NCBI RefSeq assembly: GCF_003721245.1
Contig: NZ_RIZG01000001.1
Location: forward strand, 62,001-126,000
Length of the DNA stretch: 64,000 bases
Direction of reading: 5' to 3'
Source: Marinomonas hwangdonensis
GTDB taxonomy: Bacteria; Pseudomonadota; Gammaproteobacteria; Pseudomonadales; Marinomonadaceae
The position numbers were made by a program, and so were the translations under genes. The notes beneath the pieces were generated by a model, which saw only the letters and a list, made by a program, of their open reading frames with translations, was not told the origin of the DNA and did not search any database. Each line of letters opens with the position of its first letter. Positions within the stretch are counted from its first letter, which is position 1. Positions 1 to 64,000 of this stretch are shown piece by piece.

Positions 1-261
1 TTTTTCTGCAATAGGTAGAATCGTGTTTTGTATGGTGCGTTCTTCTTTCAGCAAACGTTGGTTCGTTTCGCTGATTTTTTGCTGCAACTCTTCTTGATCT
101 AGTTGAGCGTTGATTTCCCTTTGTACGGTATTAATGCTGCGTTTTATTTTACGTATCCACAACCCCGCCATCTTGGCCGCATGGGGCAGGCGTTCGGGGC
201 CTAGAACTAATAGGCCCACCACAAAAACAATGAGGAGTTCAGAAAAACCGATATCAAACAC
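1..261 (-). CDS. tatB: TatB, twin-arginine translocase subunit (3' end cut by window)
   Basis: Part of the Tat machinery that exports folded proteins across the inner membrane; TatB with TatC binds the twin-arginine signal. The visible 87 residues begin MFDIGFSELL, followed by a hydrophobic helix, the LVLGPERLP hinge typical of TatB, and an amphipathic, charged helix. The start is GTG at 261-259, just after the tatA stop, so translation is probably coupled to tatA. The C-terminus and any tatC lie beyond position 1. Gene order and the GPERLP hinge make the TatB rather than TatA assignment firm. Confidence 0.9.
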   Translation of the reverse strand, partial: MFDIGFSELLIVFVVGLLVLGPERLPHAAKMAGLWIRKIKRSINTVQREINAQLDQEELQQKISETNQRLLKEERTIQNTILPIAEK

Positions 262-264
262 AGA

Positions 265-486
265 TTAGGCGCTCTTGTCGTCTTTTTTAACATCAGCGTC
301 TATGACTTTATGCTGCTGCGCGGTTTTTTCTTCTTCGTTTTTTTCATCTTTATCAACGGCTTCTTTAAAGCCTTTTACTGCACTGCCTAGGTCGGAGCCT
401 AAACCTTTCAGTTTTTTTGTGCCGAAAATAAGAATGATGATGGCCAATACGATGACAAGTTGCCAAATACTAATTCCACCGAACAT
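265..486 (-). CDS. tatA: TatA, twin-arginine translocase pore subunit
   Basis: The 73-aa protein forms the oligomeric pore of the Tat export system in the inner membrane. It has a short N-terminal segment (MFGGISIWQ), a single hydrophobic helix at about residues 7-21, the family hinge FGTKKL, an amphipathic helix ([15 protein letters not shown]) and a highly charged Lys/Asp/Glu tail. The length is typical for TatA. It lies 14 nt downstream of hisE and is followed after 3 nt by tatB, in the operon ubiE-ubiB-hisE-tatA-tatB, an order also known in pseudomonads. Confidence 0.95.
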
Positions 487-500
487 AATGTACTCCTACT

Positions 501-833
501 TTATTCGCTACGACTGGCTTTTTCTTCTAAGCCTGATAAATTAAAACGGCGTGCTAACTCGTCTAGAACGGCTTCTGGGCCAAGGTTTAAATGAGATAAC
601 ATAACCAATGTGTGGAACCAGAGATCCGCCGTCTCATAAATGAGGTCGGTCTTATCTCCTGATACAGCAGCGTCTTTCGCGGCTAGTATGGTTTCTACGC
701 TTTCTTCGCCCACTTTTTCTAGGATCTTATTTAATCCTTTTGCATGCAGGCTAGCGACGTACGAGGTATCTACCCCAGCGACTTTACGTTGTTCTAAGGT
801 CGCGGCCAATTCGGCTAAAACATCAGTTTTCAT
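501..833 (-). CDS. hisE: Phosphoribosyl-ATP pyrophosphatase HisE
   Basis: It catalyses the second step of histidine biosynthesis, hydrolysing phosphoribosyl-ATP to phosphoribosyl-AMP and pyrophosphate in the cytoplasm. The 110-aa protein has the all-alpha NTP pyrophosphatase (MazG-like) signature: [14 protein letters not shown] with paired acidic residues and the downstream [13 protein letters not shown] helix. This is a stand-alone HisE; no HisI domain is fused and no hisI gene is adjacent, unlike the hisI-hisE pair of pseudomonads, so hisI must lie elsewhere. It starts 16 nt after the ubiB stop in the same operon. Confidence 0.93.
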
Positions 834-849
834 TATAGTCTCTTAATTG

Positions 850-2493
850 TTACGGTTTTAAGACGAGTAAGTAAATACCCACAGCAAATAAACTTAAACT
901 GGTTATGTCTGTGGCTTTTATATTATCGAGTAACATAGGATCAGTAATAATCCAAGCAGCCCCTAAGCTCAACACACCCATAAACCTAAAGGGTAAGTTT
1001 TTACGACCTTTTCGCAGTTCTTTGCCGAGTTGTTGGATGGACTTGGTTTGGGCTTCTATGCGCTCATTCTGGTGGGATATTTGCGATAGGGCATTAAAAA
1101 CCAAATTAGGGATCTGAGGCAGCTGTCCAGCCCATTGAGGAGCCTGTTTGCGAACTTCTTCAATCACCCGCTTGGGGCCAACTTGCTCCTGCATCCAGCG
1201 CTCTAGGAATGGCTTGGCAGTGACCCAAAGATCAAGGTCAGGGTAAAGCTGACGACCCAGTCCTTCAATATTGAGTAAGGTTTTTTCTAGCAAAACAAGC
1301 TGCGGTTGTACTTCCATGTTAAAACGACGTGCGGTTTGGAATAAGCCGATGAGTACCTGTCCAAACGAAATGTCTTTGAGTGGTTTGGCAAACATGGGTT
1401 CACAGACGCTGCGAATGGCTGATTCAAAGGCGTGAACCGGGGTGCCTTTAGGTACCCAGCCGCTTTCGACATGCAGTTCAGCCACCATACGATAATCCCG
1501 TTGGAAAAACGCCAGTAGATTGCGTGCAAGATAGCTTTTATCGGCTTCGTCTAGACTGCCCATGATAGCGCAGTCGATAGCAATATATTTGGGTTTTGCC
1601 GGGTTAGATACATCTACGAAGATATTTCCTGGGTGCATGTCTGCGTGAAAGAAACTGTGTGAGAATACTTGCGTGAAGAAGATTTCTACGCCTCGCTCCG
1701 CTAAGCATTTCATATCCACATTGGCTTTATTGAGGGCGGCGATATCCGCTACAGGAATGCCAGAAATACGTTCCACCACCATGACGTTACGATGGCTGTA
1801 GTCCCAGTAAATTTGCGGTACGTAAAGTAGATTTGAGTTGATGAAATTGCGCTGAAGCAAGCCTGTGTTGCCTGCTTCTTTGGCTAGATCTAGCTCGTCT
1901 AATATGGTGTATTCGTAATCAGTAACGACCTCGACAGGGCGAAGGCGTCGGCCATCAGCGCTTAATTTAGCAACAAGATGCGCTAAGGTATAAAGCAGGC
2001 TGATGTCTTTGCCGATGGTTTTTTCAATGCCAGGGCGGATGACTTTGACGACAACCGCTTCACCAGAATGTAGGGTGGCTGTATGCACCTGAGCAATAGA
2101 CGCGGAGGCTAATGGGCTAGATGAAAATTCGGCAAACAATTCGCTGACAGGGGCCTTAAGGTCGCGCTCTATAATGGCTTGGGCAATGTGCCCCGGAAAA
2201 GCCGGAACTCTGTCTTGAAGTCTGGCTAGCTCGTCAGCGATATCATCGTCTAATAGATCACGACGAGTTGACAGTATTTGTCCAAACTTAACAAAAATAG
2301 GCCCAAGAGATTCCAGCGCCAGTCGTAGTCGTTCGCCTTTATTTTTTTGCACTCTTTTACGGCCTACTAGGCAAAATAAACCAAGACTGTAACGCAAGTA
2401 CCAAGGTAGAGCCTTGAGAGGGATAAAGGCGTCAAGACGAAAGCGAACAACGGTATAAAGGATACGGATTAAACGAAAAGCGCTGGTGAACAT
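850..2493 (-). CDS. ubiB: UbiB, ubiquinone biosynthesis atypical kinase/ATPase
   Basis: A member of the ADCK/ABC1/UbiB family of protein-kinase-like ATPases needed for ubiquinone synthesis. The 547-aa length matches the E. coli protein. The family KxGQ motif (KFGQILSTR) is present near residue 90, followed by the Ala-rich loop (SASIAQVH), the invariant VKV lysine and a catalytic-loop HADMHPGN with the downstream AIDCAIMG. The C-terminus has two hydrophobic stretches (about 503-545) anchoring it to the inner membrane. It starts 2 nt after the ubiE stop, leaving no room for the usual intervening ubiJ gene. Confidence 0.95.
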
Positions 2494-2495
2494 GA

Positions 2496-3251
2496 TTAAA
2501 ATTTAAATCCTTTGTGCAGAGCGACTATGCCACCGGTTAAGTTTTGGTAGCTGGTGCGTTCAAAGCCCACTTCATTCATCATGGTTTTGAGTGTTTCTTG
2601 ATCAGGGTGCATTCGAATGGATTCCGCGAGGTAGCGATAACTGTCCGCATCGTTGGCAATGAGTTTGCCCATCATTGGCAGTAAGCGGAAGGAGTACTGA
2701 TCGTACACTTGTGACAGCGTTTCAGATTCGGGTTTGGAGAATTCCAAAACAAGTAAGCGGCCTCCAGGTTTCAACACGCGATACATAGATGCCAAGGCTT
2801 TGGATTTGTCGGTGACGTTACGCAAGCCAAAGGCAATAGTGATGCAGTCAAAGGTGTCGTCGGGAAAAGGCAGTTCTTCTGCATTAGCTTGGACGAATTG
2901 AACATTGCCAACAACACCCATGTTGGCTAATTTGTCGCGGCCCACTTTTAACATGGAATCGTTTATGTCTGCCAAAATGACTTGGCCTTGCGCACCCACT
3001 AGGCGAGAAAACTTGAGCGTCAGGTCACCTGTACCACCTGCAATATCTAATACGCATTGACCCGCGCGTACACCCGATTGGCTAATGGTGTGGCGTTTCC
3101 AGAGGCGATGAATGCCACCGGACATTAGGTCATTCATAATGTCGTACTTTGCCGCGACGGAGTGAAAAACGTTCGCGACAGCTTTGACTTTTTCCTCTGT
3201 AGGGATTTCTTTGAAGCCAAAATCGGTGGTTTTTTTCTGATCGTCTTGCAT
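2496..3251 (-). CDS. ubiE: UbiE, ubiquinone/menaquinone C-methyltransferase
   Basis: A SAM-dependent methyltransferase acting on demethylmenaquinol and on 2-polyprenyl-6-methoxy-benzoquinol in quinone biosynthesis. The 251-aa protein has the UbiE signature region ([19 protein letters not shown]), SAM motif I ([12 protein letters not shown]), the acidic motif II (ILADIN) and the family block [12 protein letters not shown]. It is the first gene of the minus-strand operon running through ubiB, hisE, tatA and tatB. The start ATG is preceded by a purine-rich stretch of the upstream intergenic region (3252-3371). Confidence 0.96.
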
Positions 3252-3371
3252 AAACTATTTTATCCTAAGCGGCGTTATGGGGATGCCGTTCTTTTTAATT
3301 GATAGTGGTATTGTAACCGCCACAGCGAAGCACGGGTACTGGTTTGTTTGTTGTCTCTTAATTGGCGTAGT

Positions 3372-4901
3372 TTATTTTGATGCCATTACCTGGTTTCGTC
3401 CGGCTTCTTTGGCGCTGTAGAGAAGCTTGTCGGCACGCCCAAATAGGTCGTTGGGGGATTCTTTTGGTTGAAGTTCTGCTACCCCGATCGAGATAGAAAT
3501 GGTGACGGGTTCACCCTGTACATTAAACGGTGCCTTTACCACGGCAAGCCGAATCGCTTCGGCTCGTTCCATGGCTTGCTCTAAAGTGGTATTAGGTAGC
3601 ACGATCACAAACTCTTCACCGCCGTAACGGAAAATAAGATCTTCGTCTTTTAAGGCATCGCGCATTTGCTTAGGGACTAAGCGAAGTACTTTATCGCCAG
3701 CCAGATGCCCCCAAGTGTCGTTGACGTTTTTAAAGTGATCAATGTCACAGACGGCAAGACAGAGCGGTTTTTGTGTTTTTTGCATTACCTGACACAAGGG
3801 AAGAATGGCGTCTTGATAAGCGGTACGGTTAGGCAAATCCGTGAGCGAGTCCGTCATGGCCTGAGCTAACTTTTCTTGCAACAGTGAGCGCAGCGATACG
3901 GTATCTTTTTCCATTCTTGTCACTTTGTTTTTGAGCAAGGTGATGGATTGTGTGGCGTGTTTTTCTTGTTGATGCATCTGGCTTTGATAATCTGTCATAG
4001 TGCTCGAAATCGAAGACAGGCGATCATTTATTAGGCTTTTTAGGCTGTCCAGATCACTGGCGCTTTTGACGGCTTGAGAAGTGTCTTTTACTTGCCTTTG
4101 CAACTGTGTATTTAAGCCGTGACGACTTTCAGAGAGTGTTTTTTGGGAGTGATAGCTAGTAGAAATGGAGTCGTTAATACTGGCCAGTTGTTTGTTCAGC
4201 TGATTTAAATAGTTGGTAAGGTTTTCTTGGCTTTTACCAATCGCAACCATAACAAGATTAATGACTTCGTCGAGAATACCAGGCAATTCTTGTAGGTTTT
4301 TATTGCCAAGTAGGGCTTTTCTTAGGTCAGCGATGTCGTCATCGTGGTGACTAGGCAGTGATAAATTGTTTAATAACCCAGCCAAGGTATGGCTGATTTG
4401 CAGCATGATTTCCTGATCATTTTTTTGTGAGTCTGATGGTGAGCTGCGACGGTTAAATAACCTCTTGAAAAAGGAACTGGATGACCTTGGCTCTGCGGTA
4501 TTTTCAAGAGTACTTTCTGCGAGGGTTAAAAAACCTTTTAGTAGCTGTGGCCATTGGGAAGAGGATTGCCAATGTAATCGGATTTGACCTTCAAGTTGTT
4601 TTCTTTCGCTTTGAGGGACGCGATAGCCAGGCTGTTTTTCTAATAAATCAATGAGCTCCTGCAGTACGCTGCGGATGAGCTTAGCTCGCCCCATTTGTGC
4701 TTCATCGCTCTGAATGAGTAGGGGTTCAGCGTTGTTAAGTGCGTCTTGTATTTGTTGTGCGTCTGCGCCCTTGTTGATCACTTGGCGTATGTGGCGTACA
4801 ACGGAATCGAGCTTTGGGTCATTACCTTCTGCAAGTAGACTGGTCCGTGAGACCGCTTTGCGTAGTACTTCGATAAGTTTTTCGCTAGATGATTCCGTCA
4901 T
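3372..4901 (-). CDS. GGDEF diguanylate cyclase with N-terminal helical domain
   Basis: A 509-aa cytoplasmic protein predicted to make cyclic di-GMP. The C-terminal third carries the GGDEF domain: DSLTDLPNRTAY, the DIDHFKNVND block and the active-site motif GGEEF at about 427-431. The inhibitory-site motif RxxD is not clean; KDED stands where it would be expected, so product feedback may be weaker. The N-terminal about 340 residues are polar and helical with long heptad-like stretches, without membrane segments or a sensor domain I can name. It starts 16 nt downstream of dsbA on the same strand and is probably co-transcribed with it. Confidence 0.88.
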   Translation of the reverse strand: MTESSSEKLIEVLRKAVSRTSLLAEGNDPKLDSVVRHIRQVINKGADAQQIQDALNNAEPLLIQSDEAQMGRAKLIRSVLQELIDLLEKQPGYRVPQSERKQLEGQIRLHWQSSSQWPQLLKGFLTLAESTLENTAEPRSSSSFFKRLFNRRSSPSDSQKNDQEIMLQISHTLAGLLNNLSLPSHHDDDIADLRKALLGNKNLQELPGILDEVINLVMVAIGKSQENLTNYLNQLNKQLASINDSISTSYHSQKTLSESRHGLNTQLQRQVKDTSQAVKSASDLDSLKSLINDRLSSISSTMTDYQSQMHQQEKHATQSITLLKNKVTRMEKDTVSLRSLLQEKLAQAMTDSLTDLPNRTAYQDAILPLCQVMQKTQKPLCLAVCDIDHFKNVNDTWGHLAGDKVLRLVPKQMRDALKDEDLIFRYGGEEFVIVLPNTTLEQAMERAEAIRLAVVKAPFNVQGEPVTISISIGVAELQPKESPNDLFGRADKLLYSAKEAGRNQVMASK

Positions 4902-4917
4902 ATCGCCTCATTTTCCA

Positions 4918-5538
4918 TTAATTTTGACGTTCTTTCTCAACCAAGAAGTTCACAACATTAAAGATGTTTTCGTTCCCGTTGGCTGTTTGTGCACTGACCA
5001 AATATTTACCGTTAACAATAATGCCTGGTACGCCACGAGCGCCATAAGCGCGTATTTTTGCATCGGCTTGGCTTAAACGGCTATTGACAGCAAAAGAATC
5101 ATATTGCTTGCGGAATTCATTTTCACTGACGCCATAATTCGCAAAGAAGTCTGCCAAAGCGTCTTCGGAGTTTAGGTTGCGACGTTCAACATGGATTGCA
5201 TTAAATAGGTCAGCACGAAGTTCGCTTTCGATACCTAGAAGGTCGGCAATATGGAATGCTTTCGCGTGGGCTAGCCAGCCACGACCAAATACCGCTGGTA
5301 GATATTTGAAGTCAATGTCGCTTGCCATGTCTTTTTTCCAAGCATTAACGAGCGGCTCTAATGTGTAACAATGTGGGCAACCGTACCAAAATATTTCGGT
5401 GACTTCGACTTTGCTTGGGTCACTGGTTCTGACAGGGTTTTTGATGGTGGTGTAACCATTCCCGTCGCTGTATTCGGCGGCGAAAGCGGTAGATGAGATA
5501 AGAACAGAAAACAGCAAAGCTGAAAACAGCTTGATCAT
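4918..5538 (-). CDS. dsbA: DsbA, periplasmic thiol:disulfide oxidoreductase
   Basis: It introduces disulfide bonds into periplasmic proteins and is reoxidised by DsbB (encoded at 9357). The 206-aa protein has a signal peptide of about 20 residues ending in STAFA, a thioredoxin fold with the active-site CPHC at residues 54-57 (FWYGCPHC), and the cis-proline loop GVPGIIVNGKY near residue 170. It is divergent from engB with a 287-bp gap, and followed by a diguanylate cyclase gene. The cytochrome c gene often found between engB and dsbA in pseudomonads is absent. Confidence 0.95.
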   Translation of the reverse strand: MIKLFSALLFSVLISSTAFAAEYSDGNGYTTIKNPVRTSDPSKVEVTEIFWYGCPHCYTLEPLVNAWKKDMASDIDFKYLPAVFGRGWLAHAKAFHIADLLGIESELRADLFNAIHVERRNLNSEDALADFFANYGVSENEFRKQYDSFAVNSRLSQADAKIRAYGARGVPGIIVNGKYLVSAQTANGNENIFNVVNFLVEKERQN

Positions 5539-5825
5539 AGAAAACTCCTAGTTACATTCACTTTATGAGGTATGCGTACATCATGCACAGAATTGCGTTG
5601 GAATACGATTCACTCAACAGAGAAGTTAGCTATTTTTTCAGTTAGTTTACGTGCAATTTACACTTCTTGTCTGTATCTGTCTACGAGAGACTGAGGAACC
5701 TGTATTTTAGTCTATATAACGACTTTTAAGCATTAACATGGCATATTTTATGGTTTGCTGGCATTATATACAGCATACGCAAAAATCCTAAATGCAACTT
5801 CGAATTTACTGACGAATATCAACTT
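5539..5825. promoter_or_regulatory. Divergent intergenic region dsbA / engB
   Basis: This 287-bp gap must carry the promoters of the divergent dsbA and engB genes. It is AT-rich in its engB-proximal half. I see no small ORF with a ribosome-binding site, no tRNA-like fold and no strong hairpin, and I could not assign individual promoter boxes with confidence. Confidence 0.4.
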
Positions 5826-6470
5826 ATGACCCCTTTTGACTCCATTTTTCGATCCGCACATTTCATTAAAAGTGCAGAGAAACTTTCACAATGTCCTCTA
5901 GACCAAGGTGTCGAGGTCGCGTTTGCTGGACGCTCGAACGCGGGCAAATCCACGGCTTTGAATGCGCTGACTGACCAGAAAAAGTTAGCGCGTACCTCTA
6001 AGACGCCAGGACGTACTCAACTTATTAACTGTTTCGGCTTAAGTGTTGATGATCGTCGCTTGATCGATTTGCCAGGCTACGGTTTTGCCAAAGTACCCAT
6101 TGAAATGAAAAAAGTGTGGCAAGCACACATGCAAGACTATCTAATGAATCGTCGCTCTTTGGCCGGTGTGGTGCTGGTGATGGACATTCGTCATCCACTG
6201 AAAGAGTTCGATGAAATGATGCTGGATTGGGCAAAGTCCAATAACATGAAGGTACATGTCCTGCTGACTAAGTCTGATAAGCTCAATCGTGGTCCAGCCA
6301 AAACGACTGTGCTGACGGTACAAAAAGCCATTAAGAAGCAAGGGGTGGATGGAACGGTACAGATGTTCTCTGCTTTAAACGGTGACGGCCTTGATGAACT
6401 AAGAATCAAATTGTCGGAATGGTTGGTTTTAGAGAATCTTGACGAAATCCCTGTTTCACCTAACGCCTAA
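5826..6470 (+). CDS. engB: EngB/YihA, essential ribosome-biogenesis GTPase
   Basis: A small Ras-like GTPase (214 aa) needed for assembly of the large ribosomal subunit and for cell division. All G motifs are visible: G1 GRSNAGKST at 35-43, G2 in the KTPGRTQ loop, G3 DLPGYGFA at 81-88, G4 LTKSDK and a G5-like FSALNG. The length and the N-terminal DSIFRSAHFIKSA segment are typical of the TrmE-Era-EngA-EngB family. It is monocistronic, ending in a strong terminator. Confidence 0.96.
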   Translation: MTPFDSIFRSAHFIKSAEKLSQCPLDQGVEVAFAGRSNAGKSTALNALTDQKKLARTSKTPGRTQLINCFGLSVDDRRLIDLPGYGFAKVPIEMKKVWQAHMQDYLMNRRSLAGVVLVMDIRHPLKEFDEMMLDWAKSNNMKVHVLLTKSDKLNRGPAKTTVLTVQKAIKKQGVDGTVQMFSALNGDGLDELRIKLSEWLVLENLDEIPVSPNA

Positions 6471-6500
6471 ACCTATCGCTTATTGTTATTTGAAAATCTA

Positions 6501-6537
6501 ACCTGTAGGGCAACACCTTGCCCTACAGGTTTTTTTT
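6501..6537 (+). terminator. Rho-independent terminator after engB
   Basis: A perfect 13-bp stem (ACCTGTAGGGCAA at 6501-6513 with its complement at 6518-6530), a 4-nt loop and a run of T residues follow the engB stop by about 30 nt. Confidence 0.92.
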
Positions 6538-6559
6538 ACGTCTGGCGTCTGACTTTTTG

Positions 6560-8188
6560 TTATTGCGGCACTAGGTAATCTGCTAAGAAGGTGTCGAAAT
6601 CAACGACATCAGACGCCTCGATCGCTTCCTGATCCCGTAACGACTGCTCCGCTTTTTCCATGAATTCACGAGTGAGTTCGTGTGTCAAAGGGCAAGTCAT
6701 CCACTGTGCTTGTTGTTCTTTAGCAAGAGCAAGCATGGCATTTTGATAGCCATTTTGCTGTTTGCAACGCTCGGTTAATTGCACAGAAGGCAGCGATGAC
6801 GGGTCATTTAGTTTTGTCCGTTGAGCGTTTACTGCGTCACGGTAAGCGGGGTTCCCTGTCTGTTGTACTAAGAAATCTGCCACTTCAGCCAATTCCGCCA
6901 TCATGCTGGCGGCTTTGTCGCGAAGCTTGACTGGGCCTTGACCAAAGTCAAATTGTCTCTCTAAGTCTTGTCCATGTGTGGCTATTTCCTGTTGCATAAT
7001 GCGCAACTGGTGGCATTCTGCACTGCCTAAAAATTCGTCACCACGAAGCATACAATAGACGAGAAACACGTCAATGAAGTACAGGGTGGACGATTGCATG
7101 CCAATAGAAGAGCTTGGGTCTAAGTCCATAATGCGGACTTCTATGTATTCAACACCTCGCGCATGCAGGGCTGCACTGGGGTGTTCGCCGGGCTGAGTAA
7201 CGCGTTTAGGGCGAATATCACTGTAATACTCGTTTTCAATCTGCAATAAGTTGCTGTTGAGCTGGCGGTACTGACCATCTACTTTAACGCCAATATCTTG
7301 GTACGCTTGATAAGGTGTTTTCAGCGCTTTTTTAATGGTGCTAATATAGGTATCTACTTCGTTATAACACACGTACAAGTCAGCTTGCGCTTTGTTTTGA
7401 TAACCAAGATCGCTCATGCGCAGCGACGTGGCTTGGGGCCCAACCCAGGTGTTTTCTGGTAGTTCGGTGAGACTATCGGGTTTTTTGGGTAGAAAGCTGT
7501 TGTCAATCGCGGGGGAAGCGCCAAACAGCAAGGACAGCATCCACGAGCTACGACGAAAATTACGAATCAGGGCAAAATAGCTGTCTGACTGAAAGGTCTG
7601 CTTTTCGCTTGCGCTTAACGCCTTCATACCCTTGTGTTGTTCTAAAAAGTCCCAAAATGCTTTATCGAATGAAAAGTTGTAGTGCATGCCAGCGATGCAT
7701 TGCATGATTCGACCATAGCGATTTGATAAGCCTTCGCGATAGACACGCTTCAATTTACCTGTATTTGACTCACCGTAATAAGCAATGGGTACTTCATCAT
7801 TGTTAGTGAGGTGACAGGGCATACTGGCCGGCCACAAGCATTCATCGTGTTTGTACAGTTCGTGGTTAACTAGGTTGTGAATGTCTTCTAACTCTTTAAG
7901 CACACCTTCAACAGTAGGGTGAACCCCTGTGATGAACTCCATAAGCGCCTCAGAATAATCTGTGGTGATGGCGCTGTGCGTCATGGCCGAACCAAGTGAC
8001 TTAGGATGTGGCTTTTGTGATATGCGACCTTTAGTGCGATCCACCCGCAGAGCTTCACGCTCGACACCGCGGTGGAACGTAAGCGCAGCGGTGGTCGCCG
8101 TGTTTTGGCAGTAGTCTGCCAACGCCTGTAAGGCATGAGTTAAAGTGCTCAAGAAGCAGTCCTTCTGTTTAGTAAGGCTAGGTGACAC
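6560..8188 (-). CDS. gshA: Glutamate-cysteine ligase
   Basis: It catalyses the ATP-dependent ligation of glutamate and cysteine, the first and rate-limiting step of glutathione synthesis. The 542-aa protein is of the gammaproteobacterial GshA type (about 520 aa in E. coli) with the FHRGVEREALRVD opening, ITTDYSEALMEFITGVH, the GMHYNFSF substrate block and HARGVEYIEVRIMDLDP. It converges with engB and diverges from the yggX region. A Met at the second codon cluster is possible, but the chosen ATG is the first in frame. Confidence 0.95.
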   Translation of the reverse strand: MSPSLTKQKDCFLSTLTHALQALADYCQNTATTAALTFHRGVEREALRVDRTKGRISQKPHPKSLGSAMTHSAITTDYSEALMEFITGVHPTVEGVLKELEDIHNLVNHELYKHDECLWPASMPCHLTNNDEVPIAYYGESNTGKLKRVYREGLSNRYGRIMQCIAGMHYNFSFDKAFWDFLEQHKGMKALSASEKQTFQSDSYFALIRNFRRSSWMLSLLFGASPAIDNSFLPKKPDSLTELPENTWVGPQATSLRMSDLGYQNKAQADLYVCYNEVDTYISTIKKALKTPYQAYQDIGVKVDGQYRQLNSNLLQIENEYYSDIRPKRVTQPGEHPSAALHARGVEYIEVRIMDLDPSSSIGMQSSTLYFIDVFLVYCMLRGDEFLGSAECHQLRIMQQEIATHGQDLERQFDFGQGPVKLRDKAASMMAELAEVADFLVQQTGNPAYRDAVNAQRTKLNDPSSLPSVQLTERCKQQNGYQNAMLALAKEQQAQWMTCPLTHELTREFMEKAEQSLRDQEAIEASDVVDFDTFLADYLVPQ

Positions 8189-8452
8189 AGGGTCACGCTA
8201 AAAAGTATGGTCGGATTGTACTCGTCTGAGCTTATTGGCGGCAAGTCGCGGTTTCATTGAGGGGGTATTTTCAGCGGATTTATTTTGACCTGAACGTTTT
8301 GTGTCTTCACGTTATTGGCTAGAAGCCAACCATCCTACTGTAAAATGGCACTTAATGGTATTGAGCTAATATCGAGGCAAGTCGACTTGTTTTTTGTTAG
8401 GCTAGCGCCACTAACCAAAGACACTCTTTACTTTATAATAGGCGATTTAGTT

Positions 8453-8737
8453 ATGGCAAATACCGTGTTTTGTAAAAAATACCAAAAAGAAATGGAAGCA
8501 CTTGATCGTGCGCCCCTTCCAGGCGCAAAAGGCCAAGAGGTACTTCAAAACGTATCAAAACAAGCATGGCAAGAATGGCAGTTATTGCAGACCATGATGA
8601 TTAATGAAAAACAGCTGAATCTGATGCAGCCCGAATCTCGTCAGTACATAATGGCGCAGATGGACAAGTTTTTTAATAACGAGACCACGGACAAGTTGTC
8701 TGGTTATGTTGATCCGGGCGATATCAAAGAGCTGTAG
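8453..8737 (+). CDS. yggX: YggX, probable Fe(2+)-trafficking protein
   Basis: A 94-aa cytoplasmic protein of the YggX family, linked to iron trafficking and protection of Fe-S clusters from oxidation. The start [21 protein letters not shown] contains the family's conserved Cys7. The body ([21 protein letters not shown]) and C-terminal YVDPGDI are diagnostic. The open frame extends upstream to 8315 without stop, but the ATG at 8453 gives the canonical family length and N-terminus. mutY, often just upstream, is not here. A terminator follows immediately. Confidence 0.95.
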
Positions 8738-8755
8738 GTTTTTTTGAGAGAGCTG

Positions 8756-8792
8756 AAAGCGTTCTTTTTATCCAAAAGAACGCTTTTTTTTT
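8756..8792 (+). terminator. Rho-independent terminator after yggX
   Basis: Stem AAAGCGTTCTTTT (8756-8768) pairs with 8774-8786 over a 5-nt loop and runs into a T tract. It overlaps the stop codon of the convergent FliL-like gene, and its A/T-rich arms could serve both directions. Confidence 0.88.
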
Positions 8793-9201
8793 ACTGAGTA
8801 ACGAAGCTGCCAAACAAGATATCAGCAACTGGCGTTTGTCCAGTTTCTTCTTTTAAAGCATCGTTCACTTTTACCGTAGCTTCTTTTCGAGTCTCTTCAC
8901 GGGCGAGCGCACCAATCACTTGATCTGACGTCCGTGAGCTTAAAAACATCACCAAGGCATCTCGTATTAAAGGCATATTACGAAGAATAATGACTCTTTC
9001 TGCTTCATCGGTTCGAATTGTAATACTGGCCTTGATGTATTTAAGCTGCCCATTGTCGTCTAGATGATTGACGACAAAATCGGGTGTTAATTCAACATAA
9101 GCGGTTTTCCCTGTGTTCGCATAAACGGCTGTACTCAGCAAACTGGTAAGTAGCAAAACCAAGAGGGTAATTTTGTTGTGTGAAGGTATTATCAGTGACA
9201 T
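8791..9201 (-). CDS. FliL-like periplasmic or membrane-anchored protein
   Basis: A 136-aa protein with an N-terminal hydrophobic segment (about residues 10-28) that looks like a signal peptide with an A-Y-A cleavage site, or a single anchor. The remainder resembles the periplasmic domain of FliL: YVELTPDFVVNHL near the start, YIKASITIRT, the helix NMPLIRDALVMFLSSRT and the ending VADILFGSFVTQ, matching the FliL pattern of a C-terminal 'hLFTxFVVQ'. FliL stabilises flagellar stators, but no flagellar gene is in the window, so this is a free-standing paralogue of uncertain role. Confidence 0.75.
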   Translation of the reverse strand: MSLIIPSHNKITLLVLLLTSLLSTAVYANTGKTAYVELTPDFVVNHLDDNGQLKYIKASITIRTDEAERVIILRNMPLIRDALVMFLSSRTSDQVIGALAREETRKEATVKVNDALKEETGQTPVADILFGSFVTQ

Positions 9202-9356
9202 ATTAGGCTCTCGTATTCATCGCAATAGACAGTATACTAACTGTCCTTAGAGCGCTGTGTCAGCAGTAATTTGCACTTTTGCGGTTTATTGATGCCATAG
9301 CTTAATGGGTTACAAAGCAAACCACTATTATTTAGTCAGTGTAGGAATATTTGTTT

Positions 9357-9866
9357 ATGTTAACGTTTTTCTCAGCCCGCCGTTTTCATGGCTTGGTTGC
9401 CTTTGCCGCATTTGCCCTTTTAGCGGTGGCTTTTTATATGGAATATCAAATGGCATTAGAACCTTGCCCGCTTTGTATGTTGCAGCGTATTGTGTTTTTT
9501 TGTGTGGGCTTGGTGTCTTTAGTTTCGGCTTTGAGTGGAAGTGAAAAGTGGCGCAGGTCGTGTGCTTGGTTCGTAGTGGTGCTTTGTTGTGCCGGTGGTG
9601 CTTTGGCTATTCGCCATCTGTATTTACAAAACTTGCCCGCCGATGAGCTGCCAGCCTGTTTGCCAGGTTTGAGTTACATGTTTGAAGTGTTTCCTTGGCA
9701 AGAAATTATGCAAGCCATGGTGATGGGAACAGGTGAATGTGGGGAAGTTTCTTGGACTTTGTTTGGTATTAGTATCCCCGGGTGGACTCTCATTGCTTTT
9801 ATTGGTATGGCCACAGTAAACCTGATTATTGCATTACGTCCTAGAAAGAAAATGCTGTTTAGATAG
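9357..9866 (+). CDS. dsbB: DsbB, quinone-linked disulfide bond formation protein
   Basis: An inner-membrane protein that reoxidises DsbA and passes electrons to ubiquinone. About 169 aa with four hydrophobic segments; the first periplasmic loop has the CPLC pair (Cys37 and Cys40 from the chosen start), and the second loop carries the other pair, in LPACLPGL and TGECGEVSW. ATG at 9357 is preferred to TTG at 9351 because AGGA at about 9343-9347 gives better spacing. rsd/algQ follows, an arrangement also known in Pseudomonas. Confidence 0.93.
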   Translation: MLTFFSARRFHGLVAFAAFALLAVAFYMEYQMALEPCPLCMLQRIVFFCVGLVSLVSALSGSEKWRRSCAWFVVVLCCAGGALAIRHLYLQNLPADELPACLPGLSYMFEVFPWQEIMQAMVMGTGECGEVSWTLFGISIPGWTLIAFIGMATVNLIIALRPRKKMLFR

Positions 9867-9985
9867 GCATGATTTGATTAAGTGTAGAGGCAAGATCGCG
9901 AAAGCGTTTGTCTTGCAGGGAATACCGTATCGGAATATGCTTGGAACAGAGTGAAATGATAAAAATTGCCTGATGGAGTCTGTGT

Positions 9986-10456
9986 ATGTTGGAACGTTGT
10001 AAAACAGCTCAAGAGCGATGGGGTGGTGTTCACGATATGATCGACCGCTGGCTTGAACAGCGCAGAAAACTGATTGAACTGTGTATTTATTTACGTGAAC
10101 GCGGTGAATTTACACCGACGGATACGCCAAAAATACAAACCCTGTGTGAAATGCTGGTGGATTATGTGTCCGTTGGTCATTTTACGGTATACGAACAATT
10201 GGCCCTAGAAGCCAAAGAGTTTCATGATGATGGTGCCTTGGTTTTACTGAAAGAATTGTTGCCAGAGATTGACAGTTCAACCGAAGTGGCGATTGAGTTT
10301 AATGATAAATACGACACAAAAGACCACTGCAATGCGCAGCTTGAAGCCTTGCCGTTTTCGATTAAGGCGTTGATCCTAGTGATGGCAGAACGCTTTCAGT
10401 TTGAAGATCGGTTAATTGAGGAATTACATGAAGCGCACAGTGAAAAAAGTGCATAA
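9986..10456 (+). CDS. rsd: Rsd/AlgQ family anti-sigma-70 regulator
   Basis: A 156-aa helical protein of the Rsd/AlgQ family, which binds region 4 of the housekeeping sigma factor and shifts RNA polymerase toward alternative sigma factors. The match rests on the characteristic N-terminus (LERCKTAQERWGGVHDMIDRWLEQRRKLI), the central helix LCEMLVDYVSVGHFTVYEQL and the acidic C-terminal half. Its neighbour dsbB and the length support this. The following lipoprotein gene overlaps its 3' end by 29 nt, implying translational coupling. Confidence 0.88.
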   Translation: MLERCKTAQERWGGVHDMIDRWLEQRRKLIELCIYLRERGEFTPTDTPKIQTLCEMLVDYVSVGHFTVYEQLALEAKEFHDDGALVLLKELLPEIDSSTEVAIEFNDKYDTKDHCNAQLEALPFSIKALILVMAERFQFEDRLIEELHEAHSEKSA

Positions 10457-11411
10457 ATTTGCGCTTACCGCCCTGTGTTCCGTCGCCTTGTTCTCATGTT
10501 CAGCTGAAGATCCTGTGCGAACGGCTCAGTATGCCTCCCAAGGTTTTTTTTCTGCTGTATTAAGTGACGATGGCGCGTCGTCCTTGATTGGTTCAATCCA
10601 GCATGGTGGAAGTTATTGGATTAACTCCGTCAACGAGCGTAGGTTCAATTGGAATCATGCGGCTGGTCAATATACGCCTTTAACAGCCGTAGACATTGAT
10701 CCCAGTGGTGAGTTCGCTGCCACCGGTGGCGCTCGTACGTTAGCTTTATGGCGCACATCAAATGGAATGTCAGAGGGGTTTTGGACGACGCCAGGCGATA
10801 TAGAATCCATTAAGCTGACCCAAAACGGTGACTTTGCGTTGGTTGGACTCAATGACCAAACCGCACGCTTTTTTGATATTAAAAATGGCGGTATCCGACA
10901 AACATTACGGTTAAACGAAACCGTACGTGCCGTGGATGTTACGACAAATGGTTCGCTGGGAATAACTGGGGATGATTTGTCTTTCGTTACCCTATGGGAC
11001 ATGCAAACCGGTCAGATACGCTATCAGTGGGAGCTGAGTAACAGTATCGGTAGTGTGGCCTTGTCTCCCGATGGTCGATATGCCTTTGGTGCTGCACAGC
11101 TCGGTGATGCCAAAATTTGGTCCACCCGTGATGGTCAGGAAGTGATCACGCTGGATACTGGCGCGCTTCAGCATCGCAAAATGTCGATTAGTCAGGCGGT
11201 ATTTTCAGCCGATAGCCGACTGTTATTGGTCGGTGGGGTGAATAGCCGAGTGTCGCTAGTGCAAGTCAGTACTGGAACCGTTCTAAAAGAGTGGGATGTG
11301 TTTACTCCAACCGGTAGGCCTGCGGGCGCCAGTGTTTTGTCATTAGCCTTTGGTAAAGGTGACCGTTATTTTGCTCTTGGCAGTAATGGCTATCTGAACG
11401 TTCTGGAATAA
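10428..11411 (+). CDS. WD40-like beta-propeller lipoprotein
   Basis: A 327-aa exported protein. The N-terminus KRTVKKVHKFALTALCSVALFSCSAED is a type II signal peptide with lipobox LFSC, so it should be lipid-anchored. The mature part has at least five WD40-like blades, seen as repeated S/D-G-x-x-A-x-x-G...LW/IWx patterns (e.g. DPSGEFAATGGARTLALW, TNGSLGITGDDLSFVTLWD, SPDGRYAFGAAQLGDAKIW). It is probably a protein-interaction scaffold of the envelope. ATG 10428 has GGA spaced properly; an ATG at 10416 lies further inside rsd. Confidence 0.82.
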   Translation: MKRTVKKVHKFALTALCSVALFSCSAEDPVRTAQYASQGFFSAVLSDDGASSLIGSIQHGGSYWINSVNERRFNWNHAAGQYTPLTAVDIDPSGEFAATGGARTLALWRTSNGMSEGFWTTPGDIESIKLTQNGDFALVGLNDQTARFFDIKNGGIRQTLRLNETVRAVDVTTNGSLGITGDDLSFVTLWDMQTGQIRYQWELSNSIGSVALSPDGRYAFGAAQLGDAKIWSTRDGQEVITLDTGALQHRKMSISQAVFSADSRLLLVGGVNSRVSLVQVSTGTVLKEWDVFTPTGRPAGASVLSLAFGKGDRYFALGSNGYLNVLE

Positions 11412-11415
11412 ATCG

Positions 11416-11805
11416 ATGTCATATCCGACTCCTCAAATGCCTCGCTGGGTGGCAGTTTTTGCTTTACAAGCTTTTTTGTCTGTCGCGGCGGGTGCTTTCG
11501 GCGCTCATGCTCTGTCTGATGTACTTCATCAAAGCGCGTTAGGTTGGTGGCAAACGGCAAGTCAATATTTGATGTACCACGCATTAGCCGGCTTAATCGT
11601 CGCGGCATTTTATTCGCCCTCTCTGAAACCTGTTTTGATCTTATTTTTGATTGGTAACTTAGTATTTGCTGGCAGCTTGTATGTGATGGCACTGACGGGA
11701 TATCGCTTTTTGGGCGCGATAACGCCCGTAGGTGGCGTGTGTTATTTGTCCGCTTGGTTGCTATTGGCGTTTCGTCTCTGGCGGTTTAGTCGAGTCGAAT
11801 CTTAA
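11416..11805 (+). CDS. DUF423 family small membrane protein
   Basis: A 129-aa integral membrane protein of the DUF423 (YgdD-like) family with about four hydrophobic helices. Family features are GAFGAHALSD after the first helix, the Trp-Gln-Thr-Ala...YHALAG segment (WWQTASQYLMYHALAGL), and PVGGVCYLSAWLLLAF in the last helix. Its function is unknown. It starts 4 nt after the propeller lipoprotein stop, so rsd, the lipoprotein and this gene look like one transcription unit. Confidence 0.88.
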   Translation: MSYPTPQMPRWVAVFALQAFLSVAAGAFGAHALSDVLHQSALGWWQTASQYLMYHALAGLIVAAFYSPSLKPVLILFLIGNLVFAGSLYVMALTGYRFLGAITPVGGVCYLSAWLLLAFRLWRFSRVES

Positions 11806-11935
11806 GCAGGACACAGTGCATTTTTTCGGGTAACATTGCCCCCCAATTTATGAGCGCTTGGTTAAAAATCGCTCTAAACTCACACGATGGCCAGTCTAGG
11901 TCCCTCAATATTGAACACACAAAGCGATACATTAG

Positions 11936-12643
11936 ATGCAAGAGCAAAATACAGACACTCAAGAACCCATAGCAAGACGTACCATTCGTAGTTTTGTTGT
12001 GCGCGGTGGGCGCATGACAGAAGGCCAACAAAAAAATTACGAAGTGAACTGGGCACAGTTCGGTTTAAACCTCGTTGATGGCCGAATTGACTATGCCACT
12101 GTGTTCGGTCGTGAGTCGGATGTTGTTATTGAAGTCGGCTTTGGAATGGGCGCTTCGCTGGTTGAAATGGCCAAGAATGCGCCAGAAAAAGACTTCATTG
12201 GCATCGAGGTGCATCCACCAGGGGTTGCTAAGCTGATGATGCTTGCGAAAGAAGAAGGCATTAACAATTTGCGCGTGTACTGCGATGACGCCATAGAAGT
12301 GATGGCAAACTGCCTACCTGAAAAAACCGCCAGTGCCTTTCAGCTGTTTTTTCCTGATCCTTGGCATAAGAAAAAACACAACAAACGTCGCATTGTTCAG
12401 CCGCTCTTTGCTGAACAAGTGGCCAGTGTTTTAAAAATAGGGGGCGTTTTTCATATGGCAACGGATTGGCAGCCATACGCTGAGCACATGATGGAAGTCA
12501 TGGAAGAGCAGGCTCAGTATGAAAATGCAGCGGGCAAAGGCTGCTATCACCCTCGTCCTGAATGGCGACCGCTGACAAAATTTGAACAGCGTGGCGAAAG
12601 GCTTGGGCATGGTGTTTGGGATTTGATCTATTCAAAACGCTAG
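11936..12643 (+). CDS. trmB: tRNA (guanine-N7-)-methyltransferase TrmB
   Basis: It methylates G46 in the variable loop of tRNAs using SAM. The 235-aa protein shows the TrmB hallmarks: RTIRSFVVRGGRMT near the N-terminus, SAM motif VVIEVGFGMGASLV, GIEVHPPGVAKL, and the diagnostic FPDPWHKKKHNKRR active-site block, plus a C-terminal TKFEQRGERLGHGVWDL. The length matches other proteobacterial TrmBs. A terminator follows directly. Confidence 0.96.
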   Translation: MQEQNTDTQEPIARRTIRSFVVRGGRMTEGQQKNYEVNWAQFGLNLVDGRIDYATVFGRESDVVIEVGFGMGASLVEMAKNAPEKDFIGIEVHPPGVAKLMMLAKEEGINNLRVYCDDAIEVMANCLPEKTASAFQLFFPDPWHKKKHNKRRIVQPLFAEQVASVLKIGGVFHMATDWQPYAEHMMEVMEEQAQYENAAGKGCYHPRPEWRPLTKFEQRGERLGHGVWDLIYSKR

Positions 12644-12661
12644 TCTGTTTTTCGAATTCAA

Positions 12662-12689
12662 AAAAAGCGACTCAATGAGTCGCTTTTTT
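12662..12689 (+). terminator. Bidirectional terminator after trmB
   Basis: GCGACTC (12667-12673) pairs with GAGTCGC (12677-12683); flanking A6 and T6 runs extend the stem and allow it to work on both strands, serving trmB and the convergent H-NS-like gene. Confidence 0.85.
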
Positions 12690-12772
12690 ATTTACCAAAC
12701 TTTTATCTGTGTGGTGCTTTTATTAGTAAAGTGCTTTCGACAGGATATACGCCGAATTGAAAAGGATCGGTG

Positions 12773-13171
12773 TTATTTGATTTCCACACTTTCGCGGCTA
12801 TTGCCAGCATCAAAGTAAGCTTGAAATACTTTAGGTGTGCGGCCGCGTCCAGTCCACTCGTAAACCTCACCGTTTTCTTCTAAGCGGTATTTTGCTTCAA
12901 CGGTTTTGCCTTTTGTGGCGCCAGCTTTTGGTGTAGTTAATTCTGTGATTTCTTCAATCGTTAAACCACTTTCTGCAATTAAAGTCGCAATTTTTTCTGC
13001 GCGAGCCGATTTAAGTGCTAGCTCTTCTTCGCGAGCGGCTTCTTCTTCACGGGCTTTTTCTAATGCTTTGGTAAATCCCGCAATCAAGTTTTCTAGCTGA
13101 GCAACGGTTAGCTCTTTTGCTGCCGCACGTGCTTTTGCTTTATTGCCTGCTAATTCTAATAATAAATTCAT
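12773..13171 (-). CDS. H-NS family nucleoid-associated protein
   Basis: A 132-aa protein with an N-terminal coiled-coil oligomerisation region rich in Ala, Glu and Lys (about 15-75) and a C-terminal H-NS-type DNA-binding domain: KYRLEENGEVYEWTGRGRTPKVFQAYFDAG, where the core W-T-G-R-G-R-T-P corresponds to the AT-hook-like loop of H-NS. Such proteins coat and silence AT-rich, often foreign, DNA, so the AT-rich Tn7-like island in this window is a plausible target (inference). The start is preceded by a long AT-rich leader shared with the divergent tex gene. Confidence 0.87.
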   Translation of the reverse strand: MNLLLELAGNKAKARAAAKELTVAQLENLIAGFTKALEKAREEEAAREEELALKSARAEKIATLIAESGLTIEEITELTTPKAGATKGKTVEAKYRLEENGEVYEWTGRGRTPKVFQAYFDAGNSRESVEIK

Positions 13172-13426
13172 TTTTTCCCCTATTTATCTGTTAAGAACTG
13201 GTTGAATATGGTTCTGCACTGAAAAAGAGATCCATCCTTTACACTCAGTGGAGCTTGTCCACGTTATTTAATTGAAACGCCGCAAAGTGTGTAACTTACT
13301 TTATGAGCAATGCTGATATTATGCGTTATTTCAAGTTTGTTTGTGGATTTTAATGAAAAATGCCTTAACATGCTAATAAAATAATGCGATATAAATGTGT
13401 GAAAAGTGTAAATTGTAGGATAAATA
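13172..13426. promoter_or_regulatory. Divergent AT-rich intergenic region hns-like / tex
   Basis: This 255-bp strongly AT-rich gap separates two divergent genes and must hold both promoters. An H-NS-like protein commonly autoregulates through such DNA. I see no credible small gene in it. Confidence 0.4.
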
Positions 13427-15589
13427 ATGAATGTCATATCAGATAACTTAACAAAACAATTTTCTATATTAAAAAAGCACACTGACAATATTATTCAATT
13501 GTTTGAAGAAGGAGCAACGGTCCCCTTTATTGCTCGGTATAGAAAAGAAAATACGGGCGGTATGACGGACGAAGATCTGCGACGTTTTCATGAAAGATGG
13601 CAGTATCTGACTGAGCTGGAAAAACGCAAAGAAAGTATCTTGGCTTTATTAGAAAATGAGCCTCAAGCTAGCCAAAATTTACGTCATAAGATACGTCAAG
13701 CGACCACGAAAAATGAATTAGAGGATTTATATTCTCCGTTTAAAAAAACACGCAAAACAAAAGCAGACGAAGCAAGAGAGCAAGGCCTTCAGCCGCTGGC
13801 AGCTCTGATTTGGTCTGGACACGTCTCAGACAGTGCCTTTGCGGTCGAATCATGGTGTAAACAGCAAAAGGTATTGGTGTCGCCTGAGAAAGCGTTAGAA
13901 GGGGTCACCGAGATATTAAATGAAGCCATTGCGAGTAACAGCGATGTTTTGCAAAAAGGCCGTCTTGAGCTGCAAAAAAACGGCGTTTTAGTCAGTCGTG
14001 TATTAAGAGGAAAAAAAGAACTGGGTGAAAAGTTCAGGGATTATTTTGATTATCAAGAAGCGGTCAGTAAAATTCCTGCGCATCGCCTATTGGCTTTGTT
14101 TCGAGGAAAGAAAGAATCCATTTTAAAACTTAGCATTGAGTGGAAAAACCTAGCGCGATACCCCGATGAGTTGATATTACCAGAGCTGCATGCGCTTTTA
14201 GATGGCCAAGCGGCTAAGTCAAATACATTCTCAGCACAGCAAAGACGCTATTTAAATACAGCGTGGGATAATAAACTCTTGCCTAAATTAGAGTCAGACG
14301 TGCTTGCCATATTAAAAGAGCGAGCAGAAGAGGGCGCTATTCAAGTGTTTGCGGACAACCTTCAGGATTTATTAATGGCGGCTCCCGCAGGGGCGCACCG
14401 TGTGTTAGGTATTGATCCAGGTTTTCGTAATGGCGTTAAGTTGGCGGTGATTGATGAACAAGGTAATGTGTTAGATCAGGGGGTTATTTACCCTCATGGA
14501 CCGCAAAACCGAACTCAAGAAGCTAATGCCACATTATTACAACTGATTAAAAAGCATAACGTCAGCTGGGTCGCCATTGGTAATGGTACCGCTTCTCGAG
14601 AAACGGAAGCCTTGGTTCGAGCACTGATTAATGACGCCAATCTAAATTGTGGAGCTGTGGTCGTGAGTGAAGCGGGAGCCTCGGTTTATTCGGCGTCCCC
14701 GGTTGCCATTCAGGAGTTTCCGGATTTGGATGTCACCATTCGCGGCGCGGTTTCCATTGCACGACGTTTTCAAGACCCACTTGCCGAGTTGGTGAAAATA
14801 GACCCTCAAGCCATTGGTGTGGGTCAATATCAGCATGATGTGAAAGTGTCTCAATTAACCCAATCTCTTGCGAATGTGGTAGAAGACTGTGTGAACCGAG
14901 TGGGTGTGGACATTAATCTAGCGTCTGTGTCTTTGTTGTCTTATGTGTCTGGTTTAAGTCAGCGCTTGGCGCAAAATATTGTAGATTATCGTCAGCAAAA
15001 AGGCCGGATAGAATCGCGCGCTGAGTTACTAAAAGTCAAAGGCATTGGTGAAAAGTGCTTTGAGCAATGTGCGGGCTTTTTACGTATCTTAAACGGCAAA
15101 GAGCCATTGGATCAGTCTGGTGTGCATCCAGAATCGTATCCATTGGTACAAAAAATGGCGGCCCAACTGTCATTGAAGGCGAGTGAGTTGCTGAATAACT
15201 CAGGTGCCTTGCAACAGCTTAAACAACTGTCACCGACTTTTGCTCAGGCAGGCGATTTCACCTATTCAGATATTTTGGAAGAATTGGCTAAGCCTGGTCG
15301 AGATCCACGTCCGGAGTTTCGTTATGCGTCCTTTGATCAAGGTGTGCAGAAATTAGAAGACGTGCAAGAAGGCATGACTCTAGAGGGTGTGGTAACGAAT
15401 GTGGCGGCCTTTGGGGCTTTTGTTGATCTAGGTGTACACCAAGACGGCTTGATTCATATATCTCAATTAGCCGATCGTTTTGTCAAAGATCCAAGAGACT
15501 TAGTCCGAGTAGGGCAAGTGGTCAATGTCACCGTGTTAGAAGTTGACGTGCAACGTAAACGTATTGCCTTGAAAGCAAATGGACTTTGA
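13427..15589 (+). CDS. tex: Tex, transcription accessory RNA-binding protein
   Basis: A 720-aa nucleic-acid-binding protein related to eukaryotic Spt6. Domains in order: N-terminal helical Tex region (EEGATVPFIARYRKENTGGM), a YqgF/RNase H-like domain beginning VLGIDPGFRNGVKLAVID near residue 325, tandem helix-hairpin-helix motifs (RAELLKVKGIGEKCFEQCAGFLRI) and a C-terminal S1 RNA-binding domain (GMTLEGVVTNVAAFGAFVDLGV...GLIHIS). It ends right after the S1 domain and lacks the basic tail present in many Tex proteins (usually about 770 aa). A Shine-Dalgarno is weak but the start is the first Met and matches the family. Confidence 0.95.
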   Translation: MNVISDNLTKQFSILKKHTDNIIQLFEEGATVPFIARYRKENTGGMTDEDLRRFHERWQYLTELEKRKESILALLENEPQASQNLRHKIRQATTKNELEDLYSPFKKTRKTKADEAREQGLQPLAALIWSGHVSDSAFAVESWCKQQKVLVSPEKALEGVTEILNEAIASNSDVLQKGRLELQKNGVLVSRVLRGKKELGEKFRDYFDYQEAVSKIPAHRLLALFRGKKESILKLSIEWKNLARYPDELILPELHALLDGQAAKSNTFSAQQRRYLNTAWDNKLLPKLESDVLAILKERAEEGAIQVFADNLQDLLMAAPAGAHRVLGIDPGFRNGVKLAVIDEQGNVLDQGVIYPHGPQNRTQEANATLLQLIKKHNVSWVAIGNGTASRETEALVRALINDANLNCGAVVVSEAGASVYSASPVAIQEFPDLDVTIRGAVSIARRFQDPLAELVKIDPQAIGVGQYQHDVKVSQLTQSLANVVEDCVNRVGVDINLASVSLLSYVSGLSQRLAQNIVDYRQQKGRIESRAELLKVKGIGEKCFEQCAGFLRILNGKEPLDQSGVHPESYPLVQKMAAQLSLKASELLNNSGALQQLKQLSPTFAQAGDFTYSDILEELAKPGRDPRPEFRYASFDQGVQKLEDVQEGMTLEGVVTNVAAFGAFVDLGVHQDGLIHISQLADRFVKDPRDLVRVGQVVNVTVLEVDVQRKRIALKANGL

Positions 15590-15703
15590 TGCCATTGCAT
15601 GTGTGAAAGCACGACCTAAAACTATGATTATCAATGGGTGGTAAGCCGGAATGTATTCCAATAAGACGGTTTATATTTATGGCGTTCAAAGTGTGTTCAA
15701 CAC

Positions 15704-15740
15704 AAAACCGATTAGAAAGGTCTAATCGGTTTTAGGCGTA
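15704..15740 (+). terminator. Rho-independent terminator between tex and azoR
   Basis: AAAACCGATTAGA (15704-15716) pairs perfectly with TCTAATCGGTTTT (15721-15733) over a 4-nt loop. A- and T-rich outer arms suit both convergent genes. Confidence 0.85.
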
Positions 15741-15777
15741 ACCAATAACATTGACTTAAAGGGGATAAAAGTTAGTG

Positions 15778-16371
15778 TTAAAGGGCGACGGCGATTTGTG
15801 ATTTTGCTTGGTTGAAAGCTTCTTCACCAGGTGCACCCATTGCTTGACCGCCCGCGATGAAGGTCTCTTTAACATTCAGGCCAATAAAGCCTAAGAATGT
15901 TTGGATGTGTGGGACTTGATGATCAAATGGCGCGCCTGCTGAAAAGCTACCGCTTGCTGAAAAGATGTAAGCATCTTTGTGTACAAGACCAACAGGACCC
16001 GTTTCAGTGTAATTAAAAGTACGGCCAGCACGAGCAATATAGTCAAAGTAAGACTTTAATGTAGAAGGAATGCCGAAGTTGTACATAGGGGCTGAAACGA
16101 TAACAAGGTCCGCAGCTTCTAGTTCGGCAATCAGTTCATCACCAATCGCAACAATAGCGTGTTGCTCAGCAGAGCGGTCAGCTTCTGGAGTAAATAATGC
16201 TCCTAACGTTTCGCCAGTAAAGTGAGGTAGCGGGTTAGCTGTCACATCGCGAGCGACGACTTTACCGTCAGGATTTTTTGCCAGCCATTTTTCAACAAAC
16301 TCGTTAGCCAATTGACGTGATTTTGAATTTTCACCTGATGCGCTTGAATCAATACGTAATAAAGTCGCCAT
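15778..16371 (-). CDS. azoR: FMN-dependent NADH-azoreductase / quinone reductase AzoR
   Basis: A flavodoxin-fold oxidoreductase (197 aa) that reduces quinones and azo compounds with NADH using FMN. Features are LLRIDSSASGENSKSRQLANEFV (phosphate-binding loop), ADLVIVSAPMYNFGIPSTLKSYFDYIARAGRTFNYTETGPVGL (flavin-binding block) and the IFSASGS loop. The ATG at 16371 is preferred over one 11 codons upstream because GGAG sits 8-12 nt before it and it starts as the family does. It is divergent from a LysR-type gene, which probably controls it. Confidence 0.93.
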   Translation of the reverse strand: MATLLRIDSSASGENSKSRQLANEFVEKWLAKNPDGKVVARDVTANPLPHFTGETLGALFTPEADRSAEQHAIVAIGDELIAELEAADLVIVSAPMYNFGIPSTLKSYFDYIARAGRTFNYTETGPVGLVHKDAYIFSASGSFSAGAPFDHQVPHIQTFLGFIGLNVKETFIAGGQAMGAPGEEAFNQAKSQIAVAL

Positions 16372-16543
16372 AATACTGTTTCTCCGTTGTACATTGTTGA
16401 GCATGTTAGCTCGGTTGTTTTTCAGTTATCACATCATAGAGCCTATTTTTTCGATAAAAAAGCGAGATTAATTGAAGATATCAATCGAAAAATACGATAT
16501 TTTAAAGGCTGACGTTAAACCCAAACAGATAGAGAGAATCTCC

Positions 16544-17449
16544 TTGAAAGCCCCGAGAGTAACCTTAGAACAATGGCGTGTATTGCAATCCGTGGTCGAT
16601 AAAGGCGGTTTTGCCCAAGCGGCCGAGGCGTTACACAAAAGTCAGTCCTCAGTCAGCTATACCGTAGCAAAACTGCAAGAGCAGTTGGGTTACCCGCTGC
16701 TGATCATAGAGGGGCGCAAAGCCAAGCTGACTGAGCGAGGGGAAGTGTTATTACGTCGCTCACGGCACTTAATAAAAGAAGCGGTGGATCTTGAAGAGCT
16801 GGCCCACACCCTAGGTCAGGGCTGGGAACCAGAATTAGAAATAGTCGTTGACCAAGCCTTTCCAACGCCGGTTTTACTGCGTGCCTTGCAAGCCTTTGAA
16901 CCACAAAGCCAAGGCACTCAAGTGCAGCTTAAAGAAGCCGTGTTAAGCGGCGGTGAAGAAGCCCTGCGCAAGGGAAGCCCAGATTTAGTGCTCAGTGCGA
17001 TTGTGCCTAAAGGGTATCTTGCTGATCCTATCGTCAATGTGGAAATGATCGCTGTTGCTGCCGTGAGTCATCCTTTGCATAAGGAAGCGGAATCCATCAA
17101 TAACGAACGTTTGAGTAGAGAGCTGCAAATCGTTATTCGGGATTCTGCGTCTGAAACTTCCATTGATTCAGGTTGGCTTGGTACCGATCGTCGTTGGACG
17201 GTATCCAGTGTGCAATCTGCATTGGAAATCGTAACCAGCGGCATTGGTTTTGCTTGGTTGCCAAAGGCAGACCTAGAGTACGCACTGCAAAGTGAAAAGC
17301 TTAAAAAGCTGAATTTGATTTCAGGCAGTGAGCGTAATTTCCCTATGTTCGCCATTTTTGGTAAGGGCGAGCGAACGGGGCCAGCGACGCGATTGTTAGT
17401 TGAATTGTTGCAGGCGGAATGTAATGGCTGCCCAAAACGGCCACAATGA
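16544..17449 (+). CDS. LysR-type transcriptional regulator
   Basis: About 301 aa: an N-terminal winged helix-turn-helix (TLEQWRVLQSVVDKGGFAQAAEALHKSQSSVSYTVAKLQEQLG) and a periplasmic-binding-like effector domain from about residue 90. The frame is open back to TTG 16472; I prefer TTG at 16544 because the residues after it (KAPRVTLEQWRVLQ) begin the HTH at the usual distance and GAGAGA lies just upstream. Divergent orientation relative to azoR suggests it regulates that gene, perhaps in response to quinones or electrophiles (inference). Confidence 0.85.
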   Translation: MKAPRVTLEQWRVLQSVVDKGGFAQAAEALHKSQSSVSYTVAKLQEQLGYPLLIIEGRKAKLTERGEVLLRRSRHLIKEAVDLEELAHTLGQGWEPELEIVVDQAFPTPVLLRALQAFEPQSQGTQVQLKEAVLSGGEEALRKGSPDLVLSAIVPKGYLADPIVNVEMIAVAAVSHPLHKEAESINNERLSRELQIVIRDSASETSIDSGWLGTDRRWTVSSVQSALEIVTSGIGFAWLPKADLEYALQSEKLKKLNLISGSERNFPMFAIFGKGERTGPATRLLVELLQAECNGCPKRPQ

Positions 17450-17599
17450 TTTAGTGTTCAGTAAAAAGTGTTTGGTAAATAATGTAAAGTTGTCATTTTA
17501 TTTTTGACAATTTAGGTTGTGACGTTTGGGGTAGCAAGGTTTAATACGCGCCATTGTTATTTATTCGCTATTTTAAAGACGCCAATACAAGGACGCTTC

Positions 17600-18961
17600 A
17601 TGACTCAGGACATCGTAATTCTGGCTGCTGGAAAGGGCAGCCGAATGAAATCCGCATTTTCAAAGGTATTGCACAAAGTTGGCGGTATCGCCATGGTAAG
17701 GCGCGTGCTGACAACGGCCAACACCCTTCCAGACTCCAAACTACATTTAGTCGTGGGACATCAAGGTGAACAAGTCGAGGCAAATTGTCAGGACTTTTCA
17801 GCCAATATTGTTTGGCAAAACGACCCTCAAGGGACAGGTGATGCACTACGTCGCGTGGCCCCTTTTTTACAAGACGATGGCGTCGCGTTAACCCTTTACG
17901 GCGATGTGCCCTTGATCCGTGCTAGCACACTGACAAAAATGACCGCATTGTCGACGCCAAACACCTTGGTTTTATTGACCATTAAGCTTGATAACCCCAC
18001 CGGATACGGACGCATTGTGCGAGATGATCATGGCAAGGTAACGGCCATTGTCGAGCAAAAAGACGCTTCTGTAGAACAATTGGCCATTCAAGAAGTCAAT
18101 ACGGGCATTTTATTGGCCCCTAATCATCGCCTTAAAGTATGGTTGGCGGCATTGACCAACACTAATGCGCAAGGTGAATACTACCTGACTGACGTGATCG
18201 CCATGGCGGCGCGTGATGGCCTTGATATAGTGACAGTTCATCCAGAAAACGAAGCGGAAGTGGCGGGTGTCAACGACCGAGTGCAACTGGCCGCCTTAGA
18301 AAGAGATTGGCAACACCAACAAGCCATTCAGCTGATGCAAAACGGCGCGACCTTGTTAGACCCTTCACGTATTGATGTACGTGGCGAATTGATCACTGGG
18401 CATGACGTTATTATCGACGTGAACTGCGTGTTTGAAGGCAAGGTAGTGTTAGGGAATGGGGTTGAGATTGGCCCTAATTGTCACCTCAAAGACTGCGTTA
18501 TTGGCGATAATACCATCGTTAAAAGCCATACTTTAATAGACGATAGCCAAGTGGGTGAATCCTGCGACATCGGGCCGTTTGCACGCCTGCGTCCGGGAAC
18601 TCAGCTGTCTAACAAAGCCAAAATTGGCAACTTTGTGGAAACCAAAAAGGCTCGTATTGGCGAAGGCAGTAAAGTGAACCATTTAAGTTACATTGGCGAT
18701 ACCGACATGGGCGCGAATGTCAACGTCGGTGCAGGCACCATTACCTGCAATTATGACGGGGTGAATAAACATCTCACTCAGGTGGGCGATAACGTTTTTA
18801 TTGGCTCCAATACGTCGCTTGTTGCTCCTGTGCAAGTCGCTGAAGGGGCGACCATCGCCGCTGGCTCGACCATTACTAAACAGGTCAATGAGAAACAACT
18901 TGCCTTCGCCAGAGCGCGACAAATTAACAAAGACAACTGGATTGGACCGGTTAAAAAATAA
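17600..18961 (+). CDS. glmU: GlmU, bifunctional GlcNAc-1-P uridyltransferase / GlcN-1-P acetyltransferase
   Basis: It makes UDP-GlcNAc for peptidoglycan and LPS in two steps. The 453-aa protein has an N-terminal nucleotidyltransferase domain with VILAAGKGSRMKS (Ser replacing the common Thr), NDPQGTGDALR and LYGDVPLI, and a C-terminal left-handed beta-helix of hexapeptide repeats from about residue 250 (IGDNTIVKSHTLIDDS...GPFARLRPGT...NHLSYIGDTDMGANVNVGAGTITCNYDG). ATG 17600 with AAGGA upstream gives the usual N-terminus; the frame is open back to 17519. It is followed by glmS, the next enzyme family of the same pathway. Confidence 0.96.
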   Translation: MTQDIVILAAGKGSRMKSAFSKVLHKVGGIAMVRRVLTTANTLPDSKLHLVVGHQGEQVEANCQDFSANIVWQNDPQGTGDALRRVAPFLQDDGVALTLYGDVPLIRASTLTKMTALSTPNTLVLLTIKLDNPTGYGRIVRDDHGKVTAIVEQKDASVEQLAIQEVNTGILLAPNHRLKVWLAALTNTNAQGEYYLTDVIAMAARDGLDIVTVHPENEAEVAGVNDRVQLAALERDWQHQQAIQLMQNGATLLDPSRIDVRGELITGHDVIIDVNCVFEGKVVLGNGVEIGPNCHLKDCVIGDNTIVKSHTLIDDSQVGESCDIGPFARLRPGTQLSNKAKIGNFVETKKARIGEGSKVNHLSYIGDTDMGANVNVGAGTITCNYDGVNKHLTQVGDNVFIGSNTSLVAPVQVAEGATIAAGSTITKQVNEKQLAFARARQINKDNWIGPVKK

Positions 18962-18983
18962 CCGATCTTGGAAAAGTATTTAT

Positions 18984-19028
18984 AAGGAGTCAGACCCCTT
19001 TATCTATTTATAAGGGGTCTGACTCCTT
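18984..19028. repeat. Perfect 17-bp palindrome between glmU and glmS (REP/BIME-like)
   Basis: AAGGAGTCAGACCCCTT at 18984-19000 is exactly inverted at 19012-19028, with a short AT loop that can extend the stem. The GGGGTCTGACTCC motif resembles palindromes associated with REP-associated tyrosine transposases in gammaproteobacteria, from memory. No T tract follows closely, so it is not an ordinary terminator, but it could act as a hairpin in the glmU-glmS mRNA. It ends about 25 nt before the glmS start. Confidence 0.8.
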
Positions 19029-19053
19029 TATCAGACTCAAAAAGGACTCTCAT

Positions 19054-20880
19054 ATGTGTGGAATAGTGGGTGCCATAGCGCGCCGTAATGTATCAAAAAT
19101 TCTTATCGAAGGGCTTAGCCGTTTAGAATACCGAGGCTATGATTCTTCTGGTGTGGCAATCAACAACGAAGAGGGTGTCTACTCTCACCGTGCCGTGGGT
19201 AAAGTACAGGCACTGAAAGACAAGTTTGAAGCGCAACCCCTTGATGGCAAAATGGGCATCGCTCATACCCGCTGGGCGACCCACGGTAAACCTACAGAAG
19301 CCAATGCTCACCCGCATTTTTCTGGCGATGATCTGGCGTTAGTTCACAACGGTATCATTGAAAATCACGAACCTTTGCGCCGCGAATTGAAAGAAAAAGG
19401 CTATGAATTCAGATCCGAAACGGACACTGAAGTCATTGTCCACCTCATTCACGATGCGATGAAAACACAGCCTGATTTATTAAAAGCCGTGCAAGCCACA
19501 TTAGCTAAATTACACGGTGCCTTTGCGATTGGCGTGGTGCAGAAAGACGACAACGAGCGTTTTATTGCGGCTCGTAAAGGCAGCCCTTTGGTTGTCGGTG
19601 TAGGCATTGAGGAAAACTTTATTGCCTCAGATCAGCTGGCTCTGCTGCATGTGACGGATCAGTTCATCTTTTTAGAAGAAGGCGATATCGCCGAGATCAG
19701 CCGTGACAGCGTATTGATTTATGATGCGAAAGGCGAGTTGCAAGATCGTCCGATCAGTGTGTTTAACCACAACATTGACGCCACAGACAAGGGTGAATTT
19801 CGTCATTACATGATGAAAGAGATCTACGAGCAACCTAAAGTGATTAGCGCTTGCCTAGAAGGTCGTATCAGTGAAAGTAAAGTCCTGACCAGCTGCTTTG
19901 GTGCCGACTCTGCTTTCTTAAAAGAAGTAGAAAATGTCCATATCGTCGCCTGTGGTACCAGTTATCACGCCGGTATGGTGGCAAAATATTGGATCGAAGA
20001 CCTCGCGGGCTTACCGTGCAGCGTGGAAGTGGCCAGTGAATACCGTTATCGCAAAGTCGCTGTACCGAAAAACACCTTGTTTTTGACCTTGTCGCAATCT
20101 GGTGAAACCGCTGATACGCTAGCGGCGTTGCGCATGGCAAAAGAACTGGGCTATTTAACCACATTGGCAATCTGTAACGTGCCATCCAGTACCTTGGTAC
20201 GTGAGTCAGCGCTGACTTTACTGACTAACGCAGGCCCTGAAATTGGCGTGGCATCGACCAAAGCCTTTACCACCCAGCTAACCGCTTTATTGATCACCAG
20301 TGTGGCCATCGCGGTAGAAAATGGATTGTCTGCTGAGCGCGAAAAAAGCATTGTACAAGCCATGCGTTCTCTTCCTGCTTATGTCAATGCTGCCTTGCTT
20401 GAAGATGCGCACATTAAGAAAATTGCAGACCGTTTTGCTAATAAGCACAATGCGTTGTTTTTGGGGCGTGGCACCATGTTCCCCATCGCTCTGGAAGGGT
20501 CTCTTAAACTGAAAGAGATTTCTTACATTCACGCGGAAGCTTACCCTGCTGGCGAGCTAAAGCATGGCCCATTAGCGCTTGTTGATGAAGATATGCCAAT
20601 CATTGCCTTGGTTCCGCACAACGACATGCTGGATAAACTTAAATCGAACTTACAAGAAGTCGCCGCCCGTGGTGGAGAGCTATACGTTTTCGCTGACAAA
20701 GACACGGATCTGCACAACGAAGAGAATATTATCTTCACCGAAGTGCCAAAAGTAGACAGTTTATTAGAACCAATTGTGCATACTATTCCACTGCAGTTAT
20801 TGTCGTACCACGTTGCCGTAGTGAAGGGCACAGACGTAGATCAACCAAGAAATCTAGCAAAAAGTGTTACGGTCGAATAA
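19054..20880 (+). CDS. glmS: GlmS, glutamine--fructose-6-phosphate aminotransferase
   Basis: It converts fructose-6-phosphate and glutamine to glucosamine-6-phosphate, the entry step of amino-sugar synthesis. The 608-aa protein starts MCGIVGAIARR, with catalytic Cys2 of the N-terminal glutaminase, followed by two SIS sugar-isomerase domains (ACGTSYHAGM near 300; LGRGTMFPIALEGSLKLKEISYIHAEAY near 470) and the invariant C-terminus QPRNLAKSVTVE. The 3' end encodes the recognition site for TnsD; a Tn7-like element is inserted 23 nt after the stop codon, so the gene is intact. Confidence 0.98.
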   Translation: MCGIVGAIARRNVSKILIEGLSRLEYRGYDSSGVAINNEEGVYSHRAVGKVQALKDKFEAQPLDGKMGIAHTRWATHGKPTEANAHPHFSGDDLALVHNGIIENHEPLRRELKEKGYEFRSETDTEVIVHLIHDAMKTQPDLLKAVQATLAKLHGAFAIGVVQKDDNERFIAARKGSPLVVGVGIEENFIASDQLALLHVTDQFIFLEEGDIAEISRDSVLIYDAKGELQDRPISVFNHNIDATDKGEFRHYMMKEIYEQPKVISACLEGRISESKVLTSCFGADSAFLKEVENVHIVACGTSYHAGMVAKYWIEDLAGLPCSVEVASEYRYRKVAVPKNTLFLTLSQSGETADTLAALRMAKELGYLTTLAICNVPSSTLVRESALTLLTNAGPEIGVASTKAFTTQLTALLITSVAIAVENGLSAEREKSIVQAMRSLPAYVNAALLEDAHIKKIADRFANKHNALFLGRGTMFPIALEGSLKLKEISYIHAEAYPAGELKHGPLALVDEDMPIIALVPHNDMLDKLKSNLQEVAARGGELYVFADKDTDLHNEENIIFTEVPKVDSLLEPIVHTIPLQLLSYHVAVVKGTDVDQPRNLAKSVTVE

Positions 20881-20903
20881 TGGCATTTACAAAACCGTAA
20901 GGT
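20840..20903 (+). other. attTn7: TnsD target in the glmS 3' end and insertion point
   Basis: Tn7 TnsD binds the conserved last codons of glmS and directs insertion about 25 bp downstream of the stop. Here the transposon terminus (TGTACAG) begins at 20904, 23 nt after the TAA ending at 20880, in the expected orientation with the tnsA-side end nearest glmS. Confidence 0.88.
20899..20903. repeat. Target-site duplication, glmS-proximal copy (AAGGT)
   Basis: AAGGT immediately precedes the element end and recurs at 43660-43664 immediately after the other end. Five base pairs is the Tn7 duplication length. Confidence 0.93.
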
Positions 20904-20968
20904 TGTACAGTGACATTATAGTTTGATAAAAGACATTATAGTTTGATATTTTACAATAATGTTTGATA
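20904..20968 (+). repeat. Tn7-type R end with three abutting TnsB-binding repeats
   Basis: Copies of GACATTATAGTTTGATA occur at 20912-20928 and 20932-20948, and a variant (TACAATAATGTTTGATA) at 20952-20968: an exact 20-bp period. Closely packed sites next to tnsA match the R end of Tn7. The terminal bases are TGTACAGT. Confidence 0.9.
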
Positions 20969-20992
20969 TTTTTTTAGGCCTTCTGCTATGCT
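20963..20992 (+). promoter_or_regulatory. Possible tnsA operon promoter inside the R end
   Basis: TTGATA (20963-20968), the tail of the third TnsB site, is followed after 18 bp by TATGCT (20987-20992). If used, TnsB bound at the end would occlude the -35 box, giving autorepression as proposed for Tn7. This is a by-eye match only. Confidence 0.4.
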
Positions 20993-21014
20993 CAAAGAGT
21001 AAGCAGGAGGCCTA
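20975..21014 (+). promoter_or_regulatory. Leader palindrome covering the tnsA ribosome-binding site
   Basis: TAGGCCTTCTGCT (20975-20987) pairs with AGCAGGAGGCCTA (21002-21014) with one G-T pair over a 14-nt loop. The 3' arm contains the tnsA Shine-Dalgarno AGGAGG, 6 nt before ATG 21017. As RNA the hairpin would mask the site; as DNA it could be a dimer operator. The same structure with compensatory changes is found in the relict element at 43695-43731. Confidence 0.75.
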
Positions 21015-21016
21015 AA

Positions 21017-21835
21017 ATGTTAGATTCTGAGAAATTAGTTGATCCTCAAGATGAGAAGAAGTTAAAAACCAGAGGGATTGGTTCAGGGGAAGACTACGAG
21101 CCCTTTATAAAAGTTCACGAAATAAGTAGTACTGGTGAGAGCTATCGCATCCGAGGTCGAAACACATCTAGAGCTCATCATCTTTTATCTCGTCTTGAAT
21201 TTTCTGCTTTCCTTGTCTTTGACCGCTTCCATCTTACCTACGACATCAAAGAGCAATTTCCTCTACCTGTAGCTGATACTTTGAGTATTTGTTCTCGTTT
21301 GGGAATTAAGCACCCCCAAATGCGCAACAAATTAAAAGTCGTTACCACAGACTTAGTTGTGGAGCTGAAAGGCAAACCATCTATTGCTATTGCTGTTAAA
21401 TACGCCAGCGATTTAGACAATGCGCGTACGATAGACAAACTTCAAATCGAAAAGCTGTATTGGGAAGAACTTGGTTATGAATGGAAACTTTTCACTGATC
21501 AAGAGATTCCAGCGATCGTAAAAGAGAATCTTGAATGGCTTCATGCAGCCAGCCAGAATTCACATGACCTATACGGTGAGTTGTCTTTAGAAGATATTTC
21601 GACAGTCATTAATCGGTTATCAGGCTCAGAGAAGAAGCTTGCTACAGTTTGTGCTGCTATGGATGACCTATACGAATGCAGTGCCGGCTTTCATATTGGT
21701 GTGATTCGTAATGCTGCTGCTGCAAATTTGATTGATGTTCCTTTAGATATTGTATTTAGGAATTGGCGTGCAACGGATGTGTCTATCGTTCTAGACCTAG
21801 ATTCATTTAAAACTGGATTGTCTGATGTATCTTAA
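21017..21835 (+). CDS. tnsA: TnsA, Tn7-like transposase endonuclease subunit
   Basis: TnsA cuts the 5' strands at the transposon ends while TnsB cuts the 3' strands, giving cut-and-paste movement. The 272-aa length equals Tn7 TnsA (273). The restriction-enzyme-like catalytic residues align as Glu61, Asp112 (TTDLVV) and Lys128 (AVKYA); the Gln two residues before the catalytic Lys in Tn7 is Ala here. The C-terminal part (LYWEELGYEWKLFTDQEIP) fits the winged-helix region that contacts TnsC. Its 3' end overlaps tnsB by 11 nt. Expression is likely governed by the R-end sites and the leader palindrome. Confidence 0.95.
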   Translation: MLDSEKLVDPQDEKKLKTRGIGSGEDYEPFIKVHEISSTGESYRIRGRNTSRAHHLLSRLEFSAFLVFDRFHLTYDIKEQFPLPVADTLSICSRLGIKHPQMRNKLKVVTTDLVVELKGKPSIAIAVKYASDLDNARTIDKLQIEKLYWEELGYEWKLFTDQEIPAIVKENLEWLHAASQNSHDLYGELSLEDISTVINRLSGSEKKLATVCAAMDDLYECSAGFHIGVIRNAAAANLIDVPLDIVFRNWRATDVSIVLDLDSFKTGLSDVS

Positions 21836-23885
21836 TAAAGTATTTCTTGACCATCACTTGGACCATCCAACCCATGTCCGAATTGTTTATGAACATGTCG
21901 ATTTCTTAATGCTTATCGATATACACGATGAAAAAGCGTGGCCATATCGCGTAAATCTAGATGAGTTCGAAAGTTTGTCACTAGAAGCCGTACCAGATCC
22001 AATTTTGTTGGCCACCCCCGAAGCAGGCTCTAAAGCTGAAGAGATAAGAGATCGGGCTTATCGATCCGTAGCTTTATTGTTAACGGACTATTTTGCCTTA
22101 TTTGATAAAAAGCTGAGGAATCAGAAGATTAAGTCAGTTTTAGAAGCAACGGATGAGTCTAGGCTGTATGTGACTCGACAATTGCGTCGATATTGGCAGA
22201 GAGGGCTTTCTCCTGACGCCCTTGCTCCAGACTACACAAAATGCGGTGCTCCTGGACAAAACCGACTAGCAATTCGAAAAACAGGGAGTAAACGCACAGT
22301 ATCCCATGGAGAGGGACTTGCTATTACTGATGAGATAGCAAGTCTTTTCAAGTTGGCTATTGAAGGCTTCTATTTAGTTAATAATGATGTTGACCTAAAA
22401 GGGGCTAGGACAAAGGCGAATGGCTTTATTAGGTCAAAGTACCCTAAAATAAAAAAAGAAGATTTACCCACTTATAGGCAGTTCCGATACTACTACAACA
22501 AACACTATGCAAAGCCTCTTGTTGTTCAAGCTCGTACACCATCTATTGAATATGCAAAAGATGTTACACCTAGCCACAGCACTTCCACCACAAATAACTT
22601 TGGACCAGGGGCTCGTTATGAGATCGATGCGACCATAGCTGACTTGCACCTTGTTTCAGGCCATGACCCAGACCGAATCGTAGGCCGCCCAATCGTATAT
22701 AAAGTCAAAGATGTGTTTAGTCGTATGACTGTTGGCTTGTATGTTGGGTTAGAAAATCCTTCTTGGGCAACCGCATCGATCGCCCTCGCGCACGCGTTCT
22801 GTGACAAAGTTGAGTACTGTCGTAAATTCGGTGTTGAGATTACTGAAAGTGATTGGCCAAGTATTGGGACCCCTGCAACGATTACCGCTGATCGAGGAGA
22901 GTTGCTTGGTAAACACGGAGATATCTTAGTTAACCGATTTGGTATCACTTTATCGAATACCCGAGCATATCGCGGTGATGATAAAGGCATAGTCGAAAAA
23001 TCATTTCATATGATGCATGTAGATATTCTTCCTTATGTGAAAGGGAAGGTCGAACCTGTAAATGGAAAGAAAAAAGCGGGGAAACGAACAGAGCTATCAG
23101 CGAACCTAACGCTTTATGATTTCACGAAAATGGTGATCATCTCTGAAATCAACCGCAATACATCCACCCCATTAGAGGGCTACGACTTTGAATCTGATAT
23201 GCCCGCAGATTTGGCTGCAATACCTGTAAGGCTATGGCATTGGGGCGTGAAAAATAGAACGGGTGTTTTGAGAGAAGTAGATCCAAAATTCACCCATGTG
23301 AACATGTTACCCCATAGCAAAGCTACGATATCTCCTTCAGGCATATGTTTTAAGGGCATGTATTATACCTGTGCAGAAGCAGTTGAACTGGGCTGGTTTC
23401 ATAAAAATAGATCAGTGCCTCGTCCAAAAAGCATAGAGGTAGCTTACGATCCTCTGAACACCAATGTTCTATATGTGAGACCAGACAATAAGTTCGATAG
23501 TGTATGGGAATGCACATTACAGAGTCGAAGCCGAAGATATCAAGATATGAGCTTAGTTGAAGCAATGTCAATTCAATCTGAGGCGAGATCAACATATTCT
23601 GAAGCTCAACAAGAAGCCGATTATCAAGCACCAGATCTTCAAAATGAGCTTGAGATGATTGCCCAAGTTGCAGAAAAGAGACAAAAGTCTTCGGATTTAT
23701 CTAACAGCTCGCAGCGACTAAGTGGAATTCGTAACAATCGACAGCAAGAAAAAGAGTCAGAACGCCAGAAAAATAGAGAGTCCGCTAAGCCGCCTAAGAA
23801 GAAGGAGGCAGCGACAGTTACTTCTATCCATTCCGGTAAACAAGTTGAACAGGGGTTCGACTATCCAGATTTGGATGATTTTTAA
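21825..23885 (+). CDS. tnsB: TnsB, DDE transposase of the Tn7-like element
   Basis: TnsB binds the repeats in both ends and performs 3'-strand cleavage and joining. The 686-aa protein (702 in Tn7) has an N-terminal helix-turn-helix region and an RNase H-fold core with Asp268 (RYEIDATIAD), Asp356 (ITADRG) and Glu391 (KGIVEKSFH) as the DDE triad, each offset by the same five residues from Tn7 TnsB. The C-terminal about 90 residues are polar and basic, the part that contacts TnsC. The start ATG lies within the end of tnsA. Confidence 0.96.
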   Translation: MYLNKVFLDHHLDHPTHVRIVYEHVDFLMLIDIHDEKAWPYRVNLDEFESLSLEAVPDPILLATPEAGSKAEEIRDRAYRSVALLLTDYFALFDKKLRNQKIKSVLEATDESRLYVTRQLRRYWQRGLSPDALAPDYTKCGAPGQNRLAIRKTGSKRTVSHGEGLAITDEIASLFKLAIEGFYLVNNDVDLKGARTKANGFIRSKYPKIKKEDLPTYRQFRYYYNKHYAKPLVVQARTPSIEYAKDVTPSHSTSTTNNFGPGARYEIDATIADLHLVSGHDPDRIVGRPIVYKVKDVFSRMTVGLYVGLENPSWATASIALAHAFCDKVEYCRKFGVEITESDWPSIGTPATITADRGELLGKHGDILVNRFGITLSNTRAYRGDDKGIVEKSFHMMHVDILPYVKGKVEPVNGKKKAGKRTELSANLTLYDFTKMVIISEINRNTSTPLEGYDFESDMPADLAAIPVRLWHWGVKNRTGVLREVDPKFTHVNMLPHSKATISPSGICFKGMYYTCAEAVELGWFHKNRSVPRPKSIEVAYDPLNTNVLYVRPDNKFDSVWECTLQSRSRRYQDMSLVEAMSIQSEARSTYSEAQQEADYQAPDLQNELEMIAQVAEKRQKSSDLSNSSQRLSGIRNNRQQEKESERQKNRESAKPPKKKEAATVTSIHSGKQVEQGFDYPDLDDF

Positions 23886-23896
23886 GGGATAATCAC

Positions 23897-25492
23897 ATGG
23901 CCGTATTTGAAACAGCGAAATACATAGATGCAGAGATTAAAGAATACGAAGATCATCCATTAATCAATGCTTTACCGCGTATTAATTCGCCAAAAGACAC
24001 AGCGGAATTGATACGACGTATTCCGGTTGTAAGTCCTGAAGAGGTGGCTCTTCCTGCTCATATCCGTCGACATGCCATGTTGCGAATTATGGATGGTTTT
24101 TTATACCCAACAAAAGCGCATCTACAGTTAGAGCAAACGATCTCTACTATGATTCGTCAAGGATATTTGAGTCGAAACATAGCCAATAAAAGCTATCAAG
24201 AAACATTGAATCGAACAGAGAAGCTAGCAGATGACAGCCGTAATGCTGGCAATGAAGCCCTAGTGAGCTCTGTAATTGGCTGTTCGGGTGCTGGTAAATC
24301 AACAGCCGTTGAAGCCGTCTTGTCTGGCTATCCTCAAGTCATTATGCATTCCTCTTACCAACATGTTCAGATTGTCTGGCTTAAAGTAGAGTGCCCTCAT
24401 GATGCCTCTGTAAAAAGTCTATGTATCAACTTCTTTCGTGCTCTAGACGAGGCATTAGACAACAACGGACTATATGAAAAACAATACGTAAAACCACGAG
24501 CAAATGCTGAAATGTTGCTGGGGGATTTTGCGAGAATTGCCGCTTTGCACTCAATAGGCCTACTAGTTATTGATGAAATTCAGCATTTAGAGCGTTCGAG
24601 CTCTACGAATGTGTCTGATCGAATTCTTCGGTTCTTTGTGCAGCTAACGAACACGATTAAGCTACCAATACTGTTTGTCGGGACGCCAAAAGCCTATGAG
24701 CTATTTTCTCCTAGTATGCGTTCGGCTAGACGTGCATCACAGTTTGGCAGTATCAACTGGAATCGGTTCAATACCACAGACAGATCCGGTAAAGGCTCTG
24801 ATTGGGATAGGTTTTTCTCTCAGTTGTGGGCGTTACAGTGGTTCAAGTCACCTCAGCCCCTAACGAAAGAGATTAAAACGCTTTTCTGGGACTACTCTCA
24901 GGGCATTGCCCATGTTGCGGTAACACTTTTTTACTTATGTCAGACAAGAGCTGTGACAGTGGGTAGAGAAGTGATCTCCAGAGACTTAGTGGAAACCGTA
25001 TTCAATGAAGAGCTTCATATGATCAAACCCATGATCAAAGCGCTTCAAAGTGGCCGTGATTCAGAAATACAAAAATATGATGATCTAGAAATACCAAGAG
25101 CAAGCATAGTTCAGAACGCAGTGGTTTCTGCTCCAGTAAATGAAAATACGGAGCTTAATAGAGAGGATGAGCATGATTCCCCAGAGCAGACCAAGTTATC
25201 TAAGCTGATCAATATGCTTGAGCAAGCGGGTATCGGTGAAGACATTGCACCCACTGTGGCAGAGCAAGCCGTGTCAGAGCTTCCTGACGCCAACTTATTT
25301 CAGCTGCTTGCGCATATCAATAACTTGCAGAATAAAGAGCCAGTGCCCCCAGTCAAAGAGAAGCCAAAAGTCGTTAAGCTAAAGCCTAGGTATGTTGAAA
25401 ACGACCTGCGGTTAATGGTTAACAGTAAAGGTGGCAGTTACAAGACTATGAAGGCTGAAGGGGTTATACTGCAAATATCCGATTATTTATAA
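23897..25492 (+). CDS. tnsC: TnsC, AAA+ regulator of Tn7-like transposition
   Basis: TnsC is the ATP-dependent switch that links the transposase TnsAB to the target selector TnsD or TnsE. The 531-aa protein (555 in Tn7) has Walker A GCSGAGKST at 128-136, Walker B LLVIDEIQHL at 222-231, and a sensor-1-type region LPILFVGTPKAYELF. It starts 11 nt after tnsB. Its stop is only 12 nt before hsdR, so the restriction genes appear to be transcribed from the tns promoter. Confidence 0.95.
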   Translation: MAVFETAKYIDAEIKEYEDHPLINALPRINSPKDTAELIRRIPVVSPEEVALPAHIRRHAMLRIMDGFLYPTKAHLQLEQTISTMIRQGYLSRNIANKSYQETLNRTEKLADDSRNAGNEALVSSVIGCSGAGKSTAVEAVLSGYPQVIMHSSYQHVQIVWLKVECPHDASVKSLCINFFRALDEALDNNGLYEKQYVKPRANAEMLLGDFARIAALHSIGLLVIDEIQHLERSSSTNVSDRILRFFVQLTNTIKLPILFVGTPKAYELFSPSMRSARRASQFGSINWNRFNTTDRSGKGSDWDRFFSQLWALQWFKSPQPLTKEIKTLFWDYSQGIAHVAVTLFYLCQTRAVTVGREVISRDLVETVFNEELHMIKPMIKALQSGRDSEIQKYDDLEIPRASIVQNAVVSAPVNENTELNREDEHDSPEQTKLSKLINMLEQAGIGEDIAPTVAEQAVSELPDANLFQLLAHINNLQNKEPVPPVKEKPKVVKLKPRYVENDLRLMVNSKGGSYKTMKAEGVILQISDYL

Positions 25493-25504
25493 ACAAGGAA
25501 TGTT

Positions 25505-28500
25505 ATGGCCTTCAATACCAATAAATTTAATGAAGATAGTCGGGTAAAAATCCCTGCAATTCTTCATCTAATGCGTCTAGGCTACCAATACCTATCACTT
25601 AAAGGGCAAAGCTGGGATCTAGACACCAATATCTTCCCTGACGTATTCAAAACGGCTATCGGTAAAATTAACCCTGGTATTGAAGATGCTGAAGCCGGTC
25701 GTTTGTTGGAAGATGTCAAACTATTACTTGATAACGAAGACTTAGGCAAAGCCTTCTTTGAGCGCCTGTCAGAGCGTTCAAATACCAAGCTGATCGACTT
25801 TGAAAACTTTAATAACAATGCCTTCCATGTTGTCACAGAGTTAACGTGTCAAAACGGAGATGAAGAGTTTCGCCCCGATATCACACTGCTTATCAATGGT
25901 ATGCCGCTGGTGTTTATTGAGGTGAAAAAGCCCAATAACCGAGAAGGCATTCTGGCCGAGCGAGACCGCATCAACAAACGCTTCCAAAACCCTAAGTTCA
26001 AGCGTTTTGCCAATATCACCCAGTTTATGATTTTCTCCAATAACATGGAGTACGACGACGGCGATCCAGAACCTGTACAAGGAGCCTTCTATGCCAGTAG
26101 TTCTTACCATAAGCCGGTATTTAACTATTTCCGCGAAGAAGAAATCTTAAACTTAACCGCCTTGCTGAAGCCGGTATCGGATGATGATGAGCTAAAAGTC
26201 TTAAAAGACAACAATCTGGAAGTGATCCGCAGTAACCCAGAGTTCCAAACTAACAAGCAGCCCGAGCGTCCAACCAACCGCATTTGTACATCTTTACTCA
26301 GCCGTGAACGCTTAGCCTTTATTTTGCGTTACGCCTTAGCGTATGTGTCCGAGTCAGATGGTCTACAAAAGCACATCATGCGTTACCCGCAGTTGTTTGC
26401 CACCAAAGCTATTGAACAAAAGCTTAGCGAAGGCGTTAAAAAAGGCATAATTTGGCACACCCAAGGCAGTGGTAAAACCGCACTAACGTTTTATAACGTA
26501 CGCTTTTTAACCGACTACTTCCAAAAGCAGCAAGTCATCCCTAAGTTTTATTTTATTGTTGACCGCTTAGACTTACTACAACAAGCGCAGCGCGAATTTA
26601 CCGCCCGTGGTTTGATAGTTTACATCGTCAACTCGCGAGAAGATTTTGCTCGCGACATCAAAGCTACGCAGGTGATCCATAACCATTCTGGCAAGCCAGA
26701 AATTACCGTGGTAAACATTCAAAAATTTCAAGACGACCCAGATGTGGTCAGCACTAAAGACTACAACGTCGCGATCCAGCGCGTTTATTTTCTGGACGAA
26801 GTACACCGCAGTTATAACCCTAAGGGCAGCTTCTTAGCTAACCTAAGCCAGTCAGACAGCAATGCCATCAAAATTGGCCTAACCGGCACTCCGCTACTGG
26901 GTGACGACTACAACTCACGCGTTTTGTTTGGCGACTACATTCACAAGTACTACTACAACGCGTCCATTGCCGACGGCTACACCTTGCGGCTCATTCGTGA
27001 GGAGATCAGCACCCAATACAAAATTGAACTGCAAAAAGCCCTCGAAGAAGCCGAAGTGAAAATGGGCGATGTCGATCGCAAACTCATTTATGCCCACCCA
27101 AGCTTTGTTGAGCCCATGCTGACTTACATCGTAAACGACTTTGAAAAAAGCCGTGGCGCATTAAACGATACAACCATTGGTGGCATGGTCATTTGCGACA
27201 GCTCAGACCAAGCCAAGCAGATGTTTGACATTTTTAATGGCGTTTATGCCGATGCACCTATTCTGCCGCAAGCATCCAATACAAATAGCCGAGTACTCGA
27301 GGTCGCCGAGCCTGCGCCAACCAGTTATGCAGAGTCTGTTAAACAAGCACAAAAGGTAAAAAACGCTGCTCTGATCCTGCATGACATCGGCAGCAAAGAA
27401 GAACGTAAAAACTGGGTAGAAGACTTCAAAGCAGGCAAAATTGACTTTTTGTTTGTGTATAACATGCTGCTCACCGGTTTTGATGCCAAACGCCTGAAAA
27501 AGCTCTACCTTGGTCGGGTGATCCGCAAACACAATTTGCTTCAAGCCCTCACGCGAGTGAACCGTACTTACAAAGATTTTCGCTATGGCTATGTGGTGGA
27601 TTTTGCCGATATTCGTAAAGAATTCGATGCCACTAACAAAGCTTATTTCGACGAACTACAGTCGGAGCTTGGCGATGAGATGGAGCACTACTCACAGCTG
27701 TTTAAATCGCAGGAAGAGATCAAACAAGAGATTGAGCACATCAAAGACGTACTGTTCCGCTTTGATACCGACAACATGGAAGAGTTCTGTAATCAGATCA
27801 GCCAGATACAAGACCGCGATACTGTACTGGCGCTAAAAAAAGCCTTAGCCGATGCGCGCAGCTTGTATAATCTTATTCGTTTGCAGGGCGAGTATGACTT
27901 TCTCGATGAGCTGGATTTTGCCAAGCTCAACATACTGTATCGCGAAACCAGCAACCATCTGGATTTACTTAACCTTAAAAACGACTTAGAAAGTGGCCAA
28001 GACACCAGTAACCTACTCAATCGCGCCTTAGAAGACGTGATCTTCAAGTTTGTAAAAATCGGCGAAGAAGAACTGGTACTGGCCGACAAGCTAAAAAACA
28101 CCCTGCGCCAAACCCGGGAAGCGCTGGCCAGCAATTTTGACCAGCAAGACCCGAAGTTTACCAGCTTAAAAGAAGAGCTAGAGCGTTTGTTTAAGAAGAA
28201 AAACTTAAGCGAAGTGACCCAAGATGAAATGAATGCCAATATCGACGCGCTCAATAAAATTCACGATCGCGTCAAAGAGCTTAACCGTCAAAACAACCAA
28301 CTGCGCCAAAAGTACTTAGGCGATGCCAAATACACCCGTATTCACAAACGCTTGCAAGAACGCCAGCAAAGCCAAAGCGACATCAGCGAGTCAGAGCGTA
28401 AAATTTTTGAGGCACTGGCGGGCGTTAAACAAGATGCCGACGAGCAAGTGCTCAACAACAGCCAAGTGCTAGATAACGAAAGCTACTTTGAACGCCAAAT

Positions 28501-28633
28501 GATGCCGCTGGTAATTGGCCGCTTTATGAAAGAACAGCAGATTAAACTCAACGCCGACGCCTCACGTTACATTAACCACCTTGTCGTCGCAGAATACTTA
28601 AAAGAATTTAATACTGGCAGCCAAGCGTGGTAA
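25505..28633 (+). CDS. hsdR: Type I restriction enzyme R subunit HsdR
   Basis: The motor-nuclease of a type I restriction-modification complex: it translocates DNA from an unmodified recognition site and cuts at a distance. The 1042-aa protein has an N-terminal PD-(D/E)xK nuclease with Asp125 (FRPDITLL), Glu139 and Lys141 (FIEVKK), then an SF2 helicase with Walker A TQGSGKT at 319-325, the DEAD-like box VYFLDEVHRS, motif III GLTGTPLLG and motif VI LLQALTRVNRTY, and a long helical C-terminus for contact with HsdM. An AAGGA Shine-Dalgarno precedes the ATG, 12 nt after tnsC. Confidence 0.95.
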   Translation: MAFNTNKFNEDSRVKIPAILHLMRLGYQYLSLKGQSWDLDTNIFPDVFKTAIGKINPGIEDAEAGRLLEDVKLLLDNEDLGKAFFERLSERSNTKLIDFENFNNNAFHVVTELTCQNGDEEFRPDITLLINGMPLVFIEVKKPNNREGILAERDRINKRFQNPKFKRFANITQFMIFSNNMEYDDGDPEPVQGAFYASSSYHKPVFNYFREEEILNLTALLKPVSDDDELKVLKDNNLEVIRSNPEFQTNKQPERPTNRICTSLLSRERLAFILRYALAYVSESDGLQKHIMRYPQLFATKAIEQKLSEGVKKGIIWHTQGSGKTALTFYNVRFLTDYFQKQQVIPKFYFIVDRLDLLQQAQREFTARGLIVYIVNSREDFARDIKATQVIHNHSGKPEITVVNIQKFQDDPDVVSTKDYNVAIQRVYFLDEVHRSYNPKGSFLANLSQSDSNAIKIGLTGTPLLGDDYNSRVLFGDYIHKYYYNASIADGYTLRLIREEISTQYKIELQKALEEAEVKMGDVDRKLIYAHPSFVEPMLTYIVNDFEKSRGALNDTTIGGMVICDSSDQAKQMFDIFNGVYADAPILPQASNTNSRVLEVAEPAPTSYAESVKQAQKVKNAALILHDIGSKEERKNWVEDFKAGKIDFLFVYNMLLTGFDAKRLKKLYLGRVIRKHNLLQALTRVNRTYKDFRYGYVVDFADIRKEFDATNKAYFDELQSELGDEMEHYSQLFKSQEEIKQEIEHIKDVLFRFDTDNMEEFCNQISQIQDRDTVLALKKALADARSLYNLIRLQGEYDFLDELDFAKLNILYRETSNHLDLLNLKNDLESGQDTSNLLNRALEDVIFKFVKIGEEELVLADKLKNTLRQTREALASNFDQQDPKFTSLKEELERLFKKKNLSEVTQDEMNANIDALNKIHDRVKELNRQNNQLRQKYLGDAKYTRIHKRLQERQQSQSDISESERKIFEALAGVKQDADEQVLNNSQVLDNESYFERQMMPLVIGRFMKEQQIKLNADASRYINHLVVAEYLKEFNTGSQAW

Positions 28634-28667
28634 TGCGAGTAAAACTTATTAGGAAGTAAACACTAAA

Positions 28668-30302
28668 ATGGTTGAATTAGAATTTCAGCAAAAAACTAAA
28701 ACCCTGATTGATAGTTTAAAAAGTATCTGTGCTAACTATGGGTTAGGTAACGACGGTAACGAATTTAAAATCATAACCCAAATTTTCTTGTACAAGTTTT
28801 TAAACGATAAGTTTGCCTTTGAAGCGAAAAAGCTCGACGACACAATAGCTAAAGCCGATAAGTGGGAAGAAGCGCTAGTAGCCATGAGCGAAGACGACCT
28901 CGACATGCTACAACTGCAAATGGGCGGCGATACGGCACGGCTAAAACCGCAGCACTTTATAAGCTACCTGTTTAGCCAACAAAACGCGCCTGACTTTGCC
29001 AAACTGTTTGACGATACCCTCATTGATATCGCCATCACCAATAACGATGTCTTTGCGGTAAAAACCGATAGCGGCGAGAAGACAAAGCTTTTTGATCGGG
29101 TGAGTGAATTCATAACCGATACGTCAAAACGTGATAATTTTTGCAAAGCCATTATCAACAAGCTGGTCGAGTTCAGTTTTGAGCGTATCTTCACCCAAAA
29201 ATTCGACTTCTATGCCACTATCTTTGAGTATCTAATCAAAGACTACAACATCAATTCAGGCGGCAAATACGCCGAGTATTTCACTCCGCATGCGGTGGCG
29301 CGTATTATGGCCGAAATTTTAGTGCCACAAGACCAGCGCGGCACTGTGCGCAATGTTAGTTGTTACGATCCATCGGCAGGTTCGGGCACTTTATTAATGA
29401 ACGTGGCGCACGCCATTGGTGAAAACCGCTGTAGCATTTACACCCAAGATATTTCGCAAAAATCATCCAACCTGCTGCGTTTAAACCTGATTTTAAATAA
29501 CTTGGTGCACTCCATCCCCAATGTGATCCAAGGTAATACGGTATTACACCCCTACCACAAAGACGGCAAAGAGTTAAAACGCTTTGATTACATCGTTTCC
29601 AACCCGCCGTTTAAGCTGAATTTCAGCGATTTTAGGGATGAGCTCGACAGTAATGAGAACAAAGAACGATTTTTTGCTGGTATACCCACAGTACCTAAGA
29701 AAGAGAAGGATAAGATGAAAATTTATACTCTCTTTTTACAGCACATAATAACATCTTTGAAATCAACTGGAAAAGCAGCGGTTGTCGTGCCAACGGGCTT
29801 CATTACTGCTAATACAGGAATTGACAATAAAATTCTAAAGCACTTAGTTACAAACAAAATGCTGGCGGGAGTGGTCTCTATGCCATCTAATATTTTCGCT
29901 ACCACAGGCACTAACGTATCCATCCTATTTATCGATGCTAGCAACGATGGCGATGTGGTTTTGGTCGATGCTTCAAACTTAGGCGAAAAGGTCAAAGATG
30001 GCAAAAACCAAAAAACCGTATTAACCGCCGATGAAGAACAAAAAATTATTAATGTGTTTAATGCCAAAGAAACCATCGAAGACTTATCTGTGGCGGTGAG
30101 TTACGACGAAATCGAAGCCAAAAATTACTCGTTGAGTGCAGGCCAGTATTTCGATGTTAAAATCGAATACGTGGATATTACCCCTGAGCAGTTTGCAGAA
30201 AAAATGCATGTAATTACCAGTAACTTAGATAACCTGTTTAACCAGTCTCGTGATTTGGAAACGGAGATTAAAAAACAGTTGGCGGGATTGAAGTATGAAT
30301 AA
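28668..30302 (+). CDS. hsdM: Type I DNA methyltransferase subunit HsdM
   Basis: It methylates adenine in the target specified by HsdS and protects host DNA. The 544-aa protein has an N-terminal helical HsdM domain, SAM-binding motif I DPSAGSGT at 234-241, and catalytic motif IV NPPF at 312-315 (the N6-adenine class), with the phenylalanine-rich KIYTLFLQHI downstream. Base composition changes within the gene: a stretch at about 29640-29930 is clearly more AT-rich than both sides, suggesting past recombination. It overlaps hsdS by 8 nt. Confidence 0.95.
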   Translation: MVELEFQQKTKTLIDSLKSICANYGLGNDGNEFKIITQIFLYKFLNDKFAFEAKKLDDTIAKADKWEEALVAMSEDDLDMLQLQMGGDTARLKPQHFISYLFSQQNAPDFAKLFDDTLIDIAITNNDVFAVKTDSGEKTKLFDRVSEFITDTSKRDNFCKAIINKLVEFSFERIFTQKFDFYATIFEYLIKDYNINSGGKYAEYFTPHAVARIMAEILVPQDQRGTVRNVSCYDPSAGSGTLLMNVAHAIGENRCSIYTQDISQKSSNLLRLNLILNNLVHSIPNVIQGNTVLHPYHKDGKELKRFDYIVSNPPFKLNFSDFRDELDSNENKERFFAGIPTVPKKEKDKMKIYTLFLQHIITSLKSTGKAAVVVPTGFITANTGIDNKILKHLVTNKMLAGVVSMPSNIFATTGTNVSILFIDASNDGDVVLVDASNLGEKVKDGKNQKTVLTADEEQKIINVFNAKETIEDLSVAVSYDEIEAKNYSLSAGQYFDVKIEYVDITPEQFAEKMHVITSNLDNLFNQSRDLETEIKKQLAGLKYE

Positions 30303-31515
30303 ATGGCCCATCACAAGCTTAAAAGGGAAGATCAATATTAAGCATGGATTCCCATTTAAGAGCGAATACTTCTCGGATGAAGCGACACAATTCATTGTAT
30401 TGACGCCAGGAAACTTCTATGAAGAAGGTGGCTTTAAGAGGCAGGCAGGGAAAGAGAAATTTTATACTGGAGATATTCCGGAAGATTACCTACATAAGGC
30501 TGGCGACCTAATTGTCGCAATGACCGAACAAGCAGTAGGGTTGTTAGGCAGTTGTGCCAGAGTTCCAGAATCTGGCATTTACTTGCATAACCAGCGGCTC
30601 GGGCTAGTCACTACAGTTTCGAAAAAGATACTGAAGGATTACATATACCACCTATTCAAGACTAAGACTGTACGAGAGCAAATTCGACTAACTTCGTCTG
30701 GCTCAAAGGTTAAGCACACATCTCCCGAAAGGATATATGACGTAAGGGTTCCTCTCCCAACAGTTTCGGAACAACAGAATATCGTTTCTTTACTTGATAC
30801 GCTCGAAACAAAAATCGAACTCAACAACCGCATCAACACCGAGCTGGAAGCCATGGCTAAAACCCTGTACGACTACTGGTTTGTACAGTTCGACTTCCCC
30901 GACGACTCGCCACAAGGCCAAGGCAAACCCTACAAAACCTCCGGCGGAAAAATGGTCTACAACCCAACCCTAAAGCGCGAAATACCAGCGGGGTGGAGTG
31001 ATGGAATAATTGCAGACGTCATAGGGAAAGTTCCACAAGCCACGAAAGTTTTAGCAAAAGAGTTTCAAGATAATGGAAAAGTCCCTGTAATTGACCAAAG
31101 TCAGTCATATATTTGCGGTTTTACAGATGATGAAACTGCTACGATAAAGCCAGAGTCTGCACATGTGATTTTTGGAGATCATACTAGGGCAGTTAAGCTA
31201 GTGAATTTCGACTACGCAAGAGGGGCGGACGGTACACAGGTTCTAGTTGCGAAATCGGACAAGGTACCTAGTTACCTCTTATACCAAATTGTCTCTGATA
31301 TCGACCTTTCCAGTTATGGGTATGCGCGCCACTATAAGTTTTTAAAAGAATCGAAATGCGTCATTCCTAGGGCTGAAGTTTCTCAGCGTTATCAAAACAC
31401 TGTAAATCATTGGCATGAGAAAATCAGAGATAACATTTTTCAAAATTATGAGTTAGAGCGACTACGAGACTGGCTTCTCCCGATGCTGATGAACGGACAA
31501 GTGACTGTGAAATAA
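30295..31515 (+). CDS. hsdS: Type I specificity subunit HsdS
   Basis: It sets the DNA recognition sequence of the complex through two target-recognition domains. The 406-aa protein shows the usual two-fold plan: TRD1 (about 1-155), a central conserved helix with QQNIVSLLDTLETKIELNNRINTELEAMAKTLYDYWF, TRD2 (about 230-375) and a matching C-terminal helix NIFQNYELERLRDWLLPMLMNGQVTVK. The two TRDs are AT-rich while the conserved spacer is GC-richer, a composition pattern expected from exchange of TRDs between alleles. Confidence 0.95.
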   Translation: MNKWPITSLKGKINIKHGFPFKSEYFSDEATQFIVLTPGNFYEEGGFKRQAGKEKFYTGDIPEDYLHKAGDLIVAMTEQAVGLLGSCARVPESGIYLHNQRLGLVTTVSKKILKDYIYHLFKTKTVREQIRLTSSGSKVKHTSPERIYDVRVPLPTVSEQQNIVSLLDTLETKIELNNRINTELEAMAKTLYDYWFVQFDFPDDSPQGQGKPYKTSGGKMVYNPTLKREIPAGWSDGIIADVIGKVPQATKVLAKEFQDNGKVPVIDQSQSYICGFTDDETATIKPESAHVIFGDHTRAVKLVNFDYARGADGTQVLVAKSDKVPSYLLYQIVSDIDLSSYGYARHYKFLKESKCVIPRAEVSQRYQNTVNHWHEKIRDNIFQNYELERLRDWLLPMLMNGQVTVK

Positions 31516-31530
31516 TTTAGGGATGGCGAT

Positions 31531-33666
31531 ATGGACATTGAAATTAAAGACTGTAACAACATCACGATGGCCAAAGTGGCTATCGTGCCGAATAAGTTGA
31601 ATATTAAGTTTGCCCCGAATGGAACCGGTAAAAGTACGATTTCTAAGGCCATACAATGTGCTGTAACAGAAGACGAACAAGCGCTTTCTGAACTTTTACC
31701 GTTTAAATTTCGCAACGAAAATTTGAATAACACTAAACCTGAAGTGCTTGGTATTGAAAATATCAAAAGTGTTCTCTGTTTTAACGAAGAGTACGTGAAT
31801 AAGTTTACTTTTAAGCCTGAAGAGCTAGTTAGCAATAGTTTTGATATTTTTATACGTACAGATTCTTATCAAGAAAAAGAGCGAGATATAGAAACATTTA
31901 CCAGTTTAGTTAAGCAACAATTTGCGAACAACTCAGAACTAGAAGCGCTTATATCAAATTTAAATGAACTGTCACGGGCATTTAAAGTTACAGCTAGTGG
32001 TGGTTTGGCCAAAACATCGACCGGTGCGAAGGCGCTCTCTAGTTCAAATAAAATTGACCATATTCCTGAAGGGTTACAGCCTTATCAACCCTTTATTCAA
32101 AGTTCGAATTGTGTAAACTGGATTGATTGGCAAGCGAAAGGGCACAAGGAATTTTCTGATTTATCAGATTCTTGTCCATTTTGTACAAGTGATTCGACAA
32201 GTAGGAAAGAGCAAATAGCAAATGTAAGTAAAGAATACGATAAAAATTTAATTAAAAATCTTGTGAGTGTTATTGACGTTATCAACAAACTTGGTGAATA
32301 TTTTTCAGATGTCTCAAAGAACAAGCTAGATGTCATCAAATCGTTAAAAAATGGCCTCGAAAAAGAGCACGAAACCTTCATAGTAACAGTGAAATCACAG
32401 ATCGACGATCTGGTGGCAAAACTAGAAAAGCTCAAAGGGTTAACTGGGTTTGATTTTTATGAAGGCGAAAATGTCGGGCAAAAATTGCTAGACTATAAAA
32501 TAGATCTTCAGTTTTTTGATACCTTAAATTCGATTAAAACCAACGAAACAATAACCGTTATTAACCAGTCAATTGATGATCTGATAAAACAGGCTGGCCC
32601 GTTACAAGGCAAAATTAATCAACAGCGAACAGAGATACAACGACTTATTAAAAAGCATCAAACGGATATTAATGCTTTTCTTACTTTTGCAGGGTATCGC
32701 TATCAAGTTGCAATTGTTGGTGAAGGTGAACAGGCGCAGTTAAAATTACGACATATCGATAATTCAACTCATCTTAGCGGTGGAAGTCAGCATTTAAGTT
32801 TTGGTGAACGCAATGCCTTCTCAATAGTGCTTTTCATGTATGAATGCCTAGCTAAAAAGCCTGATTTAGTGATACTTGACGACCCGATATCGTCTTTTGA
32901 TAAAAATAAAAAATATGCAATTTTAGAGGTGTTGTTTCGCCGAGATGCTAGCGATTGTTTAAAAAGCAAGACAGTCTTGATGCTTACCCATGATGTTGAG
33001 CCTATCATTGATACTCTAAGGTCGGTACGTGGGCAGTTTAGTAACCAAGTTTTTGCGTCGTATTTACGCTTGAGAAGCGGAGAAATTACCGAGCAATCCA
33101 TTTCTAGTGATGATATTAAAACCTTTATCCAGATCTGTGAAAATTTATTTTCATCTACGCAAGACCCAATTATCAAGCTGATATATCTACGCCGAAGATA
33201 TGAAGTTTTAGGCGATCTTGAGAGTGGATACCAAATCCTATCAAATTTGTTTAAAAAACGAGCTGCTCCAGAAGATTTTCGAATCCCTAGAAATGAAGAA
33301 GGACTAAATACGCCGTTATCAACTATTGATTTAAGTGCTGGTATTAATGATATACAACGCTTTATTTCTGAGCTTCCAGTTGATTATCCATCCTTAGTTG
33401 CTCTGTTCAGTAATAACGAGAAAATAAATGAGCTGTACCTGCAAAGTAATAATGGCTATGAGAAATTGCAACTGATCAGAATCTTGTTAGATATCGATAT
33501 GGTTAATAATTCAGTGATTAGAAAATTCATCAACGAAACTTACCATATTGAAAATGAGTTTATATTTCAGCTTGACCCAACACGCTTCGACCTTATTCCC
33601 GAATATGTTGTGAATGAATGTGACAAGATACTAGTAGAATTTAGAGAGTTAAACTCGAATGGCTAA
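31531..33666 (+). CDS. SMC/RloC-like ABC ATPase with zinc-hook motif, linked to type I RM
   Basis: A 711-aa AAA_13-type ATPase. Walker A is APNGTGKST at 28-36; the ABC signature SGGSQHLSFGERNAF is at about 416-430, Walker B DLVILDDPISSFD at 445-457 and a switch His in LTHDVE near 487. The middle is helical and includes a single CPFC at 215-218, as in Rad50-type zinc hooks. A C-terminal domain of about 220 residues follows (with RKFINETYHIENEFIFQLDP). Size, CxxC hook and position directly after hsdS resemble RloC, the RM-linked anticodon nuclease, but I could not find its nuclease triad, so the effector activity is open. It is the last gene of the tnsA-led operon. Confidence 0.7.
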   Translation: MDIEIKDCNNITMAKVAIVPNKLNIKFAPNGTGKSTISKAIQCAVTEDEQALSELLPFKFRNENLNNTKPEVLGIENIKSVLCFNEEYVNKFTFKPEELVSNSFDIFIRTDSYQEKERDIETFTSLVKQQFANNSELEALISNLNELSRAFKVTASGGLAKTSTGAKALSSSNKIDHIPEGLQPYQPFIQSSNCVNWIDWQAKGHKEFSDLSDSCPFCTSDSTSRKEQIANVSKEYDKNLIKNLVSVIDVINKLGEYFSDVSKNKLDVIKSLKNGLEKEHETFIVTVKSQIDDLVAKLEKLKGLTGFDFYEGENVGQKLLDYKIDLQFFDTLNSIKTNETITVINQSIDDLIKQAGPLQGKINQQRTEIQRLIKKHQTDINAFLTFAGYRYQVAIVGEGEQAQLKLRHIDNSTHLSGGSQHLSFGERNAFSIVLFMYECLAKKPDLVILDDPISSFDKNKKYAILEVLFRRDASDCLKSKTVLMLTHDVEPIIDTLRSVRGQFSNQVFASYLRLRSGEITEQSISSDDIKTFIQICENLFSSTQDPIIKLIYLRRRYEVLGDLESGYQILSNLFKKRAAPEDFRIPRNEEGLNTPLSTIDLSAGINDIQRFISELPVDYPSLVALFSNNEKINELYLQSNNGYEKLQLIRILLDIDMVNNSVIRKFINETYHIENEFIFQLDPTRFDLIPEYVVNECDKILVEFRELNSNG

Positions 33667-33671
33667 AGACC

Positions 33672-33857
33672 CTACCGCATCATCACATGACTGGCAAAAT
33701 ACCCACAATAACCGCTGTGCCCTGCAATAATGCGAGCAGCGGTGCGGTGTTTTAAGGTGGTATTGTAAACAAGGTATAAGCGATAGCCTTTTTCTAGGTA
33801 ACGGAGCGCATCATTGAGCGCGACTTGGTTAGCCATGGTGACGAGTTGAGGCAGCAA
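33672..33857 (-). CDS. Hypothetical 55-61 aa ORF, possibly a gene fragment
   Basis: A short frame with protein-like composition (MANQVALNDALRYLEKGY...) starts at TTG 33857 or ATG 33836, without a convincing Shine-Dalgarno, and ends beside the ATPase stop codon. The coding frame continues upstream for a few codons before a stop, so it may be the tail of a gene whose 5' part was lost. I do not recognise the family. Base composition is GC-richer than the AT-rich flanks, which supports an origin different from its neighbours. Confidence 0.35.
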   Translation of the reverse strand: MLPQLVTMANQVALNDALRYLEKGYRLYLVYNTTLKHRTAARIIAGHSGYCGYFASHVMMR

Positions 33858-34026
33858 TGGCTGCCAGGTGAGAATAGGAAAAAATCATTTTAATTCAAAG
33901 GGTTATTTAGATAATGTCAATACCAAAGTTGGAGTGTCAAAGCTTTTTTATTTCTGCTCTTCAAAAAATAGCCTCTCAATTAGAATTAATAGTTATTTTC
34001 ATCCTAAAAAAGTATGTGTCTAATTT
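33858..34026. other. AT-rich non-coding gap before the convergent helicase gene
   Basis: Between the hypothetical fragment and the helicase stop codon the sequence is AT-rich with no ORF, no clear terminator stem and no repeat that I can see, apart from a small GGCAGC/GCTGCC hairpin at 33850-33865. Confidence 0.4.
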
Positions 34027-35391
34027 TTATAGATGATAGGAAATAATCCTCGATTTGAATGATGACATCGTAAACATAGTCAAAGAGGCACATCCAACAA
34101 ACTCTTGGTCATCGTTTAGAGTGATATCACCAAGGCTAATGTCAGATTCAAGTGATATTTTATGCAAATCACTATTTTGATTAATATTAGTAAAGTTTGA
34201 TGTATCCAAGCTATCAAGTAGTCTCTCTGTTTTTTGGTAGTTGTAGGACCCAGGGATGGTTTCGTTTAGCCGCTCTGCGTAATCCAATAAATTGGGCTCA
34301 GCTAGGATAAACATATACCCAATTATCGTCTGGCTGTTGGTCATTCTGAGAACGCGTCCAAGGATTTGGCGAAAGTAAAGCTCTGTTGTGACATCTGTAA
34401 GGTTGCAACAAACTTGCAGTCTTGGAATATCAGTACCTTCGCTGATCATGGCGATACTGATAATCCATTCACTGGTATCTTCGCGAAAGCGATTAATAAG
34501 TTCAGGTGAGTCATCCAGCCTATAGGAAACTAACGTGGCTTCTTTACCAAAGTGACCATATAAAATCGATTGGATTTGTAAGGCGTGTTGGTATGACGAA
34601 GCGACAATAAGACCACCAGAATTCGGGCTGTTAGTTCTAAGCTTGTCGAGCTTCTGAATGCTAAGAGAAAGCATGTAGGTGATGACTTCAGGCTGCTTTA
34701 AAATCATACGGTAACTGACATCACCACTTTCAAGTAACTCTGAAATGTTTTGGTACGTTTTACTTTCGTGACCTTTGCGAACCATGACTTGGTCTGTATC
34801 AATCGCTGTAATAAAGGGCACGCGACAGACGCTGTCATTTATGGCCTCATTGAGACCGTAAGAAAAATCACATTGAATGTTGCCTTCGGGATCAGAGTAG
34901 CGCGCTAAAGGAATGGGCAAGGTATCTGTTCGCCATGGTGTTCCAGTTAACGATAATGTGTAAGTAGCTAGCTTTTGAATTGTCGAAAGTAGTTGTATTC
35001 CCCAAGTATTTGAAGGTGACTCGCCATCACCTGCGCAATGATGAATTTCATCAAAGATCACAAGTACACGACTTAGGCTTAGGTTGCTAAGCAGTTCATT
35101 GATATTTGCCATGGAATGATAAGTGAGAGACGTCCCAAGTGCACCTAGCTGACCATTAAATGGTCTTTTTAGAGTGTGCCTGAATGTTTTTTGGATGCTA
35201 TGGCAGACAACCTTAGAAGGTGAAAAGCAGATAACATAGTCGACCTTGCGCTCATCGAGGAGGGCTTTGGCAACGTAACTTGCCATGATAGTTTTACCTG
35301 AGCCTGGGGTGGCAAGGACTAGAGCGTCTGGTTGGTGCTGATATCGTTCTAAAACTTGTTTTATACAGCGTTTTTGCCACTCTCTTAACAT
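34027..35391 (-). CDS. Superfamily II DEAD/DEAH-type helicase, probable defence cargo
   Basis: A 454-aa ATP-dependent nucleic-acid helicase or translocase. Visible motifs: Q-like REWQKRCIKQVLERY, motif I ATPGSGKT near 28-35, motif II FDEIHHC (DEIH box), motif III SLTGTPWRTD, motif V GTDIPRLQVCCNLT and motif VI QILGRVLRMT. No nuclease domain is evident, and the C-terminal about 80 residues are unassigned. It overlaps the preceding 179-aa gene by 7 nt, so the two are translated together, from a promoter shared divergently with an XRE regulator. The target and biochemical role are unknown. Confidence 0.82.
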   Translation of the reverse strand: MLREWQKRCIKQVLERYQHQPDALVLATPGSGKTIMASYVAKALLDERKVDYVICFSPSKVVCHSIQKTFRHTLKRPFNGQLGALGTSLTYHSMANINELLSNLSLSRVLVIFDEIHHCAGDGESPSNTWGIQLLSTIQKLATYTLSLTGTPWRTDTLPIPLARYSDPEGNIQCDFSYGLNEAINDSVCRVPFITAIDTDQVMVRKGHESKTYQNISELLESGDVSYRMILKQPEVITYMLSLSIQKLDKLRTNSPNSGGLIVASSYQHALQIQSILYGHFGKEATLVSYRLDDSPELINRFREDTSEWIISIAMISEGTDIPRLQVCCNLTDVTTELYFRQILGRVLRMTNSQTIIGYMFILAEPNLLDYAERLNETIPGSYNYQKTERLLDSLDTSNFTNINQNSDLHKISLESDISLGDITLNDDQEFVGCASLTMFTMSSFKSRIISYHL

Positions 35392-35924
35392 GCCTTATCA
35401 CTCTTCATATTCGTTTCTTGTATCACTTTTTTTAGTGCGTTTAAGCGTCCATAAAGTTGAGTCGACTGTTCTTTTGTTTGATGTAATAGCTTTTGAATGA
35501 TCTGGCGATTAGCTGGATACTTAGTCAGAAAATCCCTGTAAGCCTCAATTTCACCTAATATCATTTTTAATTCTGTGCTCGTTTTTGCTTCTTCAATTTT
35601 AAGTAGAGTCTCTTGTTGTCTGACTTCGTTTTCAGTATGGCAGACATCATTCGGTTTTGAGTCGCATGTTTTTTGATCAAGTAACATAAGCAGTGAATCG
35701 CTGAAATGATAGGTTCGAGCGTTGCGTTCCCCGCTGGCCGTTATTAGGTTTTTTGTCGTCAGTATATTAACGTTCTTTGCGATAAATCTGGTTGATTGGA
35801 CCAAGTTCAATTCGGTTGTACTCGTGGCCAACTGGATAAGTTCCTTTCGCTTGATGCTGGTTCCTTCCACACGTTGTAAGAGTTCTTTGAACGCTTTATT
35901 CAAAGAAAATGGTTTAGATGTCAT
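35385..35924 (-). CDS. Uncharacterised partner of the helicase (winged-helix plus coiled coil)
   Basis: A 179-aa protein that I cannot place in a named family. The first about 85 residues look like a winged helix (KRKELIQLATSTTELNLVQSTRFIAKNVNILTTKNLITASGERNARTYHFSD), and the rest (about 100-170) is charged and helical, probably a coiled coil. It is the first gene of the two-gene helicase operon, and its start overlaps the regulatory region containing two palindromes. A DNA- or partner-binding adaptor for the helicase is a reasonable guess, no more. Confidence 0.65.
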   Translation of the reverse strand: MTSKPFSLNKAFKELLQRVEGTSIKRKELIQLATSTTELNLVQSTRFIAKNVNILTTKNLITASGERNARTYHFSDSLLMLLDQKTCDSKPNDVCHTENEVRQQETLLKIEEAKTSTELKMILGEIEAYRDFLTKYPANRQIIQKLLHQTKEQSTQLYGRLNALKKVIQETNMKSDKAC

Positions 35925-35947
35925 GTTTATGTCTCAAAAAACTGAAA

Positions 35948-35998
35948 ACTTAGGATTGCTAAGTATACAGAAATAAGTAAAACTTAGACAATCTAAGT
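35948..35998. promoter_or_regulatory. Twin palindromic operators between helicase operon and XRE gene
   Basis: ACTTAG-N5-CTAAGT occurs at 35948-35964 and again at 35982-35998, centres 34 bp apart. The two spacers are near reverse complements (GATTG and ACAAT), so the sites face each other. Their position between divergent genes and the adjacent XRE-type gene make them likely binding sites for that regulator, controlling both directions. Confidence 0.8.
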
Positions 35999-36025
35999 AT
36001 GTGAGACTTTAAAGATGAAACCATT

Positions 36026-36346
36026 TTGTCAGATAACCCAATACCACTGCGGCTCAAGCAAGCTCGCAAAAAGATCGGCATTTCCCAGAAAGAACTTGGG
36101 ATCAAAATAGGTATGGACGCGAGCTCTGCTAGTGGCCGTATGAATCACTATGAGAAAGGCAGACATGTACCTGATGTGGCGACGCTGAGAAAGATTGCTG
36201 CGGAGCTCAATGTGCCACTGAATTATTTCTTTTGTGAAGATGATTTAAGCGCTGAGTTAGCATGTTTAATTTCTAAGCTCGATGATAAGAGTAAGAAAGA
36301 TCTGATAACAGAGCTGCTCGCCACTAAAGGCAGCGATAGCGCTTAG
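36026..36346 (+). CDS. XRE-family HTH regulator
   Basis: A 106-aa DNA-binding protein with a Cro/C1-type helix-turn-helix (RLKQARKKIGISQKELGIKIGMDASSASGRMNHYEKGRHVPDVATLRKIAAELNVPLNYFF) and a short helical tail. The best start is TTG at 36026; an ATG at 36015 is in another frame. It is divergent from the helicase pair across two palindromic operators and 30 nt upstream of tnsD, so it may set the level of both the helicase cargo and the targeting genes. Confidence 0.85.
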   Translation: MSDNPIPLRLKQARKKIGISQKELGIKIGMDASSASGRMNHYEKGRHVPDVATLRKIAAELNVPLNYFFCEDDLSAELACLISKLDDKSKKDLITELLATKGSDSA

Positions 36347-36376
36347 TTGTATTCATCTTTCACCACAGGGTGAACG

Positions 36377-37915
36377 ATGATTTTTCAATTTCCAGTACCA
36401 CATAACGATGAGCTATTAGGTAGTGTCTTAGCTCGTTTCATTTCTAGGCAGGGCATACGCGAGGATAAAGTAGCACTTGACCTGCTTTTTGGAAGCCGAA
36501 ACATAGTGCCTTCGGCTTTGCTTCAAGGTCACCTTTCTGACTTATCTCGACAGGTCTGGCACTTATGGCCTGCAACTACCGATGAAATGCTAGAAAAACA
36601 CTCAATACTTCCTGTGTTTAAGTCATTTATTGAACCTAGTAGATATGCAGCCATTTGTTCTGATTTAGCTTTTGATTCTAAAAGTCATTCAATGCTGAAA
36701 ACAGGAATTAACGCTTCTTCTTTGGAATTTCCAGCTTACTACCGATATTGCCCAATTTGCTTCAATGAGGATATGAAGCAGTATGCTTATAGTTACTGGA
36801 GACGGCAATTTCATTTACCAGGCGTAACAGTTTGCTTAACGCATCGATGCGTCTTAGTTAACTCAGAGTTTGATTTAAAACCAAGTCGTCGTCACTCATT
36901 TATAGAGGCTTCGAGTCTCTCAACTATGTCGAGACCATCTGCTGCTGAAGTCTGTGAAAAACCAATGCTAGTTGATCTGGCTAGTAATATTGATCGATTG
37001 CTTCATCAGCCTTTTCCGTACATATCACCAGATCAGTGGACGGTATTTTATGATGCAAGACTTAGAGAGGTTGGATTAAAAAGCACTAAGGGTGTTGAGC
37101 ATCATCAGGTTGAAAGTCAATTTAGCCAGTATTGGGGGGATAGATTCTTAAAAGAATGCGGCCTAGATCTTGTGGGAGGGGTAACGTGGCTTCAGACATT
37201 TTTTCGCAAACATCGAAAGCACTTCTCTTATCTACATCACCTGCTGTGCCTACAAGCACTATTTCCAAATTGGAAGCTGAATGATGTTTTTAGCGTGGCA
37301 TCAAGTATTAGGGTGCAGTCTGCTAAGAGAGTATATAGCTCTTCTCAAGCTGATTTAAGAGCGCCTGAGTATCGGGCAGTTTGGCATGATCTTAAAAAAG
37401 AGAACGCAACTCTCAAGGATATTAGAGCAACGAGGGAAGGAGTTCGAGTGTACTCATGGCTTTATCGATTCGATAATGTATGGTTGAAAGAGCATCTTCC
37501 CATCCCGTTCAAAAACAACCGTGGTCGAATTGTCGATTGGAAGAAACGAGATCTAGAAGTGGTTAGGACGCTTTTAAAAATCCGCAGCAACAGTTTTGAT
37601 GACTTGTCATTACCAAGGATGACCCAGCAATGGTTTATTACTCAAACTAAATTGCGCTGGGGGATTGATAAGCACCTCTCTAAGTTACCGCTTTGCCAAC
37701 GTTTTTTTATCAAATACACAGAATCTATTGAGGAGTTCCAAGTTCGTCGTGTTCTCGCTATTATCGTTGATGCCATCAACTTTAACGAGCCTATTCCAAG
37801 ACCATATGAAATTGAACGCCTTGCTGGACTCAGCGAAAAACGGATTCGGGAAGCTACGCGACGAATTATCAGAGAAAATCTCGAAATGGTTTCCTGCTTT
37901 AAGTTACCTACCTAG
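36377..37915 (+). CDS. tnsD: TnsD (TniQ family), attTn7 target selector
   Basis: TnsD recognises the glmS 3' end and recruits TnsC, directing insertion to attTn7. The 512-aa protein (508 in Tn7) starts MIFQFPVPHNDELLGSVLARF as TniQ proteins do, and has the zinc finger Cys125, Cys128 (YRYCPICF), Cys153 and His156 (VTVCLTHR). The remainder (about 200-512) is the DNA-binding part of TnsD-type TniQ proteins. Unlike Tn7 it is separated from tnsC by about 11 kb of cargo. The observed insertion site confirms that a protein of this specificity has acted here. Confidence 0.95.
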   Translation: MIFQFPVPHNDELLGSVLARFISRQGIREDKVALDLLFGSRNIVPSALLQGHLSDLSRQVWHLWPATTDEMLEKHSILPVFKSFIEPSRYAAICSDLAFDSKSHSMLKTGINASSLEFPAYYRYCPICFNEDMKQYAYSYWRRQFHLPGVTVCLTHRCVLVNSEFDLKPSRRHSFIEASSLSTMSRPSAAEVCEKPMLVDLASNIDRLLHQPFPYISPDQWTVFYDARLREVGLKSTKGVEHHQVESQFSQYWGDRFLKECGLDLVGGVTWLQTFFRKHRKHFSYLHHLLCLQALFPNWKLNDVFSVASSIRVQSAKRVYSSSQADLRAPEYRAVWHDLKKENATLKDIRATREGVRVYSWLYRFDNVWLKEHLPIPFKNNRGRIVDWKKRDLEVVRTLLKIRSNSFDDLSLPRMTQQWFITQTKLRWGIDKHLSKLPLCQRFFIKYTESIEEFQVRRVLAIIVDAINFNEPIPRPYEIERLAGLSEKRIREATRRIIRENLEMVSCFKLPT

Positions 37916-39452
37916 AGACACAGAGCTGGTTAAAATTCACGGGGTATTTCGATCTAAAAATTTGCTGAAAAACAAAGATATCTTTGTCGCCATTGAGTGG
38001 AAAGATGGCGTCACATCATCCTTGCCTATTGAAATGGCTAGCTTTTTGGCACCAGGCTATACATTTCAAGATAAAAAAGTTATTTCGCAGTCAGAATATG
38101 AGCGGCAACTGGCTCATATTATTAGCCTAGAACGGGTTGATAAAACTTCAGGCCATTATCATTATTACTTTAAAACAGATAAGGGTTTGATGAAGTTTTC
38201 AGGTTTTGAATTAGCGAGAACGTTGTTTTTTCATAACCCGCATCTTGTTCGAGCCGCCTACACTGCCAATGGTTTAAGCGCTCTTGCATTCGTAAACCGT
38301 AATCAGTCGCCAATCGAAATCAGCTTCCCTGAAAGTACTAAATACCCTGTTAGTTTCATAGGTACAAAAAGTAATCGAACTCATTTGGCTTGGATGCTAC
38401 TTGATGGCGGGGCCAAAAAGAGTGCGTTTTCTGTCTTTGAATCCTTTAAAAATGACGCAGGGAAATTAGGGTTTAAATTTGTCCCGCCAAATCTAAAAGG
38501 TTGGCAGCTCGAGGTGTCGGTGCGAACTGATCCAGAAGAGAGTTTTACAGAGGTAGTTCGTGTTGAAAGAATCGTAGAAGCGGTTTTAAACGAGAACCCG
38601 TCTGATGTTTTAGTAAACCATCCCAAAACTAAAGATCAAAGCGCTAAAAGTAAGGTAGAAACTTCTCAAAATGGTCATGTTCCAGCAGATGATATTGATC
38701 CTGAGTTAGACCTTGGAGAGATACCTGGTTTAGGTAAACGGCTTCACAACGAACGCTTAAAAGGCTTTTCTTTTAGTTGCTCTGGTATTCGAAGCGTTAA
38801 ATCATCTAAAGGAAAGAGCGCTGGGAATTCAAAACGTGCGCCGTCTACTGAAGATCAAGACATCAAAAAAGAAAAAGCAGGCATCGGCGTAGCAGAAAAA
38901 GATGGTGATGCACAGGAGTTTAGTCCTTCAATCAATCAAGATGATGAAATTACGGAGACTGTTGATTTGCCTCAGAAATTCAGTCTTTTTGCTGAAGTGA
39001 TTGATGAAGTCGCGAAATCTGACGGCGTTAGATTAGTTCAGGAAGCTAAGTGCTACAGGTTTCCAGCCCCCACAAACAACAGCAAAGTTGTTTACCAAAC
39101 GAAATATGAGGACCTACTTAAGTATTTCGTTGCCATCTTAGAGTTAAAAGGTAGTCAGTTAGTGTTGGTTGAAGCAGATACCAATAATTTGAGAACTCCC
39201 AAAGGAGCTAGTACGCTGATTCTAGGATTAAAAGAAGATCCAAAAGCTAACTTTGAAGAAATTCTTCAATGTTTTTCTGACAAAGGTGCTCAATGGAGTC
39301 ATAACTTCATCAATGAGCGCTGTGATTTCTTCAGCCCTTGCAGGCACCCGTCTCTAAAAGAGAAAGGTAAGATTCGCACAGATCAGGAATACAAGGAAAA
39401 GTGGGTGAGTGATCTTCGTGAGAAGTTGAGGTTGTTTAGGAAATCCTCGTAA
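37806..39452 (+). CDS. tnsE: TnsE, replication- and plasmid-directed target selector
   Basis: TnsE directs Tn7 into lagging-strand DNA and conjugating plasmids through the sliding clamp. The frame is open from 37665; ATG 37806 gives 548 aa (538 in Tn7 TnsE), but TnsE-like sequence (LVKIHGVFRSKNLLKNKDIFVAIEW) begins only near 37926, just after the tnsD stop, where only a CTG is in frame. Initiation is therefore uncertain and may be coupled to tnsD. The domain plan follows TnsE: an N-terminal half with YYFKTDKGLMKFSGFELARTLFFHNPHLVRAAY, a low-complexity acidic-basic linker (about 330-400) and a conserved C-terminal domain (FSLFAEVIDEVAK... onwards). Confidence 0.85.
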   Translation: MKLNALLDSAKNGFGKLRDELSEKISKWFPALSYLPRDTELVKIHGVFRSKNLLKNKDIFVAIEWKDGVTSSLPIEMASFLAPGYTFQDKKVISQSEYERQLAHIISLERVDKTSGHYHYYFKTDKGLMKFSGFELARTLFFHNPHLVRAAYTANGLSALAFVNRNQSPIEISFPESTKYPVSFIGTKSNRTHLAWMLLDGGAKKSAFSVFESFKNDAGKLGFKFVPPNLKGWQLEVSVRTDPEESFTEVVRVERIVEAVLNENPSDVLVNHPKTKDQSAKSKVETSQNGHVPADDIDPELDLGEIPGLGKRLHNERLKGFSFSCSGIRSVKSSKGKSAGNSKRAPSTEDQDIKKEKAGIGVAEKDGDAQEFSPSINQDDEITETVDLPQKFSLFAEVIDEVAKSDGVRLVQEAKCYRFPAPTNNSKVVYQTKYEDLLKYFVAILELKGSQLVLVEADTNNLRTPKGASTLILGLKEDPKANFEEILQCFSDKGAQWSHNFINERCDFFSPCRHPSLKEKGKIRTDQEYKEKWVSDLREKLRLFRKSS

Positions 39453-39455
39453 AAA

Positions 39456-39487
39456 GGCTACAGAGGACTAGCCTCTGTAGCCTAGAA
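39456..39487 (-). terminator. Terminator hairpin between tnsE and the micro-protein genes
   Basis: GGCTACAGAGG (39456-39466) pairs perfectly with CCTCTGTAGCC (39472-39482). The A5 run at 39451-39455 provides a U tract on the minus strand, so it ends the micro-protein operon and may also stop tnsE transcripts. Confidence 0.85.
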
Positions 39488-39500
39488 GATAGTTGATTAC

Positions 39501-39638
39501 TTACTTCTTCTGGTTTGGATTTAACTGAGTTCCACGGTTGCCTTGGGCTTTATCATAGGCAATATTTGTACCGCTAGAACCTTTGTTAGCATTTGACTGA
39601 TTAGATGCGTTGTTTGCAGGTGTGATTGTTTTAGACAT
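39501..39638 (-). CDS. 45-aa micro-protein, paralogue B of a tandem pair
   Basis: A short ORF (MSKTITPANNASNQSNANKG...) with an AAGGAA Shine-Dalgarno 6 nt before the ATG. It is rich in Asn, Gln, Gly, Lys and Ser, without Cys or hydrophobic segments, and ends LNPNQKK. The central block NKGSSGTNIAYDKAQGNRG is shared with the neighbouring ORF at 39652. Two adjacent homologues, each with a ribosome-binding site and differing mostly at wobble positions and termini, indicate a real coding pair. Similar low-complexity peptides with NKGTSGTN...YDK..GNRG occur in other gammaproteobacteria as far as I recall; the function is unknown. Confidence 0.72.
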   Translation of the reverse strand: MSKTITPANNASNQSNANKGSSGTNIAYDKAQGNRGTQLNPNQKK

Positions 39639-39651
39639 GTTGTTTCCTTAA

Positions 39652-39789
39652 TTATTTGTTTCGGTTTTGGCTAATTTGCTTGCTACGGTTACCATGGACT
39701 TTGTCGTAAGCAATATTGGTCCCGCTAGTGCCTTTGTTAGGGTTTGTCTGATTAGATGCATTCTCTTGAGGTGTAGTTTTTTTAGACAT
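39652..39789 (-). CDS. 45-aa micro-protein, paralogue A of a tandem pair
   Basis: The upstream member of the pair, MSKKTTPQENASNQTNPNKG..., with an AGGAG Shine-Dalgarno and a 13-nt gap to paralogue B. Alignment of the two 45-residue products shows identity at MSK-x-x-TP, NASNQ, N-x-NKG, SGTNIAYDK and GNR. The protein is strongly hydrophilic and likely disordered when free. The operon lies on the minus strand inside the transposon, between tnsE and the ankyrin gene. I cannot assign a role; a nucleic-acid-binding or regulatory peptide is possible but not shown. Confidence 0.72.
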   Translation of the reverse strand: MSKKTTPQENASNQTNPNKGTSGTNIAYDKVHGNRSKQISQNRNK

Positions 39790-39948
39790 GGTTAACTCCT
39801 AAAGTTAGTGAATTTGTCTTAGTGGTTGGTACAGCTGAAGTATCAATGAATTACTTGGACCAAAAAATGAAAAGCGGCGTCCCCCCCCCTGAACTCTTTT
39901 GGTGGGATGCTATGAATAGTTAGGATTTACAATAGGTAGGGATGCTCT
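39790..39948. promoter_or_regulatory. Divergent control region with a C9 tract
   Basis: This gap separates the micro-protein operon from the divergent ankyrin gene and must contain both promoters. It includes an uninterrupted run of nine C residues at 39881-39889, about 60 nt upstream of the ankyrin start. Confidence 0.5.
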
Positions 39949-42648
39949 TTGGCAATATTTCCAACATTTGAGTCAGTATTACTTCAGATCGCTAATGTGC
40001 TGAGAACTAGCGGCGACATGAATTCAAAATCTAAGTCAAAGTTTAAAAACGTCGATATGTCGATGGATAACTTGAATGATACTTGGGAGAAGGTCTTAGG
40101 CGATATTGCAGATGCTTTAGAGTTTGATCAAAAGAGTAAACACGACTTGATCAATAATATTTTCTATGATTATCAATCACATAAGGCAATAGAACTAGGT
40201 GTATTTACTTCAAGAGCTTCGCAAAGAAAAGTAGTTTGGCACTACTTAGCAAGGTTTCTAGTGCCAACTCTTGCTCGGCATTCAGTATTTTGGCAAGTGG
40301 AGTCAAGGTTAGACGTAGGCATGCCAGAGGGCAGGTTTTGGTATCTACCGGCTGTTGACTGTCCAATTAGACCAACTCAGCTCCTTTTACCCATTCAACA
40401 AGTTCTAAATTGGTTGATTGACCTTATCGGGGATTCACCTACCTCCATAGCCAACACAATCGTTAAAGGAATGCGAGCTTTTGACAGTACCGATGTAGTC
40501 CTCAAAAACTTATATAACTGGAAAACAGCTAAGAGCACTCCTGAAATATCAAGCATCATTAATACGTTCCCTGATGAAGTTGAAATACACTTTCAAGGAA
40601 GCTTTAAACTTGATGACAAATCTCCGGAATATGAGCAAGCGTTAGCCTTTGTTTACGCAAAAGGTCTGCCAGCATCAGCACTACAGCATGAAATAGCCAT
40701 TAGTGAAGAGATGTTGGAAAGGATCTTGTGCAAGAAATGTTCTATTGAAGAACAAGATATATTTGTTCGTAAAATAGCTTTACGTTATCAAGCCCCAAGC
40801 ATAAGGACTGTGCGATTACGGCTACTTTTAGCAAGGGCTACTCAAGAAGGATATGAGAAGTTAGTTAAGTTTTTGACTCCAAATGTAGATAAGCAATGTC
40901 TTGATCTCAACACAAACAAGGCTTTACAGCTGATCCAGCTGTATAACGATGTTTATAATCGTACATATGATGCTCATCTTATGAAAAGAGGAGCGGGTGA
41001 AGCAGAAGAGAACAAGTATTTTACAGAGCAACTTCCTACGTATCTTCGCTATGATTTACTGCGCTATGTCTGTTATGACACAAATCAGCCTATTGAGATA
41101 ACCACTCACAAATTAAACAATATCTTCAGACAAGATGACGATGGTGATCTTGAGAACATCATCCCTACTACAAATGGTGATAGACAGCGGATGATGTCTG
41201 CCGTTGTAGAAGAGTTGAAAAGCTCCGAGGGCTATCATGCTCAATTGGCAGAGCTCTTAGATGCCTTGAAACGAAATAAAGCGCCTTTCAGAAATATTCA
41301 GGCAATTGATGACTTTGATATGATTTATGGTGCTTTAGAGCATGGAGAAACAAATCACAGAGTAAGAGCGCTGCTGTTTGACAGGTTAAAGGAGCTAGAG
41401 GCTAATCCTGACCAGTCAATGAAACGCATAATTGCAGAGTTGGAAGAGCACTTGTTGGTAAAAACTTTTACCGCTTCAACGGAAGAAAAAGTATCAATAT
41501 TGCTTGCTGAAGCTAAGGCATCTGAGGTTTTAGAGTATTCAAAAGCTCGTATTCTTCAGCTTGAAGGCCTCCACCTACTTGGGCAAAACAAATTTCTTGA
41601 AGCCGAGAAAGGTTTTAACTTAGCTATAGATGAGTGTAAAAAGTACAGTTTTGGCAAGTTAAGGGGTAGCTTAGCCAAAGATGCCTTTTCATTAGCTGTA
41701 GCAAATCAAAAGCTGATTCCTAACAATCACGAGAAATACTATAGGGATATGTACTATTGGGGAGGTATCAATTCAGAACTATACTCACTAGATAAAGTTA
41801 ATATCCATGATGTCTCTAGGGATTTACATGAATATTTCTGGGCAACTCTATATAAATGCTACCCAGATTATGAACCTAAGTTTGCTTCTTGCCGCACTGA
41901 ATTTGAAAAGTTTTCTAAAAACATAGCCAGTTGCATCAAGGCTCAAAAGCCGATTTCAACAATTCTAAGTAAATATAGCGGGTTAAAAAATAAGCAACTA
42001 AAGTACCCGCAAGCAGACAGTATTGTGTTGTTGATAATGAAAATCAGCTATGACATGAGCTCTAAACTAAGAAGCTTCTCTCAAGCTTTGCCTGTTGAAG
42101 CCATGAATGAGCTAAACCGTGCTAATGATGGATTAATAGGTGCTGTTAGAGAAATCATTCAGGAATGGCCTGAAATTGTGGATGTATCTGATTTCAAACA
42201 ACAGACACCGTTGATGATTGCTGCTCACAATCAAGATTACAAAACAGTTGAATTGCTGCTAAATGCAAAAGCAAATCCTAACTTGAGAGACTTAAAAGGT
42301 AGGACCGCTCTTCACTCAGCGGCAGCAAGTCGTTGTTTGCTGTCAGCTAAACTACTTCTAGAGCATGGTATAGATGAAACTATATTAACAATTGAGGGGG
42401 CAACTCCACTGCATACAGCTACTCGCATGGGAGAGCTTTCTATAGTTAAACTTCTAATTGAAAAGTGTCCCGAACTTCTTCAGGTCTCTGATTTAAAAGG
42501 GATAACTCCATCAGAACTGGCTGCTACCATTGCAGAAGACAGAGTGCACTATGAGCTATTACGGCGATATCTTGAGTCAGAAAAAAGAACGGTTGTTAGT
42601 CATGAGGTTTACAAGCAAGTAGCGGCATATTATTTAAGTGTTCATTAG
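39949..42648 (+). CDS. Large ankyrin-repeat protein of unknown function
   Basis: An 899-aa soluble protein. Residues 1-740 have no domain I can name; they include Trp/Tyr-rich blocks near 90-150 (KVVWHYLARFLVPTLARHSVFWQ, GRFWYLPAVD) and a helical TPR-like stretch near 515-580 (AKASEVLEYSKARILQLEGLHLLGQNKFLEAEKGF). Residues about 746-864 hold three to four ankyrin repeats (TPLMIAAHNQDYKTVELLL; RTALHSAAASRCLLSAKLLLEHG; TPLHTATRMGELSIVKLLIEK). The start is TTG 39949 after GGTAGGG; ATG 40018 is a fallback. A small membrane protein follows 30 nt later. The two-gene layout within a defence-bearing transposon suggests, but does not prove, a phage-response role. Confidence 0.75.
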   Translation: MAIFPTFESVLLQIANVLRTSGDMNSKSKSKFKNVDMSMDNLNDTWEKVLGDIADALEFDQKSKHDLINNIFYDYQSHKAIELGVFTSRASQRKVVWHYLARFLVPTLARHSVFWQVESRLDVGMPEGRFWYLPAVDCPIRPTQLLLPIQQVLNWLIDLIGDSPTSIANTIVKGMRAFDSTDVVLKNLYNWKTAKSTPEISSIINTFPDEVEIHFQGSFKLDDKSPEYEQALAFVYAKGLPASALQHEIAISEEMLERILCKKCSIEEQDIFVRKIALRYQAPSIRTVRLRLLLARATQEGYEKLVKFLTPNVDKQCLDLNTNKALQLIQLYNDVYNRTYDAHLMKRGAGEAEENKYFTEQLPTYLRYDLLRYVCYDTNQPIEITTHKLNNIFRQDDDGDLENIIPTTNGDRQRMMSAVVEELKSSEGYHAQLAELLDALKRNKAPFRNIQAIDDFDMIYGALEHGETNHRVRALLFDRLKELEANPDQSMKRIIAELEEHLLVKTFTASTEEKVSILLAEAKASEVLEYSKARILQLEGLHLLGQNKFLEAEKGFNLAIDECKKYSFGKLRGSLAKDAFSLAVANQKLIPNNHEKYYRDMYYWGGINSELYSLDKVNIHDVSRDLHEYFWATLYKCYPDYEPKFASCRTEFEKFSKNIASCIKAQKPISTILSKYSGLKNKQLKYPQADSIVLLIMKISYDMSSKLRSFSQALPVEAMNELNRANDGLIGAVREIIQEWPEIVDVSDFKQQTPLMIAAHNQDYKTVELLLNAKANPNLRDLKGRTALHSAAASRCLLSAKLLLEHGIDETILTIEGATPLHTATRMGELSIVKLLIEKCPELLQVSDLKGITPSELAATIAEDRVHYELLRRYLESEKRTVVSHEVYKQVAAYYLSVH

Positions 42649-42678
42649 GATGCCTTTAAACAATTTAGAACAGATAAA

Positions 42679-43083
42679 ATGCAAATGAATCAAAAAACAA
42701 AAAATAAAGATAGCGTTTCCAACACTCAATTAAAATATTTTGATAGTTACGCATTGTCTGTATGGGTTAGTGCAAGTATAGCAATTTTAGGTGTGTTTTC
42801 TGGTGGGTTAGCATCGTTTTTCACTGCTGAAATTAAAGGCTCTTTTCCTTTCTTACATTTGGGTAACTGGAATAGATTTTTGGACCCTCACTCTTATGGA
42901 CCTATTTCTTATGAATCAGCAATATTTTGGGTGATGGTTATTACTTTCTTCTTCCTAGTTTTTTGGCGAGATCGAGCTGTTGCTCGAAAGAATGTATATG
43001 AGCAGAGAAGGCTTGAAAATGCTTATGCTGAAGTAGGCGACCAAATAGAGAGCTACACTCAGTTGCTAAGAACTACCGCCTAA
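42679..43083 (+). CDS. Small two-helix membrane protein downstream of the ankyrin gene
   Basis: A 134-aa protein with two hydrophobic helices, about 31-51 (VSASIAILGVFSGGLASFFTA) and 82-100 (AIFWVMVITFFFLVFW), separated by an aromatic loop (FPFLHLGNWNRFLDPHSYGP). A charged N-terminal tail and a helical C-terminal tail (ARKNVYEQRRLENAYAEVGDQIESYTQLL) should be cytoplasmic. I do not recognise the family. Co-orientation and close spacing to the ankyrin gene suggest a sensor/membrane-effector pair. Confidence 0.68.
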   Translation: MQMNQKTKNKDSVSNTQLKYFDSYALSVWVSASIAILGVFSGGLASFFTAEIKGSFPFLHLGNWNRFLDPHSYGPISYESAIFWVMVITFFFLVFWRDRAVARKNVYEQRRLENAYAEVGDQIESYTQLLRTTA

Positions 43084-43094
43084 AGATTTTCTAT

Positions 43095-43276
43095 ATGTTT
43101 ACAGGGAAACGTTTTTGAAAAGCCGCAAGGCAGTAGAGCTCGCTGTTGACCTTGCACAAGTAAATGAGGAACGTTCTAGCGAGTATGACTCTTTGATTCA
43201 ACCCTTTTGCCTTCTGTTGGTGGAGTTGCTGACGTACCATAGCTACCTGATGTACACTGATAGGACGAATTGTTAA
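43095..43276 (+). pseudogene. Frameshifted small gene near the L end
   Basis: ATG 43095 opens a frame (MFTGKRF) that stops at once at 43116-43118. Adding one T to the TTTTT run at 43112-43116 would join it to a protein-like frame, KSRKAVELAVDLAQVNEERSSEYDSLI, that stays open to 43276. This looks like a small gene broken by a single-base loss in a homopolymer, or a case of slippage. The later part of the frame (CLLLVELLTYHSYLM) is less convincing. The product is unrecognised. Confidence 0.35.
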
Positions 43277-43309
43277 CTGAGGTTCTTTATGTATCCACGT
43301 GCTAAGTAA

Positions 43310-43510
43310 GTGAAATGTAGCAAAGAAAAGGCCAAGGCTATTCAAGCAGCTTTTGATAAAGCTGTTAGGGACGCTACTACATTACATCAAGAGATTAGAA
43401 AGGGTGAGTTCACAGCCCAAAGTAGGGTGCATATTATCAATTCGAAAGGAAGTGGCGTTGACGATGTGTTAGCTAGCAGATCAGATGAGAAAGGCTTAAA
43501 GCTCGCCTAG
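43310..43510 (+). CDS. Hypothetical 66-aa protein next to the L end
   Basis: A frame from GTG 43310 encodes a charged, helical protein (KCSKEKAKAIQAAFDKAVRDATTLHQEIRKGEFTAQSRVHIINSKGSGVDDVLASRSDEKGLKLA). A stop lies directly before the start, and the ribosome-binding site is poor. It ends exactly where the L-end repeats begin. I do not recognise it; it could be a remnant of a longer gene or a small accessory protein. Confidence 0.4.
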   Translation: MKCSKEKAKAIQAAFDKAVRDATTLHQEIRKGEFTAQSRVHIINSKGSGVDDVLASRSDEKGLKLA

Positions 43511-43543
43511 CTTGATAGGCAAAAGTCTTCACTTACTAAAAAA

Positions 43544-43659
43544 TATCAAACTCTAATGTCAGTGGTTAGATCGAGGGGAGCTTAAAAATTATCAAACATT
43601 ACCCCTCAAACATCCTTTAAAAGCCTCATTTTTGTATCAAACTATAATGTCACCGTACA
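43544..43659 (-). repeat. Tn7-type L end with three spaced TnsB-binding repeats
   Basis: Inverted copies of the R-end repeat lie at 43544-43560 (TATCAAACTCTAATGTC), 43590-43606 (a degenerate TATCAAACATTACCCCT) and 43635-43651 (TATCAAACTATAATGTC). Their spacing is 46 and 45 bp, matching the three spread sites of the Tn7 L end. The terminal bases read inward are TGTACGGT. Confidence 0.88.
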
Positions 43660-43664
43660 AAGGT
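43660..43664. repeat. Target-site duplication, distal copy (AAGGT)
   Basis: AAGGT follows the element terminus directly and is identical to 20899-20903. Confidence 0.93.
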
Positions 43665-43666
43665 TT

Positions 43667-43731
43667 TGTGCAGTGACATTATAGTTTGATATTTTTGGTC
43701 CCCTGCTATCCTCAGATAGACAGGGGACCAA
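43667..43731 (+). mobile_element. Relict R end of a second, older Tn7-like element
   Basis: TGTGCAGTGACATTATAG starts at 43667, 2 bp after the distal duplication of the complete element. It holds one full TnsB-type repeat (43675-43691), identical to that of the complete element, then the leader palindrome TTGGTCCCCTG (43695-43705) / CAGGGGACCAA (43721-43731). Only one of the three repeats remains, consistent with collapse by recombination between repeats. Confidence 0.88.
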
Positions 43732-43738
43732 ATTATAT

Positions 43739-43839
43739 ATGATTCGCAAAGATCTCTAGATCTAAAAGATGAAAAACGACTAAAAGCCAGAGGTTTTGGA
43801 TCTGGATGTAAGTATTATGAGAAGTTAGGAAAAAATTCA
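43739..43839 (+). pseudogene. Decayed 5' fragment of tnsA from the older element
   Basis: Read from 43741 the sequence encodes DSQRSLDLKDEKRLKARGFG then SGCKYYEKLGK, which aligns without gaps with residues 3-33 of the intact TnsA (DSEKLVDPQDEKKLKTRGIG then SGEDYEPFIKV). The ATG at 43739 is out of frame with it, so the start is frameshifted. The homology stops at about 43830, where the MFS gene begins; the rest of the element has been deleted. Confidence 0.88.
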
Positions 43840-45059
43840 TGTCTCGTCCAGTGAAATTGCTTAGTGTGTCTATTGCTTTAATTTGCCTCTTGTTGGCGTT
43901 GAACTTTGGTTTGCGCTCATCAATGGGCTTTTTTATGGCGCCTATTTCTCAAGAGTTTGGTTACGGGCGAGAGGTGTTTGCTTTTGCTTTGGCATTACAA
44001 AACTTATGTTGGGGATTGTTTCAGCCGATTGCTGGTGCCTTTGCCGATCGTTACGGCACCTTGAAAACCTTGTTCATTGGCGCGGCTTTATATGCATTGG
44101 GTTTGTATGTAACGGCGGGTGCTGATGGTGTGCTGGGGCTCAATATGGGCGCTGGCGTATTAATGGGTATGGGCATCGCAGCAACCGGCTTTGGTGTGGT
44201 ATTGCCTGCCATGGCGCGCATGGTATCGCCTGAAAAACGTTCCTTTGCACTGGGCTTAGGCAGCGCGGCAGGATCTGCAGGACAACTATTGGTTATTCCA
44301 GTGGCACAAGAATTTATTGCCGCCTATGGTTGGAGTAATGCGCTGCTTCTTTTAGCTTTGGGTGCCTTGATGATGGTGTTGTTGTCTAGCCCATTTCGCC
44401 AAGAAAAAGACGGCATGAATGCTAATTCTAATGCGACAGATGTAGCGCAAACTATGAAGGAAGCGTTACGCGAAGCCAGTGCTTATTCTCATTATTGGCT
44501 TTTAGTAGTTGGCTTTTTTGTTTGTGGTTTTCAGCTGGCTTTTATCACGGTTCACATGCCAGCGTTTTTATCTGATCAAGGTTTTTCACCTAATATTGCT
44601 GTTGCTAGCTTGGCTCTGATTGGCTTGTTTAATATCTTTGGCTGTTTGTTATCTGGTAGTTGGGCTGGAAAGTATTCTAAGAAAAAGTTACTCACCATTA
44701 TTTATGCATTAAGGGCGCTGTCTATTGCCTTGTTTATGACGCTGCCAATGACCAGCATGTCCGTGTATGTTTTTTCTATCGTGACTGGATTGCTGTGGTT
44801 GGCCACCGTACCGCCAACATCTGGCTTGGTAGCACAAATGTTTGGTTTGCGTTACATGGGTTTATTGTACGGCATAGTGTTTTTAGGTCATCAACTTGGC
44901 TCGTTCAGTGGTGTTTGGTTGGGCGGCTATTTATATGATAAAACAGGTTCCTACGATGTTGTCTGGTGGGCTGCTGCCATCATTGCCCTAATTACGGCTT
45001 TGATTCACATTTTAATTGACGAGCGCCCTGTGGCGCGTCTTCGTGTCACTGCGGCTTAA
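43839..45059 (+). CDS. Major facilitator superfamily transporter
   Basis: A 406-aa inner-membrane transporter with 12 predicted helices. The loop between helices 2 and 3 carries the MFS motif in the form GAFADRYGTLKTL, and the halves are joined by a charged loop near 190-205. It resembles oxalate/formate-type or cyanate-type MFS proteins (MAPISQEFGYGREVFAFALALQNLCWG), but the substrate is not evident. The start lies directly at the deletion junction with the relict tnsA, so its native promoter may have been replaced by transposon-end sequence. TTAGGA precedes the ATG. Confidence 0.88.
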   Translation: MSRPVKLLSVSIALICLLLALNFGLRSSMGFFMAPISQEFGYGREVFAFALALQNLCWGLFQPIAGAFADRYGTLKTLFIGAALYALGLYVTAGADGVLGLNMGAGVLMGMGIAATGFGVVLPAMARMVSPEKRSFALGLGSAAGSAGQLLVIPVAQEFIAAYGWSNALLLLALGALMMVLLSSPFRQEKDGMNANSNATDVAQTMKEALREASAYSHYWLLVVGFFVCGFQLAFITVHMPAFLSDQGFSPNIAVASLALIGLFNIFGCLLSGSWAGKYSKKKLLTIIYALRALSIALFMTLPMTSMSVYVFSIVTGLLWLATVPPTSGLVAQMFGLRYMGLLYGIVFLGHQLGSFSGVWLGGYLYDKTGSYDVVWWAAAIIALITALIHILIDERPVARLRVTAA

Positions 45060-45153
45060 GGTTTTATTCTTTCCCTTGAGGAGTTATTTAAAGGGTAAGA
45101 ATGAATTTTTCTAGATATTTTCCTGTCATTTCTATCATTAGTAACGATTTTTT

Positions 45154-46293
45154 ATGTCCTCTCCTTTACAAGTGTACCAAGTCCGTTTAGATCGTCATGA
45201 GGTGACGTTCGATGAGCGCCAACAGCCTGCGCTACGTGAGCTAGAACGTGTTTATCAATTGTTAAAGTCGAACCTATCAAATAGTGACGCGCTAGAACCA
45301 ATTAAAGGGGTCTATCTTTGGGGTGACGTGGGTCGTGGAAAGACGTTTTTGATGGATTTGTTCTATCACTGCTTGCCTGAGGGAATAGCGTTAAGGCTGC
45401 ATTTTCATCATTTTATGGCGCGTTTACACCGAGAGTTGAATCTTGCCTTTGGTCAGAAAAATCCTTTAAAAGGTATTGCTAAACGCTTGGCAGTGGAGTG
45501 CCGAGTGCTATGTTTTGACGAGTTTTTCGTCTCTGATATCGGCGATGCTATGCTGCTACGGGGTTTGGTTGAAGCCTTGTTTGAAGAAGGTGTGGTGCTG
45601 GTGGCAACATCGAATATAGCAGTAGAAAGCTTGTTTCAAAATCAGCTGCAAAAAGAACGCTTCTCGCCCGCTATTGCCTTGTTACAAGCCCATTTGAATA
45701 GCATTCATCTTAGTGGTGAAGAGGATCACCGATTACGTCATACAGGCTTTTCGCCGATTTATTTTGTTAAACACGAGCAAGACATGTCGGTCTTGTTTAA
45801 GCAGCTGGCACAGGGAGAAATTAATCAGCAGCCGCTGCAAGTTTGTCGTCGAGTTATTAAGGTGATTGAGTCAGCGGATAACATTGCTTGGTTTGACTTT
45901 TATGCCTTGTGTGATGGCCCTAGATCATCTCTGGATTACATTGAGCTGGCGCACACTTATCCATTAATTATGCTTACAGGCATTTCTGAGTTGAGCAGTG
46001 AACCTTATGAACACATCAAGGCTCGTGGCACAGAAGACAGCGCTATTGGCTCAGGGAAAACGGGTGATCGTGTGGTGTCATTAGGTGTAAATGACGATGC
46101 CGTGCGTCGTTTCATCAGCTTGGTGGATGAGTGTTATGACCATCAGGTATTGCTATTGTTAAACGCTGAAGTGCCTTTGGATTGCTTGTATTTAAACGGT
46201 TCGTTGTTGTTTGAGTTTCGTCGTACTTACAGTCGTTTGATTGAAATGAAATCCCATTATTATCAAACGTTGCGAGCAAGCTTTATTGACTAA
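45154..46293 (+). CDS. zapE: ZapE/AFG1-family cell-division ATPase
   Basis: ZapE is an ATPase that associates with the FtsZ ring during late constriction. The 379-aa protein has Walker A WGDVGRGKT at about 56-64, the family block HFHHFMARLHREL, Walker B VLCFDEFFVSDIGDAMLL and a sensor-like VATSN. The length fits the AFG1/ZapE family (about 375 aa). It is separated from the MFS gene by 94 nt. Confidence 0.93.
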   Translation: MSSPLQVYQVRLDRHEVTFDERQQPALRELERVYQLLKSNLSNSDALEPIKGVYLWGDVGRGKTFLMDLFYHCLPEGIALRLHFHHFMARLHRELNLAFGQKNPLKGIAKRLAVECRVLCFDEFFVSDIGDAMLLRGLVEALFEEGVVLVATSNIAVESLFQNQLQKERFSPAIALLQAHLNSIHLSGEEDHRLRHTGFSPIYFVKHEQDMSVLFKQLAQGEINQQPLQVCRRVIKVIESADNIAWFDFYALCDGPRSSLDYIELAHTYPLIMLTGISELSSEPYEHIKARGTEDSAIGSGKTGDRVVSLGVNDDAVRRFISLVDECYDHQVLLLLNAEVPLDCLYLNGSLLFEFRRTYSRLIEMKSHYYQTLRASFID

Positions 46294-46515
46294 GTAAGAG
46301 GCGAATAAGTCTCTCTCATTAGTCAATTCGTTTTTAATCTTCGAGCCTGACCATGTCACATCAACTGATTTTTGCTTTTAGAGTCTTCTGTTTTCAGTAG
46401 GGTGGACACTTGGGAGGGTTTGGCTTTTAATGGGCGGCTTTTTCTTTCATTTGTTCTTTTTTGTTTTTTCGTTTTTTCTTATTTGTGTGCTCATACTCAG
46501 TTAATCGGTGGCGGT

Positions 46516-47886
46516 GTGTTTAAACGTTTTGTGGTGTTGAAAGAAGTCCTACATTTGTTGTTTCCTATGGTGTTAACCATGACATTAGAGCTGTCTATTA
46601 GTGTGGTGGATACCATTATGCTTGGCCATTACAGTGCATTGCATTTAGCCGCAGTCGGGTTAGCGTCTAGCTTATGGTTGCCTGTGGGGTGTTTTTTGAT
46701 AGGGGTGACGTTTGGTTTAACGCCGTTAGTGACGCGGCACTTACATGGACGTCAGCCTAAGTTGGTCAACTTGTACATGTCACAAGCGGTGGGGTTGTCG
46801 GTTGTGCTTGGGGTTTTGGCCTGTTTGCTGGTGGTGTTCGTGTTGCCGCATTTGGTCAATATGATGACCTCAGACCCAATGACACGGGAAGTCACCATCT
46901 CCTATTTGTATATTTTTTCGCCAGCTTTGCCTATGTTGGCGTTAATGACGGTGTACAAAAACCTGTTTGAATCTGCTGGTCGTCCGGGTATTCCCTTGTT
47001 TGTCGCCAGTATCGGGCTTGCACTCAATGTGCTGTTTAATTATGTGCTTATCTATGGAAAGTTCGGTTTTCCTGAGTTGGGCGCAAAAGGGGCGGCTTTG
47101 GCTTCGGCGTTGTCTCTGTATTTAGCTGTGTCGATGTTTTTTGTCTACGATCGCTTTCTGAATAAGAAGCCATTATTTACTCGTTTGGTTTGGCGTTATA
47201 CGCGTAAATTTTGGATTTTGCTCAATGTGGGCGCACCAGCCGGTTTTGCTTTTGCGTTTGAGGTGGGACTGTTTTCATCAATGACTTGGCTTATTGCTTC
47301 TTTTGGTAATATTGCGCTAGGTGGCGGGCAGATTGTGATGTCTTACACATCTTTTTTGTTTACACCCATGATGGCCATGAGCGCGGTGACCGCGATTGTG
47401 GTGGCAAAAGCCATGTCGAAAGAAGGCACAGAAGGCGTCAAAAAGCGTCTGCGCGTTATTGTGTGGTTAGGCCTGTCTTATGTTTTGGTGTGTTTTAGTA
47501 TTACTCAGTTGTTTCATGAACAGATTCCTTTTATATACACCAATGACCCAGAAGTAGCGGCATTAGCGGCGAGCATCTTATTAATATCATCTTGTTACCA
47601 ATTACCGGATATGCTGCAAACGGTGTTTACTGGGGCGTTGCGTGGTTTTCGTGATACGCGGTCATCGATGATTGCGTTTGGTGTGTCTTTGTTTGGGTTG
47701 AGTATGCCGTTTGGCTTTTGGTTGTCTCATTACAGTCCTTGGGCGCAAAGTCTCTCTTTACGGGGGTTTTATATCGGCTTGGGTGCAGGGTTGACCTTGC
47801 TTGCAGTTATCTTGATCGTGCGTTTTAAAGTGGTATTGATTAGGCATGAAGGAAAACGGATAGGTTCACCCAGAGAAGTGGCTTAG
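46516..47886 (+). CDS. MATE-family multidrug efflux transporter
   Basis: An approximately 456-aa inner-membrane cation/drug antiporter with 12 predicted helices, including MVLTMTLELSISVVDTIMLGHYS in helix 1-2 and the second-half counterpart NVGAPAGFAFAFEVGLFSSMTWLIASFG. The frame is open back to TTG 46372, which would add an odd Phe-rich N-terminus; GTG 46516 (FKRFVVLKEVLHLLFP) gives the usual NorM-like start, preceded by a GGTGGCG stretch. The substrate is unknown. Confidence 0.87.
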   Translation: MFKRFVVLKEVLHLLFPMVLTMTLELSISVVDTIMLGHYSALHLAAVGLASSLWLPVGCFLIGVTFGLTPLVTRHLHGRQPKLVNLYMSQAVGLSVVLGVLACLLVVFVLPHLVNMMTSDPMTREVTISYLYIFSPALPMLALMTVYKNLFESAGRPGIPLFVASIGLALNVLFNYVLIYGKFGFPELGAKGAALASALSLYLAVSMFFVYDRFLNKKPLFTRLVWRYTRKFWILLNVGAPAGFAFAFEVGLFSSMTWLIASFGNIALGGGQIVMSYTSFLFTPMMAMSAVTAIVVAKAMSKEGTEGVKKRLRVIVWLGLSYVLVCFSITQLFHEQIPFIYTNDPEVAALAASILLISSCYQLPDMLQTVFTGALRGFRDTRSSMIAFGVSLFGLSMPFGFWLSHYSPWAQSLSLRGFYIGLGAGLTLLAVILIVRFKVVLIRHEGKRIGSPREVA

Positions 47887-48025
47887 CCTGGGGAAGGAAT
47901 ACTTTTCTTATCGTGGGTTTCCTATCAGTTATGCACAAAAAAGTAGCAGAGTTAGCCGTGTGCGAAGTGTTAGCGTGTTGTTATCTGAATGTTTCTTTTA
48001 TCAATAACAATAAGCAGGATAAAAC

Positions 48026-48754
48026 ATGTCTCAAACGTTAACAGGGAAAGTCGCCGTCGTGACGGGCGGCGCATCGGGAATTGGTCTTGCTAGTGTTGAA
48101 GCCATGATTGCGGAAGGTGCTAAAGTCGTTATCGTTGATCGCGACGAGATTGCACTGCAAGCTTTACAAGACAAACATCGCGACTCGGTAGTGACCTTAG
48201 CGGTGGATTTATTGGACCCTGCTGCGTGCGCAGCCCTAGTCCCTAATATTTTAGCAAAAACCAAAGTCATTGATATTTTTCACGCTAATGCGGGCTTGTA
48301 TGTGGGCGGAGATCTTGTTGATGCCGAAAACGATGCGATAGATCGGATGCTCAATTTAAACATTAACGTGGTGATGAAAAATGTACGTGATGTTTTGCCG
48401 CATATGATGGAACGAGGCGTGGGCGATATATTAGTTACCAGCTCTTTGGCGGGACATTATCCGACCCCTTGGGAACCGGTTTATGCCTCGTCGAAATGGG
48501 CGATGAATTGCTTCGTGCAAACCGTACGTCGTCAAGTGGGTCAGCATGGTATACGTGTTGGTTCCGTGTCTCCTGGTCCAGTTATTACCTCTTTGTTATC
48601 TGATTGGCCTGCAGAAAAGCTAGCAGAGGCCAAGACAAAAGGCAGTTTAATGGATGCCAGCGATGTGGCAGAGGCGTTAATCTTTATGCTCACGCGTCCT
48701 CGTCATGTGACGATTCGGGATGTGGTGATGCTTCCATCACAATTTGATTTATAA
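48026..48754 (+). CDS. Short-chain dehydrogenase/reductase
   Basis: A 242-aa NAD(P)-dependent oxidoreductase of the classical SDR family. It has the cofactor motif TGGASGIG at 13-20, the HANAG motif near 86-90, a catalytic Ser at 139/140 (VTSSLAG), and Tyr153 with Lys157 (YASSK), followed by VSPGPV. The acidic residue after beta-2 (VDRDE) suggests NAD(H). The substrate cannot be inferred. A GGAT-containing Shine-Dalgarno precedes the ATG. Confidence 0.92.
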   Translation: MSQTLTGKVAVVTGGASGIGLASVEAMIAEGAKVVIVDRDEIALQALQDKHRDSVVTLAVDLLDPAACAALVPNILAKTKVIDIFHANAGLYVGGDLVDAENDAIDRMLNLNINVVMKNVRDVLPHMMERGVGDILVTSSLAGHYPTPWEPVYASSKWAMNCFVQTVRRQVGQHGIRVGSVSPGPVITSLLSDWPAEKLAEAKTKGSLMDASDVAEALIFMLTRPRHVTIRDVVMLPSQFDL

Positions 48755-48788
48755 CTCGCTATTCGGCTTATGACACTGATCTAAAAGA

Positions 48789-48821
48789 AAAAGGGAATGA
48801 CCTACTTGGTCATTCCCTTTT
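48789..48821. terminator. Bidirectional terminator between SDR and CurA-like genes
   Basis: AAAAGGGAATGACC (48789-48802) pairs perfectly with GGTCATTCCCTTTT (48808-48821) over a 5-nt loop between convergent genes. Confidence 0.9.
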
Positions 48822-48850
48822 ACGTTTTTACGAAACCGGATGCGAGAAGC

Positions 48851-49843
48851 TTACAGCTTAACGATCAATTTGCCGGTGTTTTTGCCTTCAAATAACAGGT
48901 TAATGCCCGTGGTGGCGCTTTCAATGCCTTCAATCACGTGGGCACGATATTTTAATTCACCTTTTCCTAACATAGCGCCCAGTGCTTGACCGTATTCAGG
49001 GATTCGATGGAAATGATCCGGCATGGTGAAGCCTTGAATAGACAAGCGGCGCTTGATGATGCCAATCCAGCTTGGCCCAGGGGAGGGTTCCGCGGTTTGG
49101 TAGTCAGCGATCAGGCCGCATACCGCAATTCGACCGTGAGGGTTCATGCGCTCAAAAATGGGCCCTTGTGCCGCGCCACCGGTGTTTTCAAAGAAAAGAT
49201 CAATGCCATTGGGTGTCGCTTGGGTCAGTTGCTCAACAAAATCGGCGTCTTTGTAATTAATCGCATGATCAAAGCCCAGCTCTTTGGTAAGCCATTGGCA
49301 TTTTTCATCCGAACCTGCGACACCAACCACCGTTAAGCCAAGGTTTTTCGCCATTTGACCGACAAGAGAACCGACAGATCCTGCCGCTGCTGTGACGATC
49401 AGAGTTTGATCTGCTTCTGGTTTCAATACTTCAAACACACCGTGATAGGCGGTAATGCCGGGTAGAGCAATAACAGATAAAATCGCTTCGGCAGGCAATT
49501 CTTTTGGAATGACGTTTAAGCCATTGCCATCACTGATTGCATATTCAGTCAGACCCATAAGTCCCATGACACGAGCACCAACGGGGAATTTTTCATTATT
49601 GGATGCAACCACTTCACCGATACCGCTGGCGCGCATGGTGTCGCCTAATTTTACCGGCGGAATGTAGCTGTTTTCATCAGGGCTCATCCAGCCACGCATA
49701 GCAGGGTCTAAAGAAAGGTGAGAGAGTTTCACCAAGACTTCGCCTTCAGCGGGCGTTGGGATATCTTGAGTAACAATATTAAAGACATCTTCGGTAATTT
49801 CTAATTCAGGACGTTTTATCAGTTTTACGGAACGGTAAGACAT
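48851..49843 (-). CDS. NADP-dependent alkenal/alkenone reductase (CurA/PTGR-like)
   Basis: A 330-aa zinc-free medium-chain dehydrogenase/reductase. Markers are the N-terminal LSLDPAMRGWMSPDENSYIPPVKLGDTMRASGIGEVV block typical of leukotriene B4 dehydrogenase/CurA, the Rossmann motif TAAAGSVGSLVGQMAK, and FFENTGGAAQGPIFERMNPHGRIAVCGLIA. These enzymes reduce the C=C bond of reactive enones. It is monocistronic. Confidence 0.9.
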   Translation of the reverse strand: MSYRSVKLIKRPELEITEDVFNIVTQDIPTPAEGEVLVKLSHLSLDPAMRGWMSPDENSYIPPVKLGDTMRASGIGEVVASNNEKFPVGARVMGLMGLTEYAISDGNGLNVIPKELPAEAILSVIALPGITAYHGVFEVLKPEADQTLIVTAAAGSVGSLVGQMAKNLGLTVVGVAGSDEKCQWLTKELGFDHAINYKDADFVEQLTQATPNGIDLFFENTGGAAQGPIFERMNPHGRIAVCGLIADYQTAEPSPGPSWIGIIKRRLSIQGFTMPDHFHRIPEYGQALGAMLGKGELKYRAHVIEGIESATTGINLLFEGKNTGKLIVKL

Positions 49844-49955
49844 ATCAAATATTCCTTTTAATGTTTCTCTTAATAGTTACATAGAGAGTTTGGGGCGCTT
49901 TTGCTGATCTAAAGGTTAGGATTAAAGGAGTAAAGGTGCAAACGCCTTATTTTTA

Positions 49956-51380
49956 TCATTTCGAAGTGTCTATCAAACTTTTGATTATGTCGCATAAGCT
50001 GAGCAATTGTTGATAAGTACTGTGTTTATCCCCAGTATTTTGCAGCGGCCAGCCGCAGTTTATGCGGAAGCAATCGTGATAAAAATCATGAGTACTAAAA
50101 CAAGCGCCGCTGCGTATGTCGATTCCCTGTTTATTGGCTTCTTTTTCAAGCTGCACAGCATTTAAACTGGGGATTTGCACCCAAAGCACAATGCCGCCTT
50201 GTGGTGCACTGATTTTCGCTGTTGCGGGTAAGTGCTCGAGCAAAAATTGTTGATAATGGTGGATGTGTTGGTTCAATACCGTACGTATTTTATTCACATG
50301 AGAGCGATATTCACCGGTGTTGATAAATTCCGCCATGCAAGACTGTATAAGTCCGTTCACGCCGAAGCTGGTTAAGGCATGTTGATTGAGATAAGGCGTT
50401 AAATATCGACCCGGAACACACCAACCAAGCCGCAGCCCTGCTGCTAAGGTTTTGGAAAATGAACCACACCAAATTACGTAACCGGCTTTATCCCAATATT
50501 TTGCTGGCAGCGTTGATTGTTTCTGGTGGCTCAACTCGAAATACACGTCGTCTTCTATCATCGGTGTTTTGTATTGTGCTGAAAGTATCGCTAGAGCTTG
50601 TTTTTGTTCAACGGTCAGCGTCATTCCGCTTGGATTCATGTTCGAGGTGCTAAACAGCGAGGCTTTTATCAAACCTTGTTGCATCAAGGTTTCTAGATGG
50701 TCTAAATCCAATCCTTGGTCGCTAATGGGGATTTCAATCACTTTACGTGACAAAGCACTCAGCAAATCGAGCAAGCCACTAAAACAGGGTGAACTAATGG
50801 CAATAGTGTCACCTGCTTTGCTGACGCTTTCTATCGCCAGTCTTACAGCATCGATACAGCCATTGGTGATAACAAAGTCGGCTGCTGAAAAGGCGAGATT
50901 GTCATGACGAAAATGCTCTGCAAGGGCGCTTCTTAGGCCTTTGTCACCTTGTGTTTCTGGGTATTGAAATAGATGTTTTCCCGCTCTTTGGGTGACACGT
51001 TTAATGCTGCGTTGCAGTGCGACGCTCGGTTGTAATTCTGGTGAGATCATCGATGTGCCAAGCGGGCTAAAAAGCGCCGAGGCAGGATTGTAACCATTTA
51101 ACGGCGCAAAGCGTTTCGGGTCCCGTTGTTCAATACTTTTGATGTTTAGACTTGGAAAGGTGGTGCTTTCTAATTGGTTGGCAACGAAGTACCCAGACTG
51201 AGGCTGTGCATAAATCCAACCCGTTTGTTGAAGGTAGTCATAGGCTTTAGTCGCCGTAGTCATGCTGACTTGATGTTGCTTCGCCATGGTTCGTAACGCT
51301 GGCAAACGGCTTCCCGCAGGGAGTCTTTGCGCTTGTATGTCGTCAATAAAATGCTGAGCAAGTGTTTCGTAAAGCGCCAT
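49956..51380 (-). CDS. MocR-type regulator (GntR HTH fused to aminotransferase domain)
   Basis: A 474-aa protein with an N-terminal GntR winged helix (LPAGSRLPALRTMAKQHQVSMTTATKAYDYLQQTGWIYAQPQSGYFV) and a fold-type I aminotransferase-like domain from about residue 110. The PLP lysine is seen in SFSKTLAAGLRLG. MocR proteins usually regulate a divergent neighbour using PLP or amino-compound cues; here that neighbour is an EamA exporter followed by a LysE exporter, suggesting control of metabolite or amino-acid efflux (inference). Confidence 0.92.
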   Translation of the reverse strand: MALYETLAQHFIDDIQAQRLPAGSRLPALRTMAKQHQVSMTTATKAYDYLQQTGWIYAQPQSGYFVANQLESTTFPSLNIKSIEQRDPKRFAPLNGYNPASALFSPLGTSMISPELQPSVALQRSIKRVTQRAGKHLFQYPETQGDKGLRSALAEHFRHDNLAFSAADFVITNGCIDAVRLAIESVSKAGDTIAISSPCFSGLLDLLSALSRKVIEIPISDQGLDLDHLETLMQQGLIKASLFSTSNMNPSGMTLTVEQKQALAILSAQYKTPMIEDDVYFELSHQKQSTLPAKYWDKAGYVIWCGSFSKTLAAGLRLGWCVPGRYLTPYLNQHALTSFGVNGLIQSCMAEFINTGEYRSHVNKIRTVLNQHIHHYQQFLLEHLPATAKISAPQGGIVLWVQIPSLNAVQLEKEANKQGIDIRSGACFSTHDFYHDCFRINCGWPLQNTGDKHSTYQQLLSLCDIIKSLIDTSK

Positions 51381-51480
51381 AACATTCCCCCAAAGTATTT
51401 CCTTTCTTTGAATTGTACTCTTATTTTTATCAAAAATTGAATCTGTGTTCTTTTTTGTTTTCTAGTGATACTGGGGGCCA

Positions 51481-51551
51481 ATGTTGAGTCAGTGTGGCGC
51501 TTCTTCTCGAAACTAACGCCTACCTAAGGAATCACCATACTGACTCAACAT
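51481..51551. promoter_or_regulatory. Hairpin element 1 with conserved loop
   Basis: ATGTTGAGTCAGTGTGG (51481-51497) is inverted at 51535-51551 with one G-T pair. The enclosed loop carries a 25-nt block at 51501-51525 that reappears 100 nt downstream. It lies in the 313-bp gap between the divergent MocR-type and EamA genes. Confidence 0.75.
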
Positions 51552-51581
51552 GAGAGGTTATTGCGGTGCTGAGATAGGACT

Positions 51582-51651
51582 ATTTCAATAAACGCTATGT
51601 TTCTTTTCGAAACTAGCGCCTACCTCATCGAAACACGGCGTTCATTGAAAT
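51582..51651. promoter_or_regulatory. Hairpin element 2 with the same conserved loop
   Basis: ATTTCAATAAACGC (51582-51595) is inverted at 51638-51651 with one mismatch, and an inner GTTTC/GAAAC stem follows. The loop block at 51601-51625 matches that of element 1 at 23 of 25 positions, although the stems are unrelated in sequence. It ends about 43 nt before the EamA start. Confidence 0.75.
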
Positions 51652-51693
51652 GTTGTGACACTCATCAACTATTAGAAAATTTAGGAACGAATA

Positions 51694-52605
51694 ATGAAAC
51701 TACGAGACTTTGGGCTGCTGTTTGCCTTGATGGCGTTATGGGGATTGAATTTCAGTGTGATCAAGCTTGGCGTGAACAGCGTTCATCCTTTAGTGCTCAC
51801 TGCGTTACGATTTAGTTTTGCGGTGTTTCCGTTGATATTTTTTATTAAAAAGCCAGACGTGCCGTGGCGTTATTTGATCGCTTATGGTTTGTCTTTTGGT
51901 GTCGGCGTGTGGGGGCTAACGACGTTATCGATTGGTGCAGGTGTCTCGGCGGGCATGGCGTCTTTGTTATTGGATATGAGCGTCGTCAGTAGTTTGCTGG
52001 TGGGGTGGCTGTGTTTAAACGAAACCATTACTCGCAATAAGTTGCTCGGCGCTGGATTGGCTTTGCTTGGGCTGATATTGATTATGTCTGCCGAAGGCGG
52101 CTCGGTAACCGGTAAAGGGTTGGTTCTGGTGTTAATGGCGTCAATGTTTTGGAGTATTAATGGCTTGATTGTAAAGCGTGCGAATACCAAAGCTATTTTT
52201 GCTTTTAATATCTGGGGAATGTTGTTTGCACCTTTGCCTTTGTTGTTGCTTGCGGTTACTTTTGAAGGGGCGCAAGTTATCACTGAGTTGCCGAATCAAT
52301 TTACTCAATGGACGTTATTTTCGGTTCTGTTTCAAGCTTACCCGACGACATTATTGGGATATTGGTTCTGGAATAAGATGATAATGAAATATTCCGTTTC
52401 GACGGTCGCACCGATGACGTTACTGGTGCCTGTGTTTGGTATCTTAGGTGGTTATTGGTTTTACGATGAATCAATAGAAACGAGTCAGGTCATTGCTACC
52501 GGACTGATTTTATTAGGTTTGTTTGTCGGGCAAATGGCAATGCCGAAATTGAGTTTCTTGAAAAAATTGAGAGGTGATTCATGCAAGAAATCCACTATGT
52601 CCTGA
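51694..52605 (+). CDS. EamA/DMT-family exporter
   Basis: A 303-aa inner-membrane protein with ten predicted helices in two EamA repeats, e.g. LMALWGLNFSVIKLGV in the first half and VLMASMFWSINGLIVKR in the second. EamA proteins commonly export amino acids or related metabolites. The 3' end overlaps the next gene (LysE family) by 25 nt, indicating co-expression. It is divergent from a MocR-type regulator and lies downstream of two hairpin elements that may regulate it. Confidence 0.9.
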   Translation: MKLRDFGLLFALMALWGLNFSVIKLGVNSVHPLVLTALRFSFAVFPLIFFIKKPDVPWRYLIAYGLSFGVGVWGLTTLSIGAGVSAGMASLLLDMSVVSSLLVGWLCLNETITRNKLLGAGLALLGLILIMSAEGGSVTGKGLVLVLMASMFWSINGLIVKRANTKAIFAFNIWGMLFAPLPLLLLAVTFEGAQVITELPNQFTQWTLFSVLFQAYPTTLLGYWFWNKMIMKYSVSTVAPMTLLVPVFGILGGYWFYDESIETSQVIATGLILLGLFVGQMAMPKLSFLKKLRGDSCKKSTMS

Positions 52606-53222
52606 TATTAATTGGTGCGTTTGTTGCTATGGCGAGTCCTGGACCTGCGACCTTGGCGATTGCATCTACGTCAATGAATCAAGGGCGAGTACAAGGTTTA
52701 GCGTTAGCATCTGGGATACTCACAGGCTCGCTATTTTGGTCTTGTTCGGCAGCCTTTGGTTTAGGTGCCGTGTTGTACGCGAATGTCTGGCTATTCAAAA
52801 GCTTACGGTATGTTGGCGCAGTCTATTTATTATTTTTAGCGTACAAATCTTGTCGTTCAGCAATGGTGAATAAATCTGATTCGAGCAAAATGTTGGCCAC
52901 GCAAGAGGTAAAACAAACCTCTTTACGCGCGGCTTATTTTCGTGGTTTGGCCATTCACTTAACCAATCCTAAAGTGATTTTGTTTCTAGGATCGTTGTTT
53001 GCTATGGGGATGCCGAGTTCAGTTTCTACGCAAAGTTTGTTGTCCGTCATTATCTTATTAACGATTCAAAGTGCCTGCATAAATTTGGGCTACGCTGTGT
53101 TGTTTTCGAATCCAAGCATTCGCCAAGGTTATTTTAAAATGAAACGCGGCTTTGATGCCGCCTTCGCACTGATGTTTGGCGCAGCGGGCATTAAAATATT
53201 GTTGAGTAAAGTGAATATGTAA
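52581..53222 (+). CDS. LysE/RhtB-family amino-acid exporter
   Basis: A 213-aa inner-membrane protein with about six helices. The family start LILIGAFVAMASPGPATLAIASTSMNQGRVQGLALASGILTGSL and the NPKVILFLGSLF block identify LysE/RhtB. The substrate (homoserine, threonine, lysine or other) is not determinable. It starts inside the EamA gene, so both exporters are made together. Confidence 0.9.
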   Translation: MQEIHYVLILIGAFVAMASPGPATLAIASTSMNQGRVQGLALASGILTGSLFWSCSAAFGLGAVLYANVWLFKSLRYVGAVYLLFLAYKSCRSAMVNKSDSSKMLATQEVKQTSLRAAYFRGLAIHLTNPKVILFLGSLFAMGMPSSVSTQSLLSVIILLTIQSACINLGYAVLFSNPSIRQGYFKMKRGFDAAFALMFGAAGIKILLSKVNM

Positions 53223-53266
53223 CACCGTATTTGTTATCATGCGCTTTATTTTTCAGAGTGTTTGCT

Positions 53267-54244
53267 ATGTACGATGCTTCTTTGTGGCAGCCCAGCGCTG
53301 ATATGTCTATCTTGCAAAAACGCGCGCAGTTACTGAAAGCCATTCGCGCTTTCTTTGATGAGCGCGAGGTGATGGAGGTGGATACTCAATGTTTGTCACT
53401 GGGTAGTATCACTGATCCACATATTGAAGTGTTAACCAGCCAGACACGCTCCCAAGGCCAAGACTTGACTTATTACCTGCAAACTTCCCCAGAGTTCGCT
53501 ATGAAACGCTTACTTTGCGCGGGTTCAGGTTCTATTTATCAGTTGGGTAAAGTATTCAGAGCTGAGGATATCGGCCGCCGCCACAGCATCGAATTTACTA
53601 TGTTGGAATGGTACCGAGTCGGTTTTGATCATTGGCAGTTGATGGATGAGATCCAAGATCTGCTGTCGGTGTTATTGGATGATGCGTCGTTAACGTGTGA
53701 ACGACTCAGTTATCAAATGGCGTTTTTACGTCACACGGGATTGGATCCTTTCACCGCGACATTGTTCCAGTTGCAAACATGCGCTCATGAGCATACGGAA
53801 TACGGTTTGCAGGAAGAGGATCGCGATACCCTGCTTGAGTTGCTTTTCTCAAGTGTGGTGGAACCCGTTATTGGTAAATATGTCCCTTGTTTTATTCACA
53901 GTTATCCTGCTTCTCAAGCAGCACTTGCTAAAACGCATTTGGATGAAAAAGGCCAGCAAGTCGCAGCCCGTTTTGAGTTGTATTGGCAAGGCATGGAGCT
54001 GGCAAATGGTTACCATGAGTTGACCGATGCTAAAGAGCAAGCAAGACGTTTTGCCGAAGACAAAGCAACACGTCAGGCAATGCGTTTGGCGAATCGACAA
54101 TTTGACGAGCGATTAATCACCGCGTTAGAAAGCGGCTTACCGGATTGTGCGGGTGTGGCGTTAGGTGTAGATCGTTTGTTGATGTTACTGTGTCATAAGT
54201 CACACATCGCTGAGGTGCTGCCTTTCGCTCACAATAGGTCGTGA
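53267..54244 (+). CDS. epmA: EpmA, elongation factor P lysine ligase
   Basis: A lysyl-tRNA-synthetase-like enzyme (325 aa) that attaches (R)-beta-lysine to EF-P. It contains the class II core without the anticodon-binding domain: YYLQTSPEFAMKRLLCAGSGSIYQLGKVFRAEDIGRRHSIEFTMLEWYR (motif 2 region) and the C-terminal GVALGVDRLLML (motif 3). ATG 53267 gives the standard 325-aa length; the frame is open to 53231. epmB and efp are not in the window. Confidence 0.94.
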   Translation: MYDASLWQPSADMSILQKRAQLLKAIRAFFDEREVMEVDTQCLSLGSITDPHIEVLTSQTRSQGQDLTYYLQTSPEFAMKRLLCAGSGSIYQLGKVFRAEDIGRRHSIEFTMLEWYRVGFDHWQLMDEIQDLLSVLLDDASLTCERLSYQMAFLRHTGLDPFTATLFQLQTCAHEHTEYGLQEEDRDTLLELLFSSVVEPVIGKYVPCFIHSYPASQAALAKTHLDEKGQQVAARFELYWQGMELANGYHELTDAKEQARRFAEDKATRQAMRLANRQFDERLITALESGLPDCAGVALGVDRLLMLLCHKSHIAEVLPFAHNRS

Positions 54245-54257
54245 GTGAATATGGGGC

Positions 54258-56804
54258 TTATGGTTCACATGTATTTTCGGGTAATCCGCTTGTTTTTTGG
54301 TCCAGCCAGTCAGATTCACTGACAGGCTCGGATAAATGGTACCCTTGTAAGTAGTCGATGTTTAAATCAACGAGCTGCTGCATCACGGCTTCACTATGAA
54401 CGAATTCAGCGTGAGTTTTAATGCCTAAAGAATGGGCGAGATTATTGATGTTTTGCACCAGCTTTTGCAATTTCTCGTCCTTATCTATGGTTTTAATAAG
54501 GCAGCCGTCTAATTTAAGAATATCGGGGCTGAGTGCGACAAGCTTTTCTAAGTTTGAGTAGCCAGCGCCAAAGTCGTCAATCGCCAGTAAAGCCCCCGCT
54601 TCTCTAAATTCATTAATAATCGGACTGATCCATTCGTAATCTTGAATAGATTCGGATTCCGTTATTTCTAACGTGAGACGACCATTCACTTGATTGCGTT
54701 TGAAAAATTGACGCAGCGCTTTTAATGTCGCGTAATGCTTGAAATCCAACACCGATAAATTGAGTGATACATGAGTGTTAGGATAATGATTCAGGATGTA
54801 CTCGCATTTTGTCAGCATGACTAAGGTGACTTTAGCGTAGAGCTGAGTTTGCTTTATTAAGTCTAAAAACAGGGCAGGGCTAACGATTTTATCGTTAATT
54901 CTGGCTCTTAAAAGGGCTTCTGCGCCGATTTCCTTACCGGTTTTGCTGTCATAATAGGGTTGGAAATAGGCTAGGATGTCGTCATTTTCTAATGCTTTAC
55001 GTATTTTTAATATCCATTCCAAATTGTCTTCGGGCGTGGCGTTATCCAATAAGTCGCCATTCCAGCAGATGGGCTGGTTATTCATTTGAGCAAAACGTCG
55101 AGCTTCACTGGCTTTGATCAGTAAATGGCTTTGTTCGCAAAGCGGCTGTGCTTGTTGGTCGTACGCCGAGGCAATGCCTACTGATAAGCTCAATGTGAGC
55201 CAGTGTTCAATCTGGTTGGTTATGGAGAATTCTTGGCTTTCGATGCTTTCAGCCAGTTGTCGAAACATGCGGTAAATTTTAATCGGCGCAATATCATTTT
55301 GGATAGAAACGGCGATTTCATTGGCGGAAAGGCGATAGCAGGTGAACTCTATACCGACCGAGCTGGTACTCAAGCGTCGCTTTAAATATTGCGTAAGTTG
55401 CGCAAAAACATCATCGGCGGCGTCATAGCCATATTGCTGGTTGATTAATCTAAAATTGCGAATCCGAAGCACAGCAAGATGATACACATCTTGTCGATTA
55501 TTGAGTCGACCCAGTAAAGAAAAACGATTCAGCAAACCGGTTTGAATGTCGTAAAGCCAGTCTCTGTTGAGATTGCCTACAGGGTGAATCGACATTGAAG
55601 CGTGCTCTTCTTCAAGGTCTTGAAAGGCATTGTCGATCAAATTGAACATGGGTGCTAACGAGGTATGTTCGCTTTGAACCTGAATGGGCGTAATGTCGCG
55701 TTTGCTTTCGTTTTGTCCTTCGCTTAATGCCAAATACGTTAAGGCGTGTTGCATGACCTTGGTGCCAAATTGTGTTGAGAAAAATTCACCGAAGCAATAG
55801 CAGCCGTGCAAAGGGCGTACTTGATTAAGCAGATTTAATTTGTCCGTTGGCTGGCCATTGATGAAGTCTTCGCGGCTAATGCAACTAAATACCAAGACGC
55901 TTTCTGGGCGTTGTTCGTTAAGACTTTGTATTTTAGGCAGAGTAGAATGCAGCGAGTGTGCAGGATGAAAATATAAAAACTTTACCCATGCGCCTTCTGG
56001 TAAGGCTTCGCTCATGACGATAGCGCCGTCACTGTGCCATTGTTGTGGTATGGCGTTGACTTCAATATTGTTGTTTACCGTGGTGAGTGCAAACTGATTG
56101 GCTACAGATAAGTCGATTTTTTCGCCATTGGTGAGATAGCGTTGATATACTTTTTGTGCAGGTAAATGGTCAATTTTTTTGACAATATTGCCCTCACAGG
56201 CAGTGATGCGCATGCGTCGACCAATCGCAATGCTGTCGACAAAGACATCACGCTGTTGGGTAAGCTTAGGACAAATAATGCCTACGGCGACCGACCTATC
56301 TTGGTATAGTGTGTCTTGATGAAGTACCCAGCTCTGTTCTTGATCAAAGAGACCGGCGCGGCCGCCACTAATGGTCAAGGTATTGCGCTTGGTTAGAGTA
56401 AAAAAGGCATCATCGAGCGTGCTTTTTGAATCGATTAAAACAATGTAAACCCTAGCTTGGTCTTTTTCATTGGCATTCAAAAAGGGAGTGAAGAGTTTTT
56501 CACCCGATGCGACAGGGTCGTCATTGTCGTAGGGTGCACTGTAATGTGCCAAATGACTTTTTTCAAAATACGAAAAGATAATGGTGGCCCCGTGCTGGTA
56601 AACGTGACCATTTGATATGTGGCGTTGGCTTGCCATACCAATACGACAAGCATCAGGAAAATGTTCCGAAAGAGACACCGCCCATTGTTCCGCTTCTTCA
56701 CGCGAGAAGGCGCCGTAAAGTTGTAATAAATCGGGCGACGCTATACCTTTTAGGCTTTGAGCGAGATCGTCGAACGTAGAACAATGGATACTAGTGGAAT
56801 GCAT
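54258..56804 (-). CDS. FIST sensor - degenerate GGDEF - EAL phosphodiesterase
   Basis: An 848-aa cytoplasmic signalling protein. The N-terminus (about 1-370) is a FIST domain, a putative small-ligand sensor. Next is a GGDEF-like domain (about 415-575) whose signature is SANEI in place of GGDEF, so it is probably catalytically dead and regulatory. The EAL domain (about 600-835) keeps EALLR at 629-633, the Asn and Glu of SLNLS and LEITESE, DDFGAGYS at 743-750 and KLDG, so it should hydrolyse cyclic di-GMP. No membrane segment is present. It converges on epmA and is divergent from the DctB-like kinase, whose stimulus it may share. Confidence 0.88.
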   Translation of the reverse strand: MHSTSIHCSTFDDLAQSLKGIASPDLLQLYGAFSREEAEQWAVSLSEHFPDACRIGMASQRHISNGHVYQHGATIIFSYFEKSHLAHYSAPYDNDDPVASGEKLFTPFLNANEKDQARVYIVLIDSKSTLDDAFFTLTKRNTLTISGGRAGLFDQEQSWVLHQDTLYQDRSVAVGIICPKLTQQRDVFVDSIAIGRRMRITACEGNIVKKIDHLPAQKVYQRYLTNGEKIDLSVANQFALTTVNNNIEVNAIPQQWHSDGAIVMSEALPEGAWVKFLYFHPAHSLHSTLPKIQSLNEQRPESVLVFSCISREDFINGQPTDKLNLLNQVRPLHGCYCFGEFFSTQFGTKVMQHALTYLALSEGQNESKRDITPIQVQSEHTSLAPMFNLIDNAFQDLEEEHASMSIHPVGNLNRDWLYDIQTGLLNRFSLLGRLNNRQDVYHLAVLRIRNFRLINQQYGYDAADDVFAQLTQYLKRRLSTSSVGIEFTCYRLSANEIAVSIQNDIAPIKIYRMFRQLAESIESQEFSITNQIEHWLTLSLSVGIASAYDQQAQPLCEQSHLLIKASEARRFAQMNNQPICWNGDLLDNATPEDNLEWILKIRKALENDDILAYFQPYYDSKTGKEIGAEALLRARINDKIVSPALFLDLIKQTQLYAKVTLVMLTKCEYILNHYPNTHVSLNLSVLDFKHYATLKALRQFFKRNQVNGRLTLEITESESIQDYEWISPIINEFREAGALLAIDDFGAGYSNLEKLVALSPDILKLDGCLIKTIDKDEKLQKLVQNINNLAHSLGIKTHAEFVHSEAVMQQLVDLNIDYLQGYHLSEPVSESDWLDQKTSGLPENTCEP

Positions 56805-56921
56805 TTTTAGCCTAGTTGATAGAAGTTAAAAAAATACGTTCTCTCGGTACATTGTTAAATTTGATTAAGTTCATAGAAAAATACAATGCACAAAATAATC
56901 ATAGCATGATAGGACACCAAC

Positions 56922-59189
56922 TTGAGTGTAAACAATAAGTTTAATGCAAAAATTGTTGTGACCAATCGTATCAAAAAATACTACATTTGGTTGTCTTTAG
57001 TGGTTTTCACCCTCACTGTGTTGGCGGTATGGAAGGGAGGAGAAGCACTTAAGAACCAACGCATTAAGACGTTAAGAGTCGACTCGGCTGAGCAGCTTAG
57101 TCAGCTTGCTAGCGTGTTGGAAAGCGCCATAGCAAAGTACCAACATATGCCCACACTCTTGGCGTCCAATGATAGGGTAAAAAAAGCGCTGCGAAATGGT
57201 TTAGTTGACGATATTGAGCAGTTGAATCGTGAGTTAGAGCAAATCAACCGTATCACGGAAGCATCGGACAGCTACATTTTAAATACCGATGGTTTGACGA
57301 TTGCCGCGTCTAATTATCGTGATGTGAACAGCTTTATCGGTGGCAATTTTGCCTTTCGCCCGTACTTTAAAAATGCCATGGAAGGGCAACTTGGGCGATA
57401 CTACGCACTTGGCACTACCTCGAATTTACGGGGGTATTATTTCTCCTATCCTGTGTATGACCAAGGTGACGTGATTGGTGTCGCTGTCGTCAAAGTCGAC
57501 CTTACGCAGTTTGAAAAACGCTTTGCAAACCAACGTTATGAATTTTTACTGTTAGATCCTGACAACATTGTTTTTAGTAGTTCCAAAGCCAGCTGGTTAT
57601 ATCGAGTGCTCGGTGAGCTGTCGAGTGCAGATCTACAGCGTATCGCTGACTCTCAGCGTTACTTTGGTCAACGTATTGAAAAACTTACCGTGTATCAACA
57701 AACCCCATTTGCTGATGGTTCACAGATTGTCACCGTGTTGGAAAATGCTTCTCAAGACAGTGGAGAGGGGCCGCGTCAATCGTACTTAAAGATGAACCGT
57801 CCGATTCAGCTATTGGACTTTAAGGTCGCCACGTTTACGCCACTGAAGACCATAGAGGAAGAAATATCCCTATGGCGAACCATTTTTGCAGGCGGGGTTA
57901 CCATCACCGTTCTGTTATTCGGTTTGGCCGTTTTACGCAGAAAAATGCTGCGAGAGCGATCTTACGCCAATGAGATGGCACGTCATAATCAGGCTTATAT
58001 ACGGGAAGTGATTCAGAACACGCAAGCAGGCTTGGTCACGCTCGATGAAGAGCACAAGGTCGAGTCGTTTAATCCTGCTGTTGAGCAATTGATAGGGCAA
58101 CCCTTGGCGCCTTTGGTCGGTCAGCCGTTGAGCGCCTTGTTTATGCCGGAGAATACCAAAGAGCAAGCCCTGATGTCGCGGGAAGGTTTTTTGACCGCCA
58201 CAAATCATAAACCTAGCAGAGTGCTGACACAGGAGGGGTATTTGTACCATGGTGATCAGCCTTCTGTGCCGGTTGAAATGACTTTATGTGAGATGCAGCT
58301 GCCAGACCGACTAAGCTATCTGGTGACCTTTCACGATATGACGGAGCGCAAGCATTATGAACAAGAAATTACCGAAGCGCGGTTAGAATTAGAACAGAGA
58401 GTGCGAGAGCGTACCTATGAACTTGAGGGTGCCAACACGCGTTTGCGTCAAGAAATAGAAGAGCACAAAGGCACTCAGCGAGAGCTCATTCAAACGGCCA
58501 AATTGGCCGTTCTTGGACAATTAAGTGCCGGTTTAAATCATGAGTTAAATCAACCATTAACCGCCATTAGAGCCTTTGCGGGTAATAGTTTGAAATTTCT
58601 CGACCGCGGGCAATATCAACAAGCGCATGCCAATTTGCAGCATATCAGCCAGCTAGGTCAGCACATGGGCGATATTATTGCGCGCTTTAAAGTATTTGCC
58701 CGCAAGGGTGATGTACAGCAGGGGCCAATCGCGGTGCAAACGGCGATCATGGGAGGGCTGAAAATCATGGGCCCACGTTACAAAGAAGTGGGTATTGAGC
58801 TGGTGGTTACTCCAGACCAAGGCTTTATCGTCAACGGTGATATGGTATTTTTAGAACAGGTGTTAGTGAATTTGCTGGCCAATGCAGCCGATGCCATTTT
58901 AGAGGCGCCAGATCATCGGCGCAGAGTGCAGATTGAGCAGACAGCCACTCAGGATCACGTGACCATTTGTGTACATGACTCTGGAAGGGGGTTAAGTGAC
59001 CAAGCCATCTTGCATTTATTTGAACCGTTTTTTACCTCTAAGCCTTCTGGTTTAGGGTTGGGACTGGGGTTGTCTATTAGCCAGCGTATCGTCGAGGCGA
59101 TGGGAGGGCGCATCAGTGCCCATAATAGAGACGCAGGGGGCGCTGAGTTTTGTGTTAGTCTACCGCGCTTTCAGTCGCTAGATACATAA
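56922..59189 (+). CDS. DctB-like sensor histidine kinase
   Basis: A 755-aa inner-membrane kinase of the C4-dicarboxylate sensor type. It has a first membrane helix at about 20-37, a periplasmic double-Cache domain, a second helix near 315-335, a cytoplasmic PAS domain (about 345-460), a coiled coil, then the DHp helix with His540 (AGLNHELNQPLTAI) and an ATP-binding domain with N box (LVNLLANAADAI), HDSGRGL, FEPFFTSKPSGLGLGLGLS. The start is TTG 56922, preceded by AGGA. The next gene is its response regulator, 33 nt downstream. No dct transporter gene is in the window; dicarboxylates are the likely but unproven signal. Confidence 0.9.
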   Translation: MSVNNKFNAKIVVTNRIKKYYIWLSLVVFTLTVLAVWKGGEALKNQRIKTLRVDSAEQLSQLASVLESAIAKYQHMPTLLASNDRVKKALRNGLVDDIEQLNRELEQINRITEASDSYILNTDGLTIAASNYRDVNSFIGGNFAFRPYFKNAMEGQLGRYYALGTTSNLRGYYFSYPVYDQGDVIGVAVVKVDLTQFEKRFANQRYEFLLLDPDNIVFSSSKASWLYRVLGELSSADLQRIADSQRYFGQRIEKLTVYQQTPFADGSQIVTVLENASQDSGEGPRQSYLKMNRPIQLLDFKVATFTPLKTIEEEISLWRTIFAGGVTITVLLFGLAVLRRKMLRERSYANEMARHNQAYIREVIQNTQAGLVTLDEEHKVESFNPAVEQLIGQPLAPLVGQPLSALFMPENTKEQALMSREGFLTATNHKPSRVLTQEGYLYHGDQPSVPVEMTLCEMQLPDRLSYLVTFHDMTERKHYEQEITEARLELEQRVRERTYELEGANTRLRQEIEEHKGTQRELIQTAKLAVLGQLSAGLNHELNQPLTAIRAFAGNSLKFLDRGQYQQAHANLQHISQLGQHMGDIIARFKVFARKGDVQQGPIAVQTAIMGGLKIMGPRYKEVGIELVVTPDQGFIVNGDMVFLEQVLVNLLANAADAILEAPDHRRRVQIEQTATQDHVTICVHDSGRGLSDQAILHLFEPFFTSKPSGLGLGLGLSISQRIVEAMGGRISAHNRDAGGAEFCVSLPRFQSLDT

Positions 59190-59222
59190 TCACCTATTTC
59201 TACACCCGAAGGGGGAACCTTA

Positions 59223-60581
59223 ATGTCAGAGAGTAAACCGGTCATTGTGATCGACGATGAACACGCGGTGCGGATCGCTATATCACAGACTCTACAGTTG
59301 GAAGACTTTGACGTAGCTGAGTTTGCGACGGCTCAAGGCGTGGTGGAGCGGTTGTCACTCGACTGGCCCGGTGTCATCGTTAGCGACATTAACTTACCCG
59401 GTAAAAGTGGTTTGGAATTGTTTGAAGAGGTTAAAAAAATTGACGCAGAAATTCCGTTTATTTTAATAACCGGCCACGGTGATATCAGCATGGCGGTAAG
59501 TGCCATTCGTGATGGCGCTTACGATTTTATTGAAAAGCCTTTCTCCAATGAAGACTTTTTAGAAGTCGTGCGCAGAGCGTCAGAAAAGCGTCGACTTACC
59601 CTAGAAAATCGCAACTTGCGTTTAGAGTTAGCCGCTCATAATGCCCCCGGCCCACGTATTATCGGTAACACACCAGGCATTCACCGATTGCGTCAGGCGC
59701 TGTTGCATGTAGCGGATACCGGCGCAGATATTCTTATTCAAGGCGAAACGGGGACAGGCAAAGAGCTAGTGGCGCGCTATATTCATGAGCACAGCTCGCG
59801 CCGCCGTCACACCTTTGTTGCCATAAACTGTGGCGCTGTCCCCGATTCTATTATGGAGTCTGAGCTCTTTGGCCATGAAAAAGGCGCCTTCACCGACGCC
59901 AAAGCACAGCGTATTGGTAAGCTGGAACACGCCAATGGCGGTACGCTGTTTTTGGATGAAATCGAAAGTATGCCGATGTCGATGCAAATTCGGCTGCTGC
60001 GGGTTCTCGAAGAGCGCCGACTGGAGCGCTTAGGTTCCAATACCTCAATAGACCTAGATCTGCGTATTTTGGCGGCGACCAAAGTGGACTTAAAGCAATT
60101 GAGCGAAGGGGGTACCTTTCGGGAAGATTTGTATTATCGTTTAAATGTGGTTCGAGTAGACATTCCTCCGTTACGCGATCGAAAAGACGATATTGCCTTG
60201 TTATGGCAGCATTTTTGCCTGGTAGCGATTGCACAGTATAAACGTGAGTCTGAACCGCTTTCCGCTGCGCGGATGCACAGCTTGTTGAGCTACGATTGGC
60301 CCGGCAATGTGCGTGAGTTGCGTAACCTCGCAGAACGTTATGTCTTGATGGGAGAGGCGGGATCGTTTGAATTTGACCAAATCATCATCAATGAAAATAA
60401 TCCCGGTGTCATGACATTGCCAGAACAGGTAGAGCGTTTTGAAAAAACCTTGTTAGAACAAGAGCTACTGCGCCAAAAAGGCTCTATTAAAGGCACCATG
60501 GATGCGCTGGGTTTACCGCGTAAAACCTTGTACGACAAAATGCGTAAGTATGGTTTAGACAAAGAACTTTACAAACAGTAG
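59223..60581 (+). CDS. DctD-like sigma-54-dependent response regulator
   Basis: A 452-aa activator: receiver domain with phospho-acceptor Asp55 (IVSDINLPG) and Lys105 region (IEKPF), an AAA+ domain with Walker A GETGTGKE at 174-181, the sigma-54 loop as GAFTDA at 221-226 instead of the canonical GAFTGA, Walker B GGTLFLDEIE, arginine finger region and a C-terminal Fis-type HTH (IKGTMDALGLPRKTLYDKMRKYG). It forms an operon with the DctB-like kinase and should activate sigma-54 promoters of uptake genes located elsewhere. Confidence 0.93.
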   Translation: MSESKPVIVIDDEHAVRIAISQTLQLEDFDVAEFATAQGVVERLSLDWPGVIVSDINLPGKSGLELFEEVKKIDAEIPFILITGHGDISMAVSAIRDGAYDFIEKPFSNEDFLEVVRRASEKRRLTLENRNLRLELAAHNAPGPRIIGNTPGIHRLRQALLHVADTGADILIQGETGTGKELVARYIHEHSSRRRHTFVAINCGAVPDSIMESELFGHEKGAFTDAKAQRIGKLEHANGGTLFLDEIESMPMSMQIRLLRVLEERRLERLGSNTSIDLDLRILAATKVDLKQLSEGGTFREDLYYRLNVVRVDIPPLRDRKDDIALLWQHFCLVAIAQYKRESEPLSAARMHSLLSYDWPGNVRELRNLAERYVLMGEAGSFEFDQIIINENNPGVMTLPEQVERFEKTLLEQELLRQKGSIKGTMDALGLPRKTLYDKMRKYGLDKELYKQ

Positions 60582-60637
60582 CAGCAGGTGTGCTATAAAA
60601 CCGAAAAGCTATAAAACTGAAAAATATCCCTACATAC

Positions 60638-60656
60638 AAACGCCAAGGCGTTTTTT
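60638..60656 (+). terminator. Short terminator after the response regulator
   Basis: AAACGC (60638-60643) pairs with GCGTTT (60648-60653) around CAAG, followed by more T residues. It lies about 57 nt after the stop and just before the TSUP gene. Confidence 0.6.
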
Positions 60657-60680
60657 GCACAGAGGCCGCTTGCCCATACT

Positions 60681-61445
60681 ATGACGTTATCACTGTTGTT
60701 ATTTGAACAAGTGACCCCAGCGGTTTTTCTGTTGCTGATGGTGGCTTCTGCGCTTGGTTCTTTTTTAACCGCCAGCCTTGGGGTTGGGGGTGGTGTCATG
60801 TTGCTGGGCGTAATGGCTCAAGTATTGCCGCCGCAGTTGATCATTCCGCTGCATGGGGTGGCGCAGTTGGGGTCAAATGCAGGCCGAGCGGCAATGAGCT
60901 GGCGACACATTGATTGGAGGTTAATTGCGGCTTTTTTACCGGGTGCTGTAGTAGGCGCTCTGATCGGAAGCTTCGTATTAGTGGCGTTACCGCCTGCGGT
61001 CATGTATTTGACGATTGCCTTATTTATTTTGTATTTGTGTTGGGGCCCAAAGTTACCCAAAATGGTGCTTGGGCCATGGGGGACCATTTTGGCGGGTGGA
61101 GTCACTACCTTTATTACTCTGTTTGCTGGCGCCACGGGTCCTTTGGTAGCGGCTTTTATAAAACAAATTCACGCCGACCGTTTTCGTACAGTCGCGACGT
61201 TTGCTATGGCCATGTCATTGCAGCATGTTTTAAAAATCGCCGTGTTTGAAGTCGCAGGTTTCTCTTTAGAGCCTTGGCTGCCACTACTAGCCTGCATGAT
61301 CGTGAGTGGTGCTTTAGGGACTTGGGTTGGCCTTAAATTGCTAAAACGTATGTCAGACCATTATTTTCAGCGTATTTTTAATATCGCATTGACGCTAATG
61401 GCGCTAAGATTAATATGGCAGTCAGTGGAGATACTCGCCATATAG
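60681..61445 (+). CDS. TSUP (TauE/SafE) family permease
   Basis: A 254-aa inner-membrane protein with about eight helices and the two TSUP half-signatures: GSFLTASLGVGGGVMLLGVM in the first half and GGVTTFITLFAGATGPLVAAF in the second. Members move sulfite, sulfoacetate or other organic anions outward or inward. The substrate is not known here, but the preceding DctB/DctD-like pair suggests a link to anion handling (inference). Confidence 0.88.
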   Translation: MTLSLLLFEQVTPAVFLLLMVASALGSFLTASLGVGGGVMLLGVMAQVLPPQLIIPLHGVAQLGSNAGRAAMSWRHIDWRLIAAFLPGAVVGALIGSFVLVALPPAVMYLTIALFILYLCWGPKLPKMVLGPWGTILAGGVTTFITLFAGATGPLVAAFIKQIHADRFRTVATFAMAMSLQHVLKIAVFEVAGFSLEPWLPLLACMIVSGALGTWVGLKLLKRMSDHYFQRIFNIALTLMALRLIWQSVEILAI

Positions 61446-61473
61446 CGATAAGGTTCTACAAGAGGGTAAAAAT

Positions 61474-62223
61474 ATGACAAGACAACGACTTCAAGTGCTA
61501 GGTCGAGCGAGGTTAGTTGCTCTTATTACCCTTGTTGCTGTGATCTTGGCTATTATCGGCAATGTGGTTATCTCGAAGGTGTTTGGTTTTCAGACGACTT
61601 GGTTTGAAGATGTCGTTCGTGCCACATTGATCCCCATGTATCTTGCTCCTCTGCTGTCTTGGCATTTGGTCGGTGGATTTTACAAGTTAGATCGCTTAGA
61701 AAAAAAGATGAGCCGACTGGCAAAAATAGACGGCTTAACGTCTGTTTATAATCGTCGATATTTTTATCAAAAAACCAGTGATTGGCTTCTTGATGAATCG
61801 AATTGGAATAAGAAATACGCGTTCTTCGTTCTTGATTTGGATTTTTTCAAAAGGGTCAATGATCGCTACGGTCATCTTTGTGGTGATCGAGTGCTTGAGG
61901 AATTTGGGGCGATTTTGCAAAGGTTAGCCCCTAGCCCAAATGTCGTTGGTCGGCTTGGCGGGGAGGAATTCGCCGTATTTTTGCCTGATATCAGTCAAAA
62001 AGAGGCAGAAAACTTAGCGGAGCAGATTTGTCAGGCACTGAGAGATAGCCTCATTGAGCAGGAGGAAGAAAAGGTCTCATCTACTGTCAGTATTGGCATA
62101 TCCATGAATAGAAACAACGACCAATCCTCTATTGAGCATGCGTTTAAATACGCAGACCTTGCACTATATGACAGGAAAAAATCAGGGCGAGACGGTTACC
62201 GCGTGTATTTTTCTGACACATGA
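61474..62223 (+). CDS. Membrane-anchored GGDEF diguanylate cyclase
   Basis: A 249-aa protein with two N-terminal membrane helices (about 12-35 and 47-70) and a GGDEF domain: DGLTSVYNRRYFY, VLDLDFFKRVNDRYGH and RLGGEEFAVFLP. No RxxD inhibitory site is visible upstream of GGEEF, so product inhibition may be absent. The pieces needed for cyclic di-GMP synthesis are intact. It follows the TSUP gene by 28 nt. Confidence 0.92.
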   Translation: MTRQRLQVLGRARLVALITLVAVILAIIGNVVISKVFGFQTTWFEDVVRATLIPMYLAPLLSWHLVGGFYKLDRLEKKMSRLAKIDGLTSVYNRRYFYQKTSDWLLDESNWNKKYAFFVLDLDFFKRVNDRYGHLCGDRVLEEFGAILQRLAPSPNVVGRLGGEEFAVFLPDISQKEAENLAEQICQALRDSLIEQEEEKVSSTVSIGISMNRNNDQSSIEHAFKYADLALYDRKKSGRDGYRVYFSDT

Positions 62224-62318
62224 GTTTCCGTTTTCTAAATTTTAACAATCACCTCTTTTTGCTTGTGATGTTAAAGTATCATTTGTTATGAAGCTTAATT
62301 ATGTCAAGGAAGACAATT

Positions 62319-62588
62319 ATGCCAACTATTTCAATGTTCTATGGAATCATAGTGCGAATGTACTATTTTGATAATCAAAAGCATCAAAGCCCACATATCC
62401 ATGTGCACTATCAAGATTGCGAAGCGGTTATTGATATCAGAGAGGGATTTGTACTGGAAGGTTCTCTACCTAAACCGAAGCAAAAACTTGTAGATGCTTG
62501 GGTTGAAATACACAAGGATGAGTTGATGGCTGACTGGCTGCTCGCGATTAATGGCGAATCCGTTTTTAAAATAGACCCCCTTAAATAA
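62319..62588 (+). CDS. DUF4160 protein
   Basis: An 89-aa protein starting MPTISMFYGIIVRMYYFDNQKHQSPHIHVHYQDCEAVIDI, the DUF4160 signature with its His-rich SPHIHVHY block. ATG 62319 has AAGGA upstream and is preferred over 62301. Genes of this family usually sit beside DUF2442 genes and are often suspected of forming toxin-antitoxin-like pairs. No activity has been shown by the sequence. Confidence 0.9.
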   Translation: MPTISMFYGIIVRMYYFDNQKHQSPHIHVHYQDCEAVIDIREGFVLEGSLPKPKQKLVDAWVEIHKDELMADWLLAINGESVFKIDPLK

Positions 62589-62597
62589 GTGTGCCTT

Positions 62598-62855
62598 ATG
62601 AACCCTAAAGTGACTGCAGTTGAACCAATGAACTCTTATATTCTCAGGCTTACGTTTGAGAATAATGATGTCCGCGTGTTTGATGTGTCGCCTTTTTTGG
62701 AAAAAGGCATTTTTCAAGAATTAAAAGATGAAAGTTATTTTAGACAGGTTTCCGTAGCGTTTGGTGGGGTTCAATGGCCTCACGAGCAGGACTTCAGTAA
62801 AGATACCCTGTATTTATTAAGTTCCCCCGAAACTGTTTCGGCGCCAACTTACTGA
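62598..62855 (+). CDS. DUF2442 protein, partner of the DUF4160 gene
   Basis: An 85-aa protein, MNPKVTAVEPMNSYILRLTFENNDVRVFDVSPFLEKGIFQELKDESYFRQVSVAFGGVQWPHEQDFSKDTLYLLS, matching the DUF2442 pattern (VxxDVSPxLxxGxFxxLxD...GxVxWPxGxDxxPDTLY). GTG 62589 directly after the DUF4160 stop is an alternative start. The two genes are 9 nt apart and probably translated as a unit. Confidence 0.88.
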   Translation: MNPKVTAVEPMNSYILRLTFENNDVRVFDVSPFLEKGIFQELKDESYFRQVSVAFGGVQWPHEQDFSKDTLYLLSSPETVSAPTY

Positions 62856-62931
62856 AATCCATCATTTTGGTTATTAACGCCCAAAGTACCCTGTGAGATG
62901 TTGAATTTTGCTTTATTTTGCTAAATAGCCC

Positions 62932-64000
62932 TCATGTGGCTTTTTGAAACGCTTTGCACTGTTCGATAAGCGCGTCGATGTTGATGTGTTGTTCGGCGCT
63001 GTCGGCGAGGCGGTTGATTTCGGCATCGCGGTATTGGTCGTAGTCGAATGCGGCGGCTTGGTCGACGCCAGCCCAGTGTAGTAAGGCTTGTAGGGCGTCT
63101 GGATGGTCGAATATACCGTGTAAATAGGTGCCTATAATCTTACCATCTTCTGATATATAGCCCTCTTTTTCGCCATTTTCGTTATTTTCTCCATTCTCTA
63201 AGTTAGCAAAGTGGCGGATGCTGGTGTTAGTTGAAAAGCTTGATACGCCGGAGTGGATTTCGTAGCCCGTGAGTTGGGCTTGTTGTGTCTCGATTTGCAG
63301 ATAGCCTTGGCGTTGCTTGAGTTGTTTTTCTTTTTCTAACACCGTGGTCATGGGGATATAACCAAAGCCTTTGGCTTGGGTGTTGGCGTGTTGGTTTTCT
63401 AAGCCATAGGGGTCGAGTAAGGTGTCCCCTAGCATCTGAAAGCCCCCGCAAATGCCCATGACTTTGCCACCATATCTCAGATGAGTATTCAAATACGCTT
63501 CCCAGCCTTCTTGGCGTAAAAACGCTAAATCACTCTGTACACTTTTGCTGCCCGGCAAGATAACAAGGTCGGCAGGCGGTATGGCTTGGTTTGGTTTGAC
63601 CAGCGTGACTTGCACATCAGGGTGCAGGCGAAGCGCATCCCAATCTGTGTGATTACTGGTGCGAGGCATGACGGGAATAACCACGTTCAATTTGGTGTTG
63701 GCGTCCGTTTTGACGGGACTGTGGGCGACCGCGTCTTCGGACTCTAGATGGAAGCCTTTTAAATAAGGCAAGACACCAAGGACGGGTTTGCCTGTGCGTT
63801 CTTCAAGCCAGTCTAAGCCTGATTGCAGCAAGCTAATGTCCCCACGGAAGCGATTGATGACAAAGCCAATAACGCGATCTTGTTCGCTAGGGCAGAGCAG
63901 TTCCAAGGTGCCAACCAGATGCGCAAAGACGCCGCCTTTGTCGATGTCGGCAATAATAATAACCGGACAATCGATACTTTCAGCAAAGCCCATGTTGGCA
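62932..64000 (-). CDS. cobQ: Cobyric acid synthase CobQ (5' end beyond window)
   Basis: It amidates adenosylcobyrinic a,c-diamide at four positions to cobyric acid in cobalamin synthesis, using glutamine. The visible part covers the end of the synthetase domain (MGFAESIDCPVIIIADIDKGGVFAHLVGTLELL, VIGFVINRFRGDISLLQSGLDWLEERTGKPVLGVLPYL) and the class I glutamine amidotransferase domain with nucleophile Cys in MGICGGFQMLG and His in GTYLHGIFD. A linker of repeated Glu/Asn (NLENGENNENGEKEG) is less common. The frame is open to the window edge, so the real start lies to the right. Confidence 0.95.
   Translation of the reverse strand, partial: ANMGFAESIDCPVIIIADIDKGGVFAHLVGTLELLCPSEQDRVIGFVINRFRGDISLLQSGLDWLEERTGKPVLGVLPYLKGFHLESEDAVAHSPVKTDANTKLNVVIPVMPRTSNHTDWDALRLHPDVQVTLVKPNQAIPPADLVILPGSKSVQSDLAFLRQEGWEAYLNTHLRYGGKVMGICGGFQMLGDTLLDPYGLENQHANTQAKGFGYIPMTTVLEKEKQLKQRQGYLQIETQQAQLTGYEIHSGVSSFSTNTSIRHFANLENGENNENGEKEGYISEDGKIIGTYLHGIFDHPDALQALLHWAGVDQAAAFDYDQYRDAEINRLADSAEQHINIDALIEQCKAFQKAT

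What the first reader, a model, noticed from the sequence alone, without database searches (positions are those of the whole stretch)
20975..21014. tnsA leader palindrome conserved by compensatory changes
The palindrome over the tnsA ribosome-binding site and its relict counterpart (43695-43731) differ at several stem positions, but pairs change together: A-T to T-A, C-G to T-A, T-A to C-G, and a G-T pair becomes G-C. Drift that preserves pairing indicates selection on the fold or two-fold symmetry. In the mRNA it would hide AGGAGG and limit TnsA production, a possible translational brake on transposition and on the downstream restriction genes; alternatively it is the operator of an unknown dimeric repressor.
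Basis: partly seen in the sequence, partly recalled or inferred. Interest (0 to 1): 0.78.

Follow-up and report, generated by a model that had tools for sequence, protein, structure and literature searches.

The report
Hairpin guards Tn7 transposase gene leader
A mobile DNA element that lands just behind an essential, transcribed gene appears to carry an RNA hairpin that shuts its transposase gene when RNA runs in from that neighbour but not when RNA starts at its own promoter, and the same layout recurs in Tn7 and many of its relatives.

Summary
The palindrome is real and is a stable RNA hairpin over the tnsA ribosome site (z -7.1). Pairing is kept by compensatory change: in 12 distinct window-clade leaders 8 of 15 pairs change on both sides, more than in any of 500 shuffles or six slid controls.

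It is not private to this element. Of 53 dereplicated leaders of TnsA relatives (HMM E<=1e-60), 42 fold at z<=-2, against 8 of 51 upstream and 3 of 53 coding controls. Arm sequences differ between clades; the layout stays: 5' arm, a -10-like box inside the hairpin (39 of 42), 3' arm, ATG.

Two results change the reading. Stem mismatches are G.U 26 times, A.C twice, other 12, so selection acts on the sense RNA, not on a DNA operator. And the predicted start lies after the 5' arm, so the element's own mRNA should lack it. Only RNA entering from outside, as from glmS (upstream on the same strand in 38 of 53), would carry the whole hairpin.

Best explanation: a read-through lock, like the fold-back inhibition recalled for IS10 and IS50. 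Starts and translation were not measured. Novelty: new variant of a known kind.

The parts
19054..20880 (+). glmS, upstream on the same strand; presumed source of entering transcription
   Evidence: Pfam SIS and glutamine amidotransferase domains
20899..20903 (.). target-site duplication AAGGT, left copy (right copy 43660-43664)
   Evidence: read directly
20904..43659 (+). Tn7-like element, TGT...ACA ends, flanked by the 5-bp duplication
   Evidence: read directly; TnsA, Mu-transposase C-terminal, TniB/AAA, TnsD and TnsE domains
20912..20968 (+). three TnsB-site-like repeats in 20-bp register (20912-20928, 20932-20948, 20953-20968)
   Evidence: read directly; function inferred from Tn7
20963..20968 (+). 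-35-like TTGATA, overlapping the third repeat
   Evidence: consensus scan, 9 of 12, spacer 18
20973..20987 (+). 5' arm of the hairpin
20984..20992 (+). extended -10-like TGCTATGCT inside the hairpin; predicted start about 20999
   Evidence: start not mapped
21002..21016 (+). 3' arm, holds AGGAGG (21005-21010)
21017..21835 (+). tnsA
   Evidence: PF08722 3.9e-16, PF08721 3.7e-9
43667..43742 (+). relict right end of an older element, with hairpin 43695-43733, TATCCT 43708-43713 and decayed tnsA start

Best explanation
A read-through lock on tnsA. At their usual site Tn7-type elements sit just behind glmS with tnsA reading away from it, so transcripts that run on from glmS enter tnsA. Those long transcripts contain both arms; the hairpin pairs the ribosome site and the start region (window type), and in a subset is followed by a T-run and may also end transcription. 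The element's own promoter has its -10 box inside the hairpin, so its transcript starts after the 5' arm, cannot fold, and is translated. Shown here: hairpin, covariation, strand asymmetry, recurrent layout, upstream glmS, computed accessibility. Inferred: the start site, that glmS transcripts do run in, lack of translation from long transcripts, and the benefit (transposase level independent of the neighbour's transcription).
For: Hairpin in 42 of 53 leaders vs 8 of 51 upstream and 3 of 53 coding windows and 0 of 41 next-gene leaders. Covariation 8 of 15 pairs, 0 of 500 shuffles. Sense strand folds better than its complement in 44 of 53, worse in 8; excess over shuffles in 39 of 53, p 4e-6; G.U 26 vs A.C 2, 18 leaders vs 0; both orientations, T.G 14 and G.T 12. 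-10-like box inside the hairpin 39 of 42; predicted start between the outer arms 39 of 42, 27.0 expected from shuffles. Cost of opening -16..+3: median 18.7 kcal/mol in the long, 5.5 in the own transcript, higher in the long one in 42 of 42. glmS 3' end upstream on the same strand in 38 of 53, within 250 nt in 35.
Against: No mapped transcription start: in the window an upstream TATTTT (20967-20972) could start RNA inside the 5' arm, and in L013, L084 and L104 the best-scoring -10 lies outside the hairpin (for I used the inner box there). Single -10 scores are weak (11 of 42 at p<=0.1), the weights are recalled, and the enrichment of the start position over shuffles is modest (39 vs 27.0). A Shine-Dalgarno-like stretch was found in only 22 of 42 hairpin leaders (at least 75% paired in 20), so masking of a ribosome site is not shown for the other 20. 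The accessibility difference follows partly from cutting off the 5' arm. The complement also folds at z<=-2 in 36 of 53. On A2 one measure, further pair types, is no higher than in shuffles (218 of 500 reach it). 11 of 53 leaders lack a significant hairpin. The tie to glmS is confounded with ancestry: hairpins mark one TnsA clade (39 of 46 vs 13 of 54).
Confidence: 0.68

Rival explanations
1. The hairpin mainly serves the host gene: it replaces the glmS 3'-end hairpin or terminator that the insertion pushes away, protecting or ending the glmS mRNA.
For: Of the 30 glmS places of the genus for which loci were given, 15 of 19 without an element end visible to my patterns fold at z<=-2 within 80 nt of the stop codon, 0 of 11 occupied ones do. 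12 of 42 hairpins have a T-run of 5 or more. Relict L166 keeps such a hairpin behind glmS (by eye).
Against: Does not explain the -10 box inside the hairpin or the 3' arm ending 0-9 nt before ATG. The window hairpin has no T-run (0 terminator-like sites). Only 3 of the 19 sites without a visible end pass a strict terminator test.
Confidence: 0.14
2. A brake on all tnsA translation: the own transcript also starts upstream of the 5' arm.
For: TATTTT boxes with TG follow two of the repeats; the fold would then hide AGGAGG in every transcript.
Against: The -10-like box inside the hairpin recurs in leaders with unlike arms (39 of 42).
Confidence: 0.12
3. DNA operator of a dimeric repressor.
For: Two-fold symmetry over a promoter-like sequence.
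Against: G.U 26 vs A.C 2 in stems found by a strand-neutral search; arms differ even among elements whose TnsB-like repeats are nearly the same; loop 3 nt shorter in the sister clade, 2 nt extra in one arm of L003.
Confidence: 0.04
4. Chance or a by-product of base composition.
For: Leader composition favours sense folding (mean shuffled difference -1.9 kcal/mol).
Against: Excess beyond shuffles, controls, covariation.
Confidence: 0.02

Closest known systems
Fold-back inhibition of read-through transposase mRNA in IS10 and IS50 (recalled; no passage on it in the papers I opened)
   Same: Hairpin formed only by transcripts from outside covers the transposase start; own promoter starts after the 5' arm.
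   Different: Here in the Tn7 family, with the promoter box inside the hairpin, a fixed insertion site whose neighbour reads inward, and a terminator-like form in some members.
[quoted passage not shown]
   Same: A palindrome in the right end of a Tn7-like element, suspected to bear on tnsABC transcription.
   Different: It was tested for insertion orientation; one arm's sequence, not the symmetry, mattered. No fold-back or read-through reading in the passages seen. Whether it is homologous was not tested.
Intrinsic terminator
   Same: 12 of 42 hairpins are followed by 5 or more T.
   Different: The window hairpin has no T-run, and the own start is predicted inside the hairpin.
ISPpu9 5'-UTR structure limiting transposase translation, PMC8450116, passages seen
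   Same: Leader structure hides the ribosome site.
   Different: There a small RNA (Asr9) is proposed to weaken the structure; no read-through logic in the passages seen.

Membership tests
Fold-back inhibition (IS10/IS50 type) | hairpin in long transcripts covers ribosome site or start | tested here: met
   window; relatives: start region costlier to open in 42 of 42, but SD-like stretch found in only 22 of 42, at least 75% paired in 20; all computed
Fold-back inhibition (IS10/IS50 type) | own transcript starts after the 5' arm | tested here: inconclusive
   predicted only: 39 of 42
Fold-back inhibition (IS10/IS50 type) | long transcripts poorly translated | not testable with these tools
   needs reporter or ribosome data
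Dimeric repressor operator | symmetry at DNA level, mismatches strand-neutral | tested here: not met
   G.U 26, A.C 2
Dimeric repressor operator | constant half-site spacing | tested here: not met
   loop and bulge lengths vary
Intrinsic terminator | GC stem followed by T-run | tested here: not met
   window: 0 sites; but 12 of 42 relatives have 5 or more T
Tn7-like element | tnsA, tnsB, tnsC, TnsD behind glmS, 5-bp duplication | tested here: met
Known Rfam RNA family | match above gathering score | tested here: not met
   20700-21300: best over the leader 23.4 bits vs cut-off 80.7, a microRNA model

The most novel reading that the evidence does not exclude
A device general to the Tn7 clade that couples two jobs: it gives the displaced glmS transcript a new 3'-end hairpin and at the same time keeps tnsA silent to that transcript, in two interchangeable forms (masking of the ribosome site, or termination), with the promoter tucked inside the hairpin so that only self-initiated RNA escapes.
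Probability: 0.35. Interest if true: 0.8.

Novelty: new variant of a known kind. Interest (0 to 1): 0.7.

Why it matters
At its chromosomal site Tn7 sits in one orientation (recalled), so glmS transcription faces tnsA. How the element keeps its transposase level independent of that did not turn up in the six of my nine library searches that named Tn7 or tnsA (the other three were on insertion sequences). The prediction is simple to test with reporters and would explain why the leader is conserved in shape but not in letters.

Tried and rejected
Operator reading: rejected by the strand test. A known RNA family: none. Terminator in the window itself: none. A ribosome-site confound for the G.U excess (G kept in the 3' arm, T drifting in the 5' arm) was checked: G.U occurs in both orientations, 14 and 12. 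The hairpin-glmS association (34 of 39 glmS-adjacent vs 27 of 74 others, p 1.5e-7) was first taken as functional evidence; the tree shows that it mostly follows one clade, which I picked after seeing the tree, so I do not count it as independent. A first terminator scan of glmS downstream regions was faulty (stem growth swallowed the T-run) and was redone with other patterns. No TnsA relative in phage records at E 1e-5. Papers: passages only, by term search, in nine (one search found none of its terms); apart from the VchCAST palindrome none of those passages treats a tnsA leader structure.

Rows dropped: one search gave 155 TnsA pieces; 14 had no start codon or no N-terminus (L031 among them, whose leader does show the hairpin by eye). 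Of the 141 others 74 had E<=1e-60; 21 of these were left out as 85% or more alike, leaving 53; of 67 weaker ones 7 were left out, leaving 60 (19 of 60 fold at z<=-2). L026 is counted as lacking a hairpin although its start codon may be mis-set. L105 (an IS26 transposase gene ends just upstream) and L025 (contig edge) are counted as lacking it. The tree used 100 of the 113 (rows under 180 aa left out). One search listed 60 of 499 plasmid records; I fetched a hand-picked 19 of these 60, besides 3 of the 20 listed.

Full report
What is there. The window holds a Tn7-like element at 20904-43659 behind glmS, bounded by the 5-bp repeat AAGGT, with TnsA, TniB/AAA (taken as TnsC), TnsD and TnsE domains; the gene at 21825-23885 has a Mu-transposase C-terminal domain and is taken as tnsB. 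The host is most likely a Marinomonas: the tool's same-genus genome G026 has a contig of the same length, 66740, as the Marinomonas pontica contig (inference). The palindrome 20973-21016 lies between the third TnsB-site-like repeat and the tnsA ATG. Beyond the element's far end lies the right end of an older element with its own palindrome.

The four compensatory differences between the two palindromes are present; three further pairs change to T.G, C.A and T.T. With 12 distinct leaders of the same clade, 88.9% of cells pair (80.6% in shuffles), 8 of 15 pairs change on both sides (3.8 in shuffles), and the covariation score is 0.368 against 0.210 (0 of 500 shuffles reach it) and at most 0.146 when one arm is slid; the number of further pair types is no higher than in shuffles (218 of 500). 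The tool warns that relatedness can inflate the shuffle test; the slid controls keep relatedness, but a structure taken from one of the sequences tends to exceed them.

The layout is old. I collected TnsA relatives from genomes and plasmids, set starts with an HMM, and dereplicated leaders. Of 53 leaders, 42 have a sense-strand fold at z<=-2 in the 60 nt before ATG. The arms of different clades share little sequence by eye. A plasmid gene annotated as Tn7 tnsA (L177, fetched later, not among the 53) has the same leader as L048, which is among them. A Peribacillus (Bacillota) plasmid element, L115, has the layout too. The 3' arm ends 0-9 nt before ATG in the 42.

It is RNA. Stems were searched with a rule that treats all mismatches alike; in 37 leaders with score 7 or more the mismatches were 26 G.U, 2 A.C and 12 others. 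On the other strand G.U would be C.A, so a DNA-level palindrome predicts equal numbers. Sense RNA is more stable than its complement in 44 of 53, less in 8; composition explains part (shuffled mean -1.9 of -4.4 kcal/mol), the rest remains (p 4e-6). The complement still folds at z<=-2 in 36 of 53, as any palindrome would. Leaders are related, so these p values are indicative.

Where the promoter lies. The best -10-like box (recalled weights) lies within the hairpin in 39 of 42, most often TATGCT (13). In 39 of 42 the predicted start lies between the outer arms; shuffled leaders give 27.0, a modest excess. For the window the scan gives TTGATA, 18 nt, TATGCT with TG, and also upstream TATTTT boxes. 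Cutting the RNA there frees the start: opening -16..+3 costs a median 5.5 instead of 18.7 kcal/mol. For L013, L084 and L104 I set the start from the inner box by hand in that call. A Shine-Dalgarno-like stretch was recognised in 22 of 42, at least 75% paired in 20.

Why a lock would be needed. In 38 of 53 leaders the glmS 3' end lies upstream on the same strand, in 35 of them within 250 nt. One search gave loci for 30 glmS places of the genus: of 19 without an element end visible to my patterns 15 fold at z<=-2 in the first 80 nt after the stop codon, of 11 occupied ones none. Some of the 19 may hold other elements. So the insertion seems to part glmS from its own 3' structure. That Tn7 inserts into the glmS terminator is the title of Gay et al. 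1986, seen only in a reference list. In the window type the element's hairpin masks AGGAGG; in 12 of 42 a T-run of 5 or more follows, as in terminators.

How sure. The fold, its conservation and its sense-strand nature are well supported. The lock is inferred from anatomy. The recalled IS10 and IS50 mechanism has the same logic; my term searches in three open papers gave no passage on it. The only printed mention of a palindrome at this end that I saw is for VchCAST (passages). The absence of a description for Tn7 rests on six searches naming Tn7 or tnsA of an open-licence library that lacks most papers of subscription journals; it may be in print there.

Limits. Hairpin and glmS adjacency go together mainly because both mark one clade of the tree; outside it 13 of 54 fold at z<=-2, some plausibly by chance. 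No start site, translation or RNA level was available.

Noticed in passing
25505-33666: Type I restriction genes (hsdR, M, S) and an AAA_13 protein directly follow tnsC on the same strand inside the element; AAA_13 includes PrrC-like anticodon nucleases (recalled).
   Followed up: no
23837-23896: The tnsC leader also folds better than chance (z -3.3, second lowest of 40 gene leaders).
   Followed up: no
L166: Behind glmS one TnsB-site-like repeat and a hairpin with T-run seem to remain of an element; the hairpin outlived the rest (by eye).
   Followed up: partly
L091, L092: In a neighbouring TnsA clade the -10-like box lies just before, not inside, a shorter inverted repeat; the start could still fall after most of the 5' arm (by eye).
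   Followed up: partly
39949-42648: 899-aa ankyrin-repeat protein as cargo.
   Followed up: no
34027-35924 (-): DEAD-box/ResIII-type helicase and a 179-aa protein without Pfam match at E 0.001, opposite strand.
   Followed up: no
L022: A second relict right end, in a same-genus relative (G018) whose TnsA is identical, shows a C.A mismatch in the stem, as expected once selection ends.
   Followed up: partly
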